A stretch of DNA of 34,244 bases. Source: Candidatus Poribacteria bacterium (GTDB lineage Bacteria; Poribacteria; WGA-4E; WGA-3G). The stretch covers positions 1 to 34,244 of the forward strand of contig JAJDWI010000070.1 in NCBI GenBank assembly GCA_022825665.1, in the 5' to 3' direction. Positions 1 to 34,244 of the stretch are shown piece after piece. The notes under the pieces were generated by a model. The model saw only the letters and a list, made by a program, of their open reading frames with translations, did no database searches and was not told where the DNA came from. Numbering within the stretch: the stretch's first letter is position 1; every line of letters starts with the position of its first letter. Made by a program: the position numbers and the translations under genes.

Positions 1-2
1 GT

Positions 3-103
3 CATCTTCTCACGCCTTGCGTCCTTTGAAGATGTGGGCATCTTTTATTGTCTTATAGACAACTCACTTGGGTTTAAGCCAAGTTTACCGTGCAGCAACT
101 GCA
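3..103. other. Cluster of short hairpins, no gene
   Basis: Successive inverted repeats are visible: CATCTTC (from 4) with GAAGATG (to 34), enclosing ACGC/GCGT; a competing GAAGATG/CATCTT pair; TTGTCT/AGACAA at 48-62; ACTTGG/CCAAGT at 66-84; TGCAG/CTGCA at 91-103. No convincing coding sequence covers 1-500. A 69-codon open frame on the minus strand (254 to 45) starts with TTG, has no ribosome binding site and resembles no family I know. The cluster could be the end of an IS200/IS605-type element or the 3' part of a structured RNA transcribed leftward from the promoter at 392-420. Confidence 0.35.
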
Positions 104-296
104 TGGGTGCCCGCCAAAGCACGACTAACGGAGAATATATGTTACCCCAAATATTCCCAGATACTTGTTTTGCGAAGTGTTTTATCACGGTTGTGTAGGG
201 TTCACCTCCACAATCTCTAAAGTGATTTGACTTCTCATCACATACGACTGGCAAGGATCACAACTTGCAGCGTATACAACCGAATGTGGCTAAGGG

Positions 297-389
297 ATTT
301 AGTCCCAATCCGTTCCAATCAAAGCAATTTGATTTGGATAGGACACCTACAGAGAGTAGGCGATTGCTTTCCTATCCAACGGACTAAAT
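297..389 (-). ncRNA. Candidate pseudoknotted structured RNA
   Basis: Read on the minus strand, four helices can form. P1 is ATTTAGTCC (389-381) with GGACTAAAT (305-297). P2 is TTGGATAGG (379-371) with CCTATCCAA (342-334). P3 is AAAGCAAT (370-363) with ATTGCTTT (328-321). P4 is CCTAC (360-356) with GTAGG (350-346). P2 and P3 interleave as an H-type pseudoknot, their 5' strands are directly adjacent, and P1 closes the whole. A competing hairpin (337-328 with 323-315) would exclude P2 and P3. A sigma-70-like promoter lies just upstream; its expected start (about 384-386) would clip the first bases of P1. Alternatively this is structured DNA at a transposon end. Confidence 0.4.
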
Positions 390-391
390 AC

Positions 392-420
392 ATGATACCG
401 CATTTTATAGAAAAAGTCAA
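392..420 (-). promoter_or_regulatory. Sigma-70-type promoter, minus strand
   Basis: On the minus strand, TTGACT (420-415) is followed by a 17-nt spacer and TATCAT (397-392). It would start transcription near 385, reading into the potential pseudoknot at 389-297 and on toward the window start. No recognisable gene lies downstream, which favours a non-coding transcript or a remnant of a mobile element. Confidence 0.45.
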
Positions 421-430
421 GGATTTTTGA

Positions 431-472
431 CGGTGTTTCATCCCAAAACTAAAGCATTGGGCTTTCACACCG
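431..472 (-). mobile_element. IS200/IS605-like terminal hairpin (remnant)
   Basis: A two-part hairpin: CGGTGT (431-436) pairs with ACACCG (467-472), and CCCAA (442-446) pairs with TTGGG (457-461). On the minus strand the inner part reads AAAGCCC...GCTTTAG...TTGGG, a layout I associate with the subterminal palindromes of IS200/IS605 elements carrying tnpB. No transposase frame is present here, so it would be an orphan end. Confidence 0.35.
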
Positions 473-503
473 CAACGTTTGGTAATATCTTGGAAATATA
501 TTC

Positions 504-1508
504 TTACCTTTTAGGTCGCGCAGGTGTTTTTGTTTCAGCTGACTCGTAAATCAGATCCATCAGTTCAGATTGAATAATACCATTCATCGGATTGGTGCGT
601 GGTTCTGCTCTACCCAGAATAGCATCAATGAAGTTATCGTCAGGGTTTCCTGCGGACATCTCAGGGGTAATCGGTGGTGGATCTATTGCCTCTCCACCTT
701 TCCAAACCTTAATCCAACCTCCACCCCAACCATCAACCTCAATCCTACCGTTGTCAAAAATGAGTGCCATGTGCGTTCCACCCGGACTTGGGCAATTACC
801 ACTTATCACCATTGAAGCAAGTACACCGTTTTCAAACTTTATGTTGATAGAGGAATTAATATCGACCTCTGTTTCCTGATTGTCAGTATAGGCATAGACT
901 TCTTCAACCTTTGACTCAACCGTCCAACACAGACTATTCAATAGATGTGCACCGCTATCATACGCCTGACCACCACCAGAAAGTTCCGGCTTTTGCCGCC
1001 ATGCTCCCATCGTTGCTCGTTTCCAATTCTGTGTGATATAACCAACCACCAATTCCAACTTACCGAAATCACCATTACGCACTATTTCACGAATATAATG
1101 GAAGTTAGCAGAACAAGGTGTGTTGTAACCAATAGTTAGTATAAGTCCTGTTTCTTCCACCTTCTCAGCAAGTTTATATGCATCTTCAGAGGAAGTAACC
1201 ATCGGTTTTTCCATCAATACATGACATCCTGCTTCAAGTGCCTGCATCCCCTGTTCAAAGTGTAAAGTGTGCGGGGTAGAAATTACAACAGCATCAGGCT
1301 TAACCTCTTTTAACATCTCACCAATATCATCATAAGCCTTTGGACGAGGGGATAAATCAGAAAGGTTCCGGTCAATATAATTGTTTGCTATGTCTGTATT
1401 TACATCACAAGTGCCAACTATTTGCACATCTTTATTACCATTCATCCGCCTTGCATGTCCAGATGAATTGCCGCCACATCCAATCATGGCGAGCCGAATT
1501 TTTGACAT
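504..1508 (-). CDS. Gfo/Idh/MocA family oxidoreductase
   Basis: 334-aa NAD(P)-dependent oxidoreductase of the Gfo/Idh/MocA family, which usually acts on sugars, inositols or related polyols. The N-terminal Rossmann fold has the dinucleotide loop IGCGGNSSG (residues 9-17), a substrate-side TPHTLH (78-83) and the family's EKP motif (100-102, catalytic lysine K101). The C-terminal alpha/beta domain carries DSGAHLLN (184-191), whose histidine is typically catalytic. Length is normal. The start is supported by AGGAGC 7 nt upstream. It lies 68 bp downstream of the PhyH gene on the same strand, so co-transcription is likely. The substrate cannot be read from the sequence. Confidence 0.93.
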   Translation of the reverse strand: MSKIRLAMIGCGGNSSGHARRMNGNKDVQIVGTCDVNTDIANNYIDRNLSDLSPRPKAYDDIGEMLKEVKPDAVVISTPHTLHFEQGMQALEAGCHVLMEKPMVTSSEDAYKLAEKVEETGLILTIGYNTPCSANFHYIREIVRNGDFGKLELVVGYITQNWKRATMGAWRQKPELSGGGQAYDSGAHLLNSLCWTVESKVEEVYAYTDNQETEVDINSSINIKFENGVLASMVISGNCPSPGGTHMALIFDNGRIEVDGWGGGWIKVWKGGEAIDPPPITPEMSAGNPDDNFIDAILGRAEPRTNPMNGIIQSELMDLIYESAETKTPARPKR

Positions 1509-1576
1509 ATTTTGCTCCTAAAAATACATATATTTTTACTTCAATTAATTTGATTGTTATCTAAACTGATTTGGTA

Positions 1577-2377
1577 TTAAGCGGTTTTAGCTAAATCGTC
1601 TACACTCAACGAACCTTCACCAAATACGCGTCTGAATGAACCTCCACGATGAGATTTTGTATCACCATGCATATAGCATACACTAAATGCTCGTCTCGGT
1701 ATGTCCGTGTCGTTAGTGCCAGAACTATGAAGCAACCAATTATGCAGCAAAACCACCTCACCAGCTTCTAATTCCAAAGGTAATGGTGTAGCGTTTTCAA
1801 CGATTTCATCAATCTGTTCCTGATTCAGAAATCCTGAACCGTGTGACGGATTTATTAAGCCGCTATGGGATCCAGGGATAATATGTACACATCCATTCTC
1901 AATCGTGGCTGTATCTAATGCTGTATAGATTGTTATCTGAGGATCACGGTCAAGATCTGTCCATCTATCTTGATGCCATACAAGGTAAGTGCCTTCTCCT
2001 GCAGGTTTATTCATAAACATTGCACGGAAACATAATATCGGGACATCTTCACCATAAATCTTCTCACATACTTCCTTAAAGGTAGGATTCTGTAAATACG
2101 TCAAAAAATACGGATCAAACTCAAGATTCTGTATTTTCCTATACAATAACGTAGCCCCCTTGTGACCTGAGGATTGAGGACCAGGTCTGCCTGTTCCAGG
2201 TTCCCTGTCAAGTTGCATCATGATTTGGTTGTAATCCAGTGGTGCTTTACCAAGCATGATGTCGTCCATACGTTGTTGTAAACGTGCAAACTCATCATCA
2301 GTCGCTACTTGACCGATACGAACAAAACCATTTTCCCAAAAATGTTCCCACTGTTCATCAGTTATCCGTTTTTCCAT
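1577..2377 (-). CDS. Phytanoyl-CoA dioxygenase (PhyH) family protein
   Basis: 266-aa Fe(II)/2-oxoglutarate-dependent dioxygenase. The double-stranded beta-helix residues are visible: HQD (H135, D137) and H217 in HNWLLHSSGTN would bind iron, and R229 in the following PRRAFS segment would bind 2-oxoglutarate. GGAGG 6 nt before the ATG supports the start. No signal peptide, so cytoplasmic. The family hydroxylates varied small molecules; the real substrate is unlikely to be phytanoyl-CoA. Pairing with a downstream Gfo/Idh/MocA oxidoreductase suggests a small-molecule catabolic or tailoring step (inference). A TATACT -10-like hexamer lies about 60 bp upstream without a clear -35. Confidence 0.93.
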   Translation of the reverse strand: MEKRITDEQWEHFWENGFVRIGQVATDDEFARLQQRMDDIMLGKAPLDYNQIMMQLDREPGTGRPGPQSSGHKGATLLYRKIQNLEFDPYFLTYLQNPTFKEVCEKIYGEDVPILCFRAMFMNKPAGEGTYLVWHQDRWTDLDRDPQITIYTALDTATIENGCVHIIPGSHSGLINPSHGSGFLNQEQIDEIVENATPLPLELEAGEVVLLHNWLLHSSGTNDTDIPRRAFSVCYMHGDTKSHRGGSFRRVFGEGSLSVDDLAKTA

Positions 2378-2488
2378 ACATTGCCTCCATTCATGCGAAC
2401 AGATTAGGTTCTAATATACCCATTGTATAGTTATACCTTATAGTATAGCACATTTGCTAATTAAAATTGATTCATAAATTATAATAAC

Positions 2489-2595
2489 CAGAGCCATTCA
2501 GTTTTCCAATCCTATTATTTTCAATATTAAGCCTTCCTTTGTAGAAGCACTCTTCGAATCGCGACCTCTTATCCTGAAAACCTTGGTTCAGACAA
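2489..2595 (+). repeat. ~107-bp interspersed repeat, copy 1
   Basis: This stretch matches the reverse complement of 19426-19533 almost throughout, with only scattered mismatches. It contains the blocks GAGCCATTCAGTTTTCCAA, CTTTGTAGAAGCACTCT, GAATCGCGA and GGTTCAGACAA. It has no open reading frame. The two copies are in inverted orientation and bracket the whole sigma-factor array. Confidence 0.8.
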
Positions 2596-2604
2596 TCAAC
2601 CTGC

Positions 2605-2668
2605 CGTAGGGGCGAGGTCGCCTCGCCCGCATCTTTGAATATCGGGCGGGGAAACCCCGCCCCTACGC
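2605..2668. repeat. Palindromic interspersed repeat (REP-like)
   Basis: Outer arms CGTAGGGGCG (2605-2614) and CGCCCCTACG (2659-2668) enclose two more hairpins, GCGAGG/CCTCGC and GGGCGGGG/CCCCGCCC. It is GC-rich in an AT-rich setting. Fragments starting GTAGGGGC recur at 19211 and 22104. Confidence 0.75.
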
Positions 2669-2699
2669 GTGTAGCGTATTCAGTGATTCAGACAACAAA

Positions 2700-2731
2700 A
2701 TACACGGATACATCCATACACGGATACATAC
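2700..2731. repeat. Two 16-bp tandem units
   Basis: ATACACGGATACAT occurs twice in tandem with a 16-bp period. It lies in non-coding DNA between the palindromic repeat and the ~375-bp element. No function is apparent. Confidence 0.6.
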
Positions 2732-2882
2732 ACCAAACCTCTTTCTCTTATCCTGCAAATCCTGAAATCCTGTAAATCCTGGTTCAGACAAAACTGAAAA
2801 CTACATCAAACATACATGAAACATATTGTTCCAATCACCATAATCCCTACCATCCAACTCTAACACCTGTTATAATATGACC

Positions 2883-3110
2883 ACTATGAAAAACAAAAAG
2901 CCTACACTACCCATAACATCAACAAAAATCGACACCCGTACCCAAAAAATATCCATCCAAAAACCGACCATAACCAAACAAATAAAAACGCACCAAAAAT
3001 GAAAAACTCAGAATTTTCAAAAACCCCTATAAACCCAGTTCCAGACTGGCATAACCCTAAATATCAAAACGCACCAATGTGCAAAAAACACCCGTTTTTG
3101 GTGCGTTTTT
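2883..3110 (+). ncRNA. Candidate ~230-nt RNA, copy 1
   Basis: A probable small transcription unit inside the repeated element. The extended -10 TGTTATAAT (2868-2876) predicts a start near 2883, and a 12-bp hairpin with a T-run (3066-3110) predicts the end. A 5-bp hairpin CCAGT/ACTGG (3035-3049) is conserved in both copies. An upstream arm, AAAAACGCACCAAAAA (2984-2999), is perfectly complementary to 3095-3110, so it could compete with the terminator stem. No clear -35 is visible. Confidence 0.45.
3066..3110 (+). terminator. Terminator-like hairpin with covariation
   Basis: AAAACGCACCAA (3066-3077) pairs with TTGGTGCGTTTT (3098-3109), loop about 20 nt, followed by T and then AGAAGGAG. The equivalent stem at 15147-15190 differs at three paired positions and all three keep pairing. 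The long loop is unusual for an intrinsic terminator. Confidence 0.55.
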
Positions 3111-3166
3111 AGAAGGAGACAAAATTTGTGATTCTTGTTGAAGAAATTGCATTTTTCTTAAAAAAG

Positions 3167-3195
3167 TGCAATTCTATACAACAAAATCGCGTTTT
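3167..3195 (+). promoter_or_regulatory. ECF-type promoter of first sigma fusion
   Basis: TGCAAT (3167-3172), 17 nt, then CGTTTT (3190-3195), preceded by an A-run and G as at the other four sites. The -10 is the least conserved of the set and the ATG is 64 nt after its first base instead of 41. ATTGCA at 3146-3151 forms an inverted repeat with the -35 element. Confidence 0.55.
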
Positions 3196-3253
3196 TAATT
3201 ATAGTGTGTTCTTATGTTGGTAAATGTCTATGTTTTCTGTATGAAGGTGTACT

Positions 3254-6200
3254 ATGAAAAATGATGATTCTGAACTAATTCAACGTACAATAGATGGTGA
3301 TCAGCACGCTTTTACTCTACTTGTGGAAAAATACCAAAAGCAGGTACACACCCTTGCGTGGCAGAAAATTGGTGACTATCACATCGCACAAGAAATAACA
3401 CAAGATGTATTCATAACTGCATATCAAAAGTTTCCAACCTTAAAACATTACAGACAATTTGCAGGATGGCTATATGTCGTTACAAACCGAAAGTGCATTT
3501 CATGGCACAGAAAGAAAAAATTTGAAACACAATCAATAGATGAGACTAATCCTATTGAGTTGGACAAAGCATATTTTTCAGATTATACGGAACATCAACG
3601 AGAGGAAGCAGCAAAAGAAACACGCCGTACCATAGTCAAAAAACTACTTAGTACCCTTAAAGAAAGTGACCGGACAGTGATAAAACTCTATTACCTCGCT
3701 GAAATGTCATGTGAAGAAATTTCAGAGTTTTTAGGTGTGTCTCCTAATACAGTGCGGAGTCGTCTCCATAGGGCACGTAACCGATTAAAGAAGGATGAAG
3801 CAATGATAAAAGAAAACTTGAGTAGTTTCCAACTACCGACACAATTTACCGAAACCATCATGGAGAAAATATCGCAACTCAATCCTGTATCCCCATCTGG
3901 AAGTAAACCTTTGGTACCATTAGCAGTTTCTGCTGTCTCTGCCATTTTGGTTCTATTCCTATTAGGGATAGGAGCGCAAAATCAAGTTCAATACCAGCAA
4001 CCGTATAGTTTAGATGCAGCATCAGAAGCAACAATAGAAATTGTTGACGCACAAATATTATTGGAATCTCCTACAACACCTAATTTAAAAAATAGAGTTG
4101 GATCTTCTAATATAACCAATAATAGCAATGGAACAGGACAAAATCCTGATACCACACCCAATGCTGCCAAAGTGGAAAATGGAATATCGAACGATAAAGG
4201 GAAATGGATTGAAACAAAAGGACCTGTTGGTGGTGCAGTACCTAATCTCTTTGCTACAAGTAAAGGGGATTTATATGCAGGTACACCCAGCGGAATCTAT
4301 AGACTCGCAGATAATAAAAAAGCATGGAAACACATCAACTCAAGAAATATCTTTTCCCATAGAAAACAATTAAGTGGTATGCGATCAGGACCAATGATAG
4401 AAAAAGATGATATCCTATATCTTGCTACAAATAAAGAATTACTTTCTTCCTCAGATCAAGGATTAACATGGAAGACTATTTCAATTCATCCAGGAGGTGA
4501 GATAATAGGCATTGTAATAACGGATCATGCATTTTACCTATCAATTACCAATGGTCTTTACCGTTCAGAAGATATCGGTGTATCTTGGGTAGAGATGACA
4601 CCATTTAATGATGAACATATAGGTGGTGAAATACATACAATTGCTTCAATTCAAAATATATTATTCGTTGGTACAAATGTAGGACTGTTTCGACTAATAG
4701 GTGATGAATGGGATCAAATATCATTTGATCGTATAGATAAAATCAATAAGAACTTTCCAATAATAACCGTGGAAGCCAAAGATAATCTGCTCTATGTTGC
4801 AAGAGGTCATAACATAAATCGACAAAATTTTGATCCTAAAGACATGCATAATGTGTTTCAAACGATATCACGGGAAAGAGACATAACTGGGTTGTCGTGG
4901 TCACTTTTCATATCATCTGATCATGGCGGCACATGGAAAAATATAACTCCCAAGAAAGATAATATTGACAAAGAGAAACTTTCAGTTGTAGATTTATTTA
5001 AGTCCAATGGAAATAAGAAGAAAGAAAATAAGAAAAGTGAAAGTCAATCTTCATATAAAGCACAAGTCTATAATCCTTTGAAATTGGTTGCCACTGAGAA
5101 TAACGTGCTTGTTATAGACAAAATGTTCTATTTTTCAAGTAATTCTGGCAATACTTGGCGAACTTTAGATAATGTAGATAACATAAGAAATGTGTTATCT
5201 ATTGTGAATTTGAATGAGAACACATACTACATAAGTGGGAGTTTTGGTATATATCGCACAACAGATATTGGGAAAACATGGAATCAATTTAATTCTGGAC
5301 TTGTAAATACAGATGTCTGGCAATTGATCGCTATTAATGGAACAATTTACGCCAACACAATATCAGGATTTGTTTATTCACCCGATGAAGGAGAATCTTG
5401 GATACCAATAAAAGGTGATACAGGTTTTATTACTCGAATAGTTGAAGATAATGGTGATATATTTGTTAGAGATGACAAAATCGGGACTCCGCGTATATTC
5501 CAACTCTCAATAGAAGAAAAGAACCTAAAGGCAATAACTGATATGCCACAATTAGATAGAATTGATCCATACAATGATAACCGCCAACTTAATCGTCCAA
5601 CTGGTTATATGGTAAATCATGTATGGCATGGAGATGGGTCCTTTCCTGAATCACAACTTGGAGGAATTAACGTTGAAAATGGAGTATATTATGTTGAATA
5701 CAACTATCATCTCTATAGATGGAAACCTAATGCTTTAAAATGGTTCGACACAGGAATATTAGATAAAGGTTTAAAGAACGATAAGTCCATACTTCACACT
5801 GTTAACAGGTTTATTGACACAGTTGGCTTTAAATTTGCAATATCAGGGAACACTGTTTACATTGGGAAAAAGGATCGTCAACTCATGCAATCTCTCTATG
5901 AAGGATTGACATGGACAGATCTCACAGGAAATCTTCCATTTCCTGTTGAATACTACAAGACGATAACATTCTCGGACGATTTTGTCTATGTAGCAACTGA
6001 CAAAGGTGTCGTTATATCGGAAAATGGAACGGATTGGCATATACTCACCGATGCGGGTGGAAATGCTCTTATTATGAATATGTTAGCAGTAAATGACGGT
6101 GAGGTATTTGGTGTGTCAAATCGTTTTGTATATCAAGGAAACAGTGATACACATACTTGGCACCAAGTCACACCTAAAATACCGTACACAGTCACTTGTA

Positions 6201-6274
6201 TTGATGTTGATGATGATATACTATATGTAGGAACGAAAAGAAGAGGTGTCCTTCGTTACAAACTTGACAAATAG
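3254..6274 (+). CDS. Membrane-tethered ECF sigma factor with beta-propeller ectodomain
   Basis: 1006 aa. Residues 7-90 form sigma region 2 (ECF type, with DYHIAQEITQDVF and GWLYVVTNRK). Residues 123-185 form region 4 with the helix-turn-helix CEEISEFLGVSPNTVRSRLHRARNRL. No region 3. A conserved juxtamembrane stretch SSFQLP...IMEKISQ precedes one transmembrane helix (about 219-239). Then come QQPYSLDAASEATIEIVDA, an Asn/Thr-rich linker (about 280-315) and a ~690-residue repeat domain with Asp boxes such as SSDQGLTW (399-406), SEDIGVSW (438-445), SSDHGGTW and TTDIGKTW, ending VLRYKLDK. Asp-box repeats fold as BNR/Ycf48-like beta-propellers. The sigma part should lie in the cytoplasm and the propeller outside it. 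Ordinary ECF sigmas are ~190 aa. The sensed signal is unknown. Confidence 0.9.
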   Translation: MKNDDSELIQRTIDGDQHAFTLLVEKYQKQVHTLAWQKIGDYHIAQEITQDVFITAYQKFPTLKHYRQFAGWLYVVTNRKCISWHRKKKFETQSIDETNPIELDKAYFSDYTEHQREEAAKETRRTIVKKLLSTLKESDRTVIKLYYLAEMSCEEISEFLGVSPNTVRSRLHRARNRLKKDEAMIKENLSSFQLPTQFTETIMEKISQLNPVSPSGSKPLVPLAVSAVSAILVLFLLGIGAQNQVQYQQPYSLDAASEATIEIVDAQILLESPTTPNLKNRVGSSNITNNSNGTGQNPDTTPNAAKVENGISNDKGKWIETKGPVGGAVPNLFATSKGDLYAGTPSGIYRLADNKKAWKHINSRNIFSHRKQLSGMRSGPMIEKDDILYLATNKELLSSSDQGLTWKTISIHPGGEIIGIVITDHAFYLSITNGLYRSEDIGVSWVEMTPFNDEHIGGEIHTIASIQNILFVGTNVGLFRLIGDEWDQISFDRIDKINKNFPIITVEAKDNLLYVARGHNINRQNFDPKDMHNVFQTISRERDITGLSWSLFISSDHGGTWKNITPKKDNIDKEKLSVVDLFKSNGNKKKENKKSESQSSYKAQVYNPLKLVATENNVLVIDKMFYFSSNSGNTWRTLDNVDNIRNVLSIVNLNENTYYISGSFGIYRTTDIGKTWNQFNSGLVNTDVWQLIAINGTIYANTISGFVYSPDEGESWIPIKGDTGFITRIVEDNGDIFVRDDKIGTPRIFQLSIEEKNLKAITDMPQLDRIDPYNDNRQLNRPTGYMVNHVWHGDGSFPESQLGGINVENGVYYVEYNYHLYRWKPNALKWFDTGILDKGLKNDKSILHTVNRFIDTVGFKFAISGNTVYIGKKDRQLMQSLYEGLTWTDLTGNLPFPVEYYKTITFSDDFVYVATDKGVVISENGTDWHILTDAGGNALIMNMLAVNDGEVFGVSNRFVYQGNSDTHTWHQVTPKIPYTVTCIDVDDDILYVGTKRRGVLRYKLDK

Positions 6275-6345
6275 TATTAATTTAAAAATCCCTACTATGT
6301 TCATCTAAGGTTCAGCCAGAACAATTGCATTCTTATGTTGAATTA

Positions 6346-6374
6346 TGCAATTATTCTCCTCAAATTCGCGTCTA
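6346..6374 (+). promoter_or_regulatory. ECF-type promoter of second sigma fusion
   Basis: TGCAAT (6346-6351), 17 nt, CGTCTA (6369-6374); the -10 begins exactly 41 nt before the ATG at 6410. ATTGCA at 6324-6329 forms an inverted repeat with the -35, as upstream of the first fusion. Confidence 0.65.
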
Positions 6375-6409
6375 TATATTAAAAGAACACTGACATATTG
6401 AGGTCTAAG

Positions 6410-9400
6410 ATGATACATGATGATTCTGACCTGATTCAACAAACATTAGACGGTGATGAACAAGCATTTGCTACACTTGTGAAAAAATACCAAAAGCAGA
6501 TACACGCATTAGCGTGGCAGAAAATTGGTGACTTCCACATCGCACAAGAAATAACACAAGATGCATTCCTCACAGCCTTCCAAAAACTCTCAACACTTAC
6601 CAATCCAAACAGATTCGCTGGATGGCTCTATGTCATTACCAACCGCAAATGTATATCTTGGCACAGAAAAAAGAAACAACAACCGCAATCCTTAGAAGAA
6701 ACAGATCAACTTGAATTAGAGGAGATGTATTATTCAGAATATATGACCCAACAACGTCAAGAAGCAGCCAATCAGAAACAGCGTGCAATAGTACAAAAGT
6801 TACTCAGCACATTACAAGAGAGTGAACGCACAGTCGTAAATCTGTATTACATCGCAGAAATGACATGTGAAGATATTGGCAAGTTTTTGGGTGTTTCACC
6901 TAACACAGTTAGGAGTAGACTACACCGCGCCCGGAGCAAAATGAAGAAGGATGAAGCAATGATAAAAGAAAACTTGAGCAGTTTCCAACTCCCGTCCCAA
7001 CTCACAGAGAACATCATGAAAAGAATATCACAACTCAATCCCGTATCACCATCTGGTAGCAAACCTTTGGTTCCATTAGCAGTTTCTGCTGTCTCTGCTA
7101 TTTTGGTTCTATTTCTGTTAGGGATCGGTGTGCAAAATCAAGTTCAATATCAGCAATCGTATAGTTTAGATTCTACATCAGAATCAACAATAGAAATTGT
7201 AGACGCACAAATAGAATTAGTTACTCCAATAACACCTACTGTAATAAACAACGTGGGATCTTCAATTATAGCCAATAACAACGGTGCAGGACATAATCCA
7301 AACACAGCACTCAATTCTGCACAAGTGGATAATGGAATATCTGACAAGATAGGAAAATGGAGCGAAACAAATGGTCCTGTAGGAGGAGAAGTCGTTAATC
7401 TCTTTACCTCATTTGATGGAGATGTATTTGCTGGAACAAAAAGTGGAATCTATAAACTCACAGATGACAAAGCAGCGTGGACTCTCGTCAATTCACGGGA
7501 TATATTCTCACACAGAGAACAAATGAGCGGAATGCGTTCGGGTCCAATGATTGAAAATGATGGAAAACTATATCTGGCAACAGATAGAGAAATTCTGACC
7601 TCCACTGATAAAGGGAAAACATGGAACACACTCTCTGAACATCCAGGAGGTGGACTTATCGGTTTGGTGATGGTGGATCAAACATTTTACTTGTGTCTTA
7701 ATGATGAATATTACCTTTCAGGTGATAACGGTGTATACCGTTCCGATGATAATGGTGTTTCATGGGTTCAGTTGACACCATTTGACGAAAGACACCCAGA
7801 CATCCAACCTCGTGCAATTGCTGTAATTGATAGCACTGTCTTTGTCGGTACCAATAAGGGACTCTATCGTCTTAATGGAGCAACATGGGAACAAATATTC
7901 CTTGATGAAATAGGTGAAAAAAGCACATATTTACCAGTCATATCTATGGAAGTGAAGGGTAACTCACTCTATGTTGCCAGAAGTTATGATATTTGTAATA
8001 GTTTCCGCCAATCGAGTGGTAAGTTAATAAAAAGCACTCCACCTACAGAATCTAATGATACATGGACTGTAGTACGGGAAAGTACTCCTGAAGTGGATCA
8101 AGTTCCTTGGTCCTTACAACTTGAGATTGATCGTGCCAAGGCTCCAACAGGTTTGTCTTGGGCACTGTTCCAATCAAATAATCATGGTAAAACATGGGAT
8201 AATATCACGCCGAGAAAAAACAATACAGATAAGGAGGAACTATCATTAGTTAATTTATTTAATGTGAATTCACAGGACAAAAAAGACAATAAGAAAAAAG
8301 ATAACACATCACCCCATATATCAGGAGGATACAGTCCTCTGAAAATCGCTGTAACCAATAAAAATGTGATGCTTATAGACAGAAAAAAACACTACCATTC
8401 ATCTAATTCTGGAGAAACATGGAAAACCGTAGATACGATCCCATTAGGCAATGCTTCTGCAATTGTAATGGTTGATGAGAACACCTACTACAGAAGTGGA
8501 AACTACGGAATAAATCGTACAACTGATGGTGGTAAATCATGGCATCAATTTAACAACGGACTCGTAAATACAGATGTTTGGCAATTGATAGCTGTCAATG
8601 GTACTCTTTATGCAAATTCGATAGATGGATTTGTATATTCAATTGATGAAGGTCAATCTTGGATACCGGTTAATGGAGATACAGGTTATATCACACGTAT
8701 AATGGAATCCAACGGTGATATTTATGTAAGAGATGACAAAACAGGTGTTCCTCGTTTTTACCGTCTTTCTACAAAAGATCATAGACTCGTCGAAATGTCT
8801 GAAATGCCAATATTAGATAAAATTGATCCATGGAAGGAAAACCATTATTTGCGTCGTCCTTCTGGTGATATGGGAAGATATGTGTCACATGGAGACGGTT
8901 CCTTTTCTGAATCACAACTTGGCGGCTTTGCTATTGTCAATGGGACATTTTATGCTGAATACTGTTATCAACTCTATAGATGGAAACCTGTTACTTCTGA
9001 ATGGTTCAATACCGGATTAGTAGATAAAGGAACAAGTGAAGATAGATCTTATTGCTATGCTAATAATACATTTATAGACGCAATTGGATTTAGATTTGCA
9101 GTGTCCGATGACACAATTTACGTCGGTAAGAAGGAAGGTCAACTCATGCAGTCCCTTGATGAAGGAATGACCTGGACCGATGTTACAGGATACCTTCCAT
9201 TTCATATTGATAACTATAGGGCAATAACAATCGCAGGCAACTTTGTCTATGTAGCAACTGACAGAGGTGTTGTAATGTCCAATAACGGTGTTGATTGGCA
9301 TACACTCACTGATATAGATGGAAGACCGCTAATTATAACTATGTTTGCAGTAGATGGCACTACGGTTTATGGTGAAAATAAGCAAAGAATATACAAAGTA

Positions 9401-9535
9401 AACAACGATATGCTTTTATGGGAGAAAGTTACACCCAAAATAGAATATACAGTGACATGTATTGATGTTGATGAAAATACACTCTATGTAGGAACAAGCA
9501 ACAAAGGAGTACTACGTTACAGACTTGATAACTGA
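6410..9535 (+). CDS. Membrane-tethered ECF sigma factor with beta-propeller ectodomain
   Basis: 1041 aa, closest paralogue of the preceding gene. I choose the ATG at 6410 (MIHDDSDLIQ), not the TTG 12 bp earlier: TTGAGG precedes the ATG as ribosome binding site and this aligns all paralogues. Sigma region 2 and region 4 (CEDIGKFLGVSPNTVRSRLH) are intact. One transmembrane helix (PLVPLAVSAVSAILVLFLL) is followed by QQSYSLDSTSESTIEIVDA, a linker and the propeller with Asp boxes TSTDKGKTW, RSDDNGVSW, QSNNHGKTW, RTTDGGKSW and QSLDEGMTW. A ~30-residue segment near the middle (STPPTESNDTW...) is absent from the first copy. Its nucleotide sequence around the membrane helix is nearly that of the first copy, which points to recent duplication or conversion. 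Confidence 0.9.
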   Translation: MIHDDSDLIQQTLDGDEQAFATLVKKYQKQIHALAWQKIGDFHIAQEITQDAFLTAFQKLSTLTNPNRFAGWLYVITNRKCISWHRKKKQQPQSLEETDQLELEEMYYSEYMTQQRQEAANQKQRAIVQKLLSTLQESERTVVNLYYIAEMTCEDIGKFLGVSPNTVRSRLHRARSKMKKDEAMIKENLSSFQLPSQLTENIMKRISQLNPVSPSGSKPLVPLAVSAVSAILVLFLLGIGVQNQVQYQQSYSLDSTSESTIEIVDAQIELVTPITPTVINNVGSSIIANNNGAGHNPNTALNSAQVDNGISDKIGKWSETNGPVGGEVVNLFTSFDGDVFAGTKSGIYKLTDDKAAWTLVNSRDIFSHREQMSGMRSGPMIENDGKLYLATDREILTSTDKGKTWNTLSEHPGGGLIGLVMVDQTFYLCLNDEYYLSGDNGVYRSDDNGVSWVQLTPFDERHPDIQPRAIAVIDSTVFVGTNKGLYRLNGATWEQIFLDEIGEKSTYLPVISMEVKGNSLYVARSYDICNSFRQSSGKLIKSTPPTESNDTWTVVRESTPEVDQVPWSLQLEIDRAKAPTGLSWALFQSNNHGKTWDNITPRKNNTDKEELSLVNLFNVNSQDKKDNKKKDNTSPHISGGYSPLKIAVTNKNVMLIDRKKHYHSSNSGETWKTVDTIPLGNASAIVMVDENTYYRSGNYGINRTTDGGKSWHQFNNGLVNTDVWQLIAVNGTLYANSIDGFVYSIDEGQSWIPVNGDTGYITRIMESNGDIYVRDDKTGVPRFYRLSTKDHRLVEMSEMPILDKIDPWKENHYLRRPSGDMGRYVSHGDGSFSESQLGGFAIVNGTFYAEYCYQLYRWKPVTSEWFNTGLVDKGTSEDRSYCYANNTFIDAIGFRFAVSDDTIYVGKKEGQLMQSLDEGMTWTDVTGYLPFHIDNYRAITIAGNFVYVATDRGVVMSNNGVDWHTLTDIDGRPLIITMFAVDGTTVYGENKQRIYKVNNDMLLWEKVTPKIEYTVTCIDVDENTLYVGTSNKGVLRYRLDN

Positions 9536-9601
9536 TAATACTGTGAACTGGGATACAACAATAGAAATATCATTTTTGGCGTTGCTTTGGACATGGTAGC
9601 A

Positions 9602-9618
9602 GGCACGCTCCGCGTGCC
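9602..9618. repeat. Short perfect hairpin
   Basis: GGCACGC and GCGTGCC flank a 3-nt loop. There is no T-run, so it is not an evident terminator. It is probably one of the window's interspersed palindromes, and it lies between the second sigma fusion and the DUF4159 gene. Confidence 0.5.
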
Positions 9619-9749
9619 GTCCGCTCATTTGTCAGAATCACAGAAACTATAGGGGACACTGATGATGTATTTTCTGTGTTTTCCGTGCCTTCCGCGATTC
9701 AGACAGAAAAATCGATAATTGAATACCTCTGCAACTAAGCAAAATCGCA

Positions 9750-9778
9750 TTTACACACCTCCTGTTTTATGTTACAAT
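9750..9778 (+). promoter_or_regulatory. Sigma-70-type promoter of DUF4159 gene
   Basis: TTTACA (9750-9755), 17-nt spacer, TACAAT (9773-9778), 38 bp before the ATG at 9816. Just upstream lies TGCAAC followed after only 12 nt by CATTTA, which may be a decayed version of the ECF-type promoter of the neighbouring genes. Confidence 0.6.
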
Positions 9779-9815
9779 TTAATTAGAAAAATTAACATAT
9801 TCGGAATATAATAAC

Positions 9816-10544
9816 ATGAAACATAAAACACACATCCTTATAATTATCCTGTTTGTTCTGTTTTTCACTCCTTTATCCATAGGTGATTTCACAAAATACG
9901 ATTTTACCTTTGTCCGTTTGAAATATAGTGGGAGTTATCGCTATAAGAGTCTATGGCATATAGATTATCCTACAGCGGAACGTAACCTCCTCTTCCAATT
10001 ACGCCAACATACCGATATTAAAGCCAGTCCGATCGAAAAAGTCATTGAGGTAGGTTCACCTGAACTATTTGACTATCCATTTGCTTACATAGCAGAATTA
10101 GGTCGTCTAAATCTATCTAAAGCCGAAGCAGAAAACCTTAGAGAATACATGCTGCGAGGTGGATTTATCATGATGGACGATTTTCATGGAAAAGCACAGT
10201 GGAAAAGATTCTATAAGCAATACAAAAAGATATTTCCTAAACGTGAACCCAGAGATATTCCTATTAATCACCCTTTATTCAATTGCTTCTTCAAAATTGA
10301 TACATTAATGCAAATTCCTGCACCCGCTGCTTACCGGAAGGGCAGAACACATGAGAATGATGGTTATCAAGTGCGGTGTATGGGTGTTTTTGACGACCAA
10401 GGTAGGATAATGATGGTAATTAACTTCAATACAGATTTAGGAGATGCATGGCAAAATGCAGCAGAACACTTCTACCCACGCAAGTTCTCGAATATGGCTT
10501 TCAAAATGGGTATAAACACCATTATCTATTCACTTACGCATTGA
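9816..10544 (+). CDS. DUF4159 family exported protein (copy 1)
   Basis: 242 aa. A signal peptide (hydrophobic ~7-20, IGDF after) is followed by the DUF4159 pattern: FTFVRLKYSG, a WHIDYPTAERNLLFQLRQ block, ELFDYPFAYIAE, LREYMLRGGFIMMDDFHG, NHPLFNCFF, FDDQGRIMMVINFNTDLGDAW and the terminal GINTIIYSLTH. The domain resembles glutamine-amidotransferase-like folds, but no catalytic cysteine is evident. Role unknown; in other genomes DUF4159 proteins accompany cell-envelope operons. It is a paralogue of the gene at 28132. It has its own sigma-70-type promoter and a terminator, so it is a separate unit inside the sigma array. Confidence 0.88.
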   Translation: MKHKTHILIIILFVLFFTPLSIGDFTKYDFTFVRLKYSGSYRYKSLWHIDYPTAERNLLFQLRQHTDIKASPIEKVIEVGSPELFDYPFAYIAELGRLNLSKAEAENLREYMLRGGFIMMDDFHGKAQWKRFYKQYKKIFPKREPRDIPINHPLFNCFFKIDTLMQIPAPAAYRKGRTHENDGYQVRCMGVFDDQGRIMMVINFNTDLGDAWQNAAEHFYPRKFSNMAFKMGINTIIYSLTH

Positions 10545-10571
10545 AATGATTTTGTGCTTTATTACTCCACC

Positions 10572-10602
10572 AAACAGTCTTATCCTACATAAGATTGTTT
10601 TA
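10572..10602 (+). terminator. Intrinsic terminator after DUF4159 gene
   Basis: AAACAGTCTTAT and ATAAGATTGTTT form a 12-bp stem (one G-T wobble) with a 5-nt loop, followed by a short T-run. It lies 28 bp after the stop codon. Confidence 0.65.
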
Positions 10603-10676
10603 CATATACTTATCCTTCAACCTATTTCTCTCACCCTTTCTTCTTATAGTGAAATCTAAAAATGTTCACACTCCCT

Positions 10677-10736
10677 GGTAGGTGCGGTTTCTAACCGCAC
10701 TATTTACACAGATTCGGTTAGGATACCGAACCTACC
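10677..10736. repeat. Interspersed inverted repeat
   Basis: GGTAGGT (10677-10683) and ACCTACC (10730-10736) enclose GTGCGGTTTCTAACCGCAC and CGGTTAGGATACCG, both hairpin-forming. The same design occurs at 15382-15455, likewise just upstream of a sigma fusion. The rest of 10603-10814 shows nothing recognisable. Confidence 0.65.
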
Positions 10737-10814
10737 CAAGTGTCCAAGTAATTGCGAATTTTACTATATTAAAAATTGCTATTTCCTCAAAAAAATCCTC
10801 TTTTTACAAAAAAG

Positions 10815-10843
10815 TGCAATTCTTACTAACAAAAATGTGTCTA
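10815..10843 (+). promoter_or_regulatory. ECF-type promoter of third sigma fusion
   Basis: TGCAAT (10815-10820), 17 nt, TGTCTA (10838-10843), starting 41 nt before the ATG at 10879. It is followed by TACATTAAAAGA, nearly the same as TATATTAAAAGA after the site at 6346. Confidence 0.65.
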
Positions 10844-10878
10844 TACATTAAAAGATCAATATAGACTTGAGGTGTGCA

Positions 10879-13800
10879 ATGAATAACAGTGATACAAACC
10901 TTATTCAACGAACCTTAGACGGTGATCAGCAAGCATTTGCTGAACTTGTGGAAAAATACCAAAAACAAATACACGCGTTAGCGTGGCAGAAAATTGGTGA
11001 TTTTCACATCGCTCAGGAAATAACACAAGACGCTTTTCTCACTGCATATAATAAACTTGCAACGCTCAAATACCACAACCGATTTGCAGGTTGGCTATAT
11101 GTGATCGCTGATCGAAAGTGTAAGAACTGGCACAGAAAAAGAAAACTTGCACTGCAGTCTTTAGATGATACAGATCCATTCGAATTAGAGGAGGTGTATT
11201 ACTCAGAATATATGACACGTCAACGAGAAGAAGCAGCAAAAAGGAAACGTAGAGCTGTAGTACAGAGGTTGCTTAGTACACTTCAAGAAAGTGAGCGGAC
11301 AGTCGTAAATCTGTATTACATCGCTGAAATGACTTGTGAAGAAATAGGTAAATTTATGGGTGTGTCTGCGAATACAGTTCGGAGTCGTCTACACCGCGCA
11401 AGAAATAAATTAAGAAAGGATGAAACAATGATTAAAGAAAACCTTAGCAGTTTCCAACTCCCGGCACAACTCACAGAAAACATCATGAAAGAAATCTCTA
11501 ATCAGAATCCTGCGATACCATCTACAAGCAAACCATTAATTCCATTAGCAGTTTCCGCAGCATCTGCAATTCTAATCATATTCCTGTTAGGAATTGGATC
11601 TCAAAATCTATTCCAATTTCAACAACCCTATAGCTTAAATGCGCTTTCCGACAAAACAATAGAAATAACAGATGCACACATTGTTATTGATACACCAGCA
11701 AATCCTGCTGACCGAAATCAGATCGGACGTACAAATGTCGCTGGAAATACTAACGGAACAGGACAAAAACAAAACGATCCACTATTCGCAGCAGCAAATG
11801 CAGATGAACTTGATACATCCAATACAGATAGACAATGGATACAAACAAGTGGACCAGAAGGTGGTGTTATTAACACACTATTCTCTACCTCCAACGGTGC
11901 CATCTATACAGGGACATCCTCTACATTATACAAACTTACAGAGGATAAGAGTTCATGGAATCTTGTCTACTCAGTAAATACATCCACAATAAATATGAGT
12001 GATATGGTACTCGGTGGAAAACCAATGTTTGAGCGAGGAGATTCTCTGTTTATTGTAACTGATACTGAAGTAATTAACTCAAAAGATAGAGGTGAAACAT
12101 GGCAGTCTCTCGGAACCATTCCAGACGGGTATCCTGTTGATATAGCTGTGACAGATTCTACATTATACCTTGGTATTACTAAAGATGTAGTCAAACCTAA
12201 TGAAGCTCATACTGAGGGTGTATATGCGTCTGAGGATGATGGTAAAACTTGGCAAATCATTGATGATTCCAACCTCAAGGGTAAGAAAATACGCGCTGTT
12301 GCTGCCATTGAAGAAACGGTTTTTGTTGGCACAGATAACGGTTTATATAAATTCCACGAAGAAGAATGGAAAAAAATATTCATTGGACCTAAGGAAATGC
12401 ATAACGAAAGAATGGCTATTCCCTCTATTGCTACTGCAGAGAACATATTGTATGTTGCCGCTGGAAAAAACTATAGCAACACAAAAGCCGTAATGACAAA
12501 GGATTCATGGTGGTCACTCTACCGTTCAGCAGATTTAGGAGAATCTTGGGAATCCATTGATCCGAGAGGTGAAAACATTAAAAGTGGATTTTCTATTCAA
12601 TTTCCAATGCCAGGGTATGGAAATCATCCATATCTGGGAATAAAGGTTACTGCCAAAAATGAGAATGTCCTGCTTTCAGATATGAGATCAACCTACTATT
12701 CAAAGGACAGTGGTGAAACATGGACGACAATAGATAGACAAAAGATGCAAGAAATCAAAACGGCATATCCTTTTATTGTGTTGGATTCTAACACATACTA
12801 CAAAGGAACCCAATCCGGGGTCTATAGGTCAACTGATGGCGGAGATTCATGGCAGCAGTTTAATACTGGTCTTACAAGTTCTACCGTGACAGATCTATTC
12901 GCTGTTAACGGAAAACTATATGGTAGAACAAATGATCATTTTGTTACTTCTACGAATGGTGGTGAAACATGGACACCGTTATCTTTCAATAAGAGAAGTA
13001 TATCAATGATGAATAAATTCGACAATTCTATTTACCTAAAATCCACAAAAAATAACATCTCAATCCTACGCTTATCTTCTGAGAACAATGATGTAATTGA
13101 GATTCGAAACATGCCCAAAATTGAAGATGTTGATCTTAATCACGACTCCAATTTTGATGTTTTTATAGACAAAAGTAAACAAATCATTGAACAGGATGAG
13201 ATACTTAATCTTCAGGAGGATGATGTTGAAAAAATCAGTCAACAAATTACTGATGCATTTCAAAAACAAGCAGCATCTACATTCATGCCGCTTTTTGGGA
13301 GTTTCGCTGTTAGTAACGAAACATATTATATGGAGTATAGAAATAGGTTATACACTTGGAAATACGATGAGATTGAATGGCACGATACAGGTATTGTTGA
13401 TGAAACAATGACTGACTTACCATTTAACTTATTCAATCCTAAGGAATTTCTAAACGACCTTTCAGATATAATGGAAATGCAAAAATCTATTGGTTTCAAA
13501 CTTGCAGTATCAGGAAAAACCATATATGTCGGTAAACAAAATGGGAATCTTTTACGTTCCTATGATGAAGGAATCACTTGGACGGATGTAACTAAGGACC
13601 TTCCTCTATCGTATGAGAAAATACAAGATATTAAATATGCTGAGTCTACAATATATGTATCAACAGACAAAGGAGTCACCTATTCAACAGATGGTGAAAA
13701 ATGGAATACAACGACTGACCCCGATGGAAAACCGATTATTATAAAACAGTTTACTGTAGATGGAGCGACTTTATATGGTGTCGTTGGACTTCATGTGTAT

Positions 13801-13941
13801 CATTTGAAACAGAATTCAAACTTGTGGGAAATAATTACGCCAGAAATACCATCTCCCATTTCATCATTGGCTGTTGATGACAAAACATTATATGTTGGCA
13901 CACTGGGGCGTGGTGTTCTCCGTTTCGCGCTTGATGAATAA
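10879..13941 (+). CDS. Membrane-tethered ECF sigma factor with beta-propeller ectodomain
   Basis: 1020 aa from the ATG at 10879 (MNNSDTNLIQ). A TTG 12 bp earlier is rejected because TTGAGG is the ribosome binding site. Sigma region 2 (DFHIAQEITQDAFLTAYNK) and region 4 (CEEIGKFMGVSANTVRSRLHRARNKL) are complete. One transmembrane helix (PLIPLAVSAASAILIIFLLGIG) is followed by QQPYSLNALSDKTIEITDA, a linker and the propeller with Asp boxes NSKDRGETW, ASEDDGKTW, RSADLGESW, YSKDSGETW, RSTDGGDSW and TSTNGGETW. Unlike its sisters it has a charged, probably helical insertion late in the propeller (about residues 752-795, DKSKQIIEQDEILNLQEDD). It ends with VLRFALDE and is followed directly by a strong terminator. 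Confidence 0.9.
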   Translation: MNNSDTNLIQRTLDGDQQAFAELVEKYQKQIHALAWQKIGDFHIAQEITQDAFLTAYNKLATLKYHNRFAGWLYVIADRKCKNWHRKRKLALQSLDDTDPFELEEVYYSEYMTRQREEAAKRKRRAVVQRLLSTLQESERTVVNLYYIAEMTCEEIGKFMGVSANTVRSRLHRARNKLRKDETMIKENLSSFQLPAQLTENIMKEISNQNPAIPSTSKPLIPLAVSAASAILIIFLLGIGSQNLFQFQQPYSLNALSDKTIEITDAHIVIDTPANPADRNQIGRTNVAGNTNGTGQKQNDPLFAAANADELDTSNTDRQWIQTSGPEGGVINTLFSTSNGAIYTGTSSTLYKLTEDKSSWNLVYSVNTSTINMSDMVLGGKPMFERGDSLFIVTDTEVINSKDRGETWQSLGTIPDGYPVDIAVTDSTLYLGITKDVVKPNEAHTEGVYASEDDGKTWQIIDDSNLKGKKIRAVAAIEETVFVGTDNGLYKFHEEEWKKIFIGPKEMHNERMAIPSIATAENILYVAAGKNYSNTKAVMTKDSWWSLYRSADLGESWESIDPRGENIKSGFSIQFPMPGYGNHPYLGIKVTAKNENVLLSDMRSTYYSKDSGETWTTIDRQKMQEIKTAYPFIVLDSNTYYKGTQSGVYRSTDGGDSWQQFNTGLTSSTVTDLFAVNGKLYGRTNDHFVTSTNGGETWTPLSFNKRSISMMNKFDNSIYLKSTKNNISILRLSSENNDVIEIRNMPKIEDVDLNHDSNFDVFIDKSKQIIEQDEILNLQEDDVEKISQQITDAFQKQAASTFMPLFGSFAVSNETYYMEYRNRLYTWKYDEIEWHDTGIVDETMTDLPFNLFNPKEFLNDLSDIMEMQKSIGFKLAVSGKTIYVGKQNGNLLRSYDEGITWTDVTKDLPLSYEKIQDIKYAESTIYVSTDKGVTYSTDGEKWNTTTDPDGKPIIIKQFTVDGATLYGVVGLHVYHLKQNSNLWEIITPEIPSPISSLAVDDKTLYVGTLGRGVLRFALDE

Positions 13942-13961
13942 CATATTTGAATAAAAATAAT

Positions 13962-13990
13962 AGGCGCGTTCAAATACGCGCCTTTCTTTT
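13962..13990 (+). terminator. Intrinsic terminator after third sigma fusion
   Basis: AGGCGCGT and ACGCGCCT form a GC-rich perfect stem with a 6-nt loop, followed by TTCTTTTT. It lies 20 bp after the stop codon. This is the clearest terminator in the window. Confidence 0.85.
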
Positions 13991-14061
13991 TATTTTAAAT
14001 GACAAATTATTTGTCAGAATGCAACTTTTTTTCTTTATATTTGTATATTAAGATAAAAAAG

Positions 14062-14090
14062 TGCAACCTTTTTTGAAATAAATGTCTCTT
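14062..14090 (+). promoter_or_regulatory. ECF-type promoter without adjacent sigma gene
   Basis: TGCAAC (14062-14067) preceded by an A-run and G, 17 nt, TCTCTT (14085-14090), then TTAATAACAGA. The leader keeps ATAGATTTGAAG, similar to ATAGACTTGAGG before the third sigma fusion, but GAA stands where that gene has its ATG. The next plausible gene starts at 14266, giving a leader of about 170 nt that contains only an 11-codon frame at 14143. Confidence 0.5.
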
Positions 14091-14265
14091 TAATAACAGA
14101 GGGTAGTATAGATTTGAAGAAAACAGAAAAAACTTTCAACAAATGAATATAAAGAACTCTGAACAAGTAGAAGTCTGACTTGTCTAACTGACTAAACAAG
14201 ATAACAAAAGCAAAGAAAAGTTCACACGAGGTTACAGCACACTCAAAGAAAAATGGGAGAAAACA

Positions 14266-14643
14266 ATGAAAAAAGAATTTACCATAGAAAACTGGATACT
14301 CGGTGGCACAAGTTTTATTTTGATTTTCACATTTGGGTGCTATCTGTGGTTTCAAAGTGAAATGTCTTCCATTAATAATCAATATAACGATCATACAGTA
14401 GAGACACAACAATCGGACGAAACATCTGAAACTGATAAATTAGATACACCGTTGATAGAAATAGATGATAAAGAGGACTCTGACACATACAACAGAAATA
14501 ACTCCGTTATTGATTATACTGATACTGAAATTTCAGATGTATCTGCAACAGAAAGTGATTACATTGATAATGATAAAGCTACAGTATATGTGCCTTGGGG
14601 AAAACAATCAGCAGGATTGAAGATCTTTAATCTGAATATCTAA
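14266..14643 (+). CDS. Small membrane-anchored acidic protein, unknown function
   Basis: 125 aa. GGGAG 6 nt before the ATG supports the start. A short cytoplasmic N-terminus (MKKEFTIENW) is followed by one transmembrane helix (about 11-30, ILGGTSFILIFTFGCYLWF) and a ~90-residue tail rich in Asp, Glu, Ser and Thr, ending VPWGKQSAGLKIFNLNI. I recognise no family. It sits between two sigma fusions, under a promoter of the same type and with its own terminator, so it probably belongs to their regulon. It may be an accessory or modulator, or the remnant of a fusion that lost its sigma domain; the sequence does not decide this. Confidence 0.65.
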   Translation: MKKEFTIENWILGGTSFILIFTFGCYLWFQSEMSSINNQYNDHTVETQQSDETSETDKLDTPLIEIDDKEDSDTYNRNNSVIDYTDTEISDVSATESDYIDNDKATVYVPWGKQSAGLKIFNLNI

Positions 14644-14733
14644 TGGAACCGAAAAATCGGGAGTATGTATATAAAATATCTACTTTTCAAATTACTAACT
14701 TATAAGTAAGTCAAAACAGATTCATCAAATTGT

Positions 14734-14768
14734 AAAGGCATGCAACTATTGCGTGCCTTTCGTTTTTT
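14734..14768 (+). terminator. Intrinsic terminator after small membrane protein
   Basis: AAAGGCATGCAA (14734-14745) and TTGCGTGCCTTT (14749-14760) form a 12-bp stem with one G-T wobble and a 3-nt loop, followed by CG and a run of seven T. Confidence 0.8.
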
Positions 14769-14961
14769 TGAATAGTATCATAATATTGATACCTTTTATG
14801 TAGGAGCGACTCTTGGTCGATATCTATTATCCTGAAAATCCTGCTAATCTTGTCTATCCTGGTTCAGAAAAACTGAAAACCATCCTAAACATACATGAAA
14901 TATATTGTTCCAATCCACCCAAACCCTTCCATCCCTCTCCAACACCTGTTATAATACTATT

Positions 14962-15191
14962 ACTATGAAAAACAAGAAACCGACACAACCCACATTCTCA
15001 ACAAAAACCGACACCCATTACCCCAAAAATATCCATACAAAAACTGACCAAAATCAAGCAAATAAAAAACGAACCAAAATGAAAATTTCAAAAAGTATCG
15101 TACACACCTATAAACCCAGTCCCAGACTGGCAAAACCCCAAAAATCAAAACGTACACAGAAACGAAAAACGCCCTTTTTGTGTACGTTTTT
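14962..15191 (+). ncRNA. Candidate ~230-nt RNA, copy 2
   Basis: The extended -10 TGTTATAAT (ending 14955) is followed about 230 nt later by a 12-bp hairpin with T-run (15147-15191). The CCAGT/ACTGG hairpin (15116-15130) matches copy 1. CGTACACA at 15099-15106 repeats the core of the terminator's 5' arm and could pair alternatively with 15179-15186. Predicted start and end give almost the same length as copy 1. Confidence 0.45.
15147..15191 (+). terminator. Terminator-like hairpin, covarying partner of 3066-3110
   Basis: AAAACGTACACA (15147-15158) pairs with TGTGTACGTTTT (15179-15190). Against copy 1, stem positions 7, 10 and 11 change from C-G, C-G, A-T to T-A, A-T, C-G, all compensatory. 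Confidence 0.55.
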
Positions 15192-15381
15192 AGAAGGAGC
15201 AAAAATAGATATATACTTATGGTGAACTTTAGAATTATAATGTATAAATACTTCAAATTAACAAAAAATATACTGCCATAGTTTATGCCGTATCAGTTTA
15301 GGGTTATTGACAATTGGCAATTTGAAAAGAACTATTAAACAGTGTATCATTAAAGTAAAAACCGTAATTATTTACACACGA

Positions 15382-15455
15382 CGGTAGGTTCGGTTTCCTA
15401 ACCGAACCGGTGTTTGTCCAGTTTCATAGATGCGATTAGGAAACCGCATCTACCG
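15382..15455. repeat. Interspersed inverted repeat
   Basis: CGGTAG (15382-15387) and CTACCG (15450-15455) enclose GGTTCGGTTTCCTAACCGAACC and GATGCGATTAGG...CCGCATC. Same family as 10677-10736. The remaining sequence between 15205 and 15515 shows nothing recognisable. Confidence 0.65.
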
Positions 15456-15515
15456 AGTGTGTGTACTTATTTTTAGGTATCACTATAGTTCATAAACCAA
15501 TTTTATTGACGAAAG

Positions 15516-15544
15516 TGCAACCTCATATAATATTTTCGCATCTT
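15516..15544 (+). promoter_or_regulatory. ECF-type promoter of fourth sigma fusion
   Basis: TGCAAC (15516-15521), 17 nt, CATCTT (15539-15544), starting 41 nt before the ATG at 15580, followed by ATATTTAAAGA. Spacing matches the second and third fusions exactly. Confidence 0.6.
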
Positions 15545-15579
15545 ATATTTAAAGACTCAATCTGTTTGTGAGGAAATCC

Positions 15580-17679
15580 ATGAACAATAACGACTCTAAT
15601 CTTATTAAACGAACCCTTGAGGGTGATCAACAAGCATTTGCATCTTTAGTCGAAAAATACCAAGATCAGATACATGCCTTAGCTTGGCAAAAGATCGGCG
15701 ATTTCCACATTGCACAAGAGATAACACAAGATACATTCGTAAAAGCCTATCAAAAACTCGCGACATTAAAACATCCAACACGTTTTGCTGGGTGGTTGTA
15801 TGTCATTACAAACAATAATTGCAAAATGTGGCATAGAAGAAACAGATTACAAACACAATCTTTTGAGGAGACAGATCCAGTTGAGTTGGAAGAAATATAT
15901 TATACGGAACATAAAACCAGTGAACGAGAGGAAGAAGCAAATGAGAAAAGACGATCATTAGTAAAAGAACTACTCAATAAATTACGAGAAAGCGAGAGAA
16001 CTGTCGTTACGCTATACTACCTCGCGGGTTTGAGTTGTGAAGAGATTGGTGAATTTCTCGGTGTAGCAACCAATACAGTAAAAAGTCGACTTCACCGCGC
16101 ACGAAACAGACTAAGACAGGAGGAAGCAATGATACAAGAAAACCTCAGTAGTTTCCAATTACCAAAACAACTCACAGAGAATATTATGGATGCTATTTCA
16201 AAAGTACCCCCTACATCAGCCACCCCCAATAAACCTATTATACCTTGGTTACTCTCAACTGCATCTGCAGTTTTAATCTTGATAATACTCGGAACAAGTG
16301 CTTATCATATATACCATTATCAAAAGCCATATAGTTTAGATTCTACATCTCAAAAAACTATCGAGATAACAGAAGCAAAACAGGTCATAGATTCTACCGT
16401 AAAAACTGATAAACGAAATCTTATCGCAAAATCCAACGATCAAAATACAAACAATAACGCATCAAATAATCAAAACTCACAATTAGTTGACCCAACAAAT
16501 TTAGATGGTCCATCTAATTCCAGTAAAAACAAAATTAATCAAAAAGGAACTGTATCATTATCCGGAATTGTAGTGGATACAAGTGGAAAAGTAGTAGAGG
16601 GTTTAGAACTTACAGTAAAACCAATCAAAATAAATGAGAACGGGAGTATGGTAGAACTTACTCCGATGTCTTCTTGGAAAAATTTTATAACTGATGACAA
16701 AGGAAGATTCACGTTTATAATCACCAATCCAGTTGCTTTACAATTAGTGTTACTACCAGATACAGTTTCTGAATATGAAATAAAGTCACTTAAAATAGGT
16801 GATTTTACCTTTTTTAATAACGGAAATAATGAATTCTTTCCACTCAGGACCTTTAGAATGACATTTGTTATTGAACCTGGGATGGCTCTTGATAACACAA
16901 TTGTTACTGTCCAACCACCCCCAAGAAGAATTCGCGGACGTATACTTCTAAGGAATGGTAAACCCCTTGCCAATGCCAGAGTGGATCTGACCATTCATGC
17001 AGGAAAACATGATAAATTTCTCTATTTCTTTCCTGAGTTTGGCGGCAGTATAATGAGTACTTTCGCACAAACTGATTCCCGAGGATACTTCACTCATTAT
17101 CTATCAAATCAGATTGATCGAGATTATAAAGTAAAAGTGAATTATCATGGATCGACAGATACATCAGGATGGTTCCAACTAAGAGAGGGAAAGTGGAAGG
17201 ATGATCTTGTATTTCGGGTTAGAGACAAACAGAGAGTCGTAAATAAAATAAATAAACGTGTCAAAGCACAACAAGCAGTATGGACTGTAAACCCATATAA
17301 TGGACATGCTTACAAAAGAATCGTAGTGGATAGTTGGGATGATGCAATAGCAAAAGCAAAATCTGAAAAAGCATATCTCGTTGCTATTAACGATGAAGCT
17401 GAACAGAAATGGTTAGAAACACGATTTCCCGAATATCTGTTTTATTGGATAGGATTGACTTCTAACCAAGATGGCTCATTCGATAAATGGACAAACGGAG
17501 ATCAGTTAACTTATGTAAATTGGATGTCAACTGAAAACTCCACAGAACAAAACACACATATTGCACTGGATTTCTTTTCCAAAAGATGGATGAAAATAAA
17601 TTCCAATCATAAATTCTTACCTGCAATCCAACTTGCTATCATTGAAAAAGACGATATAAAGATTAAGTCAAAAAAGTAA
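15580..17679 (+). CDS. Membrane-tethered ECF sigma factor with C-type-lectin-like ectodomain
   Basis: 699 aa from the ATG at 15580 (MNNNDSNLIK); a GTG 12 bp earlier overlaps the GAGG ribosome binding site and is rejected. Residues 1-185 are a complete ECF sigma (region 4: CEEIGEFLGVATNTVKSRLHRARNRL). SSFQLPKQLTENIM, one transmembrane helix (about 220-243) and QKPYSLDSTSQKTIEITEA match the propeller-bearing sisters. Beyond an Asn-rich linker the protein differs. Two carboxypeptidase-regulatory-like beta-sandwiches (from about 325, LSGIVVDTSGKVVEG; from about 455, IRGRILLRNGKPLANARV) precede a C-type-lectin-like domain (about 570-690; NGHAYKRI, AYLVAINDEAEQKWLE, YWIGLT, YVNWM). The lectin fold lacks the usual disulfide cysteines. 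It is co-transcribed with the next gene (11-bp gap). Confidence 0.9.
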   Translation: MNNNDSNLIKRTLEGDQQAFASLVEKYQDQIHALAWQKIGDFHIAQEITQDTFVKAYQKLATLKHPTRFAGWLYVITNNNCKMWHRRNRLQTQSFEETDPVELEEIYYTEHKTSEREEEANEKRRSLVKELLNKLRESERTVVTLYYLAGLSCEEIGEFLGVATNTVKSRLHRARNRLRQEEAMIQENLSSFQLPKQLTENIMDAISKVPPTSATPNKPIIPWLLSTASAVLILIILGTSAYHIYHYQKPYSLDSTSQKTIEITEAKQVIDSTVKTDKRNLIAKSNDQNTNNNASNNQNSQLVDPTNLDGPSNSSKNKINQKGTVSLSGIVVDTSGKVVEGLELTVKPIKINENGSMVELTPMSSWKNFITDDKGRFTFIITNPVALQLVLLPDTVSEYEIKSLKIGDFTFFNNGNNEFFPLRTFRMTFVIEPGMALDNTIVTVQPPPRRIRGRILLRNGKPLANARVDLTIHAGKHDKFLYFFPEFGGSIMSTFAQTDSRGYFTHYLSNQIDRDYKVKVNYHGSTDTSGWFQLREGKWKDDLVFRVRDKQRVVNKINKRVKAQQAVWTVNPYNGHAYKRIVVDSWDDAIAKAKSEKAYLVAINDEAEQKWLETRFPEYLFYWIGLTSNQDGSFDKWTNGDQLTYVNWMSTENSTEQNTHIALDFFSKRWMKINSNHKFLPAIQLAIIEKDDIKIKSKK

Positions 17680-17690
17680 AGGATTAAATT

Positions 17691-19121
17691 ATGTATCAAC
17701 CAACTTATACCAAACGCACTATATTTCTTATCCTACTTATTCTCTTAATAGGTTTTGTTGCCATAAACCAAGGGATAACCGAAGAGCATAACACAACATT
17801 GTCTGGACGAATTACAACCCCAAAAGGTGAACCAATATCCGATGTAACTGTCCTAATACTCTACATGAAATTCAATGACGATCCAACCCTATTCACCAGA
17901 TTACAAACACTTATACCAATATATGACAGCAAATTTTACCCATTCCTTCCTGATACACCGAGTTTCTATAATGAAGGTAAGTCACCTGATATAACTGATA
18001 AAAATGCCCTTCCACCATTTTTAGAATCTAAAACTGATGCAGATGGGAAGTTCACATTCTCTAATATTTCCTCTAAATTGGTCCAATTGATGGTTCTACC
18101 GAATGAACCGTTGGATAAAGATTCAACACGATATAAGTCTGGTAAATCAAAACACACATCACTTCCAATAATTCACTCTCTAAAACTCAATGAGATTACT
18201 TTTTTACCTCATCAAAATAAATACTTTCCACCAATAGGAGCTGTGACCTTTACTATAGAACCGGGAAGAAAAATTGAAAATATAGAACTAAAGGTAAGTA
18301 TGCAAAACCCATTTAGCATACGTAGTAGAATAGTATTCAAAAACGGAGCACCTGTCTCTGATACATCTCTTACTATCAAATTCGGACATCATAACTTTTA
18401 CTATGCAAGTCAGTTTCCTTACCGAATTCCTATATCAGTAAAGACAGATGAGAATGGTCTTTTTACACATAGTGTCTTTTCCGCAGGTATATACGCTTAT
18501 GCAACAAATTATCGTGGATTATCTGCAACCTCAGAACCATTTTTTCTTGATGGTAATACACCACATGACGTAATAGTATTGACACTAAATGGCAACCCTG
18601 ATGAACTCGCGGAGTTACCAATGGATAGTGCCAAATCTATAATACCTGGACCAGATTTAAGTGGTGTATGGATTCTGAATCCAGAGAATGGACATATATA
18701 TAAACGCATCAGGTGCAAATCGCGGGAAGATGCACAGATAAAAGCATCCCAAGAAGATGCACACCTTGTTACAATTACGAGTGATAAAGAACAAATATGG
18801 TTGGAATCTGTATTTGGAACAAGTCCATACTGGATCGGATTAACGGGCTATAGAAATAAGGACGATTGGTTATGGGATACAGGTGAACACCTCAAATACA
18901 AAAACTGGATAAAAGGAAATTTACATCGTCCTCCACCGGCAATTTTTAAGTTATTTGGTTGGGAAGATGACAAACCAAAACCCAAAAATAAAGATTATGC
19001 AATCATGACACAAGATGAGAAAATAGGTTATATGAAATGGGAAACAGTTGAACAAAAACACTCAGATCGAGGATATACACGTTTAGCAGTCATTGAAAAA
19101 GACAAAATAGATATTGAATAA
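17691..19121 (+). CDS. Exported or membrane-anchored lectin-like protein
   Basis: 476 aa. The N-terminal hydrophobic segment (about 11-26, IFLILLILLIGFVAIN) is a signal peptide or anchor. A carboxypeptidase-regulatory-like domain (LSGRITTPKGEPISDVTVLI) is followed by a second beta-sandwich (IRSRIVFKNGAPVSDTSLTI) and a C-type-lectin-like domain (about 325-476; NGHIYKRI, AHLVTITSDKEQIWLE, YWIGLTGY, YKNWI). This is the ectodomain architecture of the preceding sigma fusion without the sigma part. AAGGA before the ATG supports the start. It could be the effector made on activation, a partner or decoy for the sensor, or a product of partial duplication. Ligand unknown; canonical cysteines are missing. 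Confidence 0.85.
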   Translation: MYQPTYTKRTIFLILLILLIGFVAINQGITEEHNTTLSGRITTPKGEPISDVTVLILYMKFNDDPTLFTRLQTLIPIYDSKFYPFLPDTPSFYNEGKSPDITDKNALPPFLESKTDADGKFTFSNISSKLVQLMVLPNEPLDKDSTRYKSGKSKHTSLPIIHSLKLNEITFLPHQNKYFPPIGAVTFTIEPGRKIENIELKVSMQNPFSIRSRIVFKNGAPVSDTSLTIKFGHHNFYYASQFPYRIPISVKTDENGLFTHSVFSAGIYAYATNYRGLSATSEPFFLDGNTPHDVIVLTLNGNPDELAELPMDSAKSIIPGPDLSGVWILNPENGHIYKRIRCKSREDAQIKASQEDAHLVTITSDKEQIWLESVFGTSPYWIGLTGYRNKDDWLWDTGEHLKYKNWIKGNLHRPPPAIFKLFGWEDDKPKPKNKDYAIMTQDEKIGYMKWETVEQKHSDRGYTRLAVIEKDKIDIE

Positions 19122-19210
19122 GCAAAGGTAATACCATTTTTAAATAATAACTTCTCATTAACAACAAACGCGTTCGTAGTCGCACAATTCATTACGCCTC
19201 TTACATTATC

Positions 19211-19372
19211 GTAGGGGCGAGGTCTCCTCGTCCGCATGCTCACATAAAGTCTGGTAGGTCGGAGCGAGCAAAGCGACCTCCGACATGCACACTAAAGCCC
19301 CAGAGGGGCGAAAGGTGTATAGTAAACGTTGATCCTACTAATAGCAAGCCCCAGCGGGGGCGAAAGGTATAT
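19211..19372. repeat. Cluster of three short repeat types
   Basis: A GTAGGGGCGAGG fragment at 19211 is related to the palindrome at 2605. An inverted repeat GTCGGAG/CTCCGAC spans 19258-19284. Two direct copies of a 26-27-bp unit (AAGCCCCAG, G-run, CGAAAGGT, TAT) lie at 19295-19320 and 19346-19372. No gene is present between 19122 and 19736. Confidence 0.65.
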
Positions 19373-19425
19373 CATAAGCACTAACGTTACGCACTAAATT
19401 GACACCTATGTCTTGCCCTACGATG

Positions 19426-19533
19426 TTGTCTGAACCAGAATTTACAGGATAAGAGATCGCGATTCGGAGAGTGCTTCTACAAAGGAAACCTTAATATTAA
19501 TGATAATAGGATTTGGAAAACTGAATGGCTCTG
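19426..19533 (-). repeat. ~107-bp interspersed repeat, copy 2
   Basis: Inverted partner of 2489-2595. It ends about 20 bp before the -35 of the protease gene's promoter. There is no coding content. Confidence 0.8.
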
Positions 19534-19551
19534 CACATAATTTCTCCCTCC

Positions 19552-19580
19552 TTGAATATTCCTATATTCTATGCTATACT
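19552..19580 (+). promoter_or_regulatory. Sigma-70-type promoter of protease-TPR gene
   Basis: TTGAAT (19552-19557), 17-nt spacer, TATACT (19575-19580). The expected start near 19587 gives a leader of about 150 nt before the ATG at 19737. Confidence 0.65.
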
Positions 19581-19736
19581 AAAATCAGAACCAATTATCA
19601 CCAAACAATAGAAACATACTCATCTTAGTTAAAACCAGATAATTTATCAATTATCAGCACATAATCTGTGTGCCAAACCCGATTTACCAACCAAACCAAA
19701 TATCTACTTTGCCCGACAATTATCAGGAGATTTACA

Positions 19737-22055
19737 ATGGACATACAAACAGATGAAATACTACAAAAGACAGGTGAAAAAGCCCTAAAGGATTCAGTCG
19801 TACAAATATTTTGGCAAAACGCAGAAAAGAAAACATCTACTCACCGTGGCACTGGGTTCTTTATTGAACGCGACTTGGTAGTAACTAATTTCCATTGTGT
19901 TGCAGGTGCAACATCCATGTTTGCAAAACTTGTCAGTAGGGACGCTGAATTCCCTGTTGAAGGTGTGGTTGCGGCAGATTTAGAAAATGATCTTGCCATA
20001 TTAAAGGTCACTGGTAAATGCAAACCACTGCCAATCGCTGATAGCGATAATATCAAAGTTGACGATACTGTTGTTGCTATAGGGTATTCCAGTGAAGAAA
20101 AATGTGATATAACAAGTGTCAGAATTCAAGATATCAGAGATTCTATCAACAAAATCCAAATAAAAGAACCGTTTAAACGCGGACATAGTGGAGGTCCGTT
20201 ACTCAACAGTTCAGGAGAGGTAATAGGAATCGCAGTGGCAGTGTATGCAAACGTACTATTTTTTATGGGTGCTTCAACTATATCACAAGGCTTTGCCATT
20301 CCTGCAAACATCTTATCAGACTTACTGGAAAACATGGAGAATGTAGTTCCGTTAGAAGAATGGCAAGAACAACCACAAATACAAGGTTACATCCAAAGTT
20401 TTCAAGGTCAGCAAAAATTGATTCAAGGTAAACATACTGAAGCAAAAAAATGTTTTGACGAAGCAATTGAATTAAATCCCGATTTGTATGATGTATACAT
20501 CAATAGATCTCTTATTCATATAACATTAAATGAACCCGAACAGGCAATTAAAGATTGTAACGCTGCAATCAAACTCAATCCTAATCTTGCTGAAGCCTAT
20601 GTCAACAGAGGAGCTGCAAACTTATTCATAGATAAATACGAAGAAACAATCGCAGACTGTGACTATATTCTTAAACATAATCCAAAAATGGTTCAGGCTT
20701 ATATCTTAAGAGCAACAGCACATATACATTTAGATGATAATAAGGAAGCAGAGAACGACTATGATAAAGCAATACAAATTAACCCAGATGCAATGGAAAT
20801 CTATCTATCACGTGCAAGTGTCAGATATGAACAAGAAGATTATGTTGGTGCAATTGAGGATTTTGATAAATTAATCAACGATGCATCGGAATTGAGTGCG
20901 GTTTTCGGTGTCCATACAAGTCGTGGAAATGCAAAATATGATCTTGGTGATTATGAAGGTGCACTTGAAGATTATGAAATAGTCGTTAAGGAAAATCCGA
21001 AGGATCATGTAGCGTATGCTAATCGGGCGTATGCAAAATATGGAATCGGTTTGTCAATAGCAAATAAGGGTGACAAAGCAGATTCCCGCAAGTATTACAA
21101 GGAAGCAATTGAAGACTTTGGTGTTTACTTAAAATCTCACCCCGAAAATCATTCAGCTGTCAAAACTCGCGCACACACGAAGTACCGACTGGGTAGGATA
21201 AATGCAGATTTAGGTCAAAAGGCAAATTCTCGCGCATTTTATCGAGAAGCAATTGAAGATTACAATGCAGCTATTGCCACAGGTCCAAAGTGTGTTGATT
21301 CTTATTACTATCGGGCACTTACTAACCGTTATTTGAGAAAATACGAAGATGCAATTACAGACTTTGAGAAAGTTACTGAACTGAATGCAAAACATTTTAA
21401 CGGATATTTCCAACGTGGACTTGTAAAACGGTATTTTGGTAAAACAAAAGCGGATCAAGATGATGTTGAGGGCGCAATCAAGTTATATCAACAGGCTATT
21501 GATGATTATACTGAAGGTATCAAATTAAAACCGAAAGATCATACTTCTTTCAACAATCGTGCTTTTGCGAAGTATTACCTTGGAAATATGCATGCCAAAC
21601 AAGGAAATATGACTGATGTCAAGAAACACTATCAAAGTGCAATCGAAGATTATATCGAAGCAATCAGACTACATCCTACATACTCCTTAGCCATTGAAAA
21701 TAGAGCATTAATCCATTATAAATTGGGACAAATGGAATTTGAAGAAGGCAATGAAGTAACTGCAAAAGATCACTTTCATGCATCTATTACCGACTGTGAT
21801 GAACACATCCGTATAAACACAAAAAAAACAAGTGCTACTGTCTACCATAGGCGTGGTACAGCAAATGCTGCAATAGGTAATTACGAAAATTCAATCAAAG
21901 ATTACAACCAAGTTTTACGAATTAAGCCAAATCACGCCCGTGCATACTATGACCGTGGTATAGCATACAAACACATTGGAATAACTGATGAATCAACAGC
22001 AGACATCAACAAAGCAAAGGAATTAGACCCCGATATTGAAAACAAGACTGATTAA
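19737..22055 (+). CDS. Trypsin-like serine protease with TPR repeats
   Basis: 772 aa from the ATG at 19737 (MDIQTDEILQ), chosen because AGGAG lies 7 nt upstream; an earlier GTG frame has no such site. Residues 15-200 are a trypsin-2/HtrA-like protease: H53 in VVTNFHCV, D85 in NDLAILKV and S151 in GHSGGPL form a full triad (GHSGG replaces the commoner GNSGG). The remaining ~570 residues are about a dozen TPR units (for example AKKCFDEAIELNPDLYDVYI), some with longer inter-helix stretches. There is no signal peptide or membrane helix, so it is predicted cytoplasmic, unlike HtrA/Deg proteases. No PDZ domain. TPRs usually bind partner proteins. It has its own sigma-70-type promoter. Confidence 0.9.
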   Translation: MDIQTDEILQKTGEKALKDSVVQIFWQNAEKKTSTHRGTGFFIERDLVVTNFHCVAGATSMFAKLVSRDAEFPVEGVVAADLENDLAILKVTGKCKPLPIADSDNIKVDDTVVAIGYSSEEKCDITSVRIQDIRDSINKIQIKEPFKRGHSGGPLLNSSGEVIGIAVAVYANVLFFMGASTISQGFAIPANILSDLLENMENVVPLEEWQEQPQIQGYIQSFQGQQKLIQGKHTEAKKCFDEAIELNPDLYDVYINRSLIHITLNEPEQAIKDCNAAIKLNPNLAEAYVNRGAANLFIDKYEETIADCDYILKHNPKMVQAYILRATAHIHLDDNKEAENDYDKAIQINPDAMEIYLSRASVRYEQEDYVGAIEDFDKLINDASELSAVFGVHTSRGNAKYDLGDYEGALEDYEIVVKENPKDHVAYANRAYAKYGIGLSIANKGDKADSRKYYKEAIEDFGVYLKSHPENHSAVKTRAHTKYRLGRINADLGQKANSRAFYREAIEDYNAAIATGPKCVDSYYYRALTNRYLRKYEDAITDFEKVTELNAKHFNGYFQRGLVKRYFGKTKADQDDVEGAIKLYQQAIDDYTEGIKLKPKDHTSFNNRAFAKYYLGNMHAKQGNMTDVKKHYQSAIEDYIEAIRLHPTYSLAIENRALIHYKLGQMEFEEGNEVTAKDHFHASITDCDEHIRINTKKTSATVYHRRGTANAAIGNYENSIKDYNQVLRIKPNHARAYYDRGIAYKHIGITDESTADINKAKELDPDIENKTD

Positions 22056-22102
22056 TTTGGATTTTACACATGCGTCTACCACAGTATACGCGTAGGTTAG
22101 AT

Positions 22103-22133
22103 CGTAGGGGCAGGTCTACCCGACCGTATTCAC
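22103..22133. repeat. Fragment of GTAGGGGC palindromic repeat
   Basis: TCGTAGGGGCAGGTCTACCC resembles the left arm of the repeat at 2605-2668. The gap 22056-22257 otherwise shows nothing recognisable. Confidence 0.4.
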
Positions 22134-22257
22134 GGTATTTACTATTCGGATATGTTGTGCGGAATCTTCATCAAACCCAAAGTAGACACATATCTGTTTT
22201 GACTTCTTGTCTGTAAACCCAATCTACTCCAATTACGTTCCTCTTATCGTAACAACA

Positions 22258-24579
22258 ATGAAACATTACACGTTCCTTTCCATTCTCATCTTCATCCAAT
22301 TACTATCTGGTCTGATACACACAAATGCTCAAACACAGCATGGTTATATCCGTTTTGATTGTCCTGATGTTCCAACTGCAATGTTTAAGTTTGATCTAAA
22401 CCGTGAACTGATTAACCATATCTCAACAGACGATATATTTATAGGAATTGATAACCTATTGATCCACACTTATGATAAAGAAGATGGTCTCTATGATAAC
22501 TTAGTTGAATATTATGGTCAGGTTATAACTCAAAAGGGTTGGGTAAGTTATGATGAAGATGAAATCAAACATATATCCTTTATTATCAGTTCTAACACAG
22601 ATAGTGATTCGGTTGAAGGCATCTTAGTCATTGCTAATAGTAGATTCGTAGTCCATTTGCTAAATATCGTAGGAAATATACCACAACAACAGATAGGCAC
22701 AATATTAGCAAACTTAAACATACTCGGTATATGGATACCCGAATTAAAATCACTTGGACAACCTATAGATACAACAAATGACCAACCAGAACCAAATATT
22801 GTTAAACAAGAGGAGATACTCCTTAATAGAAAATCACCCACTATACTTCGGACAATTGAGGACTCTCCAATATCCACTGCAAGGTTCTCCGAGACTATAG
22901 TTGAATCTCTTAATGGAGATTGGAAATACAACGAACTACCAATAAAGAAAGTTGAAGTAAACTCACAAACAACGAGGCAAAACTCAAAACACAAAGATAG
23001 ATTAAACACGATACGAGATATTCTATACGATAATATGTATTCTTCAGATGGACCAGAAGACTTTAATGTGATTCTGGATAGATTGACAAATTCTGATGCA
23101 TTCGCATATATAGAGAAGGTAATGGTTAATACAGATGAACAATGGATTAAAATCAGTGTAGAAGACATTCGACAAAAAAACGAAGGTCAAATTATACTCT
23201 CAAAACAGTTTCATACAAGTGAAGCACATCCATTACATGAGATACATGTCAAAGGTCTAAAGAAAATTCAACCAAATGTAATTCAGTCTACACTTGAAGA
23301 TGGACCAACTGAGATTGTAAATGCATCAGAACATATATCTAACACGATTCCAGAACTTGATATTGTGGAACTTGATATTGAAAAGTTCAGTCAACAACGA
23401 ATTGCGAAAATCACTGTTCAGGAAAAACCATTGCAAGTTACCTCCTATACAACAGCAATGCCAAGAATAGGGTTAAACCGTGTAACAGGTTGGGAACTTG
23501 GAGCGCGCGTAGAAACTGGTTTCCGTCCTAAGCAAAATACAGACTACTCCCCATTTGCCTATGGATGGAATTCTAACCTTCAAATTACTGAAAACAAGAC
23601 CAATCTTTATGCACAATTCGGTTATGGATTTGGCAATGACCAACCGTATTATCAGTTTAGTGGTAATTATTTCTGGAGTTATAGAGAACCATGGAAATTC
23701 GGTTTTTCAGCACAATACCAACACGCATTTTCAACTTTAAACACAGATTTGCATGCTGGATATGACGAAAGCAGTTCTTTATTCTTCCGTCTGTTTGGTG
23801 TGCCAGATCATCAAGATTACTATTTGAGGAAAGGATCAGAAGTTTCTGTTCTCTGGTTTACCAATAGATCAGACAGTTTGAAATTATCGCTGTTTTGGGA
23901 AACGCATGAGAGTCTGGATAAATCAACAGATTGGCATTTTTTCAATATGAGATCTAACAGTAAAATGCGTGAAAATCTAACAATCACTCCATCCCAACTT
24001 CGCAGCATATACTTAAAGACTGACTTCAACAATAGACAAAATCATCTGGGTTGGCACAATACATTCATAATCGAACATAGTAACCCATCCTTTGGATCAG
24101 ACTTCAATTGGACGCGAACGCAGGCACATGTTAGATATGCCTTTCCTATAGGAAGAAACCAGTTCCGGAGTAGATTCGTCTTGAGTACTGCATTGGGTAA
24201 GTATACTGAAAATCAGGAAGGACCAGCACTCCTACCAACACAAAGGCAGTTTATATTAGGAGGAATTGGAACACTCAACGGATATCCTCAAAATACATTT
24301 TTTGGTGATGAAGGATACCTAATGAATGTAGAATTACTTTTAGGAATACCAAAGATTATTGAAATCAATATACTAAAATATTTCCATACAGTATTACTCT
24401 TTGATATTGGACAGGTATGGAATGAATACCGTACTGGATGGAATTTTGAACCAAAAGCCAGTGCTGGCATAGGTGTACAAGTATCATCTGATGTAGACAT
24501 TTTACGATTTAACATTGCTAAAGCGTTATATTCAAAACAGGATATACAGTATAATTTGATGGTTTTTTATAGCTTTTAA
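22258..24579 (+). CDS. Omp85-like outer-membrane barrel protein with DUF4252-like N-terminus (copy 1)
   Basis: 773 aa from the ATG at 22258, chosen because it places a clean signal peptide (MKHYTFLSILIFIQLL, cleavage near NAQ) at the N-terminus; no clear ribosome binding site. Residues ~25-175 resemble the DUF4252 pattern (YYGQVITQKGWV..., VVHLLNIVGNIPQQQIGTIL). A POTRA-like unit lies at about 323-400 (HEIHVKGLKKIQPNVIQSTL). The rest is an aromatic, alternating C-terminal barrel of the bacterial surface antigen/Omp85 type, ending in the outer-membrane signature FYSF. The usual VRGF-like lid motif appears as LNGYP (about 670-674). BamA and TamA have five and three POTRAs; only one is evident here. 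First gene of a four-gene operon. Confidence 0.82.
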   Translation: MKHYTFLSILIFIQLLSGLIHTNAQTQHGYIRFDCPDVPTAMFKFDLNRELINHISTDDIFIGIDNLLIHTYDKEDGLYDNLVEYYGQVITQKGWVSYDEDEIKHISFIISSNTDSDSVEGILVIANSRFVVHLLNIVGNIPQQQIGTILANLNILGIWIPELKSLGQPIDTTNDQPEPNIVKQEEILLNRKSPTILRTIEDSPISTARFSETIVESLNGDWKYNELPIKKVEVNSQTTRQNSKHKDRLNTIRDILYDNMYSSDGPEDFNVILDRLTNSDAFAYIEKVMVNTDEQWIKISVEDIRQKNEGQIILSKQFHTSEAHPLHEIHVKGLKKIQPNVIQSTLEDGPTEIVNASEHISNTIPELDIVELDIEKFSQQRIAKITVQEKPLQVTSYTTAMPRIGLNRVTGWELGARVETGFRPKQNTDYSPFAYGWNSNLQITENKTNLYAQFGYGFGNDQPYYQFSGNYFWSYREPWKFGFSAQYQHAFSTLNTDLHAGYDESSSLFFRLFGVPDHQDYYLRKGSEVSVLWFTNRSDSLKLSLFWETHESLDKSTDWHFFNMRSNSKMRENLTITPSQLRSIYLKTDFNNRQNHLGWHNTFIIEHSNPSFGSDFNWTRTQAHVRYAFPIGRNQFRSRFVLSTALGKYTENQEGPALLPTQRQFILGGIGTLNGYPQNTFFGDEGYLMNVELLLGIPKIIEINILKYFHTVLLFDIGQVWNEYRTGWNFEPKASAGIGVQVSSDVDILRFNIAKALYSKQDIQYNLMVFYSF

Positions 24580-24643
24580 ATACCTTATTTAATTAATGGG
24601 GTTTAATTTGCAAATAAATTACAAATATGAGGAAAAATGACGA

Positions 24644-25750
24644 ATGAAAAGCAACAAAAACAAGATTTCATTTCTTGTCTCATTATGTATACATATTATT
24701 TTGATTTTGGCTATATCACCATTTCTCATTAAAAACCTATATGAAACTGAAGACAACTTATCGTTAGTTTTTTTTAAAGCAGAATCACAAGAACCTCTGA
24801 AAAGACGTAAAATGCTTGAACATCAGACTGTTAAACCGAAACTCAGAATGGCAAGTGGTTCACCATCTATTTCACAGGCTGCTCCAAAATACTCTCCAGA
24901 GATGAATCCCCCAAAAGCCCAAATAATTGAAGAAATTGCACCAGAAATAGTCACTTTTGCTGATATTCCGACAACAGATTCGTATTCCTTACCCAATTCA
25001 AGCTTCGGAAAGGATAATGATGCAGCGGGACCTGTTGTTATTCCTGAATTTCGTGGTTCTGGTGGAGATAAGACAGGTATAGGACGTGGTGGGTCAGGAA
25101 CAGGTAAAGGTGGAGGATTCGGTAAAGGTTTAGTAGGTGTGGCAGACGTTGAAGGTCTTGGTTCTATAGGTGATGATTTTGGAAAAACAGATCTTGGAAC
25201 TTTCATATCTGATGTAATGCCCGGACACGGTTTTGTCGGTCAGTTATACGTCCCTGGCAGCACTATTCGTCAAATGCCTGATTTCAAGAGGTTGAAACCG
25301 ATCTACACCTTTGCGACGGCAAATATAGATGTACCTAAAAGAAATTTCACACAAGGATTTCCTACGCCAGATAAACAGGAAGTTTTAGAAAATTTCGCGA
25401 TACTATTCCGAGCTAAATTGGCAATAAATAAACCCGGTGTCTATGAGTTTATGTTAAATTCTGATGACGGATCAAAGTTATATATTAACGGTAAATTGGT
25501 TGTAGATAACGATGGTGTTCACGCCACAATCAGTAGAAGATCTCATATTAAACTAAACGCTGGATTTCACCCAATTGAGATACATTATTTTCAAGGACCA
25601 AGGCATGCAATTGCGTTACAATGGTTCTATAAACCTCCTAATGGTTCCAGACGTATTGTGCCACCTTCAGTAATTTTCCATCCAGATGATTCTGATGTGC
25701 CTGATGCACTAAAAAAGATAAAACAACGATTAAAAAACACCTCCAAGTAA
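24644..25750 (+). CDS. TonB-like membrane anchor with PA14 domain
   Basis: 368 aa. An N-terminal helix (about 9-29, SFLVSLCIHIILILAISPFLI) resembles the anchor of TonB-type energy transducers. A long periplasmic linker follows, proline- and then glycine-rich (about 138-165, GSGGDKTGIGRGGSG). The C-terminus (about 213-345) is a PA14 domain: YEFMLNSDDGSKLYINGKLVVDNDGVHA, then HPIEIHYFQGPRHAIALQW. There is no TonB C-terminal domain. PA14 domains usually bind carbohydrate or glycoprotein. GAGG lies about 10 nt before the ATG. It sits between two paralogous barrel proteins (64- and 21-bp gaps), so it probably bridges the inner membrane to an outer-membrane complex (inference). Confidence 0.85.
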   Translation: MKSNKNKISFLVSLCIHIILILAISPFLIKNLYETEDNLSLVFFKAESQEPLKRRKMLEHQTVKPKLRMASGSPSISQAAPKYSPEMNPPKAQIIEEIAPEIVTFADIPTTDSYSLPNSSFGKDNDAAGPVVIPEFRGSGGDKTGIGRGGSGTGKGGGFGKGLVGVADVEGLGSIGDDFGKTDLGTFISDVMPGHGFVGQLYVPGSTIRQMPDFKRLKPIYTFATANIDVPKRNFTQGFPTPDKQEVLENFAILFRAKLAINKPGVYEFMLNSDDGSKLYINGKLVVDNDGVHATISRRSHIKLNAGFHPIEIHYFQGPRHAIALQWFYKPPNGSRRIVPPSVIFHPDDSDVPDALKKIKQRLKNTSK

Positions 25751-25771
25751 TAGAATAAGATACTTGATAAA

Positions 25772-28123
25772 ATGAAATATACGATCATTATATTATGCAT
25801 TTTACTTTTATGTTTACCTGTATCTGCACAGGAAAACACTGGAAGAGTTAATTTCAAGTGGTATAATTCCCCTTCACCAGAATATGAACTCAATTTGGAT
25901 CAGAGTACCATTACAGATTTATTGGAAGCACCAAGTGACGACATCCTCTCATTATATAAGACTGTAAACAATATATATTTAGGTAGCTATCACAGACAAG
26001 GATTGAATTATGAACAAATGCTTACATATTACAAAAATAGACTCAAAGCACGTGGATGGAACATATATCAAAAAAACGAATCGCTAATCATTTTTACTCT
26101 CAGACCAAAGGATTATGTTGTAGGAATCTTTGTTATTGTACATAGTGGAAATGACGTTTTCTTGATAAACATATTAGGTAAAATCACACCTAAAAGAGTT
26201 ACAGATCTATTAAGAAATATCAAACTACTCGGTATTGACATACCTCAGTTAAATAAACTAACACAACTACCTGAATCTGTAATTGCTCCGCCATCTGAAA
26301 CTAAAGAAAATTCAATCACGCAAAAAAGTGCTACTGTTCCTGACATTGATGAATCAGACTTTGCACCACCCATATCCACATGGTTGTACGAAGGACTTCC
26401 TATAGACGATTTCATTGTACGCAATACAAAGGGTAATGAGATAGATACGATATTCAAGTTTCTTGAAAATGGTTCAGGTGACATAGAATATGTACTACCA
26501 CTGATTAATAATTCACTAAATATAGACAGAAAAATCACACTAAAAATGGCAGAAGAGCAAGGTAACAACATCGCTGTCCTTAATGTAGAGAATCGTAAAA
26601 GGACAAAGTCAAAGTCAATATCCGTACTCAGGTCTCTAACAATAACAAGCGCAGGTGCAAGCAAAAAGATAAAATCTTCCACGACTAAACTTGATATTGA
26701 TGATTTATTTCCTCAGGCAGCGACCCGATTCAGGGCAGGGGATGCACCTATTCATGAGTTACGTATCGAAGGAAATCAGAAGATACATGAGGATGACATA
26801 CGACAGACACTGAATAACGGTTCAGAGAACATTGAACGCGCATTGACAACACTTTTTAAAGTAATGCCCTATTTTAAGGAAATAAAGCTCCAAGTCAATG
26901 AAGAAAATTTCAGTCGTGTAGCAACAATTACCGTATCTGAAAAAGTACTCTCTTCAACCACATATCTCGGTTTACGTCCTCCGCTATTTCTCGGATTTAA
27001 TAGAGTTAATGATTGGGAATTTGGCACTGGATTTCAAACAGGTAAACCAACAACTGTTGGTCCGTTATGGATATGGGAAGTGAAAGATACACTTGATACT
27101 CAGACCTATAATTTATATGGGAAAATAAGTTACACGCTTGGAAATCCACACTATCATTATGATGCAGGAGGAAGGATTAACTGGGGTAAACCATATTTTT
27201 GGCATTTCGGATTGACTGCAAATATTTACCGACAGACTGATACAGTTGCACCAGAACTATTTTTGGATTACAATGAGAGTATATCAGATATTCGAAATAT
27301 ATTAGGTTATACTGACCTGTATAATTATTATTTAAGAGAAGGTTTTGCAATTGGTTTACGATGGAGTCCTATGTTACCAACTCACTCCTTCAAACTCGGT
27401 TTTAATGCCGAATCACATGAAAGCCTACAAAAAAGCACTGATTGGCAAATGCTGCAATGGGCATTCCCTGATATGAAATCAAGGAACAATCCTGCAATCA
27501 ACCAAGGTAAGATGCACAGTCTATCTTTTCAATATGATTTCAATACACGAGCAGATTATCTAGGATGGCATAATACCTTGCTAATTGAACATAGTAATAC
27601 ATCATTAGGTTCAGATTTTGATTTCACTCGTGCTCAATTACACCTACGTTATGCTTTTCCTTTAGACAACAACAACATTAGAACTCGTTTGCTCTTCGGT
27701 TTCTCAGATAAATCTCTACCAATACAAAGACAGTTAGCAATCAGTGGTTTAGGCGGATTGAGAGGTTATTCCTTATATGTTCCAGCAGACGAAACTGAAA
27801 AAGAAGCATCCAAAAAACCTTGGTATGGATATTCACAATATGCATTTATGGGTGACCGAGGGTTTTTACTTAACGTAGAATTTCATTATCGCTTGAAAAA
27901 TCTGACAAGTTTAAGTTTCTTTGAGTATACATATCTTATATTCTTCATTGACGAAGGACAAGTATGGAATGTTTCAGACAGCGCATTCACCTTTGATCCA
28001 AAAGCGGATGTAGGGATCGGTTTTCAGTTAGGTGAGGCAGGTCAAATCAGATTCAATATTGCCAAAACATTAGATTCTTGGAAAGGTTACCATTTCTCCT
28101 TTAGTTGGTATCACGGTTTTTAG
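25772..28123 (+). CDS. Omp85-like outer-membrane barrel protein with DUF4252-like N-terminus (copy 2)
   Basis: 783 aa, paralogue of 22258-24579. Signal peptide MKYTIIILCILLLCLPVSAQ. DUF4252-like region (about 30-170; YYKNRLKARGWNIY, VFLINILGKITPKRVTDLL). The POTRA at about 323-395 is clearer than in copy 1 (HELRIEGNQKIHEDDIRQTLNNG ... ITVSEKV). A C-terminal barrel carries LGGLRGY (about 658-664), close to the Omp85 lid motif, and ends SWYHGF with terminal phenylalanine. Copies 1 and 2 share YYLR, LGWHNT(F/L)(I/L)IEHSN and FNIAK blocks in the barrel, so the barrels diverged after duplication. The next gene starts 8 bp after the stop. Confidence 0.85.
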   Translation: MKYTIIILCILLLCLPVSAQENTGRVNFKWYNSPSPEYELNLDQSTITDLLEAPSDDILSLYKTVNNIYLGSYHRQGLNYEQMLTYYKNRLKARGWNIYQKNESLIIFTLRPKDYVVGIFVIVHSGNDVFLINILGKITPKRVTDLLRNIKLLGIDIPQLNKLTQLPESVIAPPSETKENSITQKSATVPDIDESDFAPPISTWLYEGLPIDDFIVRNTKGNEIDTIFKFLENGSGDIEYVLPLINNSLNIDRKITLKMAEEQGNNIAVLNVENRKRTKSKSISVLRSLTITSAGASKKIKSSTTKLDIDDLFPQAATRFRAGDAPIHELRIEGNQKIHEDDIRQTLNNGSENIERALTTLFKVMPYFKEIKLQVNEENFSRVATITVSEKVLSSTTYLGLRPPLFLGFNRVNDWEFGTGFQTGKPTTVGPLWIWEVKDTLDTQTYNLYGKISYTLGNPHYHYDAGGRINWGKPYFWHFGLTANIYRQTDTVAPELFLDYNESISDIRNILGYTDLYNYYLREGFAIGLRWSPMLPTHSFKLGFNAESHESLQKSTDWQMLQWAFPDMKSRNNPAINQGKMHSLSFQYDFNTRADYLGWHNTLLIEHSNTSLGSDFDFTRAQLHLRYAFPLDNNNIRTRLLFGFSDKSLPIQRQLAISGLGGLRGYSLYVPADETEKEASKKPWYGYSQYAFMGDRGFLLNVEFHYRLKNLTSLSFFEYTYLIFFIDEGQVWNVSDSAFTFDPKADVGIGFQLGEAGQIRFNIAKTLDSWKGYHFSFSWYHGF

Positions 28124-28131
28124 TAAATAAT

Positions 28132-28863
28132 ATGCGTATTTTTATATTAATAATCATCAGCATTACAACATTCATCCCTAATTTGTCTCTGGAATCTGAA
28201 TCGTTTCTTGAGCATGATTTTACCTTTGTTCGTCTACAATATTCTGGCAGACTCACACAACTAAGTAATTGGCGTGTAGACTGGCCTGCATCAGATCGCA
28301 ATTTTATCTATCAACTTAGAAAGCAAACGAATATTGATGTTGCTCCAGATAGTATTAGAATACCTGTAGGATCAGAGGATTTATTCAATTATCCATTTGC
28401 TTACATTCTTGAAGTAGGTAGTATGCGTTTGAATAAAGCAGAAGCAAAGAATTTGCGAGAATATTTACTCCGTGGTGGGTTTATCTTTGTTGATGATTTC
28501 CATGGTGGATTAGAATGGGATAGGTTTTATTCTGAACTAAAAAAAATATTTCCAAATCGTGAACCTATAGATATTCCTGTAGATCATCATATTTTCAATT
28601 GTTTTTATAAAATCGAAAAACTGATTCAGATACCCGGTTTGCGTGCCTTATATAGTGGCAGGACTTATGAACGTTTTGATGGACATCCTGCTCGGTATCT
28701 TGGAATGTTTGACGATAGAGGTCGAATTATGATGTTGATCTGCTTTAATTCTGATCTTGGAGATGCTTGGGAACATGCTGCAGAGGCATCATATCCACGT
28801 GAATATTCTAATATAGCCTTGAAAATCGGTATCAATGCAGTCATCTATTCCTTGACGCATTAA
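28132..28863 (+). CDS. DUF4159 family exported protein (copy 2)
   Basis: 243 aa. The ATG at 28132 gives a signal peptide (MRIFILIIISITTFIPNLSL); a TTG 27 bp earlier overlaps the preceding gene and disrupts it. With no clear ribosome binding site and an 8-bp gap, translation is probably coupled to the barrel gene. DUF4159 landmarks are all present: FTFVRLQYSG, WRVDWPASDRNFIYQLRKQ, LFNYPFAYILE, LREYLLRGGFIFVDDFHG, FDDRGRIMMLICFNSDLGDAW, GINAVIYSLTH. Closely similar to the protein at 9816. It ends the envelope operon and converges with holA 63 bp away; no terminator is obvious between them. Confidence 0.87.
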   Translation: MRIFILIIISITTFIPNLSLESESFLEHDFTFVRLQYSGRLTQLSNWRVDWPASDRNFIYQLRKQTNIDVAPDSIRIPVGSEDLFNYPFAYILEVGSMRLNKAEAKNLREYLLRGGFIFVDDFHGGLEWDRFYSELKKIFPNREPIDIPVDHHIFNCFYKIEKLIQIPGLRALYSGRTYERFDGHPARYLGMFDDRGRIMMLICFNSDLGDAWEHAAEASYPREYSNIALKIGINAVIYSLTH

Positions 28864-28926
28864 TCATGTGTATTCACCAAGAATCTTCTATTCTTACTTC
28901 TAATTTCTAACAATTTAAAAACACAA

Positions 28927-30330
28927 TTAATTCCACCGAGGCTTTGAACTGGTGCAAATTTCATATACCAACTGTTCAAGTAGAAGACCCTTATCATCAT
29001 TAGTTGTCATAAATTGTGTTCGGACATCCAAAGTCTTTTCAACTGCGGCTAACAGTTCGTCCAACGTGAAAGTGTGTAAAGTTTGAAATATTTTAAACAC
29101 TGGAAAAGGGTGTCGTTTTAGAATATTATAATCTGTCGTTTTGGGGAAAATATCTGCCATTTCTTCTGACAATGGTTTAAGGATTTTCTCCGTAAAATTC
29201 TCAAACCGCATCTGTCTTCCAATTGGTTTATATCCTTTTTTTACTGCAATTAATTTGGCTTGTAGAGTCAACCGAAGATGGCTTGTAATTGCGCCAATAA
29301 CTAAATGTGGACTCGTTCCACTTGCTAATACCTCGCGTAGACTTTTAATACCGAATCGCGCAGAACGTTTCCCTATTGCATCTGTCAGATCAAACATTAC
29401 ATCAAAATTAGTCTGAGTTACCAGATTACGGACATCAGTTTCATCTATTTGTTGCTTATCTCCAACATAGTTGATGATCTTGTTTATTGCCTCAGCAATA
29501 GTGTGCATATCTCCACCAGTACGGTTTCGAAGTTGTTCGAATGCACGTGGTGTAATTTTCTTATCATAAGATGCAAACTTGTCTACGACCTTCCTATAGA
29601 GTGGATCACGATTGAGAGAGGTGCCCTTTTCTAAAGGGTCACAGGAAACATATCTACCAACTTTCTGTATTGCTTTAGCGAATTTATTGTTCTTACTAAC
29701 TTCATCCTTTACAATAAAGATTAGCACACTCGTTTTTGGTAGGTCGCCTTCAAGCCATTCTAACAAAAGGTCTGCATCACCATTATTACTGCTTGTTTCT
29801 GTATTGGTTTCAATCTGCGATGCAAGTTGCGGTAACCCACTAAAGAAAGTTCTGACATCCTCATTCACCCCACTACCAAGGGAGTCATACAATTCATCCA
29901 CAGCACTATTGTATTCTTCACCCCCATCTGCAATCTGTTGGATTGATACACCCAGAATCTTGGTAATCTCTGTAACACATTTCTGTACATCATCTTTAGA
30001 CTTCATTATCTCCTGAATGCTGGTTAAAGGGGATGTTTTTCGTGTCTGTGTTTTGAATCCCGGAAAATTATCTACTATCACTACTCTCCATTCTGACATC
30101 ATAGGATAAAGTTCTACGTTGCTGAGAATATCTTTCATAGATACATTGCTACCGTCTATATGTGATATATTGAAATCGCGAGTGTCAGGTGGTAGCAATT
30201 TATCCACCATCTGTTTAAGTGTGCCTTCAATAAGAAAGGTCTCCTTACCACAGAGAAGATAAACAGGCGCAACTTTTTTATTGTCAATTTCACTCAGTAT
30301 ATTTGTCTTCTTTTCAGGATTCTGTTTCAT
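28927..30330 (-). CDS. holA: DNA polymerase III subunit delta
   Basis: 467 aa; loads the beta clamp as part of the clamp-loader complex. The N-terminal signature PVYLLCGKETFLIEGTLKQ (22-40), WRVVIVDNFP (81-90), SVLIFIVKDE (201-210), the collar-side blocks RTGGDMHTIAEAINKI and DVRNLVTQTNFDVMFDLTDAIGKRS, and the C-terminal helical domain fit HolA. Typical HolA proteins are about 330-350 aa. The excess is an insertion between about residues 92 and 185, predicted helical and charged, ending in TNTETSSNNGD. It lies 29 bp downstream of the FmdB-like gene on the same strand. Confidence 0.9.
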   Translation of the reverse strand: MKQNPEKKTNILSEIDNKKVAPVYLLCGKETFLIEGTLKQMVDKLLPPDTRDFNISHIDGSNVSMKDILSNVELYPMMSEWRVVIVDNFPGFKTQTRKTSPLTSIQEIMKSKDDVQKCVTEITKILGVSIQQIADGGEEYNSAVDELYDSLGSGVNEDVRTFFSGLPQLASQIETNTETSSNNGDADLLLEWLEGDLPKTSVLIFIVKDEVSKNNKFAKAIQKVGRYVSCDPLEKGTSLNRDPLYRKVVDKFASYDKKITPRAFEQLRNRTGGDMHTIAEAINKIINYVGDKQQIDETDVRNLVTQTNFDVMFDLTDAIGKRSARFGIKSLREVLASGTSPHLVIGAITSHLRLTLQAKLIAVKKGYKPIGRQMRFENFTEKILKPLSEEMADIFPKTTDYNILKRHPFPVFKIFQTLHTFTLDELLAAVEKTLDVRTQFMTTNDDKGLLLEQLVYEICTSSKPRWN

Positions 30331-30359
30331 CAGGACAAACTGTCACTGTTAGGAATCGC

Positions 30360-30542
30360 TCATGTAGCGTTATCGGTGGTGACATCCTTTTTTGAACCAG
30401 TGGTTGCAAAAGCAGATAGACGTTTACTTGTATCGGTAGTCCCGCATTCAGGACAATTATAGAGTTTCTTGTCATCATTTGTACGTTGAAGCACTTCAAA
30501 CCGATTCTTACATGTGTTGCATTGATATTCGTATATTGGCAT
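30360..30542 (-). CDS. FmdB family zinc-ribbon protein
   Basis: 60 aa. The internal ATG giving MPIYEYQC is chosen over one 19 codons upstream because MPxYEYxC is the invariant start of the family; a purine-rich GAAAGAG lies just before it. Two CxxC pairs (C8/C11, C30/C33) form a zinc ribbon, and the tail has the usual low-complexity end. Named after a putative formamidase regulator, but the family's role is unsettled. It precedes holA by 29 bp and is probably co-transcribed with it. Confidence 0.87.
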   Translation of the reverse strand: MPIYEYQCNTCKNRFEVLQRTNDDKKLYNCPECGTTDTSKRLSAFATTGSKKDVTTDNAT

Positions 30543-30672
30543 TGTTCTCTTTCTATAGATTCTAATGTATTGTTGAGTGTCTACCTCTGTGTTGTCCAAT
30601 AATTGGGAATCTGTAGAAACGATCTACGATCGTGACCTACCCAGATGAAACTTGACAGAGTATATAACTTTA

Positions 30673-33063
30673 TTATATTGGTCGAATAATTACGTTTACT
30701 TTTGTTCCTTTTGGTGGAATTTTATCCGTGTTGACACGATACGTACGATCATCTGTACCACCAGGTAAAGGATTGTTGATTAGTGAATCTGGGTCTCGGT
30801 AGACAGCAATAATATTATGATATTGTTGTGAAGTTAGTTGATCATTAATTAGTCTACCACCAGTAAATACCCAGTGTGTTTTCTGCATCGGTTTTCCGGT
30901 GAAAGCATTCCAAACTAACTCTCGTGCGGGGATTGAAACTACATCATTACCATTATTCCATTCAACAAAAATTTGTAACGGTGAACCCTTTGGTTCATGT
31001 GGATCTCCTACAACGGTAAGATTTCTTCCCGGCTCCATATCCAGTAAACCGAGTGAAATATAAAGATATATCGGTTCTACATCAAGAATTAATATGCTTT
31101 CATGTGACTTACCAAGTGTGCCGCAAGCGAAAAATTCTATGATTGTATCATCGGTTGCGATGTTTATTTCACCGGGAAGTGTAACCTCTTTTTTGTTTGT
31201 ATTAAATACGACATTTCCCATTTGATATACATTTTCAGCAATTTTTTTAGGTTTTGCCAATTTCACATCAGTGGGGTCTGTGTCTTTTGGAAATATTGTT
31301 ATTGTAACTGATTCGGTATTGTCATTTTTATCTGTATCTTCTAACTCCACTTGGACAGTTATCTCAGTTTCACCCTCTTGTGTAGGAACCCAGTCGATTG
31401 ATATATCGGATTCATTTATTGTTGGTGTCCATAGTACATCAGTTGAACCGGCTTCAACACCGTCCACATGAAAGACTACATTAAAGGTTTTATCAAGTGG
31501 AGTCCCATTATTGCGAAGGGTTGCGCTAAGTTTTACTGCTTCACCAACTCGTGGGGAAGGTGGTGAGAAACGCAAACTATTCGGCACCACACCGATATTA
31601 GGTTCAGTAGGTCCTACGAGTGCCCGACTCAATGTCATCACAGCGAAACAAGTTGCTAAAAAATCACTCTCTGCACCGTGCCATCTTCCATCATGTTCCT
31701 GTTGTGATACCATCATTGCGGATATTTCATCATACCAGTTATGTCCTGCTAATGTCTCAATTTTAGGTGGAATATCGCTAAAACGTTGTAATGACATTAA
31801 ATAGTAATATAACCACGAATTAGATCCTGGATTACGTGTCAATGTCCAATGTTTTTTAATCCATTTAATACCGTCTCGTATCTGTTTATCCTCATCTGAC
31901 ACACCGCATGCCCGAAGTGCCCACAACCCTGTCGCGGTCATGCTGCCATATACACCAATAGCCCATGGAGATCCTTCGTCTACTAAATTATACAACCATC
32001 CACCAGTTTCTGTTTGGTTTCTTCGAATCCAGTTCTCTGCTCGAGTCCAGGTGTCCTGTGGAATTTCGAGTCCCCACATTTTTGCTGCATATAATGCATA
32101 TATAACCATATTCATGTGTGCTCCATCCGCTGTATATCCATACCCCCAACCACCATCATCTCGTTCATCAGCAAATTCACTGCCCTTCACAGGTAGTTGT
32201 TTCTCTACTAATTGGTTCACAGCAAATTGCGTTTTCTCTCTATATTGTGGGTTCTGTGTGGCTACAAAAACCGGAACAAGCACAGCATATTGGTATACTG
32301 CCAGTGTATTCCAGTTCTGTTCTAAAAGGAAGTCAAGACCTTGTTGAACTGATATGTCAGTTGTTTTCCTTCCAGCCGCAAGAAGTGCTTGTAAAGCTAA
32401 AGAGGTTTCTTGAATACGGTCTTCACCGAAATTCCACTCTGAACCGGGAACGAAGTTTTCGGGTAAACCTTTTACACTCGCTTGACAGATGAAACATGTT
32501 TGGACTATCTGGATTTCCGTTCCACACTGAAGACATGTTCTACTGCTTTTTCCCTGTCGAGACTCTATCCAAGCGACACCACGGTCAATACTATCCTGAA
32601 TTTGTTTCTGGGTAACAGGTGGAAAGTTTTTGGGTTGAGCAGTGATGATTGCTGATGCTATATTGTTGGTTGCATCAACTTCATCTATATGTTTATCACC
32701 TTCTGGGTTGACAACTGCGAAAATCTCAGTCTTTCCTGGTGGAGCTTGCCAATCTGCTGAAATTCGATTAGATTCACCCGCTTTTAACTCTAATATGACA
32801 CCAGGTGATAAAATCTGTAGCGGATTTGTTTTAGGATCCCCCTCGTATAGGTCTACAACAAGGTCTTCATTCATTGTTGGCGTACCGGAACCGATGTTTT
32901 TCACATCAACCCAGATAGTTATTTCTTCACCTTCAATTGGGTTTGGATTGGAAAAAGTGATACTCTTAGCGTCAATTTCAAAGTCAGGGAGTTGTGCGTG
33001 GACATTTATTATTAATGAAGCAACTAAGAGGATTCCAATTAGAAAACCGAATACATATTTCAT
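30673..33063 (-). CDS. Secreted prenyltransferase/squalene-cyclase-like repeat protein with CARDB-like domains
   Basis: 796 aa. Signal peptide (FGFLIGILLVASLIINVHAQ). Residues ~25-140 form a CARDB-like adhesion domain (WVDVKNIGSGTPTMNEDLVVDLY). Residues ~155-490 are alpha/alpha-toroid repeats of the prenyltransferase/squalene oxidase type (DGGWGYGYTADGAHMNMVIYALYAA, TGGWLYN, ATGLWALRACG, HDGRWHGAESDFLATCFAVM). A second CARDB-like domain (~510-600) and a ~190-residue C-terminal part follow. A four-cysteine knuckle CLQC-9-CFIC (C177, C180, C190, C193) interrupts the start of the toroid. No DXDD cyclase motif is visible, so catalysis is doubtful. GGAGGAG precedes the ATG. Downstream of the propeller gene (30-bp gap). 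Confidence 0.85.
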   Translation of the reverse strand: MKYVFGFLIGILLVASLIINVHAQLPDFEIDAKSITFSNPNPIEGEEITIWVDVKNIGSGTPTMNEDLVVDLYEGDPKTNPLQILSPGVILELKAGESNRISADWQAPPGKTEIFAVVNPEGDKHIDEVDATNNIASAIITAQPKNFPPVTQKQIQDSIDRGVAWIESRQGKSSRTCLQCGTEIQIVQTCFICQASVKGLPENFVPGSEWNFGEDRIQETSLALQALLAAGRKTTDISVQQGLDFLLEQNWNTLAVYQYAVLVPVFVATQNPQYREKTQFAVNQLVEKQLPVKGSEFADERDDGGWGYGYTADGAHMNMVIYALYAAKMWGLEIPQDTWTRAENWIRRNQTETGGWLYNLVDEGSPWAIGVYGSMTATGLWALRACGVSDEDKQIRDGIKWIKKHWTLTRNPGSNSWLYYYLMSLQRFSDIPPKIETLAGHNWYDEISAMMVSQQEHDGRWHGAESDFLATCFAVMTLSRALVGPTEPNIGVVPNSLRFSPPSPRVGEAVKLSATLRNNGTPLDKTFNVVFHVDGVEAGSTDVLWTPTINESDISIDWVPTQEGETEITVQVELEDTDKNDNTESVTITIFPKDTDPTDVKLAKPKKIAENVYQMGNVVFNTNKKEVTLPGEINIATDDTIIEFFACGTLGKSHESILILDVEPIYLYISLGLLDMEPGRNLTVVGDPHEPKGSPLQIFVEWNNGNDVVSIPARELVWNAFTGKPMQKTHWVFTGGRLINDQLTSQQYHNIIAVYRDPDSLINNPLPGGTDDRTYRVNTDKIPPKGTKVNVIIRPI

Positions 33064-33093
33064 AACACTCCTCCCTATGTTATATGTAATGGA

Positions 33094-34068
33094 CTAATTT
33101 TCTTCCCAAAAACCGATAGATACTTTTGAGGGGGCAGGTACAGGTATTGCGAAACGTTGTTGTCCATTTGCTGTCCATTTGCTTACCTCACCCCCGAAGG
33201 TTGCCCCAAGCAGATCTGCAATCCAAATTGCTTCTTCTGCAGGTGAATAACTTACAGCCACAATAGCCATTCCTACTTCAAATGTTTTCTCTGTGCCTCC
33301 AGCAGCTGAAATATTCAATAACAAATTATTGTTTGATGCTACCCAAACACTTCCATCTTTCGGATTAACGCTGGGAGAAACCGGTCCTCGTATTTCTAAC
33401 TTCACTAATTGTTCGCCCTCAGGTGATAGTCGGACAAGAGTATGATTTTGTGTATCAGCTACCCACACATTACTTTGATAGTCTACGGACATGCCGCCCT
33501 TGGGTTCATTCATCGGAGGTGCATCAGCAAGTTTATTTCCATCTGCATCATAACGTGCGATAGGACCTTTTCCATCTGCTATCCAGCAACTACTATCTTT
33601 TGGATTTACAACGACACTAAACCTTCCTGCTTCTAAATTCGCTGGACCGTCTGGGGGAATAATTTCAACAAGAACACTTTTCCCATCAGCAGAAACCTTT
33701 CTCACTCCGTCCATACACGCAACCCAAACAGTACCATCTGCTGCATTAACTGATATTCCTGTTGGAGCTTTTATTGCTGGTGACTGTATGAATGCATCTG
33801 CTGCACCTGCAGCACCTGCCACTGGATCGTATCTAAAAACAGCGTTTGATGCTAAAACTGCTATCCAAACTATTCCATTTGCGGGGTTGACCTGAACATC
33901 ACTTGCTTTTGTCAATCCTTCAATTGCATTCGGATCCCCTGCTCCATTTGCATGTAATTTATAAACGGTATCACCGTTACTGACTATCCAACATTCTCCA
34001 TTATATTCACCGTTTGTTATAGCAACACACATCATTAATATTATGAGTGTGCAATACATTTTCTTCAT
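33094..34068 (-). CDS. Secreted NHL/Vgb-like beta-propeller protein
   Basis: 324 aa. Signal peptide (MKKMYCTLIILMMCVAITNG). About six repeats with a W(I/V)A core: VWIAVLASNAVFRYD, VWVACMDGVRKVSADG, CWIADGKGPIARYDADG, VWVADTQNHTLVRLSPEG, VWVASNNNLLLNISAAGG, IWIADLLGATFGGEVSKW. This pattern fits NHL/SMP-30/virginiamycin-B-lyase-like propellers. Proteins of this kind often serve as interaction surfaces; no catalytic site is evident. GAGGAAG before the ATG supports the start. It is the first gene of a likely operon with the toroid protein. It differs from the Asp-box propellers of the sigma fusions. Confidence 0.85.
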   Translation of the reverse strand: MKKMYCTLIILMMCVAITNGEYNGECWIVSNGDTVYKLHANGAGDPNAIEGLTKASDVQVNPANGIVWIAVLASNAVFRYDPVAGAAGAADAFIQSPAIKAPTGISVNAADGTVWVACMDGVRKVSADGKSVLVEIIPPDGPANLEAGRFSVVVNPKDSSCWIADGKGPIARYDADGNKLADAPPMNEPKGGMSVDYQSNVWVADTQNHTLVRLSPEGEQLVKLEIRGPVSPSVNPKDGSVWVASNNNLLLNISAAGGTEKTFEVGMAIVAVSYSPAEEAIWIADLLGATFGGEVSKWTANGQQRFAIPVPAPSKVSIGFWEEN

Positions 34069-34099
34069 TGTTGATACTTCCTCATTTTTTTATATTGGA

Positions 34100-34244
34100 T
34101 TTAAGTCATAGTACCCACTACCTAAAGGTAGGGGCTTGTGTTTCCTCGCGGATAGCGGATCTGAGCTACGTCTTACATCTGCTCCACTTTAGGCAGCTAA
34201 GCCTGCCTGTTTGATAAGAATTGGTGGAATGCACAAACAGTTGA
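34100..34244 (-). mobile_element. Probable IS200/IS605 (tnpB) 3'-end remnant
   Basis: On the minus strand, AAGCCCCTACC, a TTTA loop and GGTAGTGGG form a hairpin (34134-34114) typical of IS200/IS605 right ends. It overlaps a short frame reading REETQAPTFR and stop (to 34118), which resembles a tnpB C-terminus as I recall it. Upstream to the window edge the frames are broken: one has a stop at 34168-34166, another reads GADVRRSSDPLSARKHKPLP after a stop. The gene body, if any, lies beyond the window, so intact versus decayed cannot be settled. Confidence 0.4.

Follow-up and report, generated by a model that had tools for sequence, protein, structure and literature searches.

We analyzed a 34,244-nt stretch of DNA (hereafter, the window) on contig JAJDWI010000070.1 of a Candidatus Poribacteria MAG (GCA_022825665.1; 170 contigs). 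Poribacteria are uncultured bacteria known from sponges. Four ORFs in the window, whose coordinates agree with the original prediction, share one layout: ECF sigma regions 2 and 4, both intact, are followed by a ~40-residue linker, a single hydrophobic helix, and a large C-terminal domain (Table 1). The array genes are not strictly contiguous, as a DUF4159 gene and a small membrane-protein ORF are interposed. The listed starts of proteins 2 to 4 are TTG, TTG, and GTG, respectively; an in-frame ATG four codons further matches the family start.

Table 1. Features of the fused ECF array (window coordinates).
Feature	Position	Strand	Detail
Promoter-like site, gene 1	3165..3197	+	17.9 bits; 12.5 with window excluded from training
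Fused ECF 1 (P0001, 1006 aa)	3254..6274	+	sigma, helix, GH74-like tandem propeller
Sigma region 2, gene 1	3320..3520	+	
Sigma region 4, gene 1	3635..3787	+	residues 128-178
Candidate internal start ATG, gene 1	3803..3805	+	codon 184; upstream AAGGATGAAGCA, weak Shine-Dalgarno
Hydrophobic helix, gene 1	3917..3973	+	hydropathy
Sensor of gene 1	4205..6271	+	tandem beta-propellers
Promoter-like site, gene 2	6344..6376	+	23.1 bits; 19.4 with window excluded, above all 20 shuffled windows
Fused ECF 2 (P0002)	6398..9535	+	probable start ATG 6410
Candidate internal start ATG, gene 2	6959..6961	+	
Hydrophobic helix, gene 2	7073..7129	+	hydropathy
DUF4159 protein gene	9816..10544	+	Pfam; homologs in 7 other loci examined
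Promoter-like site, gene 3	10813..10845	+	15.6 bits; 10.0 with window excluded; weakest of the four fused-ECF sites
Fused ECF 3 (P0003)	10867..13941	+	probable start ATG 10879
Candidate internal start ATG, gene 3	11428..11430	+	
Hydrophobic helix, gene 3	11542..11598	+	hydropathy
Promoter-like site 5' of small membrane-protein ORF	14060..14092	+	15.1 bits; 12.9 with window excluded
Small single-helix membrane-protein ORF	14266..14643	+	probable co-regulated gene
Promoter-like site, gene 4	15514..15546	+	19.2 bits; 16.3 with window excluded
Fused ECF 4 (P0004, 703 aa)	15568..17679	+	sigma, helix, CarboxypepD_reg, C-type lectin; probable start ATG 15580
Candidate internal start ATG, gene 4	16129..16131	+	preceded by AGGAGGAAGCA
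Hydrophobic helix, gene 4	16243..16293	+	hydropathy
Gene directly 3' of fused ECF 4	17691..19121	+	product resembles ECF 4 sensor (33% identity)

Domain architecture, conservation, and distribution

All four proteins scored above the Pfam cut-offs for Sigma70_r2 and both region-4 models and reached 92-96 bits with the ECF superfamily model TIGR02937 (cut-off 42.9), which confirms the original prediction of a full ECF sigma factor in each. Among solved ECFs, SigW was the best profile match (E 4.7e-33). A hydropathy scan found a single 19-residue hydrophobic segment per protein, starting at residue 221-227 with a mean hydropathy of 2.3-2.7; together with the Pfam matches in the C-terminal parts, this bears out the predicted plan of one helix and one large sensor domain. 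Across the family, 77 of 88 ORFs have their first hydrophobic segment at residue 200-250. Helices were called by hydropathy rather than by a trained topology predictor, and the topology that we infer, with sigma in the cytoplasm, rests on hydropathy and charge. Lysine and arginine residues flanking the helix of the 77 TM members number 203 before versus 129 after it, with more before in 52, equal numbers in 19, and fewer in 6.

Pfam or NCBIfam scans of the window neighbors revealed no anti-sigma protein, in line with the predicted absence of a separate anti-sigma gene from the window. Within the four proteins, Pfam scans found no zf-HC2, no FecR-like match at E 0.01, and no anti-sigma domain between sigma and helix. 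The HxxxCxxC motif occurs in 0/77 TM members, ruling out a zinc-finger fusion, and only one of the 77 has any cysteine at residues 185-222. Genome-wide, we searched for zf-HC2 (PF13490), which leaves other anti-sigma classes possible, and found five such domains, all adjoining non-fused ECFs and none on the window's contig. Because the motif is absent and the stretch between sigma region 4 and the helix is only ~40 residues long, the best reading is the one originally proposed, namely that the membrane tether stands in place of an anti-sigma factor.

The C-terminal parts of proteins 1 to 3 contain Sortilin/BNR-type repeats by Pfam (Sortilin-Vps10 was above cut-off in proteins 1 and 3 and below it in protein 2), and that of protein 4 contains CarboxypepD_reg and Lectin_C. 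A structure model of sensor 1 has the tandem seven-bladed propeller fold of GH74: Foldseek placed GH74 enzymes at ranks 1-5 (E 1e-20), followed by BT4673, and VIA-align returned only GH74 at ranks 1-15 (Z 23.0-24.2 over 541-568 residues), with a modest separation between GH74 (Z 22.6-24.2) and other propellers (at most 21.5). The sequence profile alone also matched GH74 (E 2.4e-17) and 3ott (E 2.5e-11). Profile alignments pair the blades out of register, and the GH74 catalytic Asp pair was not placed. Overall, sensors 1 to 3 resemble two groups of tandem beta-propellers, those of GH74 xyloglucanases and those of Bacteroides glycan sensors, and their ligands are probably glycans. The model of protein 4 (mean 46.9) was too poor for a structure search.

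In a sister-species locus (L069) compared with the window, three array genes have counterparts of 91-94% identity. For sigma regions 2 and 4 the dN/dS ratio was 0.04-0.10, and the linker and TM segment, at 0-0.09, are constrained as strongly as sigma. L069 stops short of the fourth gene, and the dN/dS rows for 14266, 15568, and 17691, which for this reason were matched to the wrong genes, were left out; an ortholog of gene 4 in locus L097 is 94% identical. The linker motif SSFQLPTQLTENIM is conserved and common to members with unrelated sensors. In the structure model of protein 1, the helix and linker are unresolved because pLDDT is below 50 at residues 211-312.

The original prediction regarded four such genes side by side as an unusual sensory locus, which did not hold up, since these genes are widespread. 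The genome encodes 31 fused ECFs, 23 with a helix and 8 without, and five lie side by side on another contig, C103. A cytoplasmic propeller protein is not a favored description of the 23 helix-bearing members. The membrane module was present in 58/58 genomes searched of the poribacterial family, at 1 to 60 genes per genome, and an odd or unique locus is thereby ruled out. The same distribution, which includes some single-contig assemblies, and the purifying selection relative to the sister species leave a negligible probability that the array is an assembly artefact or a set of decayed genes, a concern that the 170-contig MAG would otherwise raise.

Promoter-like sites and the junction where sigma ends

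The regions 5' of the array genes contain ECF-type two-box sites of the class GCAA(C/T)-N17/18-CGTC. Sites above the 99% shuffle level accompany 27/30 own-genome family genes, 39/53 held-out relatives, and 10/213 non-family ORFs, but the held-out relatives include orthologs of training genes, so that the 39/53 are not independent evidence. No site was found for 14/53 relatives, and none was over threshold for own-genome members 4477 and 7892 (L079 and L078) and for L088. With the window excluded from training, it held seven sites above 12 bits; since shuffled windows gave 0 to 6, only the best site (6344), taken by itself, is clearly above chance. The strict pattern matched 121 times in eight genomes versus 32 in the control, and a family ECF start lay at most 250 bases downstream in 16 of 30 strict-pattern loci examined. 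A looser pattern, GCAAC-N14-18-CGTCA, was uninformative (50 genome matches versus 46 in the reversed control). That most family genes carry one common promoter type suggests autoregulation. In the loci examined, homologs of the small membrane protein have an upstream site in 8/9 cases, window copy included, making its gene a probable co-regulated one.

Where sigma ends, the genes of many members show an in-frame ATG or GTG together with a Shine-Dalgarno-like stretch, and one gene may for this reason also yield a sigma-less membrane product. The original single-polypeptide design thus stands insofar as sigma, helix, and sensor share one ORF, while 'one polypeptide per gene' may be incomplete. 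There is a roughly even chance that no second product exists and that the codon-184 element is a by-product of conserved amino acids or a translational pause before membrane insertion. GTG is used at 15/16 Val codons of the junction, which may reflect descent because Met to Val is a single-step ATG to GTG change, and a high GTG share is also seen in two other Val columns (0.92 and 0.82). The junction lacks a start codon in 13/77 rows, the association by 70% clusters is weak (16/21 versus 4/9, p 0.12), and genes 1-3 of the window show just AAGGATG. These points fit the absence of a second product, but several counts do not. A Shine-Dalgarno match of at least 5 occurs at 79% of junctions versus 4% of in-frame start codons elsewhere (n = 1039), and a match of 7 occurs in 26/64 rows with a start codon versus 0/13 without. 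AGGAG or GGAGG was observed at 25/61 junctions versus 6.9/61 expected after codon randomization (27/88 rows, in which the junction was not located, were left out), and this enrichment was as high without Met (13/23 rows, mostly GTG) as with Met (12/38).

The element also recurs in soluble relatives of the sigma module, which are fusions to DnaN, FtsZ, or FtsZ-DnaE. Here, a match of at least 5 was found in 7/8 relatives with unrelated linkers versus 19% of 545 background windows. Of 18 loci searched for DnaN and FtsZ junctions, 5 were usable; L127, L128, L134, and L140 were placed by motif, and the L130 and L135 junctions were visible as protein only. We speculate, in what we regard as an unlikely reading, that one ECF module serves as a plug-in transcription output in nested gene pairs without an intervening stop, the first start giving sigma plus partner and the internal start the partner alone. 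The partners would be membrane glycan sensors in most members and the replication or division proteins DnaN, FtsZ, and FtsZ-DnaE in the soluble ones. An autoregulated promoter class would then respond directly to ligands at the surface, and perhaps also to clamp loading, to the state of the Z-ring, or to phages that attack these proteins (decoy sensing).

Proposed models for signaling by a putative membrane-held sigma factor

We hypothesize that the array encodes membrane-held one-component sigma factors that act by proteolytic release, a model we hold to be somewhat better than even. The N-terminal ECF sigma would be held on the cytoplasmic side of the inner membrane by the conserved linker and one helix, and the periplasmic domain (a GH74-type double propeller in three proteins and a C-type lectin in the fourth) would bind ligands that are probably glycans. 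On binding, proteases of the site-1 and RseP types would cut the protein near the membrane and free a sigma fragment of ~20-25 kDa. From the two-box promoters, this fragment would transcribe the gene that encodes it and envelope genes under the same control. A sigma-less membrane sensor, if many family genes do produce one from the candidate start at codon 184, would be an uncoupled receptor or a brake. The genome encodes an M50 protease (568 residues, with HELGH); because M50 proteases were found in all 14 control genomes, its presence supports cleavage weakly.

Membrane-bound activators of the CadC type act without cleavage. By analogy, sigma might be active while tethered, with the ligand altering conformation or clustering and RNA polymerase being recruited at the membrane. 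We consider this rather improbable, although it would accommodate the lack of a recognizable anti-sigma domain between sigma and helix and the shared constraint on linker, TM, and sigma, and a factor that stays tethered would be well served by positive autoregulation near its own gene. On the other hand, DNA of several loci would need to reach the membrane, and the relatives IutY and SCO4117, which have been characterized or modeled, point to proteolytic release (PMC8999054).

A short peptide such as CnrY offers a comparison for a minimal anti-sigma element. The ~40-residue linker could likewise fold back on sigma, making each protein a shrunken sigma/anti-sigma fusion, which is possible if doubtful. 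A helix is predicted at residues 198-208 (pLDDT 62-73), the linker motif is kept whatever the sensor, and the internal start would give exactly linker, TM, and sensor; on the other side, Pfam recognizes no anti-sigma domain here and the model places the helix without confidence. This explanation and proteolytic release are compatible rather than exclusive.

Relation to known fused sigma factors

Proteins of this kind are already known. In SCO4117 (ECF52) of Streptomyces coelicolor, a single protein carries an ECF sigma, a membrane segment, and, outside the cytoplasm, a carbohydrate-binding domain (PMC5826349), and proteolytic release has been proposed (PMC5826349; PMC8999054). The array proteins have the same order, with lectin and GH74-like folds as putative carbohydrate-binding domains. 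SCO4117 has a zinc-finger (ZAS) domain, whereas the array members do not. ECF52 is described there as exclusive to Actinobacteria, with SCO4117 its sole member in S. coelicolor, in contrast to the other sensors and 23 TM members of the single poribacterial genome. In IutY of Pseudomonas putida (ECF243), sigma and a membrane anti-sigma share one polypeptide, and Prc and RseP activate it (PMC8999054); it serves iron-siderophore cell-surface signaling, unlike the array proteins with their lack of a FecR-like match. The sections available on ECF57 and on related ECFs of Planctomycetes that bear WD40 repeats report big C-terminal propellers, strong lineage expansion, and recovery of some of the proteins in a membrane or SDS fraction (PMC8567305; PMC8999054). 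They do not describe a shared promoter or an internal start for ECF57-type ECFs, and the ECF57 Cys pair (sigma 2 and sigma 4) appears not to be constant in the array family, in which C81 is kept in 47/47 but some members have V, T, A, or Y instead of the region-4 Cys at residue 153.

Bacteroides BT4663 and BT4673 have a similar periplasmic double-propeller sensor, but they signal through a histidine kinase and response regulator instead of a sigma factor. GH74 xyloglucanases, the best structural and sequence match of sensor 1, share its tandem fold but are secreted, whereas the array propellers are joined to sigma and helix. Kamke 2014 (PMC3909097) calls WD40 proteins abundant, and the word sigma was not found in the part of that paper available. 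Among the open-access titles listed, we found none on poribacterial fused ECFs (the 2021 ECF reclassification lay outside the scope of this search). Tentatively, then, the array is a greatly expanded variant of the SCO4117/ECF52 and IutY kind without a recognized anti-sigma domain, and what appears new is the common two-box promoter, the candidate internal start at the sigma end, and the DnaN, FtsZ, and FtsZ-DnaE fusions.

If this reading is correct, a whole bacterial family uses one-protein transmembrane sigma factors, with sensors swapped on a constant sigma-linker-TM module, rather than separate sigma and anti-sigma genes. The array would make it possible to test directly whether a sigma tethered to the membrane needs cutting to act, and the module would serve as a natural, compact scaffold for building one-component biosensors. 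It would also explain how these uncultured sponge-associated bacteria sense their environment.

Fused ECF sigma factors and their sensors

We computed domain order, conservation, the likely helix, sensor fold and promoter enrichment for the fused ECFs. The four ORFs of the original prediction were borne out: sigma regions 2 and 4 exceed the Pfam and NCBIfam cut-offs, and hydropathy places a single hydrophobic segment near residue 222 in each protein, followed by a low-complexity stretch and then a large domain. The window corresponds to contig C79 in an assembly of 4.53 Mb. Scanning this assembly for sigma region 2 turned up 50 places, 34 of them in open frames of at least 400 residues. Three of these long frames (on C38 and C87) had no match to the family profile; the fused ECFs number 31, of which 23 show the hydrophobic segment, placed at residue 219-230, and the other 8 have none.

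Searching the genome collection with protein 1 gave eight named loci, all from Candidatus Poribacteria. Using the linker-TM segment alone as query against 82 genomes of the class, we found it in 58 of 58 same-family genomes (1 to at least 60 matches per genome), in 9 of 14 other genomes of the order (1 to 3 per genome), and in none of the 10 searched from the rest of the class. Our family set comprised 88 ORFs from 41 sources. The first hydrophobic segment lies at residue 200-250 in 77 of the 88 (TM members), and two of the others are truncated where a contig or stretch ends; across these 77 aligned sequences the linker, the helix and the first 30 residues past it are conserved despite differing sensors.

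Sensors of the TM members scanned in the window's genome included Sortilin/BNR-type propellers, WD40 propellers, an M16-like domain and, in protein 4, a C-type lectin with CarboxypepD_reg. The structure model of protein 1 (mean pLDDT 71.0, 47 sequences) matched GH74 enzymes at Foldseek ranks 1-5 (E about 1e-20) and VIA-align ranks 1-15 (Z 23.0-24.2), with non-GH74 propellers from rank 16 onward (Z 22.9 and below), and a sensor-only sequence profile also led to GH74 (E 1.3e-19). Next after GH74 for this sensor came two sensors from hybrid two-component systems of Bacteroides, BT4673 and BT4663. A glycan is therefore a plausible ligand of the fused-ECF sensors. Two ORFs in L093, another fetched locus, are ECF fusions without a Pfam match outside the sigma.

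Features of the window and of loci fetched from the genome collection
Location	Feature	Detail
Window 3254-6274	Fused ECF, gene 1	
Window 6398-9535	Fused ECF, gene 2	
Window 9816-10544	DUF4159 gene	
Window 10867-13941	Fused ECF, gene 3	
Window 14266-14643	Small membrane-protein ORF	Single helix
Window 15568-17679	Fused ECF, gene 4	
Window 22207-24579	Barrel-like outer-membrane protein	Related to 25772-28123
Window 24644-25750	PA14 protein	Flanked by the barrel-like pair
Window 25772-28123	Barrel-like outer-membrane protein	Related to 22207-24579
Window 28105-28863	DUF4159 gene	
L088:5210-7402	ECF fused to M16-like peptidase domain	Helix present
L092:4634-6391	ECF-DnaN	Window's genome (G000), contig C28; 585 aa, sigma in frame with complete DnaN sliding clamp
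L092:9691-11673	ECF fused to PD40/DPPIV-like propeller	Helix absent
L094:4541-8566	ECF-FtsZ-DnaE	Window's genome (G000), contig C128; a single 1341-aa ORF combining ECF sigma, FtsZ and DnaE domains

Anti-sigma factors and mode of activation

Pfam and NCBIfam scans found no separate anti-sigma gene in the window, in agreement with what had been claimed. Five zf-HC2 domains were found in the window's genome, and every one has a non-fused ECF (183-212 residues) no more than about 250 bases away. The HxxxCxxC motif occurs in none of the 77 TM members, and a Cys at 185-222 in one. The poribacterial fused ECFs lack the zinc-finger feature of ECF52, and the Pfam scan of the four window proteins showed no IutY-type FecR-like domain.

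A K/R charge bias (203 versus 129) would place the N-terminal sigma inside and the sensor across the inner membrane. The sensor would bind a ligand, cleavage would release the sigma from the membrane, and the freed sigma would autoregulate its own gene. We favor proteolytic release as the probable route because IutY is activated in this way (PMC8999054) and SCO4117 is modelled so (PMC8999054, PMC5826349). The window's genome encodes an M50 protease with HELGH; M50 proteases are present in all 14 control genomes, so release is permitted rather than strongly supported.

A proposed common promoter class and neighboring genes

We seeded a two-box promoter matrix by eye and trained it on family genes of the window's genome (consensus TATGCAACc-N14/15-cGCGTCAtTA; threshold, the 99% level of shuffled sequence). 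It scored above threshold upstream of 27 of 30 own-genome family genes and, in relatives left out of training, of 39 of 53 genes. Among other ORFs the figure was 10 of 213, and several of these 10 start with signal-peptide-like sequence. A strict pattern gave 121 matches in 8 genomes versus 32 for the reversed pattern, and a family ECF begins at most 250 bases downstream in 16 of 30 loci examined; the strict-pattern search also gave, in several relatives, the subtype TGCAATT-N15-CGCGTCTATA. Five window sites exceed 13 bits, one ahead of the small membrane-protein ORF and one ahead of each of genes 1-4, whose sites were part of the training set. With the window excluded from training, the sites of genes 1-4 score 12.5, 19.4, 10.0 and 16.3, that of the small ORF 12.9, and an unrelated window site 14.2. 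The simplest reading is that fused ECFs would autoregulate, with shared or overlapping targets.

Homologues of the small membrane protein occur in L097, L098, L102, L108, L109, L112 and L078, and eight of nine in fetched loci have a promoter-like site upstream. One of the barrel-like proteins has a weak ShlB match and the other DUF4252; homologues of the barrel/PA14 genes adjoin fused ECFs in L112-L114 and L116. DUF4159 homologues lie in seven other loci, all fetched for their fused ECFs.

Of the 59 genomes searched, 17 have a match across the ECF-DnaN junction; one of these matches is incomplete and lies at the end of a contig. A promoter-like site (26.2 bits) precedes the gene, whose junction carries CGGAGGAATTGGAATG. 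The search of the 95%-complete window assembly gave no DnaN central-domain match besides this one; separate DnaN genes were seen in other genomes. Clamp-coupled transcription by T4 gp55-gp45 offers a parallel. An ECF-FtsZ-DnaE query (sigma to PHP domain) matched full-length in 17 of 59 genomes, and ECF-FtsZ occurs in nine more, in three of which a stop interrupts the match. Separate FtsZ genes exist besides these fusions; the ECF-FtsZ-DnaE proteins could be decoys or cell-cycle sensors.

Candidate internal starts and novelty of the family

The codon at the sigma end (184 in protein 1) is ATG in 47, GTG in 15 and TTG in 2 of the 77 TM members. Codon choice favors a Shine-Dalgarno sequence just upstream: Lys180 is AAG in 80% (gene-wide 30%), the top of 20 Lys columns; Glu181 is GAG in 63% (gene-wide 27%), second among 23 Glu columns; and Glu182 is GAA in 96%. 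A Shine-Dalgarno match of at least 5 precedes the junction codon in 79%; among 1039 other in-frame start codons the share is 4%.

These start codons and matches, with a Shine-Dalgarno-like stretch also at the junction of soluble fusions, suggest that many family genes also yield a product without the sigma, or that they arose from overlapping genes for sigma and partner through loss of the stop; we put the chances of this at roughly even. About equally probable is that the junction features are present without a second product. GTG is favored there anyway by a Met-to-Val route, further Val columns are also rich in GTG, the association has p 0.12 when counted by clusters instead of rows, and window genes 1-3 have only AAGGATG at the junction; however, the linkers of the soluble fusions, which share the stretch, are unrelated.

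Single-polypeptide membrane ECFs are already known, with ECF52, ECF48, ECF53, IutY and WD40-bearing Planctomycetes ECFs described in earlier work (PMC8999054, PMC8567305). What appears new in the poribacterial family is its great expansion, the exchangeable sensors on a constant module and the common promoter class, with nested products possibly a further novelty.
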